Source: Lentinus brumalis (lineage: Eukaryota > Basidiomycota > Agaricomycetes > Polyporales > Polyporaceae). From it: 64,000 bases of DNA. How positions within the stretch are numbered: position 1 is the stretch's first letter; each line of letters starts with the position of its first letter. The DNA lies in assembly GCA_001792895.1 (NCBI GenBank), contig MARA01000013.1, positions 806,001 through 870,000 on the forward strand, given 5' to 3'. The notes beneath the pieces are model-generated. The model had not been told where the DNA came from. It searched no databases and worked only from the letters and a program-made list of their open reading frames with translations. Position numbers and translations under genes: made by a program. Of this stretch, positions 1 through 64,000 are shown piece by piece.

Positions 1-1048
1 CCCTCATCCGTGTCGAGAGCTCCGACGAACGTGGACGCATAAATCGCCGCAATGGAAGCAGGCAAGTACGAGATGTCCGAGTCGTCGTCGCTGTCGGCAG
101 CAGAGTCGTCAACGCTCGGGGCAGAGACGGCGGCAACTGTGGCGGCAGGCTTCCGAGCAGCGTCGAAGTGCTTCTTAGCTGCGAGGGCGTCGGCGGCAGT
201 GAGGGGTTTGTAGGGACGGACGGGCCAGTCGGCACAGTCGCGCTTCATGTGGCCGGCATAGAATTTGCGGCACTTGAAGCAACCCTTGTGGTCCGTGAGG
301 AGTTGACGTTCGTCATCGGTGAGCGGAGGTGTCCGGGGGGTGGTGCCGGGAGCGGGAGCGGTGTAGGACGACGAAGACTGAGGACGCATGGTAGAAGGGA
401 CAGGGGTGTACGAGGAGGGAGGCTTGGAGGCAGCGAGCGAGGCACGAGTGAGCTTTGCAGTCAAGACGGCGAGTTCTTTGGCTTCGGTGTCACGCCGCGC
501 GATCCAGAGCTTGTCCTCCTCGTGGAGGAGCTTCTTCCACTTGTTGTAGTCGGTCTCCGTGAGAATGGACGAAGTGTATGCGTATGTTTGGAGACGGGGG
601 GTGATACGGGCGGTGATCTGGTCGCGGAGGGAACTGTCCTTGAGTTGGAGGGTCGTGCCGGCCAGGAGTGCGTTCTTCATTTCGACGGCGTAGACAAAGG
701 ACATGAAAGGCTGCGAGGGATCCATCTCCATCTTGAGGATCTCCGAGCAGATCTGTCGATCCCAGTTGGAATCGAGGAACTGCGATCTGAGCTCGTTGAT
801 GAAGTCGTCCCAGGTAAGTGCACTGAGAGTCGTCGAGTTGGCGCGCCACCAGGTTTGGACGAGGCGGTCTTGGAACCCGGCCGCTGCGTATGCCACTTGA
901 TCATCCTTGGAGATGCTCTTCGCGTGGAGGAAGAACTGCTGACAGGCGTTACCCCAGTCGACAATAACCTCCGCAGAGAGCACGCCCGGGTGAGGAGGGG
1001 CGGCTGCTTGAGTACTGGGTGCAAGCACTGAGCCTTGTTGTTCGCCAT
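1..1048 (-). pseudogene. gag: Retrotransposon Gag polyprotein (frameshifted, C-terminus outside window)
   Basis: The conserved Gag body is read on the minus strand from about 1020 to 1. It has a helical capsid-like region with the pattern VDWGNACQQFF...AYAAAGFQDRLVQTWW, then a zinc knuckle CFKCRKFYAGHMKRDC (spacing CX2CX6HX4C) at about 280-232. The knuckle is followed by an acidic Asp/Ser tail. The longer spacing before the histidine is, from memory, common in Agaricomycete Gypsy Gag proteins. The only nearby ATG (1048, MANNKAQ) is in a different frame; a single-base change near 1025 is needed to join it to the body (VLAPSTQ...). A Ser/Pro-rich open frame upstream to 1630 has no ATG. I therefore call it inactive, though a sequencing error or programmed shift cannot be excluded. 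Confidence 0.6.
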
Positions 1049-1653
1049 GTTGACTGTATGCGTGTAGTACGAAGACGGGACGTAGATAGACGAGTCTGAG
1101 GAGTTCGAAGAGGGTTTACGAGGCTTGCTGGTTACCGGGGTGGTTATATGCGTGAAGGGGGCTGGGAATGAGCGTGCCACGGGAACGTGCGTAGCGATGA
1201 CTGTATGCGCAGAGGGATTTGGGAACGAGCGTGCTGGGGAACGGGGTAGAGACGTCCTATTCGTGGAGACCAGAAGAGGCGACTCGATGGGGGGAGGGGT
1301 GATGTTGTCGTTGAGAGCGTCCGACAAGTCCGCCGATGCGCGGGAGGAGAGCTCCGTCAATGTACTAGGTGTTGGAGCGTCGTCGCCGCTGATTGACCTT
1401 TGGCGGGCTGCTGAACGCGTCTGCAACGGTGTGAGGGAAGACGGGGGATTACGGGAGTACGACAGGGTGGGCAGGAGACGGGAGTACGGGAGAGAGAGAG
1501 CGGGGGTGGCCGCTGCACTCGACTGGAGTATATGAGGGAACGGGGAGCTACCGCCAAGGGCGGATGTCGCGTAAGCGTTCCTCAGAGACGTTCCAGAAGT
1601 TGTGCTCGCAGGATTGGGTTTGATGTGCAACTTGTCTGGAGTTCAAAAAAAAG

Positions 1654-1918
1654 TGTAAGCCGGCCGTGCGGCGTGCGGCTCCACTAGTCAGACGACGGGA
1701 GAACTGAAACAAGCTGCGACGTTCAAGTAGAAACTCAGTAAGGTACATGCGGGGCGAGCACAACAATACGTACCTGCGACGTTCAAGTAGAAACTAGAGA
1801 ACGTCACAGGCGGCGAGCGCGATATATAGAGTACCGTAAAAGGAAACCAAACATACAAACAAGACCAAAGCAGACGTCAGCGGTCCGAGAACTGGGTAAC
1901 ACCAACGCGGGTGTTACA
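1654..1918 (-). repeat. Putative 5' LTR with a duplicated 22-bp motif
   Basis: On the minus strand this segment begins TGTAA and ends TTACA, the inverted dinucleotide-type ends expected of an LTR. A TATATA box lies near 1826-1834. A 22-bp motif beginning CTGCGACGTT occurs twice, at 1714-1735 and 1774-1795, exactly 60 bp apart, and could be a promoter repeat. The right boundary at 1918 is convincing. The inner boundary at 1654 is a guess because no clear tRNA primer-binding site follows it. Confidence 0.4.
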
Positions 1919-2956
1919 CACTCATATCAACATCTTTCCACCTAAAAATCTCCAAACACATTTATTGTAGCACCATCCAATGTGACCATTTCTGTGGTAC
2001 AGATCTGCTTATCAGGCCAAAACTGGTGGAGTTATAGGCCGTTCTTTCTTAACACTGATAAGGCCCTATAGATATTGTTTGTTGGCGGATAAGGCTGAAA
2101 TTTGATAGACATGTAGACCATACCAAGGCTATAATATGTAGCAAGTTTTGTAAAGTTTGAACTCCAAGAAGGCAACATATTCAGTGCAAGAATGTGCAAG
2201 CTTGCAGCAATAAGGGTTTTGCTTAAGTGTGGCTACTGTATACCATCTATTGCAATTGAGTCCAAATCATTGAAATGGTATTTATGTATATTAGTACCAG
2301 TTGACAGAGCAGACAGTGAAATACTGAAACCAATACAAGGCTGGTACTGAGAAATACATCTAGGGTGTAATTAGTACACTGATGTATCAAGGTAATATAT
2401 ATAGTGCCTCATTAGAAAGCAGCATTTAATAGCTCTTTGGTGGCACCCAAAGTGTAAAAATTGAGCAAGATATGACCCCAGTGTGTATGATGTTGTCTTT
2501 ATATGCCCATTTTATTGATCAAATCGACCATACAGCACCTGTATATCAGGTATTTGGATATCTCATGCTCTATCTACCTAGAGCATTAAAAGGCGAATCC
2601 ATTGCACCTACTTTTATGTAAAACGGATGAGAACTGAAGGTACTAAGGTGGCAGGAACATTCACTGCAGAGCCATTTGCCATATTGGGCCAGAAAACACG
2701 AAAAAAGCGCCGGGAGGTTGGTATAGCACAGCCACTATGGGCTCCGGGGCTGTTGTGGCTGTAGAGGCCAAAAAGAGCCAAAAAAAGCGCCCAAGAAGGA
2801 GGCCTCCGGGCTGGCTATTAGCTCAGCTGCCTAATTAGGCAGAATATGGTGGCTCCCGGAGCCTCCGGGGTGGCTGTACACAGGAGCCGGTACGTGTTGC
2901 AATAGCGCGCAGGCTATTTACCGGTCTCTATTGCAATAAAACTACAACAGCAGCTG
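1919..2956 (+). repeat. Truncated copy of the long-TIR DNA element (right half)
   Basis: AT-richer non-coding sequence matching the internal part and right TIR of the element at 12497-14718 in the same orientation. Shared blocks include the stretch around CTTATCAGGCC / GGCGGATAAGGCTG (2009-2090 here, 13735-13830 there). The right-end block with GCGCC...TTGGTATA.CACAGCCAC (2700-2760) is also shared, as is the terminal CTACAACAG. This copy ends CTACAACAGCAGCTG at about 2956, which indicates that the family terminus is CAGCTGCTGTTG on the other strand. The left half is missing exactly where the LTR element begins, so either that element inserted here or the left half lies beyond the window. No ORF of note. 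Confidence 0.65.
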
Positions 2957-2979
2957 GTTTGTCCTCAGGAACCACCTCA

Positions 2980-3657
2980 ATGACCGTGTGCAGACCCCCT
3001 CTCACTCCTTCGAAAAGGTCTCGACACCCGGGGGCCCAAGACGACGATGTCGCACGTGACAGCCTCCTCTTCAGCAGCGGCAGTGATAGGGACGAACCTC
3101 CGCGCCGACGCCCGCGTTTGCACAGAGCAGCGACAGCAAGCTCAGACGGCCATTCGGCGACGCGGATCGGCCCGCCCATTTCCAGCCGGCGTGCGTCAAC
3201 AGTGTCGTTGGCCCGGTCGATGAGCCCTATTGAGCTGAGCGATGAGGAAGACCCCCTACCCTTCCCACCGTCTTCGCAGGCCTCCACGTCGGAGGCGTCA
3301 ACAGGCCACACGCCCAGCCGCTCTCGTATCGCCAGCAGGGCGCCATCGACAGCGTCGTCGGCCAAGTCGATGAGTCCTATCGAGCTGAGCGACGACGACG
3401 ACGACGTGACGCCCTGGCCCTCGTGCTCGCAGCCGTCCACCTCCGAAGCGTCTACATCGCAGGTCGCAATGTCTCGATACGGCTTGGAACACGCTGCCGC
3501 CTCAAGTTCCTTCACGAAGATGGTGGAAGCAGGTCCGGGGGCATATTATGATTGTCCTTGGGAGGCGTTTTCCCCTCTGAGTTCGCCATCCCGTTCTCGG
3601 GGTGCACCTCCCGAGGTGACGGTGGAGGGGAAGGGCAAGGGGAGGGAACAAGCGTGA
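2980..3657 (+). CDS. Hypothetical low-complexity protein with a duplicated SMSPIELSD motif
   Basis: Open frame of 225 residues from ATG 2980 to TGA. It is rich in Ser, Pro, Arg and acidic residues and probably disordered. It has an internal duplication: SMSPIELSD followed by an acidic run occurs twice (about residues 80-92 and 133-145), each followed by a Ser-Gln-x-Ser-Thr-Ser-Glu-Ala-Ser-Thr stretch. No known domain is recognised. The ATG lies only ~24 bp beyond the end of the adjacent TIR element, so the 5' end of the gene may have been displaced by that insertion. It could instead be an exon of a larger gene continuing into 3837-4827, but I found no in-frame splice that joins them. Confidence 0.4.
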   Translation: MTVCRPPLTPSKRSRHPGAQDDDVARDSLLFSSGSDRDEPPRRRPRLHRAATASSDGHSATRIGPPISSRRASTVSLARSMSPIELSDEEDPLPFPPSSQASTSEASTGHTPSRSRIASRAPSTASSAKSMSPIELSDDDDDVTPWPSCSQPSTSEASTSQVAMSRYGLEHAAASSSFTKMVEAGPGAYYDCPWEAFSPLSSPSRSRGAPPEVTVEGKGKGREQA

Positions 3658-3836
3658 TAGAGGGGTAGCCTAGTGAGGGACGTCGGCCTATATCATGTAT
3701 ATATGCACCATGCGACCTCAACGCAATGTCTCGCTAACGCACTCCTCGCTCTGGATCAGGCGCTGGGACAACCTTGCGATTGTGTCAGCGCAGGCGCCGG
3801 GGCAGCCTGTCGTCTCTCCTTCATTCGCTCTTCGAC

Positions 3837-4827
3837 ATGAACGACGTCACTCTGCCCCCAGACATCGAGTCGGATCCTCGAGTGAAAGCGCTGACATGGA
3901 AGTACATCCCCGATGTGAAGACCTGTCAGGAAATTTTGCACGCATGTCCCCTGGGCGCCGGACACACTGTCGCCTTGAATTTGGCCAGCAAGAACGGTGC
4001 GAACGTCATATTGGTGATACAAAAGGTCTGTGGTTGTGAACTCTGTGCTCGAATAACCAGACATGAACCAACCTGCAGTGCAAAGGCCTTCCCGAGACAG
4101 GCGAGAAGTGTGCAGGCCATGGGCAACTGCTTTCGCTGCAACTGAGCGCACATGCGCAAGCGGCGTTTCTAACCGAGTTGGCCGTACAGACACCACCCGT
4201 ACATCCGGAGCCTGGTTTCGCTGTATGGTGTCTCAAAAGGGCCATTGGCCTGAACGATGTAGTGCGGGCAGAGCAGCAAGGGGTGGCCCCGGACAAGGTG
4301 ATAGTGGTTTACGTCTATCACACGGTGAGTGCTTGGTAGCGTGAGGGATGACGAACAGAGGTTTTGATCATTGGCAGGCAGGAGCCGATCCAAGGCGGGT
4401 GGAGGTGAACGTCGTAGCCCTGGAGCATGGTGCATTATTCAACTCGAGGCACCCTTTGGTTCTGAAGGCACTGGGGCTGGAGATGCACCTGCAACCGCCG
4501 TCACTCGCGGTGGACATGTATGATTTCTTGTTGGACGAGTGGATCCCGTTGCCGAGAGGGGACATGCGCCTGCGGCCAGGAGAAGGGCTGATCCTGAAGC
4601 GTCAGCACGTGGAAGTTGCTCGAAACCTGCACCAGTATGTCGAGGCGACGCTCCCGATATGCATGCGGGAAGGCAGCGGCAAATTACCCCGATTCTTTGC
4701 AAGGCGGGCGGAAGTCGGAAGACAGGGTTGGCCCCGGCGGAGCTCAGGATGGACAGCGGGGGTGGAATCGCACATAGATGACGAGGTTGAGGAGCAGGAA
4801 GACTCGGACTGCGAAATCGTGTTGTGA
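3837..4827 (+). CDS. Hypothetical protein, 3 exons, 294 aa
   Basis: Exons 3837-4025, 4079-4324 and 4378-4827 join in frame through 53-bp introns with GT...AG ends, giving 294 residues. The continuity VIQK|CKGL and YHT|AGAD, with no internal stop, supports the model. The protein is globular in composition, with hydrophobic strands and helices such as HTVALNLA, ANVILVIQ, VIVVYVYHT and VDMYDFLLDEWIPLP. The tail (DDEVEEQEDSDCEIVL) is acidic. I recognise no family. Its neighbours to the right (5060-8748) look like lineage-specific basidiomycete genes of the kind found among DNA transposons, so it may belong to an old element, but that is inference. An earlier start at 3774 in the same frame is possible. 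Confidence 0.6.
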
Positions 4828-4893
4828 GATGTTGCAAAGTTGTATAGAATGTATGGAATCAGGGCCGCAAGTTCAACGTGACCACGGTGCCCG

Positions 4894-4908
4894 CCCCCCC
4901 CCCCCCCC
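4894..4908 (+). repeat. Homopolymer run of 15 C
   Basis: A pure cytosine run lying in the ~230 bp between two genes. It has no coding role and is a likely site of length error. Confidence 0.9.
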
Positions 4909-5059
4909 AGCATCGAAGTTACGGCGGTGGGGGCGCCCCCGAGCATTCAAGTGAGGCGCCGTACATATTACAAGCGCGTCCCCTCTGTACCTCGACCACC
5001 CCACTGAACTCACGTGCCCGACTACCACTGGGCCATTGGATACAAACTAAGGTGTGGAC

Positions 5060-5500
5060 ATGAACCATATTGCGAACGCGGAGAATGAGAAGGACGGCGC
5101 AAACGAGATCGCGAAGAAGGGGAAGGTGGGTGCCTCCATCGGTGACATAGACTCCCCCGCTGGTGTTCACTGGAGAATGTAGACCCACAAACGCACCGAT
5201 ACAGCCCGGGCACGCCGGCCGCCTGTGCGGCTGTCCGAACACGAAAGGGTGAGGGCCTGCCTACTGGAACGACTTGCCACCTATCAGGCAGACGTGGCGG
5301 GCCGTGGCTACGACGTGCAGAAACAGTGGCTGCAGAGGGAAGCCCAGGAGACTTACCGGAAGTTCAAGCATGCTGAGTTGAGAGGTTACAATGCGGAGGA
5401 GATCTATACAGTAAGAGACGTAGGGCCGCTCTGAAATAAGGTTGAACTGACGACCACGCAGGCCATGAGGCATTGGTACAACAACCGGCGAGCGACATGA
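5060..5500 (+). CDS. Small WYNN-motif protein, 110 aa, 3 exons
   Basis: Exons 5060-5125, 5183-5410 and 5462-5500 splice in frame into 110 residues. The body is a charged helical segment (ERVRACLLERLATYQADVAG...) leading to YNAEEIYT and, in the last exon, AMRHWYNNRRAT and stop. The C-terminal W-Y-N-N-R-R pattern, split by an intron just before it, recurs in the downstream gene at 5874 (AVKNWYNNARN). The two are therefore diverged tandem paralogs of one module. The shape is faintly like the recognition helix of a homeodomain, but the spacing does not establish that family. Function unknown. Confidence 0.55.
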
Positions 5501-5873
5501 AAGAAGAGGTCACAGGGTGGTTGATAGCATTCGAAGAGGTGCCGAACATGGACTTTCACATATAATGTCATGACGGTCGCAATCACGTTGAGGAAAATGA
5601 GTACAGTACACAGAGGGCCTTGTTACCGCTGCGGCGTGTTGAGCGCGTACACTCCCCTCAGGCCGTCAAGTGTGGATGGGCCCACCCCACCTCAGCTCGG
5701 CAACCGGCGCCTAGTGTTTTTTCTCTGCCTCCGCCCCCGCCCCGCCGCCCGCTCACACCCCCCCCCTTTTGCTGCGGGCGTCCCTGCCTAATCTCGAGCT
5801 GAGGAAACCAGGACCGTGGGGAGGTGAACTGTGCAGGTCGCCAATCCTGACATCCACCGTACCGAACGGGACC

Positions 5874-6354
5874 ATGGCGGAGGTGACTGAGTCACATAAT
5901 TCGGCGACCGACCCAACGACCGTGTCAGCGGGTGCAAGTGTACCCAATGTGAGTGCGCTGCTGGGTTGGTGGTGACATACATGGCTGATGTCGCGCACCA
6001 CATGAAGGGCGACACACGCCCTTACAAGTCGGTACGGCTATCCGCTCACCCAGCGGTGATAGACTGCCTGCGACAAGGGTTGCCAACATACCAGGTATAT
6101 CTGGCCCAGCGTAAGCAGAAGGAGAAGAGGGACTGGATCAAGAAGAAGCAGGAGGAAATCGTGACCACGTTCGGCCCAAGGCAGCTGAGCAAGTACTCTG
6201 CGGAGGACATTCGCAAGGTGACATTCGCGACGGGGCGCTCACGATGACGTCTACTCACGGTGACATATCAGGCGGTGAAGAACTGGTACAACAACGCACG
6301 TAACCGGACGTGTACCGACATTGTGCACACGGACGACGCAACCCAAAAAAGATG
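5874..6354 (+). CDS. WYNN-motif module, N-terminal part of a larger gene
   Basis: Exons 5874-5948, 6008-6217 and from 6272 onward join in frame. The module has an acidic/Ser-Thr start, a Lys/Glu-rich helix (QRKQKEKRDWIKKKQEE), then YSAEDIRK|AVKNWYNNARN. The intron sits at the same place relative to WYNN as in the gene at 5060. Read straight on, the frame stops at 6352-6354. An acidic frame beginning DEDDHEDDEDAGEE continues in another phase into the next segment. A poorly supported 52-bp intron (GTAACC...AAAAAAG) or a frameshift would link them, so I treat this as the 5' part of the gene extending to ~8748. Confidence 0.5.
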
Positions 6355-7801
6355 AGGATGATCACGAAGACGACGAGGACGCAGGGGAGGAGAAGGAAGA
6401 AGACGATGCGATTCCAGGGGCGGTGAGCAACAATCCGTTCATCAAGATGCTCAAAGGGAGGGCGAAGACGACGTGGAAGCACTGGTGGGAGATCAGCAAG
6501 GACCCAGACCTGCAGAAGGCTATGGCGGCGCTGCCGGGGACACCGACGATCGGCCAGAAAGCCCAGGTGGCTAAAGCAGAGTTTGAGAAATTGTCGGAAG
6601 ATGATCAGGCCGATTGGGCTAGAAGGGCGGCGGAGGCGAGCAAGCTGCCTGTGGACCAGTGTTTCATGTACGTGGCATGAGCGCATTCCTGTGACCTTGC
6701 ATTGAAACTTCCACGGCAGCAACCAGGGCGGATTCACCGCGCTGCTGATGAGCATGTTAGCCGGTGTCGTCGGTCTAGGGCCACTCCAGATTGGCATGGG
6801 AGCGTTCCATGTTGCAATGGGTACGAAAGACAACGTCAACCATTTGGATATCAAAGAGTGCGGGAATGTTGTGCCTATGCTGATCTGCTCCAAGCTGACA
6901 CGTATACAGATTCTCTATCACGAAAGATGGCAAGGGAATCTCGTACTGTCACTTCGAGGGGGGGCCCCCGCCGGGGGAAGGAGAGCGTTTGAAGCGCTGG
7001 TTTGAGTCTGTCATCCGTGAGTACCCCGATGCCGCACAGTCCACTGGGGATACTGACTGAAAGGTTATAGCTGACAATCCTATCCTGAGCCAGGGTGCGA
7101 CCTGCGACAAACAGGGGCAGCCCGCGCTGCCTGAGTTCGACGGGAGCGCCAGCATAGACGAGTCAATCTCCCTATTGAAAGGATATTTGAAGGAGTCATG
7201 GCGTGAGTGATATCCCATGGGTTGGGGGCGCTCTCTGATGTGCTGAGTTGCAGGCTTCCAAATGCCGGAGGGGAAAGACCTCGATCTGGACGCGCTGGTC
7301 CGATCACCAGCACAGTACGTAGGAGCAGAGTGGGTTGATGCATTCGCTTTTGAGTGGGAGGCGAAAAGGGCATATGGCTCTATCATCAACCTCTACACGA
7401 GGCTATGGGGCGCACAAGAGGAGGGTTGCCCCATGAAGTACCTGGGGGGTAGGGCGGCCATGCCGGGAGAACGACTCACTGTGCTAGCGACGCCCCGCAA
7501 AGAGAAACGGCAGTCGAACACGACCCCCGCCAGCACGCCCCTGCCGCTGAGGACGAGCATCCCTGACATCCCATCCTCGCCACCCCGAGGCACGTCGCGG
7601 ATGGAGATGCCGTCGAGCACGCCCCTGCCGCTGAGGACGAGCGTCCCTCACATCCGATCCTCGCCATCCCGAGCCACGTCGCCCATCGAGATGCCGTCGC
7701 CGGTGACCGGTCATCTTCGCGAGATTGACGAGATCGAGGACAGCTCGATGCCACCGAGCAGCCCGGACGCCGTCTTCACTGGCTGCCTATCGAGGAAGTG
7801 A
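6321..7801 (+). CDS. Middle part of the WYNN-linked hypothetical gene (several exons, joins partly unresolved)
   Basis: After an acidic run comes NNPFIKMLKGRAKTTWKHWW, a helical region ending WARRAAEASK. Past an intron-like gap comes a hydrophobic core (GGFTALLMSMLAGVVGLG), then FSITKDGKGISYCHFEGG. The splices VI-P|DNPIL (intron 7016-7071) and ESW-R|FQMPEG (intron 7204-7254) are clear. The segment then enters a Ser/Pro-rich tail with two near-copies of STPLPLRTS. My recollection is that Agaricomycetes have a large family of uncharacterised proteins of this layout (charged helix, 'GG' core, Ser/Pro tail). The join near 6870-6940 could not be fixed. Function unknown. Confidence 0.4.
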
Positions 7802-8748
7802 CTGAGCTGCCTATTGAGGAGGCGCGGAGCGGCGGTGAGGTGACGAGCGGTAAGGAGGTGCCCAGGTTCGAGCTTGCGAGAGGAGATATGGGCGAGGGTG
7901 CATTGACGACCTCCGATACCGCACGTGTTGTGTTGCCTCTCCCCGACGCCCCGGAAGAACAGTTGGCGGCTGCCCGAGATTCGAGAGTAGATGGGGGGCA
8001 AGAGGGTGGGGTGCCGGAAAAGGCAAACGGGAAGGCGAAGACGGCCGCTAGAGGACGGGGGAAAGGGCGCGGTCGAGGACGAGGACGGGGAGGGCGAGGA
8101 GGTGCAGGCGGGTCACGTGGCGGCGAGGGCGAAGCTGGAGAAAAGGGGAGCGACGAGCTGCCGAAGAAGGCGGGTGGCGGGCGGGGGAGAGGTCGCGGTC
8201 GAGGACGAGGGAGAGGAGCTGCAGCTGCTGGACGTGGGGCGAGGGCCGACTGGGGGAAAGGGGGGGGCCTCCATGGACGTCGACCAAGTGGCTCCTCCGG
8301 CAGGAGGGGAGGGGCTTATCTCAGGTGGGTCGGCGGCGGATGCGCCCCCCATTGACGGCAGCGTGCAAGAGGCGGCAGCGATCATGCCCATGACGGATGT
8401 GACTGAGCGATCACATGAAACCGCGTCCACCGGGGGCAAGGAGAACGTTGCCCCTGCCGACGCACCGGTCATGGCGAAGGTCGGGGGTGGGCGAAGGAGC
8501 GGTCGTGTGGCGAGCATGGCGCTCAAGGCCTTGGCTCCAGAGTGCGCCGCCAATGTGCCATCGTCCGCATCGACTCAGCGCAAGCGCAAACAAGAAGTAG
8601 GAGGGCAGGCGTGGAAGGCGAGAGCGTCAAGCGGGCGCGCACGGACGGCGACGGTGACGTGCCCACTGGGAACATCCAGGTAGTTGCTCCAAAGGCTAAG
8701 GGGCGCGGAAAGCAAATGAAGACTGCGGAGGTTGTAGAGCAGCCATAG
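7798..8748 (+). pseudogene. Basic, RG-repeat C-terminal region, split over frames
   Basis: The coding signal switches frame at least three times. It runs from an acidic stretch after 7798 to a long GRGRGRG/GRGRGRGRG tract (about 8050-8220). It then continues in another frame as MDVDQVAPPAGGEG...GGRRSGRVASMALKALAP (8273-8550), and finally as ...SVKRARTDGDG...KGRGKQMKTAEVVEQP with stop at 8746-8748. AATAAA follows at 8751. The switches coincide with G-rich homopolymers (for example 8252-8270) and with an 18-bp tandem duplication at 7779-7825. The pattern suits a degenerate gene, or indel errors in an RG-rich nucleic-acid-binding tail. Confidence 0.4.
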
Positions 8749-9021
8749 TCAATAAAACATCGTGTGTCTGGGTGATTTGCATTATCACGCAAATGAATGC
8801 AGCCAGGTAAATCCTGACGGGGACCGAGGAGGTTAACAATACATGATTGAGCGAGGGAGTGAGCAACGAATGTATGCGACGGCGTAGCTGTGGCGAGAAT
8901 ACTTAGTCTGACGAAGGGCGATTGGAGCGCAGGGGAGAGACGGCGGGTATGGCAGTGGTCGAGGTAGACGGTGTCGGTGGCACAGGGTGGCATGGTAAAA
9001 AATACTGTCCCGAGGAGGTAA

Positions 9022-9091
9022 TGGCATGGGCAGGAATCGAACCTGCAGCCTTCAAATTGACAGAAGGCTGTACCAACTCAGCCAAAGAGGT
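9022..9091 (-). tRNA. tRNA-like sequence, probably a pseudogene or tRNA-derived
   Basis: On the minus strand there is a D-arm-like GCTG/CAGC stem with loop AGTTGGTA, and an anticodon-arm-like hairpin AGCCTTC/GAAGGCT with a 9-nt loop. A perfect T-arm follows (GCAGG TTCGATT CCTGC), then CCATGCCA at the 3' end. The 5' strand that should pair with CCATGCC (GGCATGG) is absent, and the anticodon loop is 9 rather than 7 nt. The B-box is intact, so it could be a decayed tRNA or the head of a tRNA-derived SINE. Confidence 0.3.
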
Positions 9092-9144
9092 TCATGTCTC
9101 AGTTTGGGCGGGTGCGATCATACTGAATCCGTGATGGTGACCTG

Positions 9145-9560
9145 GCGTGCCGACGAGATAGGCACCAGCGAGGGGAGTGCGTTGCAGAGTGCGACATGGG
9201 GGAACATGGGAGGGGCGGGAGCGTGGCGCGCGGCCATGACCTTCGACATCTCCTGGGGCGGAGGACAGGAGTGAGTACTGGGCGAGCGGGAAGGGCGTGC
9301 AGATGAGTTAGGCACCAGCGAGGGGGATGCGTTGCGGAGTGGATGTATGGAGGGTGCACTAGAGAGCCGCGGGGCGAGCCCAGGGGGTGTGCGAGAATGA
9401 AGGGCGCGCACACAAGTTGATGGTGCGAGGAGAAAGGGCGGGCGAAGGTGTTAGGCGCCAGCGAGCGGGGTGTGCGGTGCGACGTCGGCGGGGTGGGCGC
9501 GGGGGTAGATGGGCGCCGGCGATCGCAGTGTGCGGTGCGACGTGCTGATGGGCGCTGGAG
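9145..9560 (+). repeat. Degenerate tandem repeat, ~147 bp period
   Basis: A motif of the type GATRAGTTAGGCRCCAGCGAG followed by GGG..TGCGTTGCG recurs at about 9150, 9300 and 9445, with a shortened copy at about 9505. The open frames on the minus strand here are Pro/Arg/His-rich by-products of the repeat, not genes. The array sits between the tRNA-like sequence and the LINE and may be promoter or satellite DNA. Confidence 0.5.
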
Positions 9561-9599
9561 TATATAGACGCGGTGCGACGCGACGCGGGCGGTGGAGAC

Positions 9600-11026
9600 G
9601 CCGGCGAGCAGAGAGGGGAGGAGGGACTGCGCCTGCGAGTATTTGGGAGGGGGCGAAATATTTGGAGCGATGAGGACGGGCCTCGGGACAGTGGGCGGAC
9701 CCCCGCTCTGGGTAGCGCCGGCGGCCGGCGGGAAGCGGCGAGGAGGGTATGTGGGGCGTGGGCGAGGCATAGGCGCGCGGCGCGGGGAGGGCTCGAGGCG
9801 CCAACGACGACGACCAGAGTGAATAATTCGACAGATAGTTGGGTGCGCCCCCGTCGACGGCGACGACGAGGAGGAGGCACACGGATATTCGCCAGCCAAA
9901 TATCGAAAATGGGCCCGTGTACTAAGGGCCCAAATGATTGACTAACCGCCTTAACTAAGGGTTCCAAATAATTTGTAGTAGCTGATACTAATGAGGGAAG
10001 AACATGCGCCAGGGAAGGTACAAGGAACAGGGAGATGAGGCAAGCCACGGAGAGGAAGACGGGACAAGATCAAGGATTGAGAGGAAGGATCAGCATGAGG
10101 AATGCAAACAACGAGAGTACGCACAGGAGCGACAGCGGTGCGACGACGGCGCGAGGCTGCGACGAACCTGACCGAAGAGAGGTCTGGAAGGGACGAGGAG
10201 AGGAGGATGGCAGCGATAAGGACGGGATCTGATGCGCCACGGAACACTGACCTCTGATGCTTTTGACTCTCAAGCGCTTTGCCTCCTGGGAAGGCCAAGA
10301 CTCTTTGACGTTTGTAGGTAACAGAAGGAGACGTCCTCGAGGTCTTGAGGCGCTGCCGCGGAGATATGAGTGAAGGGGAGAACACCAGGACAAGAGAGGA
10401 TGGAAACGAGAGAAGTGATTCACAAGCAGGTGACGGGGAATGAAAACGAGCGGCGAGCAAGAGGACTTGAGGAAAAGTGAGACGAGATGAACGAGAGTGA
10501 GGTGCAGCACAGGAAGGCATAAGGAGGCGCAGCAGAGCATACCAGAAAGAGGCAAGAGCGCCCGTCGGCTAAAGAGGCCTGCCCAAAAGCGGTTTAAAGT
10601 TCGTGATGGGGAAAGACGCACAGTCGAGGTTAAGGAAGGAAGATCCCTTCTCCTGCTGAAACTGCTACTGGCCGAATGCAGGGCCAAACGCGATCGCGAT
10701 CGCGAGCTACCGACCACCAAACAAAGCACGCCGTGGATACGGCCGACCAGCGCGTGAAACGTGGCGAAAAGAGACGTAAAGTGAGTACAAACAAGATACG
10801 ACAGAGCGAGCAATAAAGCACCCCGGGAGCGACACCTCCTCTGCCTCTCCCTTCCCACCACCACTACCTGCCAGCGCACCAATCCCTGCCCGCCCTCGCT
10901 TACTGCTTACTCTGCCAATGAGCGCCGCACGAATCTTCGGAAGGATACGCGTATCACCTGAGGCAGCAATGCTTGTAAGTACCGGTCGCGACATCATCAG
11001 CAGATGAGAGGGCGAGTACACTGACC
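9600..11026 (+). other. No gene seen; purine-rich sequence upstream of the LINE
   Basis: No credible coding frame. From about 9960 the plus strand is strongly purine-rich, like the LINE that follows, so part of this is probably LINE 5' UTR. I could not place the LINE's 5' end because no copy of the sequence after its poly(A) was found here. Confidence 0.4.
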
Positions 11027-12496
11027 ATGAGTGCACCCCACCCACCTGTGTCGATGACGACGCAGCTAAGGAAGGCAGACACGGGGCCGGCGACGTCAGA
11101 GGACGGAGAGACGACGATGACAAGTGCGCAGAGTGGCGAAACGGCAGGAGAAAATATACAGGGACCCCAGGTGAGCTTCGTCACTCAACACCTCGAGCGT
11201 ATGCCGGTCAAAAGGCAGGAGAGATGGAAGGCTGCGGTTCTGAAGGATGTTCAGGTCACGAACGGCGCCCTGACCACTGGCGGAACCGACGGCGGGGATG
11301 CTGGAACGCACGGCAACAACCAGAGGGCCGCCAGCTACGACAGCACGGCTCTCTGGGCAGCGTTCGACTCCCCGAAGAGCGTCGCTGACAAGGAACAGTA
11401 TCGTGAGAGCAAGGCCGCCGCGCACGAGGACGGTGAAGTCGACGAAGAGGAAGACCAAGGCCCACCTCCCAACCAGGAGATGAACAGGACCAAGGACGGC
11501 GAGGAGAGTCGATGCCAGGACGACGAGGACGAGTACCCCATTTTCGCTGGTGAGCATCGGCGACCTCTCTCCCATCACAACGAGGAACCGACCGCATGCA
11601 AGCGTTTGTGGAATGGCTCCACTACGTCTGAGGAAGATAAGAGGCCGGTGAGGAGGCTGAGAACGGCCAGTCAAGCAGGGTCTCCGGCTTTCGCCATGCC
11701 GTCTATCCGGAAACTCGTTCAAAACCCCTGGCGTGGTCTGGGGAGTACGAGAGACCGTAGTTATGATATCCCACCTCCTGTAGCTTTCTCCACGCCTAGA
11801 CAGTCTCGCGCGATGCGCAACGCGGACCCGTTCTGCTATGATGAACAAGCGGATGTCTCGGGCCACCCTCCCACTCAGCGAGGATCCAGCCTCGACACTC
11901 GATCAGATGCACCCACCGAGGACGGTCACGGAAGACGCTCCGGAAGGAGCTCATCTACTGAATCTCACGAGAAACTGGACATTGCGTCCATGGAGATCGA
12001 CCCCGAGGAGGAGGCGAGACGTGACAGCCTCGGGAGACATCCCCTGCTCGAGAGACCGAAGACGACGTTGAGGCACCCGGCTGGGAGGAGCCACAATCAT
12101 CACAGTCTACGCGACATCCTAACGGAGCAGGAGACAGGCTGGCGCAAAGAGAGAGGCGTCTCTCTGGAAGACACGGACGACGTCAACAGGATGCAGAGCG
12201 ATGCCGGTGAGGATGTAGACACCGAACACTTTGGAAGAGAGGAGCCTCTCCTCCGGAGAGCGAGAGGGCGGGAGAGCGAACGCATGCAGCTGCATTCACC
12301 CTTCTCGGCGATACCCAACACGAAGGCGTACGAGTATCGGCGCGGAGGACCGGAGGCCTCCATGCAAGAGTCGTACTTCATGCCTATGACTCCCAGACAA
12401 CACCCGCACGGCCATCGGGAACGCCATGACGGAAATCTCAGACTGGCAAGGCACGAGCAGCGACGTCCGCTCGGAGATATCCCGAGGCGCGCCACG

Positions 12497-12911
12497 CAGC
12501 TGCTGTTGTAAGTCTAATACATTAAGTTATGGTAAAGGCCTGCAGGTGCTTATACATTATATTATGGTTGTGAGCCTTAATGCATTAGAGTTGCCCAGGG
12601 AAATCGGGGCTGCCCCGGGACCCTGCCCAAATAGGCAGCTGATCTAATAGCCAGGCCGGAAGGGGCGCTTTCTGGGCGCTTCTTTGGCTTTTTTGCTGTG
12701 CTATGCCCTTCCAACCCCTCGGGGCTTGGGTGGCTGTGTTATACCAACCATCTGGCGCTTTTTTCGTGCTTTCCTATCCCAATATGGCAACTTGGTGCTC
12801 ATGGCTTGTTAGCCCACTATTGCTCTGCCTCTAGCTCTCTCAAATCTTCATCAATCCGCATGAAATTAGACTCATTGAGTTCGCATTTTTACTCTCCACT
12901 TGATGGGCCTA
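12497..12911 (+). repeat. Left TIR of the long-TIR element
   Basis: Inverted match to 14307-14718. Outermost bases are CAGCTGCTGTTGTA. The right end reads ACCAACTGTTGTA on its own strand, so the last ~6 bases have diverged there; the copy at 2956 keeps CAGCTG. Confidence 0.85.
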
Positions 12912-14306
12912 TATAGGCAAGCATGTGACCTCTAGAGATCCACAAATCCTTCATACTGTGCACAGACCAGATAGCTCCACCCTGTATAGGTTGATGAGCA
13001 CTGATCTCATTGCCCCAAGCCTTGGCATAGATGGTCAGTATGATATGCCTTCAGGGTTGAGCAGATTATATGGCTGTACCCTCTTCTGTGATGCTTTGAA
13101 TCATGATTTTGTTTTGCATGAGTAGAATGCCAGTATTTCTTGCATAGCACGTGACAACATGCTTCAATGAATCTGCAAATTTGTGCATTAGAAAGCTTAC
13201 GTGTATGCACCACTGATTCAGGAATTGAATCTCTTATCGGAGTTTTTGTGAGCATAGCAGTGGGTTATCAGCCATGTGGAATAGCATGTCTATTCCACCA
13301 GATCCTCTTGGGTGATAAGCATATAAGTATTACCAACGGCAAGGGCATGTTTACAGCTTTATACTACAGTTTATTTCATCAATATTGACGGACCTGGGCC
13401 TGGCCTATGAGCCAGATCGTAAAATAAGCGCCCGTGTAAGACGCGTCTTAATTCTTGTATGCGTGATATTTGGCCCTTTGACATGAATCTAGGAGCCACA
13501 GCACTTGTAGAAATAACTCTATTGATGCCTTGAACATGTCCCTTGATGATGGACAATGATGGATACATATAATGGCCATCCAAAGGTGTAGCAGTTGGGA
13601 AACATGATACATACCTTAGTTTGCAGTATGCCACCCTGCAGGCTGCTGGTAGCAACTTCCCCTACTTTTTCCCCACCCCAAAAACTTCGAACACAACTAT
13701 TGTAATACTGCTTTCTCTGACCTGTTCAGTGCTGAAGATCTGCTTATCAGGCCAGAAATAAGGAAGATATTGCCACTTTTTGGCAGAACTGATAAGGGGC
13801 TGTAACTACATGCTGTGGGCGGATAAGGCTGCAAAGTGGTGGAAGTTAAGATAATAATGGTACTAAATGATTCCAAAAAGCAGCATGGTGCTCTGACTTA
13901 TGAAAGTGCAGATATGAGCTAATTACTGAAGCAGACATCTCACATGAACCATTATCACATTTACGAATTGCACATGCAATGCCAAGCATTGTCAATGTTA
14001 TTATAGTAGTACTATAGTACTACCAGAGCTATGAGGAGCATATGAGGGCTACTGATGCCCAGTCTGCTGTACTGTGTTGGATATACAGGACACAGGATAT
14101 AGGATGGCAATGGCACAGTATATGGCCTGATTGGCATATATCTCATATCACTCAAACGAAACTAACTCTTGCTTGCATATAGTAATAGTGGGCAGCTATA
14201 CTGATTCTATATAGCCCCACGATCCATCAATTTCTGCCAGGGACTGCAATATGCAAGTATTGTAGAGATACCACAACACATGATTGCTTTATAATGTTTA
14301 TAATAA

Positions 14307-14718
14307 GCCCATCAAGTGGAGAGTAAAAATGCGAACTCAATGAGCCTAATTTCATGCGGATTGATGAAGATTTGAGAGAGCTAGAGGCAGAGCAATAGTG
14401 GGCTAACAAGCCATGAGCACCAAGTTGCCATATTGGGATAGGAAAGCACGAAAAAAGCGCCAGATGGTTGGTATAACACAGCCACCCAAGCCCCGAGGGG
14501 TTGGAAGGGCATAGCACAGCAAAAAAGCCAAAAAAGCGCCCAGAAAGCGCCCCTTCCGGCCTGGCTATTAGATCAGCTGCCTATTTAGGCAGGGTCCCGG
14601 GGCAGGCCCCGGTTTCCCTGGGCAACTCTAATGCATTAAGGCTCACAACCATAATATAATGTATAAGCACCTGCAGGCCTTTACCATAACTTAATGTATT
14701 AGACCTACAACAGTTGGT
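14307..14718 (-). repeat. Right TIR of the long-TIR element
   Basis: Inverted match to 12497-12911, ending CTACAACAGTTGGT just before the GCGCCACG duplication. Confidence 0.85.
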
Positions 14719-16725
14719 GCGCCACGGAAGCCCGGCCTGCTGCCGATGAAGACGCGGACATGTGGGAAGATGAAAGGCAGGAGGACACCTCGCACGTATA
14801 TCGTGCGGGACGAGACTCGGGCCCCTGGGACGATGGCGGAGAGATGCGAGAGGACGACGAGTATGAAGAGGAGCAAGGACGCTGGCAGGACGCAGGACCG
14901 CAAAGGCTCCCCACGGCGCTACGGGGCGGGGACGACACGGAGGACGTACCGGTCGTTGTTAAAAACCCGCACAGCGATGCCTGGACGATTCACCAAGGCG
15001 ATCCAGAGGAACGCCTCACAGGCCTATCGCAGGAATGGATGGCGAAGGTCTGGATGGACGAGCAGCCAGTAGTGCTATTCACGGTTTTCAACTACAAGTT
15101 TACGCGCGATCTCGAAGTCAACAAGCATATCGAGGCCAGTGTCTCAGCGATGACGACTCACCTGACAGGAGAGACAAAATTCCATGTAGTTCCCCCACAT
15201 CCCGAATGGCGGCGTCAGCTGGCGCTGCGTGACCTTCCCTTTCTGTGGGCAATCAGGGGCTTGCCGGAAGCGGCGGCATGGGAGATGATCAAGGCACGAG
15301 TCATCTCCACAGACGGCGTCTCGATCATAACTCACCAAAGAACGATCGCCAATCCGTCACTGGTCTGCGGACTAGCTGGTTTCCTTCGACCGGACGTGTC
15401 GACCACCAAGGAGGCGGTCTTGGACGTGCTCAACTCGGAGTATATGAGGACGCGGCTGACGGAACTGGTCAAGTCGAACAACCGTCTAAGCCATCTGCCA
15501 GTAGAGCGACGGGTCGAGAGAGTGATTGGCTCGCTCGAGGTTCGGTTCATGACTACGAAGGAAGACGGTGAAGTGGCCAACGTGTACATCAATCCGCCCA
15601 CGGACGACGTGGATGAGTGGAGAGTTTGGGCGGACGAGATGCGGGACTACCAGTATAACATCTTCGTCAATGGAACCGGGGTGGCGAGGAAGGCCTTCTG
15701 GTGCGGAGGATGCCGCGGAGTCGACCATGAAGATCTCGCATGCCCTTTCCCCACGATAAAAGGATGGAAGGGCCCAATGGCGGGCCTCCCGTCGCACACC
15801 AAGCTCTGGTTTCAGGAGGACACGGTGATGAGAAAGGACGGGCGCAAACGAGGGAAAGGAGGGGCGCACTGGACAACAGGCCCACCACGAATGATGACGC
15901 CAGCAAGGAACGGCCGTGGAGGACGCGGAGGTTGGACAGGTCGAGACGGACCCCGAGGGAACGCGTCGAGAGGTCTCCACACCGGTCGACGTGGTGGACA
16001 TGAGAGGACGGACACGTATGAGCACTATGGCATGCAAGAGCAGCGCAGAGGATACTCGCAGCGCGGGTATGGACACGAGAGGCGCGGAGGCTATCCCCAC
16101 GGGGAGGACAGGAGAGATGGGAAACGAGCGGAGGTCGAGGGTATAGAACCCCATCATACCAAGGCTCCAGGAGCGAACGCTGGTAAGCATAGATGCTCGA
16201 GCGGACGCAGAACGAACCTCCAGGTGCACTGTAACCTAGAATATGGACAATGTTAATAACAACCATCTCATCTCACAAGCTCTACACTCTGAAACTGACA
16301 GGGAATACGTGCTCATGATGTGAGTCCCTGGGCAACCGTAAGAGTGAACGAGCAAGGTTAACCGGTACGGGACGCACCGGGGTGGCAGCCGGAACATGCG
16401 TGGCATGAGGACGCGCAGCAACGTCCTCGACAAATGTCAGCCACGGAAGGGCCCAAATATACTGGCTGCGCCAATACGCTGGCTGCAGTGCAGGAAAGCC
16501 TGACCGTTTCTCCTTCTGGCGGGAGCCTATTAAGGCTTGACAACTCGCGCATTAGCAAACGTCGTCAACGGTAGCTGCATACTGAACGCGACGTACTGTC
16601 ACTATGATGGGGAGCTCTCCATCTAGGATCAAGGGATGGTTGTAACTTGATCGACTAAAGCAACTACGAACAACGTCACTATACAACAAAACCTCCAATA
16701 CGGAAGCACTCTCGGCCAAGGAAAT

Positions 16726-19700
16726 TTGCGCCCTGGCTTGGTAGAAGGCCCCATCGACGCGCGTGCTCGCGGAAGGGCCGATGACGACCAAGCTAGGATA
16801 GGTAGCACGCAGGGAACGGATGACGACGTGAACGGAAGCCTCGAAAGACCAGAAGATCATGACGGACGCGACGAGACAGGAGTGTTAGCTCATAACGGCG
16901 GCGACGGAGTGAGTCAGTGCTCACCAGATGAGACGGCGATAGACCCCCGCCGTAAGAGGAAGAAGAAGAAGCGAGAGGACCGCCAAACAGCTCTGCAGTT
17001 TGCCTCGCTGAACCTGAATGGCTATGGAAATCTAATAAGGGACCATGCGGAAAATAAGTGGGGACGCCTGTATCACATGATGACAGAGCATCGCATTGGA
17101 GTACTTTTGCTGCAAGAAACGCACCTCACAACTGAACGAGTGGCTGACATTCATAAGATGTTCGCGAAGAGGATCAAGATATTCCACTCGGAAAATCAGA
17201 CGGCCCCGACGCAGAGAGAAGGGGTAGCAATAGTCCTAAACGCAAAATACGTGAATGCAGCAAGCGCGAAGATGACGGAGATAATACCAGGCAGGGCTAT
17301 GCAGATATCACTAGTATGCCAAGGAGGTGATACTCGACATATACTCTGTATATATGCTCCCACATCAAACGGGTGGCAGAGAGGAGACTCTTCTTTCAGC
17401 AAGTCCAGGAATACTATGAAAACAATCCGCACTGCCCGAGGCCGCACCTGATGGCGGGAGACTTCAACAACGCTGAAGACACAATCGATCGCCTCCCGGC
17501 AAACAACGGAGGCGACCGGTCGATCAAAACCCTCGACACGCTGAAGATCAGCCTAGGACTTATGCTGGCTGACGGATAAAGAGCAACTTACCCATCCACG
17601 AGAGCGTATACTTTCCATAGAGGTAGTGGATCGGACGCAACTTTTGCGCGACTAGACCGGATGTATACCACACCAGATTTCTTCGAGAGGGCGAGAGAAT
17701 GGCGCATCTGCGAGGCCGGAGTTAAGACAGATCATAGCCTGATAATGGTTCAACTTACTGCAGCAAATGCGCCGATAGTTGGGGAAGGCAGGCCCCTGTT
17801 CCCAATCCGCATAATAAGAGACAAGAGGCTCTCGAGGGACCTGAAAATGAGAGGGGTCGAGGCAATGAAAGAACTGGAGAGCATGATTAAGACGGGAGGA
17901 AGGTCGGAGGTATCCAACCCGCAGAAAATACTCTACCGCTTCAAAACAGACACGATGAAAATGGCAAGAGGACGCGAAAAGGAAATCGTGCCTAAGCTGC
18001 TTGCGGAGATCAGAGACAGAGAAAAGGCCCTGAAGCAGACCAACGCAAACCGCGATATCTCAGACTCAGAAAAGGCTGCGGAGGCAGCGCTGCTAACGAA
18101 ACAAATACGTCTCCTCAAACTGAAGCGGTACAAGCAGCAGCAGCAGAATGGAAGGGCGGCTCACAGAATATACGGGGACAGACCCACGAAGTATTGGTCC
18201 AAGCTGCACAAGGAATGTGCGCCACGCGATATCATTAGCGCCTTTCAGAAAGAAGGGATAGTAGGTGTTGCAGGAGAAGGGATATATGAGTCCAACTTGA
18301 TAAGGATGGCAGAAATGGCAAGACTTCACCACATGAATGTCCAACGTGACGACGAGACCATGAAACCGGCCGCGGAAAGAGAGGTCGATGTGAATACAGC
18401 CCTCGATAGCATAGATGTAGCAGTCGATGAGGAGCAGGCAGCTGAACTAGGAGGTGAACTCACGTACGAAGAATGTGTGCTGTCGCTCAGGTATGCAAAA
18501 AATGGATCCTCACCGGGGCTTGATGGAATCCCCTTCGAGCTATGGAAAACATTACACGCGAGATACTGTGAAGACAAACGCTTCCCAGACAGAACAAGCT
18601 TTGACATCGTCAAGCTCCTAATGGCAGCCTTCGAGGACATCAGGAAGCACGGAGTAGACCCGCAGACGACTTTCGCATATAGATGGATAGCCCCAATATA
18701 CAAAGAGAAAGGGGAACGAACGAGAATAGTCAACTATAGGCCAATAACTCTGCTCAATACTGATTACAAACTACTGAGTAAAACTCTAGCGGTAAGATTG
18801 GCGGACATCGCCCCAACAATTATACACAAGGCCCAGGCTGGTTTCGTACCCGGAAGGAAAATCCATAATCATACGCAACTAGCACGTATGATGATCACAT
18901 GGGCAGAGGAGAAAGAGGCGGATGGAGCCATCGTAGCCCTCGATCAGGAGAAAGCATATGATAAGATAGCTCATGACTACCTCTGGAAGGTCCTGAAGAG
19001 GTTCGGAATCCCGGATACCTTCATCAAAATAATCCAATCCCTCTACAAGGGCGCAAAGACACTGGTAATGATTAATGGCATACTTAGCAAGACATACCAG
19101 ATATACCGAGGAGTCCGACAGGGCGACCCTCTGTCGTGTCTACTCTTTGACCTGGCTATTGAACCGCTGTCAGCAATGATCAGAAAATCTGCAATACGAG
19201 GCTTTAACATACCTCGGTGCTCAGAGACACTTAAAGCGGTGCTCTTCGCGGACGATACGACGGTATATCTATCCCGCGATGACGACTTCAGCACACTGCA
19301 GGCAGTGCTAGACACCTGGTGCTCGGCTGCAAAAGCACGCTTCAATATGAGTAAGACGGAAATAATCCCGATAGGGAGCGTAAGCTTTCGAGAAGAAATG
19401 GCACGAACCTACCAGGAGACAGGCGCATGGGAGAACTACCCGCAAGGAGTTCACGTTGCGCAAGAGGGCGAGGCGGTACGTATCCTCGGGGCGTTCCTGG
19501 GGAATGGTATTAACCAAGCAGATGTGTGGTCACTGGTCCTCACCAAGATAGTCGCAATGCGAAAGCCGCTGACGGAAGTGATGGAAAGATGGAAAAACGG
19601 CCACGCAACTATCCAAGGAAAGAAGCATGTGGCGCAGATGATTGTCGGAGGTATGACGCAGTACCTAACCGCAGTGCAACGGATGCCTAAGCCGATTCTG

Positions 19701-21857
19701 CAACGGCTGAAGAGAGTTATAAGCAACTACCTTTGGGACGATAAAAGGAATGCACCAGTAGGAATGAAGCATGTATGCCTCCCAGTGGAACTCGGAGGCC
19801 TGGGGATGATCGATCTAGAAACGAGAAATGTGGCCATAGATATAATGTGGCTGAAGGCGTACCTGGACATTGGAGAGAACCGAGCGACTTGGGCATACCT
19901 CGCGGACGACCTTTTCGCATCATACGTGACGAAAGACTGCAGACCACGCCAACCCGATCTCAGAATCAACCCCTTCATGCAGCACTGGAAACCTCACGCG
20001 AGAGGTCTCCCAGATGAACTTAGCAGTATGATGAGTGTGGCGAAAAAGTATGGACTGCAACTCGAGGGACTCGCTTTCTCTAAGGAAATCATGAGAGCAA
20101 TGCCCATGTGGGACCACGCGTATGCAGACCGGAAACGGTTAGGGAGACTTACCATGCCGTCGAAGCTACTCACATGCTTGCAAGCAAATCATGAGGCGAA
20201 GTCGGTCGGTGACTTCATGCGACTTACGACAATACAAGAGGACCCCGCGCATCGACCAAAAGCAAGTTGCAACTGTGCGAAATGCGTCAATGAAAGGAAC
20301 GTAACAGGATGCATCAACCCGCACCTATGCAGCGCACGAGCAAAAGAACTGATCGACACACTACCAGGGAAGTGGAACCCAAGCAGACGGAACTTTGAAG
20401 ACCAGGAAGCGCAAGAGATGGACACGGCTCGACGAGAGAATGCAGGGAATGATACGACGCTCTTCGACAGAAGAGTTACGACCCACGGGTCACTAGGGCA
20501 AGCTTTCAGAATTTTCACGGATGGTGAACCGGTATCGAACGAAGCAATCGAAGTAGGGGTTAAGGAAGACGGGTCGAGCCAGATAGTCGCGACGGATGGG
20601 TCGTGCATATACAATGGGGAGACGAGAGCCCAGGCCGGTGCAGGCGTATATGTGGAGAGGGATCCAAGTCAGAACAGAAGCTTTAGACTCCCGGCGAACG
20701 TAGAGCAGTCAAATCAGACTGCAGAAGCAATGGCTCTGCTGCTCGCTGCCAAAATGACAAATCGGAACTCCCGTGTCACATACGAGACGGACTCAAAGAC
20801 AACTATGGACTCGCTCACAAGGTGGAAACAGAGACACGAAGATACTGGATACATTCTCCAGAAAAACGCAGAACTGCTCCGAGCCACGGTCGCGGAGCTT
20901 CGACAGAGGAAAGGACATACGCTCTTCAAATGGATTAAAGGTCACAGCGGACACGCCAGAAATGAAGAAGCTGACCGTCTAGCGGCAGTCGGCGCGATGA
21001 AGGAACCAGGAGACGCAATACATACTGCCACTCCTGGCCCCTTCAAAGTGACAGGCGCAAAACTACAAGCAATAACACAGAAATTGGCGTACCGAGCGAT
21101 CCGGGCCAAAAAGGACAAGCTAGTTAATCCCAGACCTAGGACGGTGGCAAATCTAGACAGGATAATGAGCGGAATCAAAGAGACCTTCGGTACTCACATA
21201 CATGAAGAGACAATCTGGATATCCTTCAGGACAAGATACGTCTCGCGGCCGATATCACAATTCCTCTGGATGATGGTACATGATGGGTATATGATCGGTA
21301 CCCATTGGTTACGTCCGAATATGCCTCTCGAGCTGCAGGAGAGAGCAATCTGTAAAATTTGCGGAGAGTGTGAAACTATGTCTCACATTATCCTGGACTG
21401 CAATGCAATTGGTCAGAAAGAAATATGGAGACTGTTAAAGGACCTCTGGTCACACACTAGGGCGAAATGGTATGATCCATGCTTGGGTACAATTGTAGGC
21501 GCAGCCTGCGCGGTCTACAGGAAAGGGGACGGAACACGTCAGGCGGCGACGGAAAGCCTATGGTGCATCCTGAGTACGGAAGCACTGCATCTCATCTGGA
21601 GGATGCGACGTGAGCGAATCATACAGAATGAGGGAACTGAATTCACGACGGCAGAGATTACTAACCGGTTCTATGCAACGATTGAGTCCAGACTAAACCT
21701 TGACAGGAGGACGGCGGCCATGGCAAAAGGCAAGAAATCTCTCAAGCCGCAGGATGTTGAGAGAATTTGGTCACCTATTATCGAAAACAGTCATGAGCTC
21801 TGCCCGAAGTGGGTAGTGGACAGCGGGGTTTTAGTGGGTATTAAGTGCGGGAAGTGA
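16726..21857 (+). pseudogene. LINE ORF2: endonuclease, reverse transcriptase, RNase H (inactivated)
   Basis: Endonuclease motifs in order are SLNLNGYG, LLLQETHLT, CIYAPT, AGDFNNAED and TDHSLI. Reverse-transcriptase motifs are AGFVPGRKIHNH, VALDQEKAYDKI, GVRQGDPLSCLLFDLAI and the catalytic LFADDTTVYL. RNase H follows with ATDGSC, YETDSKTTMD and KGHSGHARNEEADRLA. Near the C-terminus is a CCHC finger, CKICGECETMSHIILDC. Two lesions lie in the endonuclease: a one-base frame change near 17360-17375, and an in-frame TAA at 17577-17579 (ADG*RATYP, where related elements would carry Trp). Downstream of that the frame is open from 17580 to 21857. RT and RNase H look intact. The protein would act at chromosomal target sites by target-primed reverse transcription. 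Confidence 0.9.
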
Positions 21858-22088
21858 GGAGGTACGCCAGCCGGTCTGACGCACCTCCTCACCTCTCGCG
21901 CTTCGAGTCCCACACAACGTGCGTAAAAGCATTTCCTCGCGGTGGAAAACACTATTTATTAGTGGTCCGCCCTAGGCTACTGGCCTGGGACGGACTACTT
22001 AGCGTATCCGGCTGAATTCTCCAGCCACGAACTGTACGACAAGCCCTAATGGGGACTAATGCGGTTCAGGATAATTTAACGCTCCACC

Positions 22089-22109
22089 AAAAAAAAAAAA
22101 AAAAAAAAA
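22089..22109 (+). other. Poly(A) tail of the LINE
   Basis: 21 uninterrupted A residues ~230 bp after the ORF2 stop, marking the 3' end of the retrotransposed RNA. Confidence 0.9.
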
Positions 22110-25100
22110 GAGTCGGGAGAGCTGCCCGTGTCTGCAGGGTGGGAGTAACTGTACAAGATGCATCAGGGTGCGATATATAAGCTTTTCGAAGAATATAAGC
22201 CTAAGGACTCGGGGGTCTGCAATATGGAGCAGGCAAGGCGGGACTGTGGACGTGGACGACAACCTCGGGATGCATTTCAGGGCAGGCCGCATCAGCACCG
22301 CCCTGCCACGCAAACGTCAATACAGCACGGATTCTACATACGACGAACACGGGCGATGTCGATAACCTGCTCGCGAAGCCTCTCCGACTCGGAGAGCAGA
22401 CGGGTACTGTCATTCCCGTAGCACTCTCCTCCAGCAAGACCACTGGCGTATATTCCTTGCATGGTTGACCATCTAAGCCTTCTCTTTGAGTGCAGGCCTC
22501 AGTGAGATCGTGGGCCCGCGATTGCGGTGCTTCCCAGTCCCCTCCCATGTCCAAAACAAGCACGTCGGTGCTGTCTGCCCAGCTCTGTTGAACCGGACAT
22601 GGAAATCCGTCTCTAGTCAGCACACCGCACAGACGACTCGGATGCATAAATGCGGACCATACCGGTTAGTTGCTCACCTCCCCTGTAGTCGCCGCATCTG
22701 AGTTGACGATCCGTCGTCTCCATTTCAGGGCCTGCCCAACCTGCCTCTCACCAGCTCGTGGTTCGCCCAATCCTGGGAGAGGTACACGTACGTGTTCCTC
22801 GTCTTGACACTGCGCCGCAGAACAAACCGTACTGACGCGTCCTATCATCGGAGTCCCAGCATCCCGGTTCCGCATTGATACCTGGCACGAGTAAGCTTGC
22901 ACGCCATGCCATTCCAGCGTTACGGTCCCACCTAGACTTCCGTCGTGGGTTGGGCTTCCAGGTTCCGCACGACTTCGATAGCCTGCGGACCTTCCGGAAG
23001 AGATGCGCAGGATAGAGGTATGGGTGGAGGCTGATTTCGTAGAAGTGCGCCGGAATGATATCGCGTCATCGACAGGTGACTTGTACGGCAAGATGCGCAT
23101 TAGCTGACGGCCGAGATCAGCAGTCGCTCGCAGCCCGCATACATAGTAATTGAACATACTTTGCTTACCTCTTGAGGGAGACAGCGGAGCGTGCAGCCAT
23201 CAACGAGAGAGGCGACTGGGAGGGCCACCGTAGCTAACGAGGCAGATATGCAGGCTGTCCTGTCGAGGTATAGACAACTCCGTGCAGTCCAAGTCACCAT
23301 GAACGTCGGTTGTAATTCTCATCAACGTCGAGTTCGCCTCGAGTTTGGGGTGCGTGTGCATGCAGGTCGACGTCAAGGCTATCGTGATGTTTCTCTATAG
23401 AAATAGGTCACCAGGCTCTAGCGAATGACGCGACATCCTGCGTGACTGAGTTAGAATGCGGGGGATGGGTCTGTGAGGATGAACCAACGCACCCGAGCTC
23501 ACTTCATTTGCACGCGAGCCAGCAGCATCGCGGGGTCACGTAGAGACGTGTTCGGAGAGTAGCACCTGTATGTATCAAGCACTGACACAGATGAATATGA
23601 CGGGAACGTTTCAACCCTCTGTCGCGATGTACCTGCAACCGAATCGGACTACCAGCTCGCTCGAGCCCATGCGCGGGCTGGATGTCACTTGCTCCAACGT
23701 GAAAGACTACGTCCGTATCGTCATTGCTGCGCGCAGATGAGGGCGTGCTTGCGCAGTCTTTTCTGATTCTTGAGAAGTATCGCAGCCAGGTCGCGGTATG
23801 AGGACAGAGACTGATGATGCATGTGACGCAATAATTCCTGTCATAATTCCAGATATCAGTCCAGAATGCTAACGGGCAGATACTCCGCTACGTACCTCGC
23901 GGCTTGCTGACCGTTTTCGCCGAGTCAGGCAATGTTGCACTGACGAGATGCAAAGACAAGCTCGTCCTGGGGTGCGGGGTAGGTGATTAATGGCGTGATC
24001 TGTCTGGAAAGACGAATGTGGCTCACTGCGAATGCCACAGGGTCTGGCTTTGGACAACGATCACATCGCTGGAGCTACTTGTCACGGATACGACGGACTT
24101 CACGTATCTGTGCCTAGCGTCTTGTTCACGGGCAGAGGGTCCCCCGGGAGGTGGCGCGAAGCCTCAAAGAGGTAGTGGGGTTCGAAGGAGCGGGTGCATC
24201 GGCGACTGGCCTGATCTGGTCGGGAAAATCGAGAGCATACGTGCCCCAACTGTATGCGCGCATTTGAGTGTGTATGAGACGCGTTGAGTCAACGCTGGCG
24301 AGTCTGTACAGGACTACTCACCTAAACACGTGCGAGAGAAGCTCACAGAGCATGTGCCGTGCAGAGGATTCACGGCATGCATGGGCAGGCCAGCGGACAG
24401 ACGGCGCGAGGAACAGAGAGCCGATAGCAGAAGGGAGAAAAGCGGCAAACGAGGCGCAGGACGAGTCCACCGTGGTTCATTGGAAACAGGAGCTGAGCGG
24501 AGGCAGAGGGCGAAGGGTCGCTGATGCGAAGATGAGGCAGGCGGGTTGAACAGGGCGTAGCAGAGGAACTTCAGGCGAGTCGACGAACTTGAAGTGCAAG
24601 AGTGCGAGGCGTCAGTCGGTCCGAAAGCCCGCGCATGCGTCGGTCGGGCGCCTACCTCCTCTTGCCGCGACCACGACAAGCTCGAGCTGCCCCAGGGCCG
24701 GACAACATCACAACTAATGCCTTTGCGACCACCGAGCTGTCTGCTGGTGGAATGAAACCACACTAGTCACTTCTCGCTGCTCCGCTCATCACTAGCCTGC
24801 CCCCATCTTCAAGCTTCTATGGATGTCAGTACTGTATCTTCAGCCGGTCTTTCTACAGTCTCTCCAGCACTCAACATGGCAGCCAGTCGTCCTCGCTAGC
24901 TGCTGAAGCGATGGGCCGTGATGCGGCATGGAACATCACCCTGCAGTATATTCCTGAAGCATGTCGCTACGAGAGCAGAGCTGGCGCGGCGGGTAGGGAC
25001 ACATGGTGCACACGGGGCGATGGGCCCAGGTGAGTTCTCATACACGATATGCTTGTCCTTCCATTCTGACGAGTCCTGTGCTTCCCATGTGCCCGCCATA

Positions 25101-25160
25101 AAAGACATGATCTTGACACAACGGACTTCCTGAATCCTCGACCTCCCCGCATCAGCAAAC
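22110..25160. repeat. Dispersed repeat A, copy 1
   Basis: Collinear and in the same orientation as 32410-35460. Matching landmarks are AAGAATATAAGCCTAAG (22185 / 32490), GGACTGTGGACGTGGACGAC (22240 / 32527) and CTCCTCCAGCAAGACCACTGG (22427 / 32712). Others are GCGGACCATACCGGTTAGTTG (22650 / 32932), the block around TTTCTGATTCTTGAGA (23760 / 34068), and the ...GGGCCCAGGTGAGTT block (25025 / 35403). Donor-like and acceptor-like signals appear on both strands, but I could not assemble a protein. Its left edge abuts the LINE poly(A). It could be a decayed gene family or an undescribed element. Confidence 0.65.
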
Positions 25161-25749
25161 TTCCGAAACCTCCTCTCGCATATCATGACGTATCCTTGTC
25201 CCCATCCGTCGTGTCTATATCCATATCCCTCGGCCATTGCAGATGTAGTACCACACGCCCTGTCTTCAGGTGTGCTCTCGCCTCTCCCTAGAAGCTCGGT
25301 CTCCCGCACAAGCTATCTGCAAACCCTCTTCCCGCATGTTGCCCGCACCTCTCTATCGGCTCACTTTTCGCGTCGCTCCCCCGCCTCCCGGACCTTGATA
25401 GGTCGCGAAGGTTTCTGGGTATCCATCACGGCGACGTGCAGCACATCCGTTTTACCCCGCACCCTCAGATGCATACTGCTCTGCCATGTGCGACATCCTC
25501 TTCCTGTCCGCCGCAGACCTAGCACTCCTGCATCCTCGTGCTGACATGCCAAAGCTCATGCCGCCTCCTCTCTTCCTCAGCCACCTGAATGTGTCGGATC
25601 GAATTATGACCTTCTCACCCGTGCAGCGTCTGCTGTTCATCGCGCGCCCGCCGCCGGTTGCATTCCGTTTGACGATGTCTCCGAGACCTCTCTCTCGACG
25701 AGCCCACGTCAACGAGCGGCATCCCGACGGTCTTGACTGGCAGCACCCG

Positions 25750-26850
25750 CTCGCCCAATGACCCAGACTACAACTATGTTCCCCGCGATCTCTACCACAG
25801 ATACCTACCATTATGGCTCATCGCTCGCGTCTTGACTCGGGCCGCCCTAGTGGCCTGGCGGAAGCTGTGCTTCGTCGGGGAGTACTAGAAGCTCACTCGC
25901 TCGCAGCGCAAGCGGCCGATGAAGTCGGGTCTCGCCCGTAGTATCATTGAGCACATCGAGCGAAAGACGTCCTGGCGATCGAGCACTGGTACACCCCGCG
26001 AGGCCAGTTCCACACCTGCACCTGCGTTATCAGTCGTCGCTGACATTGGTGTTCTATCCAGGCCCCCTGCAGCACCGTGGATACGCCCTGTTCGGCGCTT
26101 CTGGCGCCGGTAAGAGCTGGCTCAATCACAGCGTCGTAGGCTATCTCTCGACCTCGACGTCCCAATCGTCTCCCTCACACACATGACCCGACGCTCAATT
26201 CTGCCTTCGCCGAGGTCCCGCACAAGTGCGTTGTGCTCGTGCTCATGGAGCATCTCGATGCCGCGTATGGCAAGGGATCAAGCGCGACTTGTCGATCCAG
26301 CAGAGAGCCATGCCGGGGGCGCAGAAAGACAGGGATTTCAGCGACTACATGGCACTGCGCATCGCTCTGAGCGAGCTGCTGAACGCGCTTGAGAGTGTTG
26401 GTGCGCAGGAGGATGGGCGAGTGCAAGCCGCCCCGTCGTCTGAGTATGAACATGGAGTTCAGGCTCACGGGCAAGCTGTTCCGGCCGGAGCAGAAGTAGC
26501 AGCGGACTTGCCAGAAGGACTGCAGCTACGGCTCTTCACCGCGAAGCTCTCAACTTTCCACCCCTTTTATTCTCTCTATCGTCATCGGCACCTCCGTCTC
26601 AACCCTCTGCTTTCTCCTGGCGCAACTATGTCGGCATCGTACGCTCGTCGCGGGACCCAAGGCTCTCGCGCTCGCCCAAGAAGGCGCATGAGCTCGCGGA
26701 TCGCTTTGCTGCACTCGTCCGACGCGTGCATCCTCGATGGCGACACCCCAGGGCTACAGTATGTGAATGTCATGCAAGCCGCATCCGTCAAAACCGGTGG
26801 ACGACGTCGAAGAGCGGGTCGAGTAGAACTTGCCGATGTAGTGTAGCAGC
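25750..26850 (+). pseudogene. BCS1-like AAA-ATPase relic
   Basis: Fragments of a BCS1-type AAA protein appear in order but in different frames. They are HRGYALFGASGAGKSWL (Walker A, about 26079-26125), then DLDVPIVSL, then ATLNSAFAEVPHKCVVLVLMEHLDAA (Walker B region, 26191-26268, different frame). Next is ALSELLNALESVGAQED (sensor region, 26364-26412), then KAHELADRFAALV (about 26680-26720). Last comes QGYSM*...VDDVEERVE with an in-frame stop (26752-26825). Known BCS1-like proteins are mitochondrial inner-membrane ATPases, and Agaricomycetes carry many lineage-specific copies. Frame changes, the stop and the substituted glycines mark this as a pseudogene. The start is not recognisable. Confidence 0.6.
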
Positions 26851-27159
26851 TTCTCTCTTCCCCCGCCCCTCATGCTCGGTGGCACGTCCGCTGACTGTAT
26901 TGAGAAACGGCGCGAGGACTACTTCTGCTTTTGATCTCTCGTCCCGGACTCGCCAGCAGGGTGTCCTCGTTGGGCGACTCATAAGGGGTGGAGGATTGCG
27001 GCGCTGAATGAGGAACATTTATGACGAACTTGCGCACAAGATCAAACATCATTCAGCTCCAGCCTGCGATTCAATCGTCTTCCTTATCTGCCCATGTCTG
27101 CATGTATGTATCTACTCTTGGCCCTCCTGTGTCGCCACGATGGTTACAGATAATGAACT

Positions 27160-27670
27160 TACGATAGTGACGCTGGCGAGCAGTTACGGGGGATCTGAGA
27201 GGATGGGAAGACGCAAGCTAAGACCATCACACACAAGACAAGATGTCCTGCAGGAGCACTGCTGGAACAGTGTTTGTGCGTCAGGAGGGACATCACGACT
27301 TCCAGCCCAGCGGCGTTTGGATAGCGTCCACAGCCAGAGAATCTGTTGTGCCTGACTGGCCAACACAGAGGCACGACAATATGCACGGCAAAGATGCGCG
27401 CGCTGCGGTTCGTGAGTGGGCTGGAGGGGACCGGCAGGCTGAGAATAACGAGGCCCTCGATTAGAGCCGCGGCGTCACCGAGGGTGGAGGAGACGGAGGC
27501 GCGAAGAGCAGCATTTACCTGCGCGATGTCATCGAGGGCCATGCATGAGCCCAAGGCACGCAAGCATGCCGACTGGCCCTGGCTCGGGAGAGGGCATTCG
27601 CGAGTCGGAGAGCTGATGTAGGTCAAGACGCGCTCCCGCGTACCCCGCGAACGGGGCCCACAGAAAAACG
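27160..27670. repeat. Dispersed repeat B, copy 1
   Basis: Matches 31500-31990 in the same orientation. Shared landmarks are CCAGCCAGAGA-type sequence, GAGACGGAGGCGCGAAGAGC (27490 / 31818), GAATAACGAGGCCC / GATAACGAGGCCC, and CAAGCA(T/C)GC. On the minus strand a hydrophobic frame (ALRASVSS.LGDAAAL.EGLVILS) is conserved between copies, which may be the remnant of a membrane-protein gene, but no full model could be built. Confidence 0.55.
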
Positions 27671-27814
27671 CGCAATGCAACGCAGCGTTGCGCAATCTTG
27701 CGCATAGTTTGCGTCGAGAATCTCAAGGTCGAGTGAAGTGGAGGTTGTACCAATGCGAGTGCAGTATATGAGCCTCGGAGAGGTCTGCACAGCAAGACAG
27801 AGAATTCAGTAATT

Positions 27815-27915
27815 CCGTTGCATGGCACATCACTCTCACTGAGCTGCTGAACGCACGCCACAGTGTTTGCACGCAGGAGGGCCGTATACAGATCACCATG
27901 ATGAACCCTACAGGC
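27815..27915 (+). pseudogene. Second BCS1-like fragment
   Basis: The plus strand reads ITLTELLNARHSVCTQEGRIQITMMN, matching the BCS1 pattern 'LLNALDGV.AQEGRI...TTNH' that also appears in the relic at 26364. Nothing of the Walker A part is seen next to it, so it is an isolated remnant. Confidence 0.45.
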
Positions 27916-27919
27916 CGTG

Positions 27920-28512
27920 CTATAGTACCACCGTGATCTGATAGATACCGCTGTGTGATCCTCGGAACTGGACCCATTCACAAGTAGTCCGAGGTGCTGT
28001 GGCGTACCCAACCAGGATGGTTTAGTAGTGGACACTCGCAGTGCTCTTATACGTGGACGCTCGCCCACCACAGGACACCTTGCCATCGCCACTGCCTTGG
28101 ACTTGCAAAGTCATTCCTTGTCGAGATGCCCATGCATTATAGACATTGAGCAATCAGTCAAAATATGAGTAGAGTCTGCTGGGTCCAGGATTTGTTGACA
28201 TCTCGAAGAATCCAGTGGGGTCAGACAAAAGCTTGATCAGTGAAAGGAAAACCCTTCCTTTGAGAATCAAAGAGAAGGGATTTTTTGGAGTGGCACAGAT
28301 ACACAAGTGTCCATCTGAAGCCTAATTTAAGAGTGTAGTTGAACAACACTATCATAGATACATGAGGACCCTCAAAGAGCTTTGCACTTGGCAGAGCTGT
28401 ATAAATACCCAAGAAATACAGCATCGGAAATGAAAGAAGGATAGGAACTATGGACTGAACTGCTGATACCCATCTGTGGAAATCCCAGACTGACATCCAC
28501 TGTGGTGAGATA
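27920..28512. other. No gene seen
   Basis: No frame with convincing composition. The sequence becomes AT-richer toward the downstream end of the DUF6533 gene. Confidence 0.4.
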
Positions 28513-30269
28513 CTACGCGGCGGAAGATGACGATGCAATGGCCTCAGGCACCTCTGCCAGGACCTCCCCCTCCTCACCCAGGGCCTCTGAAGTTGAGCGG
28601 TCTTGCAACTCAATACCATTGTCATTATCAGACTGCGCTGAGCGACTGGAATTGATGAAGCCTCCAAGGGATGAGATGAAGCTCGGTGTACTGTCCCATG
28701 GGTTCCTCGAGGAATGCAATGGATCGTCGGCATCGAGCTTTACGACTGTGTGGTTTGCTTCTTGAAGTTCGAGGAGGAAGCGTGAGATGAGGATTGCTGT
28801 GATTCTGCAAAGGAATTTTGTGTGAGTGAATGCATGCAGGATACTATGGTTAGCAGTGTGATGTGGACACGTACGGGGCAGTGAATGTAGGAATCAGACT
28901 GAGACCACTGTCACTGCCATCTACTGCCACCTATGGAAGTATCTATCAATCCTGACACACAGATAGAAGATGCAAGACAGATCAATGCTTACTGCCGTGG
29001 CAGAAAAGACAAGGTGAAGTACATTCATAATGAAAAGGATGCTAATGCCCACGTTTAACTCGGTGAGTTTTTCAGATACTTTGGGAACCTTTGGCACAGG
29101 ACTTACATGAAATATATGGTTCCTGTGCATGAAGTCAGGCATCAGTAATCCAAAGGAATTTGCTTGGAGAGACATACCACCATGGAAGAGGATGTCTGAC
29201 AGTATAAGCCTCTTGGACTTGTGGATGTCTGTCAGTGTGGCAGAACCTCTCAGTGTTGTCCAGGTGATGTAGATGAGTATAATGTCAGCAGTGATAAGGG
29301 GGACTCGGGAGATGATTGTGACTGTGTGGTTCTGTGAATCAGTGTGCACCATTGCATATAATTGTTAGCCAACCTACGCCTTGTACAGAGTCAGTACCAA
29401 TGGATGTGATGAGACTGAACAAGCCAAACCTAAGTAAGAGTGCAGCAGTTGTGTTGTCTGTATAGATGCATCCAAACGGCGGGAAGTTCTCTCCAGATAC
29501 CTGATAGCCATATGGAACCTGCATCATGGCCCATCAATATTTTGTGGCAGTCCATATGAGTCCAAGAACATCAATCTACTCACCAGATTCGCACCCACTG
29601 GTGCTAGAGACAAAGCAGCAACAACTATTCCCAGGGGCTTGCTCCTGCTCAACACATATGCACGGAGGGCTGAGAATGCTGATTGCATGTGTCAGGGAAC
29701 ATGACTCAATGGCTGTAAGTATGCCTTACCTGCTCCGGGGATGAATTGCAGTATTGTCATTGCCTGCATGGCTATGGCAAACAAGGAACAGCTGCAGACA
29801 TCAACAATCATGTTTTAATCATCTGAACTCTGCAAGGCTTTGCACAAACCTCTGATTCTGGTCAGATTTGCCATGACTCCGACTGAGACTGCTTACCTTA
29901 TCAGAAGGGAAAGATGCAAACTCGACCAACACCATGACATAGACCATCATGGTAATCCACTTGTTTGCGAAGAACAAGAGTGCTGCTCCGTTGATGCGCT
30001 TTGTAGTCCAGAAGTAGGCTACCTCTTGATCAAATGTGAGGAAGGTGTCATAGACGAAGAGAACTGCAGCAAGAGAAAGCATCAGGCTGACATCAACAAG
30101 TCTGAAATGGAGTGAATGCACCTGAGGCTGCAACATTGCAGTAGCCGCTTGTATAGCTTTTGGATGGAGTCAGTAAGTGTTATTCATGATGAGAGACCTT
30201 CAGATATGAAACATACAAGATGTCAAATAGGGCCACAGTCGCAGCAGCAGCATCAGCGTCAGAAGACAT
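28513..30269 (-). CDS. DUF6533-type multi-pass membrane protein
   Basis: Minus-strand gene from ATG 30269 to the stop at 28513, in about 8-9 exons. After a short Ala-rich start, splices lead to the DUF6533 signature LFVYDTFLTFDQEVAYFW...INGAALLFFANKW (about 30055-29975). A first GTAAGC intron follows. Hydrophobic segments come next: LFAIAMQAMTILQFIPGA, SALRAYVL, VVAALSLAPVGANL, AALLLRFGLFSLITS, VPLITADIILIYITW and LFIMNVLHLVFSA. This suggests about seven membrane spans. The C-terminal tail is polar and acidic (IELQDRSTSEALGEEGEVLAE). Most junctions are clean GT...AG with kept phase; the exon near 29100-29150 is uncertain. Function of the family is unknown. Unlike its surroundings it is AT-richer and appears intact. 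Confidence 0.7.
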
Positions 30270-31495
30270 GGTGAGGTTGAAAGAGGACCCTCAAGTCACT
30301 GAGGGTTGAGGAATATTGCGGCTACAGTAATGGCTTAACCAGGTCTTATGTTGCGCATGACTGTATGGTCAACATCTAGGACACTGGTCGTTGGGTGGTC
30401 ATCAAGGTATGCACAGTGCAGCTGGCAACCACCATGTTTGATGATCTCCTAACCACACCATGCGGTACAGAATCTGTGTGATTCCGAGGCAGTGGCACAC
30501 CGCAGTTGGGTGGACAGGGCATTGCGCAGCTGAATGGCTGTCCGGCCAATTGAATAGTGTCGCTGGATCAACCTGAAGGCGATTTGGATGATAAGCCATG
30601 ATCATTGATGATTGAACAGAGGATGGACACAGATACCAGCAGGAACTTTGCACCTGTGCGGAACACGGTGGCATAATGGCACGGCTGGCCGTAGAGAAGA
30701 CTTGAAGCACAAGTGAATGAGGTTTGTGGAGATGGGTATGTCAACGAGGCCATCCGGCATCCTGAACCTAAGATCGTCGCAACTGCAACTAGATGTATAG
30801 AAGAGCAAGCTATGGATCCTGTACAACCGTCAGTGCAACTGAATGACATGCGCGTGTGTGCATCATGAGAAACAATCCAACAGGCCGCCGAGATCATCAT
30901 AAAGATGAGGTGAGTTACATCTTCCCTGCCTCGCGTCGCCTCGGACGACTGCTGACCGCGTGTTCAGAACACTCGCAACACAGAATATCAGCGCTGGAGA
31001 TGGCGAACCAGTGGACGCATGTTCGGAGGCATGCTGCACCAGTTGTTGAGCTGGGCTGGAGGAACAGCAAGCGCGGCAGGGAAACAGTCGAGAGGAGCCC
31101 GACAAGGCGGAATCAATCCTGGAACATCAAACAAAATCACACCGCCGTATGTGCTGCGCGAAAGCATCTAAAAATGACACACAAAGTGGAACGGAACAAG
31201 AGCAGTCGGCGGGATTGAGGGATATGGGTAATGTATTACGATAGAACTAAACTGCATGGGCGCATAACAAGAGAGATCTGGAGTGTAGGTAGCGGATGAA
31301 AATGAGGCATAGTATGTACTGATGCAGACACCTTGTTATCCCGAAGCAACAACAACGAGGGCCGCGCGGCGAGCCAAATGAGATGAGACATACAGGCGTT
31401 GAGACGTATGTAACCGGTGGGGGGTTGTCGATGAGGACTGGGTAACGACGGAGTGCACTTCACGATTGACCAACAAAAATGACGCTGACGAGCAG
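30270..31495. other. No complete gene recognised
   Basis: Short frames on the minus strand (30568-30900 and 30863-31105) are hydrophobic and Ser/Cys-rich, with donor-like GGTGAG near 30908, so decayed exons are possible. No family could be named. Confidence 0.35.
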
Positions 31496-31995
31496 ATACG
31501 GGGGATGTTAGCAGACCGAAAGAGCCATCTAGGGACGCATTACCCACAAGACGTCAGGAGGACTGCGGGCATACTTAGCGTTCGTGCATGAGGCGGCAAG
31601 TAGCAACTGCCAGCACAGCGGCGTCCGAGCTAGTAGGGACCCAGCCAGAGAGCGTGTCGCGCCTGTCCGACACGGTATGCGGGATTGACGGCGGGCATGA
31701 GAATGTGCGCGACGGAGATGCGCGCGGTGCCGTTCGTAAGAGGGCTGGATAGGACGGGCGGGGCTGAGGATAACGAGGCCCACGGATAGAGCCGCGGTGT
31801 CGCCGAGGGCGGAGGAGACGGAGGCGCGAAGAGCGAAGAGCGGCGCCGCCTGCGCAGACGTTGTGGAGGAACGCGCGTAAGCGGAAGGCACGCAAGCACG
31901 CGAATGTGACACTGGTACGGGCTCGAGGGTGTGCGCAATTCCTCCTGGGGGAGGTCGAGGTGTCGAGGCACACTCCCGTGTACCCGGGCGAACGT
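31496..31995. repeat. Dispersed repeat B, copy 2
   Basis: Second copy of the 27160-27670 repeat in the same orientation, about 4.3 kb away. Together the B copies flank the DUF6533 gene. Confidence 0.55.
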
Positions 31996-32409
31996 CGGCT
32001 GCTGGCCGCATTCAGCGCGAGCTCCCTCCATCCTGCCCGTGAGCGACATGTCGATGACTGTTCCCCACCCATGATGCGCAAGTGGAGGCCCGGCGCGATT
32101 CTCCTGTCCATGAACCCGCCCAGTACTCCCAGTATATCGATACGCATGTCACTTACCTTGCGAATGTCCCTCTCCCGCGTAAGCTGGGCTCCCTTCCGTT
32201 CTCCGTCATCTTCTGCCAGTGACGTTCATGAGAGAGCCGCGCTGGAGCTGCCTCCAGTATTGAGTACTTGAGTGATCGCCCGGGTTTTGCACGCGGTCCG
32301 TCGCCGACAATGTCGTAGTTCTCGAGGAGCTCGAGCGAGTCCAGATCGAGGATGTCCCAGTACATCCATCTTTAGACTTTGTGTGAGGGGTGTCGGGCTC
32401 GGGCTCGAC

Positions 32410-35400
32410 GCACGCGGCGGGAGAAAGAGGCGGAAGAGCCGCCCGGGCCTGCATACAAGACGCATCAAGGTGCCATAGACAGCTTTGAAAGAATATAAGC
32501 CTAAGACGAAGTAATATGCAGCAGCAGAGGCAGGACTGTGGACGTGGACGACGACCTCGGGACGTAGTTCAGGGCAGGCCGATCCCATGCAAACGTCAAT
32601 ACCGCACGGCTTCTAAGTACCACAGACACGGAGCGGCGGCGTGACGGACGATGTCGATAACATAAGGCTCTCCGACTCGGAGAGCGGACGGGTACTGTCA
32701 TTCTACCACTCTCCTCCAGCAAGACCACTGGCGTATATTCACTGCATGCCGCCCATCTTTCCGCCTTCTCTTCGAGTGCAGGCCTCAGCGAGGTCGTCGG
32801 TCCGCGGTCGCAGCGCTTCCCCGTACCCTTCCGTGTCCAGCACAAGCACGTCGGTGCTATCTGCCCAGCTCTGTCGAACCGGACTTAGAAATCCATCTCT
32901 AGTCAGCACACCACACAGACGACGGAGAAATGCGGACCATACCGGTTAGTTGCTCACCTCCCCTGTAGTCGCCGCTCCCCAGTTGACGATCCGTCCTCTC
33001 CAATGCAGGGCCTGCCCAACCCGCCTCTCACCCGCTCGTGGTGCGCACAAGCCTGGGAGAGGTGCGAGTATGTCTTCCTCGTCTTAACACTGCGCCGCAC
33101 GACAGACCGCACTGACGCGTCCTATCATCGTCCCAGCATCCCAGATCCGCTTTGTTACCTGGCGCGAGTGAGACGCCATGCCATTGCGGTGTTACGGTTC
33201 CACCTAGGCTATCCGTCCAGTGGGTTGCGCTTCCAGGTTCCGCGCGACCTCAATAGCCTACGAACCTTCCGGACGAGACGCGCAGGATAGAGGCATGGAT
33301 GGAGGCCGATTTCGCCAAAGTGCGCCGGAATGATGTCGTGTCGTCTCGTACGGCAGACTACCCTTGAGCAGACGGCCGCGATGAGCACTCGCTCGCAGCC
33401 CGCATACATGAACGGGCGATGCTTACCGCTTGATGGGGAAGGTGCGCTTTGGGCTAGATGTGCAGTCACCAACGAGAGAGACGATCGCGAAGGCCCCCCT
33501 AGCTAGCGAGGTATAAATGCGGACTGTCCTATTCGAGGCATAGACTGATCCGCCCAAGTCCCTGTCGCCTTAAACGTGGTTCATAAACCTGGTAAACGTC
33601 AAGCCCACCGAGACTCCGGGATGCGTTTCCATGGCCGTCGATGGCAGGACTGTCGTGACGGTTCTCTACAGGGATACGTCCCCAGCCTGTAGCGATGACA
33701 TGATGTACTGTGAGACTAAGTTCGAATGCGGGAGCTTGCACATGAGTATGAACGATCGCTCCGTACTCACCTTGCTTGCCAGCAGCGTCGTGAAGTCGCG
33801 CGAAAGAGTTCCCGACGACTAACACCTATATGCACCCAAGTACGTAGACAGATGAATATACCGGGGACTTTGCAACTGCTGCACTTGACGTACCTGCCGC
33901 AATTGCCTGCAAGCGAACTGGACTACCAGCTCGCTCGAGCCCGTGCTCGAGCCGGACGCAACGAGCATTGAGAACGCTTACTCCAGTTGAACGCCAAGGT
34001 CGCGTAGTCGTGCTGGTAGTCATATCGCTGCACAGATATGCGGGCGTGCTTGCGCGGCGCGCCGTCATTTCTGATTCTTGAGACATATTGCAGCCAGCCC
34101 GCGGTGTGAGGGCAGAGGCTGATGCTGCATGTGACGCAGTTTCTGTGATAATTCCAGACATCATTACAGAGCAATAACGGTGGGACACACCACTTGCCTG
34201 ACCGGTTTCTTCGGGTCTGGACGTTGTTGCACTGACACACCGCGGACGCAAACTCGTCCTGGGTGCGCGACAGGTAATTAATGCCACACGCTGTCTGGGT
34301 AGACGAATCAGGCTCACCGAGAATGCCACGGGGGTCTGGAGGGGTCTGGCTTGAGAGAAGGATGTCGTCTTGGACAACGATCGCGTCACTGGAGCTACAT
34401 GTCGCGCATACGACGATCTCCGCGCGTGTCTGGCCCTCGTGGGGGGCTCAGGGACGAAGGAGCGGGGCAGGTCCTCGGGGACTCAACCGGCCTGGTCTGG
34501 CACATCGCGGGTAGTCAGTACGCAGAAGAAAGAAGAGTGAACTACTCACCACGGTGTGACACAAACCAGGAAACGACAGCGCAAGTACGCCGACTGCATG
34601 CGCACATGTGCGTGTGTGTGAGAACGTCAAGTCGAAGCTGACGGGTCTGTTGAGAGCTACTCACCTGAGCACTGCGGGCAGGAGGAGCACACAGCATGGT
34701 CCGTGCGAAGGGTTCACTCCATGGGCAGGACAGCGGACAGACCGCGCGAGCAACAGAGAGTCGGCACTACAAGGAAGAAGACTCGCGGATACGACGCGCA
34801 GGACGAGTCCACCGTGGTTCACTGGAAGGACGCGGCGTGGAGTTGAGCCGAGGCGGAGGGCGACCTCGAGTCGTTGACGCAAAGACAAGGCATCAACGCG
34901 ACAAGCAGCGGGTTCGACACGACTAGTTGCACTTGGAAAGGGAGGAGCAGTCGAGTGAGAGCTGCGCGTCCATCGGTCCGAAAGCCCGCGCATGCCTCTG
35001 CCCGGCGCCTACGCATCTCCTGCAGCGACCGCGATCAGAGACGAGCTCAAGTGAAGCGGCCCCAGTGTATGACCGCCATGGCTACAGGACAAGACCACGA
35101 CCAAGGCCTGGGCGACCATACGAGCTCTCTGCTGAGACTCTTGCACACGGGGATCGAAACTAGACTTCTCGCTCCTCCGCTTTCTGCCCTCCTCGGGCTT
35201 CTATCCGTCTTGCCGTGGGCCCTGGCTACCAGTACAGTTTCTTCAAATGTTCTTCATCTCCGACAGCCTGCGGAAACGATGGACCGCATGAGGCGGCACG
35301 GAATTCCACCAGGCCGCTCTCAAGGTGTATTTTGCTGAAGCATGTCCCTACGAGAGCAAAGCTGTCGCGGCGGACAGGAACGAATGGTGCACGCGGTACG

Positions 35401-35460
35401 ACGGGCCCAGGTGAGTTTCTTTTACACGAGTTCTGTTCTTTCCAGGACCCGCCATACCGA
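32410..35460. repeat. Dispersed repeat A, copy 2
   Basis: Collinear with 22110-25160. Divergence is moderate with scattered indels. Orders A-B and B'-A' in the same strand mean this is not a simple tandem duplication. Confidence 0.65.
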
Positions 35461-36431
35461 CGATCGCGCCTCTGGCAGAGTGGCATATCCTTGTCAAATT
35501 ACCCATATCCGTTCGTCCTGCCCACCACCGCCATCACGCTCGGACTACTCGTCCGTCGTGCGTGTCTCAAGTACAAGCACCATCCCCGACGTCACATAGC
35601 CCCTCTGTTAGCCCCGGCCTCCACCTGACACGCCCTTCTCCCTCGGATTGGTATACTGGCACGACCGTCCGACGGGTCGTCACGATTACTCTAGGGCGAT
35701 ATGGAACTTTTCCATCTTGTAAGTACACCCCTGTGCTTGAGGTCACCCTCGTCCCCACCCGACACACACTGAGAGCCCTTCCTCGCTCGTAACGCAGTGT
35801 CCAAGCTTCGACGGACACGCCTCCAGTCTCTCGACGCTGTTGCCGCGCCCGCGTCCTCCGCACATCGAGTTCTCCGCTGTCAAATCCGCGACCGGATGCA
35901 AAGCAACCCGTCTCCCATCCCATCCCGCTTGAACATATATACCAAAGATCCCACGAAGACGAGCACCGGAATTGCGGGGCCGAACGCGGAGGCGGCGCTG
36001 GAGGAGCCGTTAAGAGGTGAATGGTCAGCACGCCTACGGGGTCAGTCGCAAGGTACCCCTGCCAATACACTGTAACTACCGCTCCTCTTCGCTCTCTTCC
36101 CCGCCCTCCTCCTCTCGATATCGTCGTGCGGGCAGTGCGAGTGCGCACAGAGGACGGATTGACGTTTGCTATGCCGACGGGACAGAAGCGTCGAAGGATA
36201 TGGTGCAACAAGCAGTAAGTAGACGAGCGAAGGACTCCTCTAGCGTCACTTGGACGATGATGGAGGTCAGGAAGGTAAGTAGTAAGTACAGTACACATGG
36301 ATAACTTGTGGACGAGCAATCATTAATCGTTTTGCGCGCTTGGGCCACGTGGGCGCGTCAGAGGCTCAGCTGTCGCCATTTCACCTGGACATCACCCCAT
36401 CACAGATTGATTAACCCGCGCCACATTTTTC
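35461..36431. other. No gene seen up to the KDZ element
   Basis: Ser/Pro/Arg-rich frames on both strands with no recognisable domain. The base composition shifts at the KDZ left end. Confidence 0.4.
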
Positions 36432-36483
36432 ATCCCGGGTTTGTTAGACTCAAATCCCCTGTAGAGGGCCACTACGAGTACCA
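36432..36483 (+). repeat. KDZ left TIR, outer 52 bp
   Basis: Matches the inverse of 54215-54164 with one difference (GAGTACC against GAGCACC). Its last 12 bp, CTACGAGTACCA, are the left copy of the duplication made by the nested DUF6589/RecQ unit. Confidence 0.85.
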
Positions 36484-36493
36484 TAGGCTCGTC

Positions 36494-36553
36494 CCCAGCC
36501 TGTTCGGTGATGGCGATTTCGAGCTCCGCTGTGAGGGCACCGAACAGGCTGGG
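36494..36553 (+). repeat. Left subterminal hairpin of the DUF6589/RecQ unit
   Basis: Perfect 16-bp stem (36494-36509 with 36538-36553; arm CCCAGCCTGTTCGGTG) around a 28-nt loop, starting 10 bp inside the left end. The loop contains ATTTCGAGCTCCGCTG. CTAACCCGGCG follows directly. Confidence 0.85.
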
Positions 36554-36684
36554 CTAACCCGGCGTCATTTAGGTGAGTCGGCCCGTGGGAAAACGTACTT
36601 ATAGAAATCTCAAGGATGCCGTCTGCTCAAGAACGCGAAGATGCCTCATTTCATATGCACGTCCTGTTCTACAAGTGTGTAATC

Positions 36685-39600
36685 TCATTCAATATAGTCT
36701 ACATCATCGTCCTCGAAGTCCAGATCGAGGTCCTGAGCAGATTCCAGGGAAAAGGGCACGTACTCGTGTAAGTCAAGCTCCTCCACTTGCTGCCAGTATT
36801 GCACATCGTCGTCGCCATCTTCGATGAACTCATGACCTTGCAGAGCTGCATCTTCGCCAGGTAATGGAGGAAGAGAGTCGGGAGCATGAGCGACGGAGGG
36901 TGTTGGGACAGGTGCTGTAACTGTGGGCAGTAAGCCAGACGCAGCTGCGGGAGGGCGTTCTCCGGGCGAGGGAGTAGTGACGTATGGCTTCCCAGAAAGG
37001 GGAGCCATAGTACAGCGCCGCTGGATGCGAAGCAGTTGGGTATTGAAGTCGGCGAGGGGACCCGCGAGCTGAGTGCATCCTAGAGAGACCGCGTTGGGAA
37101 CAACACGCTTGGACGTGCCGTTGACCAGACGTCCAGGCTCTACCTCATAGACACCGTGCTCCGTGAGAGAGCGCACGAGCTCGGCGATGTCCTTGTCTAG
37201 GCCGGGTGTGGTATGCTTGGAACCTTGTCGCGCGCCGAGGCTGGTATTGATATGAGTGGCGAGACGGCGGAGCGTGTTGATGGTGGGAGAGACCATCGCA
37301 AGCCACTCCCATGATGCGTTGCTTCCATGGGCGCGGTAGATAGTCTGAAATACCAGTAGGGCTCATCAGCAGAATGTACGGTCGACAGACACGCAAGGCA
37401 GTACCTTCGTCCAGAAGTTGTTGTGCTCTTGCATAAGGTCGACCTCAACCCAAGACTCATCTTTGCCCGTGGGATTGACAAGCCAATTCCGCATGATAAT
37501 CTTCCTAGTGAGCGTCGTATTGAGATGATTAACAGGAACGTAGATACTAGCGAGAGGCTAATACTCACTTGAGAGGGTCGGGCCAGACATACTTGAGGTT
37601 GTGGATGAGATGCAGCATCTCGTACGCGTACTTCGTCCGGCCTGATCCTCGAAATGCGAGCGCCCACAACTTGAGCACGGTCACAATACGCCCGGAATCT
37701 CCAGCCTTGATAGCGTCGTTGAACTCGCGCAGTACAAGGCCATCGCGCAGGAAGAGCACGGCGTTCTCGAACACGACGTCCCCGACCTTGAGCGGCTCTG
37801 TGGCTAGGTTCTCATCGGCATCATACTCGTCGATGTTGTTCATCACGGCCTCGCGTCTTCGTATCTCGGCCTGTCGTTGGCGACGCATCTTCTGGACAAC
37901 TTCAGGGTTGGCGTACTGCTCGACGACCTGCCGCGCGTGCTGCTGGAGCTCCGGAAACTCGATGGCGGCCGCGTACTCGTCCAAGTCGCCACTCTTGGAC
38001 ACATTTTGCAAGCCTACGAGGGTGCGTGCATATACATTGAGGAAGATGTGGTCGCGACATACGTGGAATGGGGGAAGGGACGTGAGCGTAATGGGTTTAT
38101 GGTCGACGACGGTGTTGGCAAAGGCAAGGGAACCTGGGTCAGATGTTGAGCTGGTTCCGTAATGGAGCTCGAGTATACCGTGAGTTGCTGCCATTTTGTA
38201 GTGAAATAGACCGGGCATGCAGACGGCCCACAGGAACGAATTTGAGAAGCTGTCATGACCCGCGCGGGCAGCGACCAGGGAGCGTATACGAGCCACAGAT
38301 AGCTGGTCACCCGCGACAAGTTTCACGGTGCTGGTGAACTCCTCGCTCGACATATCCAAGCCAACCTCGTTGAAGACTGCATTCAGTACGTCCGCATTTC
38401 CTGTCGTACTTGACTCGTCAATATTCATGGCTGGCAGCGGGAAGATCTCCGTCTGATGGAGGGGGATCTTCTCCGCTGTCACTGGGGTGGACTCCTCGAT
38501 GTCGCCTTTGAATCGTTCGAAACGCGGGCCACCGTACTTCACGAGTATGCGCAGGACGGTGTGCACGAGCCGATCTACAAGCTCGCGGTTCTCCTCAGGT
38601 GTGAGGAGTACGTCCTCGGCGTGCAGCGCAGGTGCTGCGACGAAAGAGTCCAGGAGATCAGTCGTGCGCATGGCCTCGGGGGACGCGCCGAACAGCTTGA
38701 AAGCTGTGGCACATGTGCCGTTTTGCTGGGAGTCCTTGCGCCCAAGCACTTGCTCTGCGATTTTGAAGAGCATGTTGATGTTGTCGTAGACGTACGCAAG
38801 GAGGTCACCAAGAGCCTCCTGGCGGGTGCGTTCACGGCATGCGTTAGAGAGCCGCTTGAGGAAACCAAAAGCCGCGGTGTGCGAGCGGGGCTTGCGCTGC
38901 TTGCTTGCAGTTATGGTCTCCGGGGGTGCTGGGGGACTGCCAGGTGTAGTAGGATCAACGGTAGTACCGATGTCGTCAAAGAATGCCCAGTAGTCTTCGT
39001 CTGACATGTCATCCACAGGTCCTGATGATGCACCAGTGACAGGAGTGTTCGGAGCAGCTGCTTGAGGTCCCGGTGGTCGTTGGTGCGAGCCGGGGCCTGC
39101 TGAGGTCGTAGGAAGGTCGGTGTCGCGAGAACGGAAGAGGCCGATGAGTGAGGCATAACTGCAGGTCAGTCCGAGATGCGAGAGGACACTGATGACTTGA
39201 CGTTGTGCGCCGCACGCATACGCGTAGAGTCCAAGGACATATTTTGCATAGCTATTGCCTTGGCTGCGTGCACCAAGACCTATCAGAGCCTGTGTAGTAG
39301 TGCACTGTGGTGACACGATTTGTTCATTGTCAAACTGGGGTAGCAGAAGCCGCCGTCACGTACGATATCTTTGCGCTCTCGGCTGTTCTCACCCATCTCT
39401 CTCTCCTGCCTCGTGGTCGTACTGAATGCTTGTAGGACCTCCATCATCGTTGGGCACAGGTTCAAGATCTTCTTGCGGAGTTCCTGGAGGCTGAAGTCGA
39501 GTGCGAACGTCGCATCCAGTGTCATCGTACGTGTTTGTAGCAGGTTCGCTCGAGTTGCGGAGTCACCTTCTGACGACACTGTTTCTTTAACATAGTTGAT

Positions 39601-40251
39601 CGCCCACGCGTGTACAATTTCGCGGCCCGTCTTGCTGTTACGAGGAGAGACCCACGCATTCAACACCCCATGCACGCGCCCCGGCTTGCTGAAGAAGCCC
39701 CAGTACCGTTCATGTCCTTTGTAGTTATCTGCGGTAGACACGTACTCCAGCAGCCCTCCAAACGCCAGCTTGTGGTCTTCCAGGTACGCAAGGACCTCAT
39801 TGTACGCCGCGCGCGCTGATTTCTCGGCCTCCTCTTGCGCCTTCAACTCTGCAGCCTGCTTCTCGAGCTGAAGCCGCGCCTGGGTCTCACGCCGTCGATC
39901 TTGAGGTGTCCGCAGGGGCGCTACCATTTCAAACCCGTCTGATAGAAGGAGCGGGCCGAGCTCGTCGTGTAGTATCCGGGAGGGATGCGGAGTAGCCTCT
40001 ACGAGTGGAGACGAAGGACAGCTAGCGGCACGGACATGGACAGTATGTCGGAAGGTTGGCGAATTGGGTGCGCTCATGGGTGTGCTCGATAGGCTTGACA
40101 TTGTGTACAAGCCAGGTGTGATGCTGACAATATTGTAGCGTATACACGGGGATGAGGGTAGCGAGGGGAGTTCAGACAGGGGCGACGAAGGCGGGAGACC
40201 TGCGAACAGATGTTGCCGGTCCGGTATGTCGATTTCTTCCTCGTTTGACAT
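36685..40251 (-). CDS. DUF6589 domain protein (candidate transposase of the unit)
   Basis: Minus-strand gene, start ATG 40251, stop at 36685. Later exons are 39334-37569, 37504-37405 and 37344-36685, with clean introns of 64 and 60 bp (NPTGKDES...EVDLMQEHNNFWTK|TIYRAHGSNASWEWL). The N-terminal ~280 residues are Ser/Pro-rich, then a charged helix (TQARLQLEKQAAEL). The DUF6589 core begins FDNEQIVSPQCTTTQAL and has VYDNINMLFK, VAGDQLSVARIRSL, CMPGLFHYKMAATHG, CRDHIFLNVYAR and KLWALAFRGSGRTKYAYEMLHL. Asp of DNIN, Asp of GDQLS and Glu of the EVDLMQEH segment could form a DDE-like triad; that is inference. The join of exon 1 to exon 2 near 39393-39334 is unresolved. The 58-bp GTGAGA intron gives the wrong phase and a 29-bp one is implausibly short, so a one-base lesion is possible. 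Confidence 0.8.
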
Positions 40252-40448
40252 CGTGTTGACCTAGTATTCACAGCAAAGAGTGACGGTGTGCGGATAGAAG
40301 AGTGGGCTGAAGCCTGGGCCAAACGCGCACATTTCTTATGTGGTAGGTAGCCCGATTAGAAATTGAACCGCCCGAGCTATTTACTCCGAGTCCTCCGCAG
40401 GCTCTCTCTCAGCCCTTTGTGCCTGCCAACTTCTTCTGCTATACTTCA
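40252..40448. promoter_or_regulatory. Shared intergenic region of the divergent DUF6589 and helicase genes
   Basis: Only 197 bp separate the two start codons, so the genes probably share a bidirectional promoter. No clear TATA box on either side; a pyrimidine-rich stretch precedes the helicase start. Co-expression is inference from the layout. Confidence 0.5.
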
Positions 40449-43400
40449 ATGCCTCGCCGACCCTCGCCGACTGCCCAGCCCCGGTGGGCGAGACGACCAA
40501 CAAACCCTGGTCGACAACCAAAGCGAACAGTTCTTACCGACAAGGACATGGACTGGCTGCGTACTCAGATGCGGGAACGCTACAAATGGTCCTCAGATCC
40601 ACGCTTGTTCCAGCTTGAGGGCATCAAGGCTCAGCTAGAAGGAGTCGACATGATTATTCAAGCTCCCACTGGATCAGGCAAGACCGCAATAGCAGCTGGG
40701 CCGCATCTGTGGCCAGGCAGTGAAGGCAAAATCACCATTATGGTCTGCCCGCTGTTGGCCCTCGAAGAGGAGATGGTACAACGTCTACACAACCCACCTA
40801 CTTCATATCCCTGACATAGCCTCGCTCCCAGGTTGAAACCTTCTCTTCGGAGTTCGGCTTGCAAGCTGTTGCTGTGAACAGTGCCGGTGGGGTGTTAACT
40901 CAGACTGTGGTCGATGTAAGTCATCTTTCTATTCATTATCACAGGCCGAAAGAACATTCCCTCCATGTAGGACCTAAACCGCGGCAAATATCAGATATTG
41001 CTCATCTCGCCCGAGATGCTGCAGTCACCCGGATTCATCAACCGCGTCCTGCGTAATTCGGAGTTCTCCCGTCGCGTCCTGTCTCTGTTCATAGACGAGG
41101 CCCACTGCGTCTCACACTGGGGTGCCAACTTCCGGAAGAAGTACGGTAGTCTCGGCATCGTACGTGCATTCCTGCCTCGGAGCACCCCGGTCATCGCAGT
41201 CACGGCCACGCTCACTGCTCGTGTTCGCCGGGACTTGCATCATGTTCTCCACTTCCCTAAGTTCGGGAGCCGCTTTCTTAATGTCGGCAACGATCGCCCG
41301 AATGTCAGTATTGTCGTCCGCGCAATGGAACATGCACAGAACACGTACGCCGACCTCGACTTCCTCATTCCCACCTCTGTCACCACTGCCACCGACATCC
41401 CAATGACCTACCTCTATGTCGATGACATCAAGGCTGGGACTGACATCATTGACTATCTCAACAACCGCCTCGAGACGCGGTCACCGCTTCTCGCGAGAGC
41501 CGGGCTCATTCGGCCCTTCAACGCGTCTATGGACCACACATATCGACGCGACGCCATGGCGGCCTTCCGGCACAACCCGCCGCCTTGTGTCACGCAGGAG
41601 AGAGACGGAATACCCTCAATGTCAGCCACTAGTTCGGGGTCGGACCCAGTCGACGCAGGCCCAGCCTGTATTCGAATTCTGGTTTGCACAGATGCCGCGG
41701 GGATGGTGAGTCTTCGTTTGCCTGCAGAAATGACCTCATTGATTTGTCTCCCAAAGGGATGCAACGTCAAGGACGTGGACCTTGTAGTCCAGTGGAAGCT
41801 ACCGAAGACACTATCGAGCTTTGTGCAACGCGCGGGGCGCGCTGCACGCGCCCCGGCTCACCGCGGCCTTGCCGTACTCCTAGTAGAACGATCTATCTAC
41901 TCTCAAGATATGCGGGGATGTGCTAAGCCATCGTGCGACGCCCAGGCCCCTCCACGTGCTAGCACAACGAAAGGCAAGTCGACTCGGGGCAAGAAGGCTG
42001 GTGCTGCTGCTAGCAAGACGCTGCCAAAGGGTTACGCCCAGCGCCACGGCCTGGATCGCGGAGGGAACAGCCGGCGAGACGAGTTCCCCAACCCAGAGCC
42101 CGGAGAGGAGCCCGTACTCGACTCCGAGGCCGCGGATGAAGGTCTCCGAGTGCTGGTTCAGGCAAGAACATGCCGACGCGAGACATGGGCCACGGTGTTT
42201 GAGAGCGAGAAAAGCAGTATGTATTTCTGACACTCTTGCCCTCGTACCTCCTTACTCAGTGTTCCATCCTGACTGGGTTATCTGCAGGCCCTGTACCCGG
42301 CGTTTCATGCTGTGATATATGCGACACGAAGCTCTTTGATCGCGTTCGTCCAGGCCAGGTCCGCGCACAATCCAACCGAAGACTCCCCGCGAAAGGCCGG
42401 CCTGATCTTGCTGCGTACGATCGTCTCGACGCGTGGCGCGAGGCCATTTTCAGTGAAGACATGCGCCTGAGTCAGCTAGACCCGGACGCCATCCTCGACG
42501 ATACCACCATCCTGTCGCTGGTGTCAGTCGGACGGCTCAATGCCCCGCAGGTCACGCACATACTCAAGGACACCTGGACATGGTGGAACAAGTACGGTCA
42601 GCGGCTGTCCAACGTTGTCACCTCCCTCAACATCGTATATACCCCCCTCCCGAAGAAGACCACACGTCAACCAGGTGTGACGTCGACAACTAGCCAGCGG
42701 GCCCCGGTCATACTCCTCCCCGTCCAGCCTGCTACGCCCGCGAGCTCGCCTGCCCTGTCGCGTCCTCAAGCAGACACTCCCGCCGCACCATCATACTCTG
42801 GCGTGCCACAGCCATCGCAGAAGCGCAAGCATGCTGACATGACGCTCCCTGCTGAGGACTCCGAATCTGCGCCCAAACGCCACCAACTTTCGAGCCCGGC
42901 ACCTCTACCTTCTCGTGCCGTCGCAACGCAACGTTCGATGGCATCGGTGGCCCCGCTACGCCCTGACCCCTCGTCCTATAATGCGCACCCTCGCGTTGTA
43001 CCAAGGCAGCCACAGTCTGACGGCTCCTCCTATGCAGCTGGATCTGCTGTACGCGCCCTTCACGTGTTGCAACCCCAAGCTGCACATGCAGCAGCGTATG
43101 CTGCGCTGCTGGCTCACCTGGCCCCAACTCAAGAAGCCCATCCTGCGCAGGATCCAGCTCTTATGCAGCCGCATCAACTCGATCTTCGAAACCCGTACTA
43201 CCCACACCCCCAAGGAATGGGCTTCGCGACACAGAACATCTGGCCTCCTCCTGGCTACGGCATTCAACGTCAACCTGACTACTCCACGGCAGCCTCGAGC
43301 TATCACGGATCCGGCCACTTGAGCGATGGCGCGCCGGGACATCACAACCACTACACAGTGCCGACTCATGCACCCCGGCCCATGGCAAATCCCACCCCTT

Positions 43401-43579
43401 CCTACCCGCATCCCCAGTCCGCGAATCCCGCTGGCACCTCTTATGATACTCACCTGGTCCCTCCCTATTACCCCGGCAATCCTCCCGCGCATCCCGAGTC
43501 CCACTATGTGCCCGACTTGTATGGCTGGCAGCCTTCCTCCACCCCGGAACACGAGTACTGGGGAATGCCGGGCTATTAG
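40449..43579 (+). CDS. RecQ-like superfamily 2 DNA helicase, ~965 aa, 5 exons
   Basis: Exons 40449-40775, 40832-40915, 40971-41705, 41757-42216 and 42288-43579 join in frame; the third intron is 51 bp and read-through. Helicase motifs in order are FQLEGIKAQLEGVDMIIQ with Walker A APTGSGKT (about residue 75), LISPEMLQSP, and DEAH in IDEAHCVSHWG (about 178). VTATLT follows (about 215), then CTDAAGM|GCNVKDVDLVVQW and QRAGRAAR (about 406). A Cys-rich SCCDICDTKL segment near 540 could be the RecQ zinc-binding region. The last ~300 residues are Pro/Gln/Tyr-rich and low-complexity. RecQ enzymes unwind DNA 3'-5'; a role in moving this unit or resolving its hairpins is inference. Apparently intact. 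Confidence 0.85.
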
Positions 43580-43756
43580 TGTGATTCTGGCGCATTCCTA
43601 GAGTTGCTGATGTACCAGTGTATGTTTTGAAGTAATGCTACAGGACAGAAAGTGTATACATGGGAGGCAAGGCTCAGTTCGCAGAATCGACGTTCTCGTG
43701 AAAAGTACAAGTCCGTTTTCCCACGGACCATCCCACCTAGAGGGCGACGGGTTAGC

Positions 43757-43828
43757 CCAGTCGGTATAGGGAGCTTGCCCCATTTGGAACTCCGCTGATG
43801 CCTCGTGCAAGCTCCCTATACCGACTGG
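43757..43828 (+). repeat. Right subterminal hairpin of the DUF6589/RecQ unit
   Basis: Perfect 22-bp stem (43757-43778 with 43807-43828; arm begins CCAGTCGGTATAGGG) around a 28-nt loop, ending 9 bp inside the right end. The loop contains ATTTGGAACTCCGCTG, like the left loop and in the same orientation, although the stems are unrelated in sequence. CGACGGGTTAGC flanks it on the inner side, mirroring the left end. Confidence 0.85.
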
Positions 43829-43849
43829 CGTGCGAGTCTACGAGTACCA

Positions 43850-44303
43850 CTACGAATATCGTCTGCCTCCTTCCCCGAAGTAGAAGGGTTCCTCCCGCCC
43901 TCTAAGTGTCGGCCATCCCGCCCCCTCGGGGAGTTCGGGCATGCCTTCCGGGCTACGTCAGCCATCAAGCCGATCAGTTCCGCGCCTCCGCACCTGCCCG
44001 CGCCGGCAACGTGACCTCCGGCGCCCGTCCCGCCTCTGCAGGGCGTCTGGGACGGCGCGCTCGCTGTCCCCGACGGTGAGCTCGCTGTTCCCGCCGTCCC
44101 CGCCCTTCCACTGCGCGTTTCGGCATGATTCTGGTATGTACAAACTCGTATTGTCGAGCTCTATTCAACGCTGACGTCTGTTTTAGCTCTCGCCATCATA
44201 GAGCAGCGCCAAGCCCGCCCGCACACCGCCCCGCCACCCCGCCCAAGCGCCGCGCCGTCCCGCCCTTGCTACTGAACGCCGCCGGATGATACTGGTATGT
44301 ATG
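43850..44303 (+). repeat. KDZ left TIR, inner part
   Basis: Continues the left TIR after the nested unit. Inverted match to 54136-54175 and 53295-53719, including CTACGAATATCGTCTGCC and GAAGGGTTCCTCCCGCCC. Homology with the right TIR fades after the GGATGATACTGGTAYGTATG block. Confidence 0.85.
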
Positions 44304-44512
44304 CGTTCGGATTTTTACGCTCTATGCAGCGCTGAGGGCCGTTTAGCTCTCGACACCGTGGCACACCGCCAAGGCCGACCGCGTATTGTCCCGCCTCCCC
44401 GCCTATGCGCGGCGCTATCCCGCCCCTCATACTCAATGCCTCAGCATCATACTGGTATGTACATGATTGTATGCTCGATGGCTATCCAGCGCTGACGATC
44501 GTCACAGCCTTC
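44128..44512 (+). repeat. Three ~160-bp tandem units, each with an intron-like segment
   Basis: Units starting near 44128, 44289 and 44449 each carry CTG|GTATGTA, a GCTGA(C/G) branch-like motif and a TTTAG or CACAG acceptor. This outlines segments of 52-53 bp (44134-44186, 44295-44346, 44455-44507). Between them lie Pro/Ala/Arg-coding GC-rich stretches. The period is 160-161 bp. The first unit is also present in the right TIR, and the second only in part. Confidence 0.6.
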
Positions 44513-45193
44513 GACGCCGCGGCACAGCGTGCACACTATCCCGCCTCCCGCCCAGGGCGCGACATCTGGGACACGTGGACCGCCCTCCTGTGGCCGATTA
44601 GTCATTGATCGGCAGCTTGCCGAGGTTCCTTCCCCGAACTTTCTCCTCCTCCCGCCCTCGCTGTCGAAGACGTCGGTGCCGTCTGCACTGTCCCGCTGCG
44701 CGATGGACATCCATATAGTAAGTACAGGTACGCCCATGGACGTGGTACGCTACCGTACACAGGTCGGAACTCCGGTGTAGATAGTCCAGGAGCTTTGCTA
44801 GCCGCGTCTAAAATTTGATCCGCCGCCGAGTGGCGCCCTCGTCCATCTGCAGTCCCCGCTCCTCTACATATCCCTCCCTGCCACTGCAGATTCTAAGGAG
44901 TCTCTTAATGATGCTACGATGCGCCCCCGCCAAGTCAATAGCTGGTTATAATGACTACTGAGACAGTGTGCATAGGCATATCAGCTAGGCCACAGCATCA
45001 AGATGCCAGATCTCCGAGCGATCGAAGATTCAAAAGTTACTGATCGCCACCACTGTCCCGCCAAGGAGATTGATACGGTGTCCTCCTCCCCTCCTGTCTA
45101 TACACGCGGCACTACGCTAAGGCTCCGAGTACCGGTCAAAAAGATGGCAACGACCAACCTTTCCCTCCAGGCCGTCTCCTCCTCCTACGCACC
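44513..45193 (+). other. No gene seen between the KDZ TIR and the transposase
   Basis: Likely 5' flank and promoter of the KDZ transposase. No long frame and no clear motif beyond a pyrimidine-rich tract before the ATG (CACCATGGC context at 45191). Confidence 0.4.
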
Positions 45194-48100
45194 ATGGCAA
45201 AACGGCGAGCAGGGTCCCGCAAAGTCAATTTTATCGGGCCGGAGTATCATCCGACACCCTCGGGGACCCATGCATTGTCTAGCTTCTCGGGTAAGCGTGT
45301 CGGAATGAAGGCGCTGGAGAAGGAACGCAAGAAGGTCGGAGATCGTCAGGAGATCGTCACACAAGGTACGCTAGCGATAAGTACTCACTTACCGTGGCAC
45401 ACTGACCGTTGGTTACGGTTGATCCAGGTATCGGTCCCGAGAGCCGTCAAGCACTGTCAGACTGGCGAGGAGAGACACCCATGGAGGGCGTACAAGCGGA
45501 GGGGTCATCGGCAGAGGACTCCGGAGTCTTCGGAAGCCATGACAATCTCGGAGGAATGCCGGATCTCGGAGGACAAGTCTGCGAAGATGATGAGGAAGAT
45601 GATTGGGAGGACGAGGGCGTTGAGACGATCACGTATGCAATCCGCGACATTCTGGATGCGCGCTCTCAGTGAGTATCTCTACCTCTGCATCATATGCACT
45701 GACTGACACATCCTGCAGTGTGAGCCAGCGCGTCCGGAAGGATCGCAGGACGTGGACACAGCGTGTGCAGTCCATGGACGAGAACTGGAAAAAGAAGCTA
45801 CCGCTCCTTGTCGACGCGTATCTGAATCACAAGTACAGCCCCACGCCTCCGGCGGCAGACCCCGAATCAAGCGCGACCATCGAGATCTTTGATATCTACA
45901 CATGCAAGTCTTCCGTCACCATCCCGATCGCCGAAGGACAGTCCCTAGCCGAAGCTCTGGTAACTGCGGGGTACCTGCCGACTACACCAATGTTGCCCTC
46001 CCTTGCGATCTCCCTCAAGACGCTCGAGCTGTACAGGTGTCTTCGGTTATTCAAGGCATCATTCTCGGCTGAAGCGTTCACGAAGCTCCTCTGCCATCAA
46101 TACTCCGTATGTCACACTCTCTACCATCTACCACGGCGCCGCTAACTGATCACCCCAGATTCCGTACCGCCGGTCGTATCGCACATCAATCTCCGATGTG
46201 TTCGATATTTATATCCTCATTCTGGAAGAAGTTCACGGCCGCGTGATGGCTGTTTTGCAGCGTGATGATCCGGACTGGCGCGCACAGAATAGTTGTGCCG
46301 CTTGCTCTTACGAGGTGCGCTTCATTACTTGTGCTAGCTCATTCCGTGGCCAGTAAGCTCATGATTATCACACAGGTCGAAGGCGAGGAGCCTCCTTTGT
46401 ACTCTCGCATGGTGTGCTTCGACGGCAACAACTCGTTGAAGCGACTCGCGACCTCCGAAGGTCGGAATACCGGGGACACGCGGACCTTCCAGAGCGACTA
46501 CATGCTCCCTCGTGACTTTGTTGATCAATTCGCAAACGAAGTCAAGTCACGTCAGCGCCAAGCGAAACCTGACCTTGTGGATACGGACGACGAGGCTGAC
46601 GAGACCGCGGGGGTCCCCGACACTGCTGAAGGTGACCCGACAGACGGCTGCAACACCACGTCGAAGGCTGCCCCATGCGCGACGAACTGGAAGGCAGCGG
46701 CTGCCGATGAGAAGAAGCGGATGTGGGGTGCGTTCGATGAAAGCGGTGTCTTCATTTGCGTTTGCCGGCATGGCTTGATCTTGTGGATCGCCGATATGGT
46801 GCGCAGTGGGGAGTTGTGAGTGGATCGGCCTTCATCTAGTTACCGGTACTGATCTCTCGCCTGCAGAGCCAAGTATGCCCTGGCGATGGCGTCACGCGTC
46901 AACGAGAAGATCCGCGGCAAGAAAATGATCGCTTATGACATAGGGTGCGCGTTTGAGGAGACTGTACTCCACAGTATACTCCGCGCCGCCTTCGAGGCGA
47001 CGGGCTCTCGCTTCTGCGTGCCCGCTTTCCACGGGTATTCACACTCATACAACTGCCAGGTGCAGTACCATCCGAACGCGATCGAGGGAGTTGGGTTGGA
47101 GGATTTCGAAGAGTCCGAGCGCGTGTTCAATCACTCGAACGAGCTCGCGGTAATCACGCGCCATGCGTCCCGGTTCCGCCGGCATCTCGCCATCCATATG
47201 TTCTTCCGTCAATGGGATCACGAACGCTACGCAAGCACGGGGGAGATGCTGTACAAGAACTACGTTCAAGCGCTGGATATCATCAGCAACACGGAGGGCC
47301 TCAGCAAGTCGCTCGAGACCCTTGAACTCACGGACGCCGACCTCGCGCGCTTCGAGACCGAGGAGCGCGAGTACTTCGCGACACTCCAGGACGAGGACCC
47401 TGCCAATGTCCACACCATAGCATACGTGGAGGCGCTGCAAGCGCTGCAGAAAGCCCAGTAAGTACGATGTCTCTTTGTTATGGCAGTGTAGGCTTACTGA
47501 TGACCTGCACATCAGGAACGAACTCGCGGACACATCAAGGCGTTTCCGCGGACGTGCCCCACGCGTAGATGGCGAGGTTGATCTCCAACTTACGTTCCTG
47601 GCGCCCAGCACTGGGCCCGTCGGCTACGATTCCAATCGGTCGGAAACATTGAAGCTTGAACGTCGCCGCCGGCACCTCCTCGATCGCGTCGATCAACTCT
47701 CTGCCGAGGTCGTCGCGATTGAGACAGAGTACGGCATCGAAAACCGGTGGCAGCCCGGCGACTTCTTGTACCAACAGACCGTCGAATACATCTCGACGCG
47801 CCGTTATCAGCGAGCGCTCGGAAGGCTTCAACGCCTCGTTATACAACGCCTGTTCGAGCTACATAAGCTGAACATCGGACGTGCAGGTAAGTGTTCGGTT
47901 TCCCATGACATCATCATGAGCTGACTCTCAACTGTACACGCAGGATACAAGGTACGCACGTACTTGGCCAAGAGTCTGCAGCGGCGATGCAGAGCGATTC
48001 GCAATGCTGTCACCGAGTACAACGCAGCAGCAAGGGCACTCAAACCAGCACGCCCTGAGGTCGACTTCGACAAGGTGACGCACTACACCTTTCTTGAGCA

Positions 48101-48599
48101 ATTCACGCTCCTCCAGGACACTCGGAACGACATCCGGGAGAAGCCCTGGACGCGACCGGAAGTCCGCGAAACCATCAAGCTCTCACGACGCATTCGACGA
48201 GCACGTGAAGAGATCCAGAGCGTCAACTGCGAAGCTCGAAGGGTGCACACCTCCATCCGCGATGAGGAGGTTCTCTTCCGCGGTGTACTCGCGCAGCTCA
48301 AAGACAAGGGTGACGTACTCCATGGAGCTGTCGAGGAGTACTGCCGCCATCGTCGTGCAGCAAATGCAAGGAATATGGCCTACCTTCAGAAGTTGTACGC
48401 ACTTCCTGGGTTCACCGGGATACCGTCCGCCGGATGCCACCCCGGTGCCCCAGAGCCACCGGACCACGGAAACACCGGAGCCGAGGGTCAGAGGGACAGC
48501 GTAGGGCAGGACGATGCTGAAATTGAGGGCATTGAGGTAGACGATGGTACACACGAAGTTGCATACGCCATTTGGGAGTATCTGGCCGACTTGAAGTAG
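45194..48599 (+). CDS. KDZ transposase, 1004 aa, 8 exons, apparently intact
   Basis: Exons 45194-45365, 45428-45668, 45719-46106, 46159-46314, 46376-46815, 46867-47457, 47516-47886 and 47944-48599 keep phase throughout. After a basic start and an acidic stretch comes the conserved core: WTQRVQSMDENWKKKLP and HGRVMAVLQRDDPDWRAQNSC. Next are a CxxC (SCAACSYE, about 315), PPLYSRMVCFDGNNSLKR (about 330) and KRMWGAFDESGVFICVCRHG. Then come LWIADMVRSGELAKY, AYDIGCAFE (about 489), FHGYSHSYNCQVQYHP, GVGLEDFEESERVF and FFRQWDHERY. The Asp residues of DGNN and YDIGC are the likely first two acidic catalytic residues of the RNase H fold. The C-terminal third is coiled-coil-like with an acidic end (GIEVDDGTHEVAYAIW). 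KDZ elements are abundant in Agaricomycetes. Confidence 0.92.
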
Positions 48600-48986
48600 T
48601 CCCCGTAGTCTTGTACAGGGTGTTCAATCAATGATATTATTACGAAACCGTTTGCTAAGCATTGTACTAGTATGCAGCAGAGTGTGTATGAAGTTTGGTG
48701 GGGTGCCGATTTGTGGAACGTCCAGAGTGCGCAAAAGGCACCCAGGATGCAACTGCTGTTTCGACCTTGCATGCACACCGCGTACTGCGAAATACGGGAC
48801 ACCCGACTTTCACATAGTCACTTACAAAGTACTCCACCATGTTCTACTATGCTAGTTAACGATGTCCTGTAAATTACAGAGGACGTCCAAGCGTCGTACA
48901 CCCACAATACCCAAATGAGTGCCAGAATGGCCGGGCATTAAGACGTCTTACATGAGCGCCTACTGTGCGCATCTCAGCCTTCCACC
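48600..48986 (+). other. No gene seen between the transposase and the next KDZ gene
   Basis: About 390 bp with AT-richer stretches. Probably 3' flank of the transposase and promoter of the next gene. Confidence 0.4.
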
Positions 48987-50217
48987 ATGACGTCCGCGGA
49001 TCCTCCCACCCTGTCTCTCCCTTCCTCCACCAATCGAGTGCCGGCGGGACTTATAGTCCCCTCGAATGGGCCGTACTACGTCGTTTTTGGCCGTGATTTA
49101 CTCAAGATCCACGAGCATCGGTGAGTCAACTCCATTATTGGGGTGCGCGGGCACGCTCTTGCCCCCTTCTCTTACATGTTACGTACCTCCGCGTTAGTCC
49201 CGCCGGTCTAGGTCTTGGAATCAACACCCCAATCCTGCCTTTCGTCATCACCTGCAAGCGGCGCGAGGAGGCTGTGGCGGCTGCCAGCATCAATCACGCC
49301 GTCTTCTCCTCCACGACCGTCCGCGACGCCCACGCTCTCGCATACCTGGTGCAACAGAGCCACATCAATGTTCGAGAGGGACACATCTACTCTATTGTGC
49401 GCGGTGGGAACAGTGAGGCACCCACGGGTGTGTACGTCGGCTTCCCATGGTGAGTTTCACGTCAACATGCTCGCGCATCGATCATGTGGCACTAAGTAAT
49501 GCAATACAGGATGGAGCTTGACAAGTATATCAGGCCCGACAAGAGCGCGGCACACTGGAGGAAGCGGCCGTCGCTCCAGGACGCCATCATCTACATGATG
49601 AGCGAGAAGCCGGGAAGTAACATCCCTATCTTGTCACCAGGGCGTCCGATTCCCCCTGCCCCTTCCCTTCTGGAGGTGAGTTATCTCCTTCACACGGCCG
49701 ATTTTGTCTGTCATTACATACTTATGGTCTTCTGACAGCCGGAGCCTAGCTGTCCCGACGAGAACGCGTCTGACGAGGCGAGCGACTCCGAGAGCGCTAG
49801 CGGGGCTGTCACCGAGGACGAGAACGCCGAGAACGATGTTTTCTATGACGGTGAGCATGATAAGCTTATCGTTGACCGCTGCTAACTGCTGCAATAGCAA
49901 TGGTTAACCTGAGCATCGAGTCCAAGGCTGGGGGCGTGGAGGATGTCGTCTGCAAGGCCCTCGCGCAGGTGATTCTTCCACTCCCGAGCATGGAAGATGG
50001 GAAACCCCGTGGCCGCTACCCTGTCACTCTCGGGAGCAGGGCGGACAAGATGCTGGCTTCTCGCGGCGTCAGCGAAACGGAGATCTGGAAGGTTCTGTCC
50101 GCGCGGGTGCATTGTACGACGGTGGAAGCATTCTCCTATCATATGGGCATGGCCCTGCAATGGTCGCCCATGGAGAGTACGCTCCTGTGGGAGGCCATAC
50201 ATATCCCATCGTTGTAG
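48987..50217 (+). CDS. KDZ-borne hypothetical protein, 327 aa, 5 exons
   Basis: Exons 48987-49120, 49198-49449, 49510-49675, 49739-49850 and 49898-50217 join in phase. The N-terminal half is globular: PYYVVFGRDLLKIHEHR, INTPILPFVITCKRREEA, HALAYLVQQSHINVREGHIYSIVRGG and TGVYVGFPWMELDKYI. It resembles a small alpha/beta fold of the kind with a conserved Trp/aromatic face. An acidic linker (ENASDEASDSESASGAVTED) separates it from a helical C-terminal part (VVCKALAQVILPLPS...SEVEAFSYHMGMAL-type; read EAFSYHMGMALQWSP in the sequence). I recognise no family. Sitting inside the TIRs on the transposase strand, it is probably element-encoded rather than captured. Confidence 0.7.
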
Positions 50218-50390
50218 CTAGTCATGTAACATGTACAATATAGTATGCTTGTATCTAAGGAATCCTCCCTCGCGGTCACGTGAGAACACTGTGGGATTGT
50301 TGAGTGTCTCTTGTCGCGCCCTCCAAAACATACTCAGGGTCCGGAACTCTCTCACACAAGACAGCTTCCATTCCCACCGGTGCCAGCGCG

Positions 50391-52143
50391 ATGCCATCCA
50401 CGTCCAACATCGAGAAACTCCTCAAGAAGATCGCGAAGCCCGCTCGTAAGGTGGGCGGCAGCAAGCGGACCCTGTATCCCTGGACATCACGACGTCGTCG
50501 GCAATATCAGAAGCTGTCAAAGCAGGAGCGGAAGGAGCTCCAGGCCCGATGCAATGCAAACCGCAATGCTCTCAAAGCCGCCCTTCAAGCTGCGCGTGCG
50601 GAGATGTACGATCGGGCGACCGAGATGGCAGCACAATTCGGGAACAAACACACACCGGCATACTACTACAAGCTCATCATGCAACGCACCAACCTGAAGG
50701 CCGAACCGCGGAAGGTCTCGCTATGGAACGCGTTTGTGAGTAAAGAAGTCGAGAAGCGCAACCAAGGTACGCACGCGTTACGTTTGGGCGGCGCAGGGCT
50801 GGTTCTCACTTCTTCACAGATATGGCCGCTGGGGGCCGAGACAACGTCTCCAAGGACATCATCAAGGAGATATCGAGGAAATGGAAGTCCCTTACCCCCG
50901 AAGAACGCGAGGCCGAGGTCGGCGACCGTCTCGAGCAGCTCCAGGACCGACAGAGCGAGCGCAAGCTCGTCGTCCACAACGAGGCACTGGCCGCTTTCAA
51001 TGACACGCGCGCAACGCTTGCACTCATTCAGCGCGAGGTACGCTCGTTCACACCTGCTTCGACCATGCTCCCACTCACAATGTCACACTTCTAGCTCGAG
51101 TACCTGAAGGGTCGCACAGATACGGACGTGCTATTCATAGCCGTCCGCTCCAAACTGGACTTCTGGAACGCACCGTACGTGTTCTGGAGCAACGACCGTG
51201 TCACGACGTTCTGGGAGACGTTGACCAAGAAGACAATCTACGACCTCGCGCTCCAGATGGAAGGCTTCACGATCTCCGGGCTCGACTGTGAGTATATCGT
51301 TCGCTTTCCACCATGCCTCCACGTACTGATGTTTCTCCGCTGCAGCAATTGTCCGCAAGCACGCGGACGAACTCCTGTTCGTCAAGAAAGAGGCCGCTGA
51401 TTTGATCCTTGAGAAGCTTCGTGAGTCTCGCCTTTCTCATGCATGGTATCGCCGCTGACGCGTTCTCAGGGGAAGCGTGCCTGCCCGCGAGGGGTTCCAT
51501 CAGTAAGATGTACTACACCAATTTCGAAAAGCACATCACCCTCAAGTACGGCATCGTGCTCCAGAACTGGCCCCTCCAGCAATTCGTGGCCCCTGGCAAG
51601 TTCAGCAGCATCCCGCTGCTGCAGATGCTGCGTGACTGCTTTGCGCAGGGCACCAGCCGCTTTGTCGCGCTGACCGACGCTGAGTGGACGGCGTGGAGGG
51701 CCGCGTACCACACTGGTACGCACGCCCCTGGCGTGACTGGAGCTATTCCGGCCGCGCTCGCCTCCGAGCTTGCAGCTCAGAATGCCACGCCTGCCGCCGA
51801 CGATACCAACGCGACGTCTACGGCGCCCACCGCCGCAACCACAACGTCCGCGACGCCAGCCACGCCCGCCACACCCGCCACACCCGCGACGCCTGCGACG
51901 CCCGCCACACCCGCGACGCCCGCGACGCCCGCCACGCCCGCCACGCCCGCCATGCCTGTTCCGCCCGCCCCGCCCGCTGCTGCAACCGCCACGCCCGCCA
52001 CACCCGTGCTCACGGCTGGTGCCCCCGCGCCTGCTACCGGCCCTGCGAACGAGTACCTCGTGCTCTCGAACATCGACCCCGCCCTCCTCGCGCTCTCGAA
52101 CATTGACCCCGCCCTCCTCCCGCCCCCGACAACAACTGCTTAA
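50391..52143 (+). CDS. KDZ-borne HMG-like protein, 511 aa, 5 exons
   Basis: Exons 50391-50766, 50820-51037, 51095-51287, 51346-51420 and 51470-52143 join in phase. The start is very basic (KKIAKPARKVGGSKRTLYPW, RRRRQYQKLS). Residues ~115-180 look like an HMG-box or related three-helix DNA-binding domain: SLWNAFVSKEVEKRNQ, a linker, then VSKDIIKEISRKWKSLTPEEREAEV. A folded region follows (TDVLFIAVRSKLDFWN, WETLTKKTIYDLALQMEGF, FEKHITLKYGIVLQNWPLQQF, FVALTDAEWTAWRAAY). The last ~130 residues are low-complexity, with about 18 near-perfect Thr-Pro-Ala repeats, then a duplicated LSNIDPALL. It would act in the nucleus; a role in binding transposon ends is inference. Confidence 0.75.
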
Positions 52144-52172
52144 CTTCGTCTGACCAGCACGACCCCGCTTCG

Positions 52173-52391
52173 ATGTTGGACGATGCTCTGCAGCCCAACA
52201 CCACCGTGCAGAACCTCCCCGTCACCCCGACGCCTGGCCCGTTAGTGGTACCGCGAGGGACCAAGCACGGCCCTGGCGACTTTGTCCCCTACAACCCGCA
52301 CCTCCCGAAGAAGGCGCGCCAGGTCCGCTCTGACAAGAACAAGCCCCGCGGCCCCCGCAAGAAGAAGGGCGCACAGGAGAACTCTGCGTAG
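52173..52391 (+). CDS. Short basic ORF, possible last exon of the HMG-like gene
   Basis: 72 residues starting MLDDALQPNTTVQ, then PTPGPLVVPRGTKHGPG, ending in a Lys/Arg-rich tail (KKARQVRSDKNKPRGPRKKK). The frame begins 30 bp after the stop of the preceding gene. An unseen splice could fuse it, giving that protein a basic C-terminus. No good donor was found, so it is kept separate. Confidence 0.35.
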   Translation: MLDDALQPNTTVQNLPVTPTPGPLVVPRGTKHGPGDFVPYNPHLPKKARQVRSDKNKPRGPRKKKGAQENSA

Positions 52392-53294
52392 GAGTCTTAC
52401 TCACGTTCCTCGCAAGCCCCCTATATCCCGCGCATCGTCTCCTCTCACCGCTCGCCCCCGTCCATCCCCCATCCTACCCTCCTCGCTTTGCACTTCTAGT
52501 TACAACTATCCAATACAGTACTACTTAGTAGTATTTACTTATCTTTCATGTACTCGACTCTCTGTACCACTAGTCCATGCTTCTGATATGATGACCATGG
52601 TAGTGTGTTGTGCTGTCAGAACTCGGACACGTCAATAATCATTGCTATCACCACTATCTTCTGCAGCCTCTGCAAATATCTCTAAGTGCGAAGCGCCCAC
52701 GCGCGGGCGTTGATCACGATCCGATCTTGAGAAGCGTCGAGGTGCCTGAGGCGATCAGACTTGCGATCTCACCCTTACCGTCCTGCTGTACGTCCTGCCT
52801 GCACCAAAGCATATGGAACCTTGCTAAACATCTGAGAGTACAGCTAAAGTGCATCTGTATGCTATGCTGTTAAGCAGCAGTACAGATGAAGCTCTACACT
52901 ACGCTGGCAGGGAGCAGCAGGGGCGCATCAATCTGCGATCAAACCACCGATCCAGATCTTGACACGAGTCTGCACACCATAAGCCGGTGTCCCGTCGCTC
53001 TGCAGCCCCCGACATACTTACCATGCTTATGGCATGTGCAACGATGCTGAAATGTCATCGATGCCGACGACATTGAGAGCGGGAGGCGTAAGCAGGCGCA
53101 GGCGCAGGTGGGCGCGAGGAGCGGCGGAACCTCGGCCAGGCACGCGCGCTATCAAGCGTGACTCATCCCGCCCACCACGTGTCCCATGCGCCCGCTCCTG
53201 CACGGGAAGGCGGGACTAGTAGCCAGTGAGGAGGGTCCCGGCATCGAGAGCTAAGGCACTGGTGAGCGCTGGATATCCCACAACAGCAGGACTC
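52392..53294 (+). other. No gene seen inside the KDZ right end
   Basis: Non-coding sequence between the last KDZ gene and the right TIR. A pyrimidine-rich stretch is near 52480-52560. Confidence 0.4.
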
Positions 53295-53719
53295 CATACG
53301 TACCAGTATCATCCGGCGGCGTTCAGTAGCAAGGGCGGGACGGCGCGGCGCTTGGGCGGGGTGGCGGGGCGGTGTGCGGGCGGGCTTGGCGCTGCTCTAT
53401 GATGACGAGAGCTAAAACAGACGTCAGCGTTGAATAGAGCTCGACAATACAAGTTCGTACATACCGAAATCATGCCGAAACGCGCAGTGGAAGGGCGGGG
53501 ACGGCGGGGACAGCGAGCTCACCGTCGGGGACAGCGAGCGCGCCGTCCCAGACGCCCTGCAGAGGCGGGACGGGCGCCGGAGGTCACGTTGCCGGCGCGG
53601 GCAGGTGCGGAGGCGCGGAACTGATCGGCTTGATGGCTGACGTAGCCCGGAAGGCATGCCCGAACTCCCCGAAGGGGCGGGATGGCCGACACTTAGAGGG
53701 CGGGAGGAACCCTTCTACT

Positions 53720-54132
53720 GGATGACTTTCCATAAGACTCTGCGGGTCTACGGTCGCCGTAGATTCCTAGCGGAGCTTGATCTTCGCCGGGTATCTTGAG
53801 CGCTGGACGGACAACCCGTGACTTTCGGAGGTCGGTTGTGCAGATTATGTGAGCAGAAATATTGATGGCAACAGGGTTTGTCATGATGGGGACTTCCCTT
53901 TCAGTGGTTCGGAGGCTCAAAACGCCTCAAGCGAGGCTAAGCGAGAGCTCTGCGGCAGCGTTTAGGTCTACGAAGGGGGGTCGACCCCCTTCGTAGATTT
54001 TGGGCGCTTGAAGTGTCTACGGAGCTCTGTCCCATCAGCGGGGTTCGTATCGGCCTCGGTATCTCGGCCAACAGAGGTGTTTGGAAGTCTACGGTCGTCC
54101 GCAGAGCCGCAGACCCTTATGGAAAGTCATCC
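53720..54132 (+). mobile_element. 413-bp MITE in the KDZ right TIR
   Basis: Terminal inverted repeats begin GGATGACTTTCCATAAG and extend ~26 bp with two mismatches. They are flanked by ACT on both sides (53717-53719 and 54133-54135). It has no coding capacity. Three-bp duplications fit PIF/Harbinger- or CACTA-type transposases, but the family is unassigned. Confidence 0.85.
53967..53997 (+). repeat. GC-rich palindrome at the MITE centre
   Basis: TCTACGAAG and a G run face a C run and CTTCGTAGA around GTCGAC, with one unpaired G. Able to form a strong cruciform or hairpin. Confidence 0.8.
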
Positions 54133-54215
54133 ACTTCGGGGAAGAGGCAGACGATATTCGTAGTGGTGCTCGTAGTGGCCCTCTACAGGGGATTTGAGTC
54201 TAACAAACCCGGGAT

Positions 54216-54974
54216 TCCTGGACACGAGAAGTGGACAGGTCTAGGGGGCAGTAATGGGATGGAGCTCCGGGGTGGGAGAGTGGCGAAGTCGCGTGGCGTT
54301 GTGTTTCGGACGAGGTAATCCGGTATATTATTCGCACGGTCGAATGCTCCAGTAGCCAGTTGTACGACCGGAGGCGAGTCTTGTGTTCGTCGTTTTTTGG
54401 TGGAGAGGTCAGGCCGGCAACTCGATGCAAAATCGTGGTCGAAGTACTTAAGTAATTGGCGGGTAGTGAGCGTGCGGTTTACCGCCGTTTCATGTGTGGT
54501 CGAATGAAGAGGCTCGGAACTTAGCAGCAGTGTAATGATGGTTTATGTGGCTTGATCGGATGAGCTATATAGGTCTCTTTGCCGAAAACGAGGAGTGGAG
54601 ACCGAATACGAGGCGTGGAGACGGGGTTTAGCTAGTATGTAGAGGCACTTGGTCGCGAGTGGCATATGACAAGACTAAGCGCAGTTAGGAGAAGCGTGCT
54701 AACTACAAAGTGTGCTATACGGTCATAGTAAGGCAGCAAGGACGGACTGAGGGAATGTACGAGATGTTATGACGGATAGGGTGCGCGGTGGTGTGGGAGA
54801 TGGTCGTGTATACGCCGAATGATGGGGTAGAATCAAGAAGTGAAGGAGAAACCGCGGACTTGAGCGAGGCGGAGTCAGTCGTGAGAGGGAACAGGGTGCA
54901 AACTCAGCAAACGTTGTTCTGTTTAGGAACGGACTGTTTGTGGGTTCGGGCGGGTGAGTGCGAGATGCAAGGGA
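54216..54974. other. No gene seen to the right of the KDZ element
   Basis: No long frame with protein-like composition. Probably 3' flank of the F-box-like gene. Confidence 0.4.
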
Positions 54975-56114
54975 TCAGAAGGCGATGTAGTCAGGAAATT
55001 GATGTATTGACTCACACGTGTGTTTGTGTCTCCACCTCTGGTCAGCGAGCCAACCGCGAAGAGTGTCTCGAATTGGAAGGAGAGGCCGGGGTGCGTAGAA
55101 CGTCTCTCGGAAGTCCATGGCAAGAAGGTGGAGTTGTCCGAAGAAGATATAGTCCCAGAGGTCGAGTGCTCGGCGCAATGGCTCGCCGTCGAAGTTGAAG
55201 CCGCGCTCCCTGAATTGTTGAAGGAATATGGTTTGTTGGAGGTTGGGCTCTTGAACCGGGATGGTTCCAAGGCGATGGAGGGTGGCGGAGGGAAATCCGC
55301 AGACGCAGGCGTCTGGGGTGATGAAGTTCATCATGAGTGACGACCAGAAGGAGCGAATCGGGGTGATAGGGTTATTCGAGGGGCTGCTGACTACGTTGAC
55401 GCGCCGGCCGGTGCGAGTCTTGAAGGTGCGGGCTGTCCTGTAGCGGTGGCACCAGAGGACTGTTGGACGGGGTGGGGAGGCTCGTTCGAGTTGTGCGTAC
55501 AGACCGGCGCGGTCGTTCTCGTTGACGGGTATGTTGATGCGAAGACTTTGGTCTTCTTCGTCGTCATCGTCAACATCATCTTCGTCTTCTGCCGCCGGAT
55601 TACGTGGTTGGCTGTCGGGTGAGTGATCGTTCATGGTGTCGTGACTGACACCGGTCACTGATTGTTGCGGGAGGGGCTGATTGGTATGGATGGAATTAGC
55701 GTCGTCTGAGAGCTGGTCGTCGTTCAATCGATCTGGGTAGATGCTGACAGATGTAGCATCTTTATTCTGGAGACGAACGGCTCGTTTCCAGCCGAGGCCG
55801 GAGGGCCGGATGATGGTGTGGAGGAAGCATCTGTACATATTTGCGGGAACGTAGATGTCGAGCTGGGATGGGGACCACGAGCTGTCGGGGAGGAAGAAGT
55901 GAAGGGCGGTTGGGCCAGAGATGATGGAACCAGTTTTGCGCAGGAGGTCGTCGAAGGCGGAAACATCGGACACGAACGGCTTCACGTAGGCGATATAACG
56001 GTGCCGAAGGTGCTTTGCTACCACGGCGAAGAACGTACGGCACGTTCCACGCCATGCGGCAAGCGTTTCCCAATCGGACTGTTGTACAATGGAGATGAGG
56101 ACGTCGACAGGCAA
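54975..56114 (-). CDS. F-box-like protein, paralog 1 (~380 aa, 5' exon unresolved)
   Basis: Minus-strand frame ending at 54975. The N-terminal LPVDVLISIVQQSDWETLAAWRGTCRTFFAVV fits an F-box-like helix bundle, the part that would bind Skp1. It is followed by HRYIAYVKPFV and IISGPTALHFFLPDSSWSPSQLDIYVP, then a long acidic linker (DEDDVDDDDEEDQ). The C-terminal part is conserved: NPITPIRSFWSSLMMNFITPDACVCGFPSATLHRLG and FFGQLHLLAMDFRE. The GS/GP...LDIYV stretch recalls a degenerate nucleotidyltransferase core; that is only a resemblance. The frame as listed has no ATG. A short 5' exon reading ...QRLPSI before a GTAAGT near 56173 is likely, but the phase does not close. The paralog is at 61368-62351. 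Confidence 0.6.
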   Translation of the reverse strand: MPVDVLISIVQQSDWETLAAWRGTCRTFFAVVAKHLRHRYIAYVKPFVSDVSAFDDLLRKTGSIISGPTALHFFLPDSSWSPSQLDIYVPANMYRCFLHTIIRPSGLGWKRAVRLQNKDATSVSIYPDRLNDDQLSDDANSIHTNQPLPQQSVTGVSHDTMNDHSPDSQPRNPAAEDEDDVDDDDEEDQSLRINIPVNENDRAGLYAQLERASPPRPTVLWCHRYRTARTFKTRTGRRVNVVSSPSNNPITPIRSFWSSLMMNFITPDACVCGFPSATLHRLGTIPVQEPNLQQTIFLQQFRERGFNFDGEPLRRALDLWDYIFFGQLHLLAMDFRETFYAPRPLLPIRDTLRGWLADQRWRHKHTCESIHQFPDYIAF

Positions 56115-57205
56115 TCTTGTTGCGTTTATGAGCAGTGCGAGCTTCTACTCAAGCTAGTGCTACTTACGATGGAGGGTAAACGTTGAAAGCATGCGGTATG
56201 CTGCGAACGACGCACAAAAGGATGTCTGTGCTCGTGTCGGGAACTCGGGAGGAGAGTTCCATGTTGTGTCTGAGACGAGAATGAGAACCTTTGCTGCGGG
56301 TGGACGGGATCGGTCTGAGGTTGGAGCTCCAGGATGGGCTGATTCTTATATGGGAGACTAAAGCATGAGGGCGGGGTTTGACCGCGTGTGATCAGCGGCG
56401 AGGTCCGAGGCACGGCAGGAATTGCACTTCAGGAGAGTTGATCGGAAGCGGCGGTGGAATCTGTACGTACAACATGTCAGTAATGGTAGATATGGGAGAT
56501 GACAAAAGCTGCGGTCGGGGTTCATATCTGCGATGTCGTCATTTTAGCGGTGCGGAGATGGATTGCAAGTGCAGGGTCGACGATGGGGAGCCAGATCGGT
56601 GGGAAATGGAGAAGTGGGGAGTTGTGGGGGGATTGCGTCTTGTGAGGGCCTCCTCGTGCTAGATACGAATGCGGTGAGACGGCCGAAGGCAGGTGTGTGG
56701 TGGAGAAGTGGAAGTAAGGCGTGGATGAGTACTGTCTGGGGTAATTAGGCTCTGTCCCTGCCTGTTGGGGGCCGATGATCGGTGTTGGAAAGTTCTGGAT
56801 GGATGTCCGCAATTGCAATTAGCGTTGAGCCGGAAAGTTGTTAGCAAGTTGTTAGATCTTTACGAACGCGACTACCTGGTGCGAACGTGCCGAACGCTCT
56901 CGTTCTTGATGTCTGCGATAGCATTGTATGGGGACGATGGCATTGTTGTGAGGTTAGACAAAATGTATGCTGATTAACGGACTGTACAGTGGTGTTACAA
57001 ACATGTTACGGAATATACAGGATATACAATGACGGCGGGGCTTACGAAGTGCGACAGGCGGGTGCAGATGCATGCGAATAGCCAGAGGGAGCAGAAATGT
57101 GCGTGATACGGGTGACTGGAGGCGTCCAAGAAAGAACTCTGTCGGCTGAATAGAGCAAGATAAGTCGGTAGCGACGAGTAGAGCGGTATGAGTGGACTGA
57201 GTCGA
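56115..57205. other. No gene assembled
   Basis: Contains the probable 5' exon of the F-box-like gene near 56165-56210, and otherwise no clear frame. Confidence 0.35.
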
Positions 57206-58664
57206 TTAGTGGGTTCGGACGTCGATGTGCCAGCCAAAGTAACTGGCTATGGACTCGAGACAAATTTCCCATCGAAGACCACATGCATTGCAGAGCGTCG
57301 AGGTGCCACAGGGCCCCTGGCAAGAGCAAGGGACGATCAGCAGATGATTTTGTTTGTGCGGAGTAATAGAAGGACTACTGACCTTCCGCCAGCAATCGGA
57401 GCGTGGTTCTCCTTCATAACCGCAGCGTGTGCAGTATTTCATGGGTCGTTGCGGCGATGTGCTTGTCTAGCGGATGTCGTATACATATCAGGCGATGTTC
57501 GAAGCCGGTGATGGAGTCTACGCACCGCGGGCATCATGCTGTGTCGGATGTTAGGGTTGGGCGGCCAGCCGAAGTGCTGCGCCATGGCTTGCAGACAGAC
57601 CTGCCACCGGGATCCGCAGGAGTTGCACAGCGTTGCGAGGCCGCATGGTCCCTATCAGAAACAACGGATGGTAAGGCGAGTGCGCGACTATTCGGAGGAA
57701 ACGGACGAACTGTCTGCCAGTTGTGGGGATGCGCTTGGTTGCTCTGATCACAGCGAGTGCATCGGGTCATGGGCGGCGCTTCCACGGTGCCCTGCTGAGG
57801 CGTGAGCTTTCGTTGACTACAGCGAAGAAGAGTACGTACCCTGCGCATTTTGAACGTGGGCGGTGAAGCGACGTTCAGAAGAGCTAATGTCATAACGGTG
57901 TCGATGATGCAGAATCCGAGATTTGGTGCGAGTAAGTACTTACGTAGGAGTTTCGGAGGGCCAAAGTCGCATGGCTGCGATCCTCGGCCTGTAGCAATGC
58001 CAGGGGCGGAAGCGAGTTAGCGACGAACAAGCGAAGTTAATGATTAGTACGGACCGGTGGCTTGCGCATAGGTGGCGCGCTCAACGTACTCCGGCCATGC
58101 GAGGTAGTCGAGGCTGGGTGTGATGGGAAGGCGGTGTGGCTGCGTGACGACGACAGACGTTAGTATGCGCAGGCAAGACAACGGCATAGCTCGACTCACG
58201 ATGCTATAGGCCTGCGTCACAACGTAGGGGTTGGCGGGCATTCGCGCGACTGATGTCAAGGTAGTCGACGGAAAGCTCTCTGTTTTTGGAGGCGAGACCT
58301 GACTGGAGGACGCAGGCGCTAGGCGGGGAATTGGACGGCGTACGCGAGACGTCAATGGGCCTCTGATAGCGGCAGAGGGTGCATGGTGGGAGGGTGCGAC
58401 AGATTGAGGGGCTGCATATGGGTGCGAAGGAGAAGTGGGAGTGCTGAGACCTGCGCTTGCGAGGAGTTCTTGGAAGCCGGGTATCATGTCGAACGATTCA
58501 TCCAGATGAACCGTGGCGACGTTGAACGATGGACCGGTCGGAGAGAAATCGAGCCGTGGGTAGACTGGAGCGATGTTTGATGGCAAGGGCCGCAACATAG
58601 CGCAATTTGGGTTCTTCGGCCAGTAATCTTCTTTTTGAGGAGGCGGGGGCGCGCCGCACGGCAT
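57206..58664 (-). CDS. Protein with two GATA-like zinc fingers, 347 aa, 8 exons
   Basis: Exons on the minus strand: 58664-58200, 58139-58055, 57988-57944, 57883-57840, 57794-57711, 57651-57526, 57466-57383 and 57316-57206. They sum to 348 codons with no break. The first 180 residues are Pro/Ser-rich with a conserved-looking HLDESFDMIPGFQELLASAG. Finger 1 is RCTRCDQSNQ...HNWQT|GPCGLATLCNSCGSRW; finger 2 is YCTRCGYEGE...CWRK|GPCGTSTLCNACGLRW. Both have CX2CX21CX2C, longer than the usual 17-20, and both are split by an intron at the same residue. 'LCNACGLRW' is the GATA hallmark, so a nuclear transcription factor is likely. One donor (GTTCGT, after exon 5) is unusual. Confidence 0.75.
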
Positions 58665-61367
58665 CGTGATCAGAACACATCGACTGCAGCGATCGCTGAC
58701 ACGGCTAGGGCGACACTGTAGGAGGTGAGTAAGAGATTTTAAGCTTATATGTTGAGTAAAAGTGATTGCCGTACTATGAGGCCTATAACGACACAATAGA
58801 AACACGGTCTGACGTGGTATTGGTGTCCAACTGCGGTGGAGATCCTCGTGCCGGCCAGAAGGCGTTGATTTCCCTGCGCGTATAATACAAGTGAGATCAA
58901 AGCTATGAGGAGTGCACTAGATGCAGTGCAGGACGAATGCCGGTTACTTACAGCCGGGGGATCGTGATCGTGAATTTCGTCGGCCATCATAAAGCGGCGC
59001 CGGTTTGAGCGGCTCGTGCTGCGGTTGTGAGTCGATTGTGGGGAGGCTGTAGATGTCGACGGCAGACAGGGTGCTCAGTATCAAGACGTGACGGTCCGAC
59101 GTCTGTGCGCAAGAGGCGAAGGGGGCTGATGAGTGAAAGCTGAGCGGCGAGCGCCGGTCCCAGAACATCGGCGTCTAATAGAAGCGTGATTGAGTTTTAG
59201 ACTAGAACAGGCGCGGAGCGCGAGAGCGGGCGTCAACGCGGACATCCGGACGACGGTGTTGCATGCCATTGGGGCGCAGAGGAGATCAGAAGCTGTCTGT
59301 TGGACAATAGCATCCGTTGTGAGATTCAAAGTTCATCAGATTGATTCCATATACTCGTTCAAGCGGCGAATATGTACGAGAGAGTTAGCTTTGTACCGAA
59401 CGAGCGGGGAAAGTCAGTGCAGGTGAATACTGGACGTTCCGAGGAGGAGGGTCTTCTGCATACGAGGGCGCACCTGCGACGAGGATTGCAGCGTGTATCG
59501 CTGCGAATGTAGTTGTCTATTGCGTGATCGATATGAAGGGTGCCGGTGTGCTTGCAATCGAGACTGCGACCGTTGATCGATGAGGAGAAGTGGGTGTAAG
59601 CTGTAACTGCACTTACGATGTGTTGAATCTGATAGTCTGGGTTTCTGCGAGCGAGTGTTGTGTGTTGCATAAAGGTGAGACAGAGCGTACATAGTTCTGA
59701 TGCTCGGCCGCCGTTGCGTAGTCGAAGAGATTGAGGTCTATGGACGCAAGGTTTGGTGCAGGGAGTAGGCTTCGGACGTTCATTGTGCAGTCTCCACAGC
59801 GGGCGCGGCGGCGTGAGGCGGGAACACCGGCGAGATCGATTCTGACGATTGAGAGCCGGACAGACGTCAGGCTGAGGAGGAAGAGTAAGAGCGCGACGCT
59901 GGGGAGGAGTATGTGTGATCGGGAATGCAATTAGTTGGCACGTACTTTCTAGATACGCCGAAGAGAAGTATGACGGAGCGAAGCCGTGTCAATGTAGTAG
60001 AGCACTAACGATGTGAAGTTGCCAGGATGAGAGGCGTCATCGGCGGAGAAGGGCTGGCTGAGGCAGAAGGGTATGTATTGCGCCTTGCGTGGGCCGAAAG
60101 GAAGCGGTTGTACCGCGCGATAGCTTGGTAAGGTTTCAGGGCTTGGTTCGCAAAGTTGCAGCTGAGGTTGCAGGGGCGGCGATCGCTGGGGAAAGTTCTT
60201 GCGTTGTTGCGGATGGTCGTGAGTGAGACTGTACTGTATTGACGTGGTGTCCTGAGTAGAGATGGGCTTCCGAGAACCCTGCTGAACCTTGAGCCAACAT
60301 GTAGCCGATGTCAGTTGCGGCATGGCCGTGATGTGGATTGCTTCTGCATTTTGAGGGCGACGATTGGAGGGACAGCGACTGGACGAAACCTCAGAGACTC
60401 GGGTCGACAACGTGCTTACTGAAGCGAGGACGGTGTAGAGCGAGAATGGGACGACGGGAATGGTTGAGTTTGAAAGCACAGGTCATCCGGCGTCATCGTG
60501 GACGTGGTCGTCTGGACCTGACTTGCCATATATGGAGTCCCCTTCGTTGGCATGTCCTTTACTAGTGAACTTTGCTTGAATTTTTCTTCGGTTGAGAGGA
60601 CGAGTCACGGTCGCGGTAGGTCTTGAGAGCGGCTGTCGAAGGAGTGTTTGTGTGGTGGGAAGATGAGAGCAAATATTCGAACTAAGAAGCTTCTTGCTCA
60701 AGTTCTTGCTTATATGAATATGTTTTGAGACAGGTTTCGGCGTGGCTTTAGCCTGACCGCCTACGGAACGATGGCAGCTGAGGACATACGTGTTCGGCCA
60801 AGAAAGAAAGTGATCGTAATGTACTGTACAGAGACCGGGTGCAGGTTCTGGGCATGGGTGGTGAGGACGGGGTTTGGAAATCAGGGCGAATGTGATCACA
60901 GCATGGGAGTAGTATTCTCGGGACGTGACGGGATATAGCTGTGCGTGGATCGTATGACGAGTAGCGAATAGCAGTGATTTGGGTAGGAGGCACAAGATAT
61001 GGCTCGAAAGGAGTGTCGTACAAGCTCCAACACGCAACATGCAACTTATAGATGGCGTGAGGTGTGAACGGTTATCGAGTGGGCGATCATGTCGTAAGAA
61101 GGTCATGAGTCTGTGAGGTCAAAGGTGAGCAGCGCGAACTCGTTGAAGAGATAGGCTTGCCTGGCAAGTTGGTCGACGAATTGTGCTTTGCTATAGATCG
61201 CGCACAACATTGGTTGTGAGCATGATGGGGTGAACCGGATCGGTGCTGTGGGGGTTTAAGTTGCGGTGATGGGCAGGGTCGATGTCGGAAGCGGCGGTGG
61301 TCTTTGGCCTGTGCGAGACGCAAGTTATATGTATGCTGATTCGCGGGACCAGAGACATGATGATCAC
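58665..61367 (-). other. Minus-strand exon fragments, not assembled
   Basis: Several Ser/Pro/Gln-rich frames with donor signals suggest one or two further minus-strand genes. MADEIHDHDPP is followed by GTAAGT near 58950-58985. A frame at 59949-60479 contains PQQRKNFPQRSPPLQPQL and PLPFGPRKAQYIPF. A frame near 59700-59930 contains CGDCTMNVRSLLPAPNL. Composition resembles the N-terminal part of the GATA-like gene, so a diverged copy is possible, but no zinc finger was found. Confidence 0.35.
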
Positions 61368-62351
61368 TCACGGCTGAGTCAGGACGAAGCGGGGATTGGG
61401 TACCCATCCTCGAGGGGTGAATTTGATCGGGATCGTTTGTGGGACCCCCCTCGTGTTGAGACGGAAGTCTAGCGCCAGAAGGTCTCGTTCGCCGAAGAAG
61501 ACAAAATCCCACATGTCGAGGGCCTGGCGTAACGGCTCTGAATCGAATCGGAAGCCCCGGCGCCTGTATTTCCTAAAGTTCGTTAGCTCTCCGTCCAATA
61601 AGCGAGTCCCTTTCAAAACACCGAGTCGGTTGAGGGTGGCTGATGGGAAACCGCAGACGCAGGCGTCGGGTGTGAGGAAGTTCATCATCAGCGACGAGAA
61701 GGAAAAGCGTAGCGGGGTGATGGGGTTGTTCGAGAGGCTACATATAAGGTGGACACGGCGGTTGTTGGGAGTATGGAGCGCGCGCATGCGCCTGCTGCCG
61801 CCTCCGGGCACTATAGAAGGGGTGGTGTGATTGTGTCGGTCTAGGAGTTGAGTGTCGGACTCGGAATCATCTTCTTGTTTCGGCTCGACGTCGTGAGTGT
61901 ATGCGCGGGTCTGATAGCCAATGTCGGTTCGAGAAGTCATCTGGCTGTATGAGCTAAGTTCGGTGTTCAGTATGTCGGCTGTTGTCGAGCTTGGTCGGGG
62001 CCGGATCAGTGACCAATTCAGGCCAGATGGAGCCGTGACAGCAATGAGGAATTCAGTGTACGTTTCCATTGGCACGTAGATGTCGAGCGTCCGAGGCGTC
62101 CATGATGTGTCCGGAACGAAAAAGTGTAAGGCGGTGGATCCAGAGATGATTCCGCGGTGAGTTCGGAGAACGTCGTTGAAGACTTGGATGTTGGATACGA
62201 AAGGTGAGACATGCGCGTCATATCGACGTTTCAGGAGCGTGGCGACAACGGTGAAAAATGAGCGTGATGTTGCACGCCAGGCCATCAATGTTTGCCAGTC
62301 CGACTGGTAGATGATCGCGACGAGCACATCGACGGGGAGGCTGCGAAGCAA
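61368..62351 (-). CDS. F-box-like protein, paralog 2 (~327 aa, 5' exon unresolved)
   Basis: Minus-strand frame parallel to 54975-56114. The F-box-like start is SLPVDVLVAIIYQSDWQTLMAWRATSRSFF, then RRYDAHVSPFVSN and GIISGSTALHFFVPDTSW with LDIYVP. An acidic linker follows (KQEDDSESDTQ). The C-terminal block matches the first copy: NPITPLRFSFSSLMMNFLTPDACVCGFPSATLNRLG and FFGERDLLALDFR. The linker is shorter than in paralog 1, and the tail differs. The acceptor-like TTCGCAG just before CCTCCCCGTC suggests an upstream exon near 62390-62400 that I could not place. Both copies keep full frames, so both may be active. Confidence 0.6.
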   Translation of the reverse strand: MLRSLPVDVLVAIIYQSDWQTLMAWRATSRSFFTVVATLLKRRYDAHVSPFVSNIQVFNDVLRTHRGIISGSTALHFFVPDTSWTPRTLDIYVPMETYTEFLIAVTAPSGLNWSLIRPRPSSTTADILNTELSSYSQMTSRTDIGYQTRAYTHDVEPKQEDDSESDTQLLDRHNHTTPSIVPGGGSRRMRALHTPNNRRVHLICSLSNNPITPLRFSFSSLMMNFLTPDACVCGFPSATLNRLGVLKGTRLLDGELTNFRKYRRRGFRFDSEPLRQALDMWDFVFFGERDLLALDFRLNTRGVPQTIPIKFTPRGWVPNPRFVLTQP

Positions 62352-64000
62352 TTGGTAAGCTTGTCCTCGGTGTGCTGGGCGCGGATTTACCGAGAGCTAG
62401 TGTGCGGGAGATTGCAAGGTTTCTCAGTCTCCGAAGACTGTATCTTCCTGCGCTTCTTCAGAGGTTCGGAAGACAGTACAATATGGTAGCTCGACGAGAG
62501 GCGGTCGCTGAGTACAGCGACTGTGCCGCTTTCCCTGCGCAAAGAGTTCGTTGTAAGTATCAGTAATGTAGCAGATGGAGAACGGCAGTTACTTTATATC
62601 GCGGGGGTTTCTGTGCGCTCCAGCGAGTGCAAGAAATATGGGTTGACTCGGGTGCGGCATGAGGGTTGCTCGCGTCTGAGAGTATCTAGTCTTTTGACAG
62701 ACCGCTTATGTACTTGGCCAAGGAGCGGGGGTGGAGCGGTATCTTCTTGACCGGCGGTGCTGGGGCGACTATGAGGTGACATGTGAGGTTCAGGGCTAGG
62801 ACTTGTGCTACGGACGGTTCGGAATGATGACGCCGACCGCTCAGTCGGGTTTGGAGTGGACCACCGTTAAAGGGCCTGCGCTCAGAACGGCGACTTCGAG
62901 TCATATCGTGCTGACGTCTGTAGATGGGGCAGCAGAGGGCTGTCGTGTGGTGCGTATGTGTATACGTTTCTCAGTGTATAGCGTGGCGCAATAGGACTAG
63001 TATTTGCGTACGAAGGTTCAGATCTTCATCTGTGGCGCGGTTGAACATTCTAGGGTGCGTTGGCCCTGCCCAAGAACCAGGAGCGGTGAATCCGATATAG
63101 GCTTGTTCGGTGTGGTGCCGGAATTTTCTTTGTGATGTCGGGGCGAAATGGAGTAGGTCAGGGTTTGTGCGAGTTACCTTACTGTGGCTCCTTGGTTAGC
63201 TGCGTTACTTGTAGACACAGACATTGTACTAGCGGCGCCTATAATCGACTTGGGGCGAATTAAGTGCTTGTCACGACCGAAAGTGGGCGTACTTTGAGTC
63301 TGACTATACCGAGTAGCGTCGCGAAGTTGAGAGTCGTAGCTCATACGAGCTTCTCTGGAACGAAGGGGCTGCAGTACGCTGCAATCTGAATACGAACGTG
63401 GACGACAATGCGAGGGCAGGGGAGAGCATGAAACAACTGGCGATGTTCATCAGGAGGAGGTAGTTAAAGAGCTGTCCGTGGAGCGCCCGTGCGGCTGCCT
63501 GCCGTGCGCGCCAGTGGGTTGAGCGGACTGTGGCGCAGCGGTCTCCGCCTTGCGCTCTTAGCAGTGGTGAGGCTCTTGGTACACGCCTCCGTCTGGATTC
63601 GTCATCGACTACACGCGATCTGCCTTTTTCCCTTTATACAGGTTCCCCACGTCGTTCTGCTCCGTTGCGTGGCGTTCTAGGCGTGCGCGACAACGGTTGT
63701 ATTCAGGACTGGTGATTGATACATTCCAAGGTTGAACGGCAGCGAGGAGACGTTTCACGGTGGTCATAGCCAAGATGTGTGTATATACAGACTGACAAGG
63801 AGATGGTAACGTGCAGGTGACTGCATCTGATGCTTCTACTGAGTAAGTATGAGGAGGGACGAAAATCGGACGGTCTGACGTCAGGATCGGGAACAACGAC
63901 TTTTCGATCGCCTAAAGCGGTGGGGTTGTGATCTTCACGTCGAGCTTTGTTGGAATATGGGTAAGGGGACGATTGAACTGAGACTGAGACGGCGATGGAC
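62352..64000. other. No gene seen to the window end
   Basis: Short frames only. The upstream exon of the F-box-like paralog 2 is probably near 62390-62480 on the minus strand. Confidence 0.35.

Follow-up and report, generated by a model that had tools for sequence, protein, structure and literature searches.

The question raised by this locus is whether a block of DNA carrying two genes, one for a DUF6589 protein and one for a RecQ-like helicase, is a mobile unit, and if so, what kind of transposon it represents. The block lies in the window, by which we mean the whole stretch of 64,000 nucleotides of Lentinus brumalis DNA that was analysed (C35:806001-870000), and it sits inside the left terminal inverted repeat (TIR) of a KDZ transposon. 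The original prediction held that it was a mobile unit of 7,354 bp (36484..43837) with a 12-bp target duplication, and that DUF6589 was the transposase of an undescribed class with a helicase partner. The reading that we favor, with considerable confidence, is that the block represents an autonomous, AcademH-type cut-and-paste transposon, apparently intact, that inserted in the KDZ TIR and in which DUF6589 would be an RNase H-fold DDE transposase and the RecQ-like helicase would act together with it.

The insertion can be read from the KDZ transposon itself. When the left KDZ flanks were rejoined by script, with one 9-bp copy dropped, they aligned to the intact right TIR over 87 columns with 2 mismatches and one 1-base gap, in agreement with the proposal that the block had split the left TIR. 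The 12-mer CTACGAGTACCA is present at both junctions (36472-36483 and 43838-43849), as had been noted, and the single copy expected in the intact right TIR is also there, although with one mismatch. A second, related KDZ element, on contig C71, has both TIRs uninterrupted and carries the 12-mer once in each, so the 12-mer is not tandemly repeated within the TIR. These three uninterrupted KDZ TIRs, which served as the empty-site comparators, come from the same genome and are paralogous, not allelic. The length of the duplication, in contrast, had to be revised. The three extra right-hand bases, CTA (43838-43840), recur in copies with other flanks, from which the right terminus of the element is seen to read ...CGAGTCTA. 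The CTA is therefore the right end of the element, the target duplication is 9 bp rather than 12, and the unit extends from 36484 to 43840. The mobile unit in the window is thus real, with its edges and length corrected as follows.

36475..36483, + strand: target site duplication CGAGTACCA, 9 bp, left copy
36484..43840, no strand: whole element, 7,357 bp, with both edges common to the non-autonomous copies at C47 and C60
36484..36491, + strand: left terminal inverted repeat TAGGCTCG
43833..43840, - strand: right terminal inverted repeat TAGACTCG
43841..43849, + strand: target site duplication CGAGTACCA, 9 bp, right copy
54130..54215, - strand: uninterrupted right TIR of the KDZ transposon that hosts the element, the internal empty site

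The terminal inverted repeat of the window element is short and imperfect, and its edges recur in other copies in the genome (53.4 Mb, 136 contigs). The PF20231 (DUF6589) profile gave 21 genome matches, falling into 13 loci, and a scan for an exact 9-base repeat adjoining an inverted 8-base end with no more than 2 mismatches identified complete elements at 10 of them: C53, C126, C64, C2, C44, C81, C43, C24a, C24b and the window. All 10 have the paired helicase, an exact 9-bp duplication and ends resembling YAGNYTCS, and by identity they form about five groups ({C126, C2, C24a}, {C43, C44, C81}, {C53, C64}, C24b, window). C24b is nested within C24a; three spans were scanned there, since no motif match came from element a on its own, and the outer span yielded a motif match plus one match without the motif. 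The motif was derived from the scan matches themselves, i.e. chosen afterwards, and with it 8 of 9 true left/right pairs matched as against 0 of 70 mismatched pairs, the window not being among the 9; the ninth pair, C64, has a right end, TAATCTCG, outside the motif. Without the motif there were 10 matches in the 9 own pairs versus 36 in the 70 mismatched pairs. Motif matches in the own pairs were concentrated at a duplication length of 9 bp (8 matches), with one each at 7 and 8 bp and none at 10 or 11 bp. The 7- and 8-bp cases are single matches located elsewhere, in C24b and in C126, the latter of which also has 9-bp ends. As for the remaining three loci, no readable duplication was found at C115, where one edge coincides with the C64 edge at 83% identity, and the two on C63, which were left out of the duplication scan, are DUF6589 fragments in a 7.4-kb inverted duplication, 99.9% identical.

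Searches with the two ends of the window element (36484-36700 and 43600-43837) found short non-autonomous copies on C47 and C60 with both edges exactly as in the window, and a third, shorter copy on C82 was found via the left end. The duplications are exact over 9 bp at C47 (GAGGAAGGC) and C82 (CTAAGGCCA) and match at 8 of 9 bases at C60 (GGATCGTCC/GGATTGTCC). The left end of the C47 copy is 99% identical to that of the window over 117 bases, which suggests that the window subfamily moved recently. The window-type end pattern had 17 genome matches, 4 of them already known, versus 9 for the reversed pattern; among the 13 copies fetched, 3 had exact duplications, two of those with an imperfect right end, and no exact duplication was found in the other 10, 3 of which offered no more than a repeat with 1 mismatch that lacked a proper end. 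Altogether, 15 exact and 1 near-exact 9-base duplications were read at 29 sites, a total (13 DUF6589 loci, 3 end-found copies and 13 pattern copies) that also counts the sites with no duplication and the C63 pair left out of the scan. The common edges and fixed repeat length anticipated for a mobile unit are therefore both found, the latter being 9 bp wherever a duplication was read.

The element holds the two genes that had been predicted, in the divergent arrangement that had been described, about 200 bp apart.

36685..40251, - strand: DUF6589 gene, 1,127 aa, predicted DDE transposase, with three introns (39305-39363, 37505-37568 and 37345-37404) whose splice sites are inferred from sequence only
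40449..43579, + strand: gene for a RecQ-like superfamily II helicase of 984 aa, with three introns (40776-40831, 40916-40970 and 42195-42259), likewise placed from the DNA sequence
38783..38785, - strand: first proposed catalytic Asp codon (DN motif), Asp in 13 of 13 covering rows, on model strand b1
38306..38308, - strand: second proposed catalytic Asp codon (GD motif), Asp in all 13 rows that have the complete motif, at the end of strand b4
37426..37428, - strand: proposed catalytic Glu codon (QEH motif), Glu in 7 of 7 covering rows

DUF6589 proteins are numerous in mushrooms, and Pfam lists the family (PF20231) as of "unknown function". The AlphaFold models of DUF6589 predict a core of the RNase H type that bears an alpha insertion, and the D, D and E listed above are conserved; the window copy lies outside the 7 rows that cover the QEH motif, yet it also has Glu there. 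Both the predicted fold and the conserved acids favor the proposal that DUF6589 is the transposase, and it is very probably a DDE enzyme. The folds nearest to the models are the transposases of Hermes (hAT) and the P element. The 19 aligned DUF6589 rows match 11 Pfam families, none of which is a transposase family. When A1 was compared with solved structures by profile search, the five chains recovered were without exception TAL-repeat proteins or designs, aligned to a stretch near the N terminus, and we judged them spurious. No relative of two DUF6589 queries was found among viral contigs, and the viral structure library gave no match at E <= 0.001.

The helicase matches DEAD, Helicase_C and ResIII above the cut-off, and among solved structures it is closest to WRN, RECQ5 and RecQ. 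Its 19 genome matches fall into 13 loci, of which 10 lie beside DUF6589 and 3 apart from it (C102, C104 and C115:995034), so that 10 of the 13 DUF6589 loci are paired, where chance would place a helicase within 5 kb of roughly 0.03 of the 13 (12 helicase loci assumed). At the other 9 paired loci the two genes are convergent, the divergence being peculiar to the window copy. Across the 10 elements, the DUF6589 and helicase distances co-vary (Mantel r 0.88, reached by 0 of 20,000 shuffles), partial pieces being used in this comparison (the C44 helicase is represented by only 75 aa). Considering the distance correlation together with the low chance expectation, the association of DUF6589 and the helicase is an old partnership and not a chance adjacency, in support of the idea of a helicase partner.

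The element ends carry a further feature, the fold-back hairpins, together with subterminal repeats.

36494..36553, + strand: left terminal fold-back hairpin, 16-bp stem and 28-nt loop
43757..43828, + strand: right terminal fold-back hairpin, 24-nt loop and a stem of at most 24 bp (0 or 1 mismatch)
36549..36561, + strand: subterminal inverted repeat CTGGGCTAACCCG, left copy
43748..43760, - strand: subterminal inverted repeat CTGGGCTAACCCG, right copy

These subterminal copies are accompanied by a larger inverted repeat (36544-36603 / 43706-43765, 80%). With folds read by eye, the fold-back stem starts 11-14 bases from each end in the window, C53, C64 and C126. C2 has a long-looped version, C43, C44 and C81 have a clear hairpin only at the DUF6589-side end, C24b has one that is clear on the left and shorter on the right, and no clear end hairpin was seen among the folds examined for C24a. 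Folding energy was at least 2 sd below that of shuffles at 11 of 20 ends versus 5 of 20 internal controls, and hairpin strength alone is thus a modest signal. GCGGAG/CTCCGC occurs near 8 of 20 ends as compared to 10.7% of 420 internal windows, a weak signal since the motif was picked after the fact. The hexamer CGGAGA is present in 9 of 20 ends.

Given a real element with such a gene pair, is the class new? AcademH transposases have a DDD/E core. The AcademH lineage of the Academ superfamily was reportedly described by Kojima in 2020, in Mob DNA (11:15). PMC10045372 gives AcademH duplications of 9 or 10 bp and an encoded helicase, and AcademX, which it names as the second lineage of that superfamily, duplications of 3 or 4 bp and an encoded nuclease, tying duplication length in the Academ lineages to which of the two enzymes is encoded. 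According to PMC10799480, AcademH elements are low-copy elements of Basidiomycota, Ascomycota and Mucoromycota, and DEAD and Helicase_C are among the transposon helicase domains coming from AcademH, KolobokH or Helitron; its main text makes no mention of DUF6589. AcademH is also cited in PMC12210899 and PMC9970103. By these descriptions, the window element differs from AcademX, with its nuclease and short duplications, and resembles AcademH in its basidiomycete host, its low copy number (13 DUF6589 loci) and both of the hallmarks: a helicase gene with DEAD and Helicase_C domains, which lies beside DUF6589 at 10 of its 13 loci, and duplications that are exact at 9 bp, again at 10 of 13. Since both hallmarks are present, the part of the original prediction that called for an undescribed class is probably wrong, at least by the description in PMC10045372. 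The element most likely belongs to the already described AcademH lineage, an assignment that would go by diagnostic features read in descriptions, not by homology. A link between DUF6589 and Academ may already be in print.

The alternative that survives best, though we consider it unlikely, is that of a separate, undescribed superfamily, where DUF6589, as a DDE transposase with no kinship to Academ, recruited a RecQ-like helicase independently. It would account for the lack of any transposase family among the 11 Pfam families and for Hermes and the P element being the closest folds; however, the absence of a Pfam match is uninformative about Academ, and the helicase and the 9-10 bp duplication are the very hallmarks described for AcademH. 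Equally doubtful is the version of it in which DUF6589 forms its own helicase-partnered DDE superfamily apart from Academ, with the RecQ-like helicase opening the long fold-back end hairpins during transposition. It is much less probable that DUF6589 is a diverged member of the hAT or P element superfamilies. Hermes and the P element rank first in the structural comparison, and YAGN-type ends are similar to hAT ends, but hAT and P element duplications are 8 bp, not 9, the window element carries its helicase as a separate gene, and no P-type family was matched in Pfam. The hAT dimerisation domain (Dimer_Tnp_hAT, PF05699), moreover, is absent from the families matched by the 19 DUF6589 rows, and none of its 44 genome matches lies within the 10 elements in a six-frame search, where introns could hide a match. 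Replicative or rolling-circle, Helitron-like transposition driven by the helicase seems more improbable still, for while there are an encoded helicase and terminal hairpins, Helitrons have Rep/HUH and a Pif1 helicase and make no duplication, whereas this helicase is DEAD/RecQ-like and the element has inverted ends and fixed 9-bp duplications. It is scarcely credible that the two genes belong to the host or are passengers, mobilised by another agent such as the KDZ enzyme. The block lies within a KDZ element but breaks its TIR instead of using it, the KDZ domain match of the window (PF18758, 46400-47218) is outside the element, and PF18758 is absent from the families matched by the 19 DUF6589 rows. 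In addition, loci with different flanks show the same kind of ends, the 9-bp duplications and the paired genes, and these two genes co-vary.

Returning to the AcademH-type cut-and-paste transposon, a pathway can be envisioned from the predicted fold, the conserved acids and the duplications. DUF6589 would bind the element ends, cut at YAGNYTCS and join the ends to target strands 9 bp apart, and gap repair of the 9-base stagger would generate the 9-bp duplications. The RecQ-like helicase would act with DUF6589, its role perhaps being to unwind the hairpins at the ends or to process the strand-transfer product, which is the least certain step of the pathway.

The finding offers a likely identity for a family of proteins listed as "unknown". 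If DUF6589 is the AcademH transposase, such gene models would be transposons and not host genes, and should be masked. Moreover, the reason for a DNA transposon to encode a RecQ-like helicase, and whether the terminal hairpins are what this helicase acts on, can be addressed cleanly with the DUF6589/helicase pair. That question is testable, since the genome offers a copy that appears intact, complete related elements in about five groups, and non-autonomous copies whose ends are nearly identical.

The KDZ transposon of the window, in whose left terminal inverted repeat (TIR) the DUF6589/RecQ-like helicase element lies, contains two sets of internal repeats.

Features of the window KDZ transposon
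36432-54215: KDZ transposon with TIRs; KDZ domain matches at 46400-47218
44182-44461: direct repeat, 120 bp, 76% identity
43879-44303 and 53295-53719: inverted pair, 425 bp, 98% identity

Inspected by eye, the outer edges of this transposon showed no obvious duplication. When its TIR (54130-54215) was used as a query against the genome, the three matches all fell within the window, i.e. the TIR found only itself. The TIR of a second KDZ relative, on another contig (C71:1438791-1448636), is a diverged version of the window TIR and was absent from the matches of that search; both TIRs of this relative are uninterrupted, and each carries the same 12-mer that lies at the two junctions of the DUF6589 element in the window. 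Two further contexts of the 12-mer, L001 on C1 and L006 on C43, are identical across the 90 bases compared, a repeat.

The window helicase has a long C-terminal tail (42300-43579) with a high content of Pro, Gln, His and Tyr, in which no Pfam match was found.

Elsewhere in the genome, DUF6589 fragments, with flanking repeats of ~415 bp, are held in a 7.4-kb inverted duplication with 99.9% identity (C63:27290-34735 and 51750-59196). At C24:313139-325966, one helicase/DUF6589 element is nested inside another; the two belong to different sequence groups, and each has its own 9-bp target site duplication.
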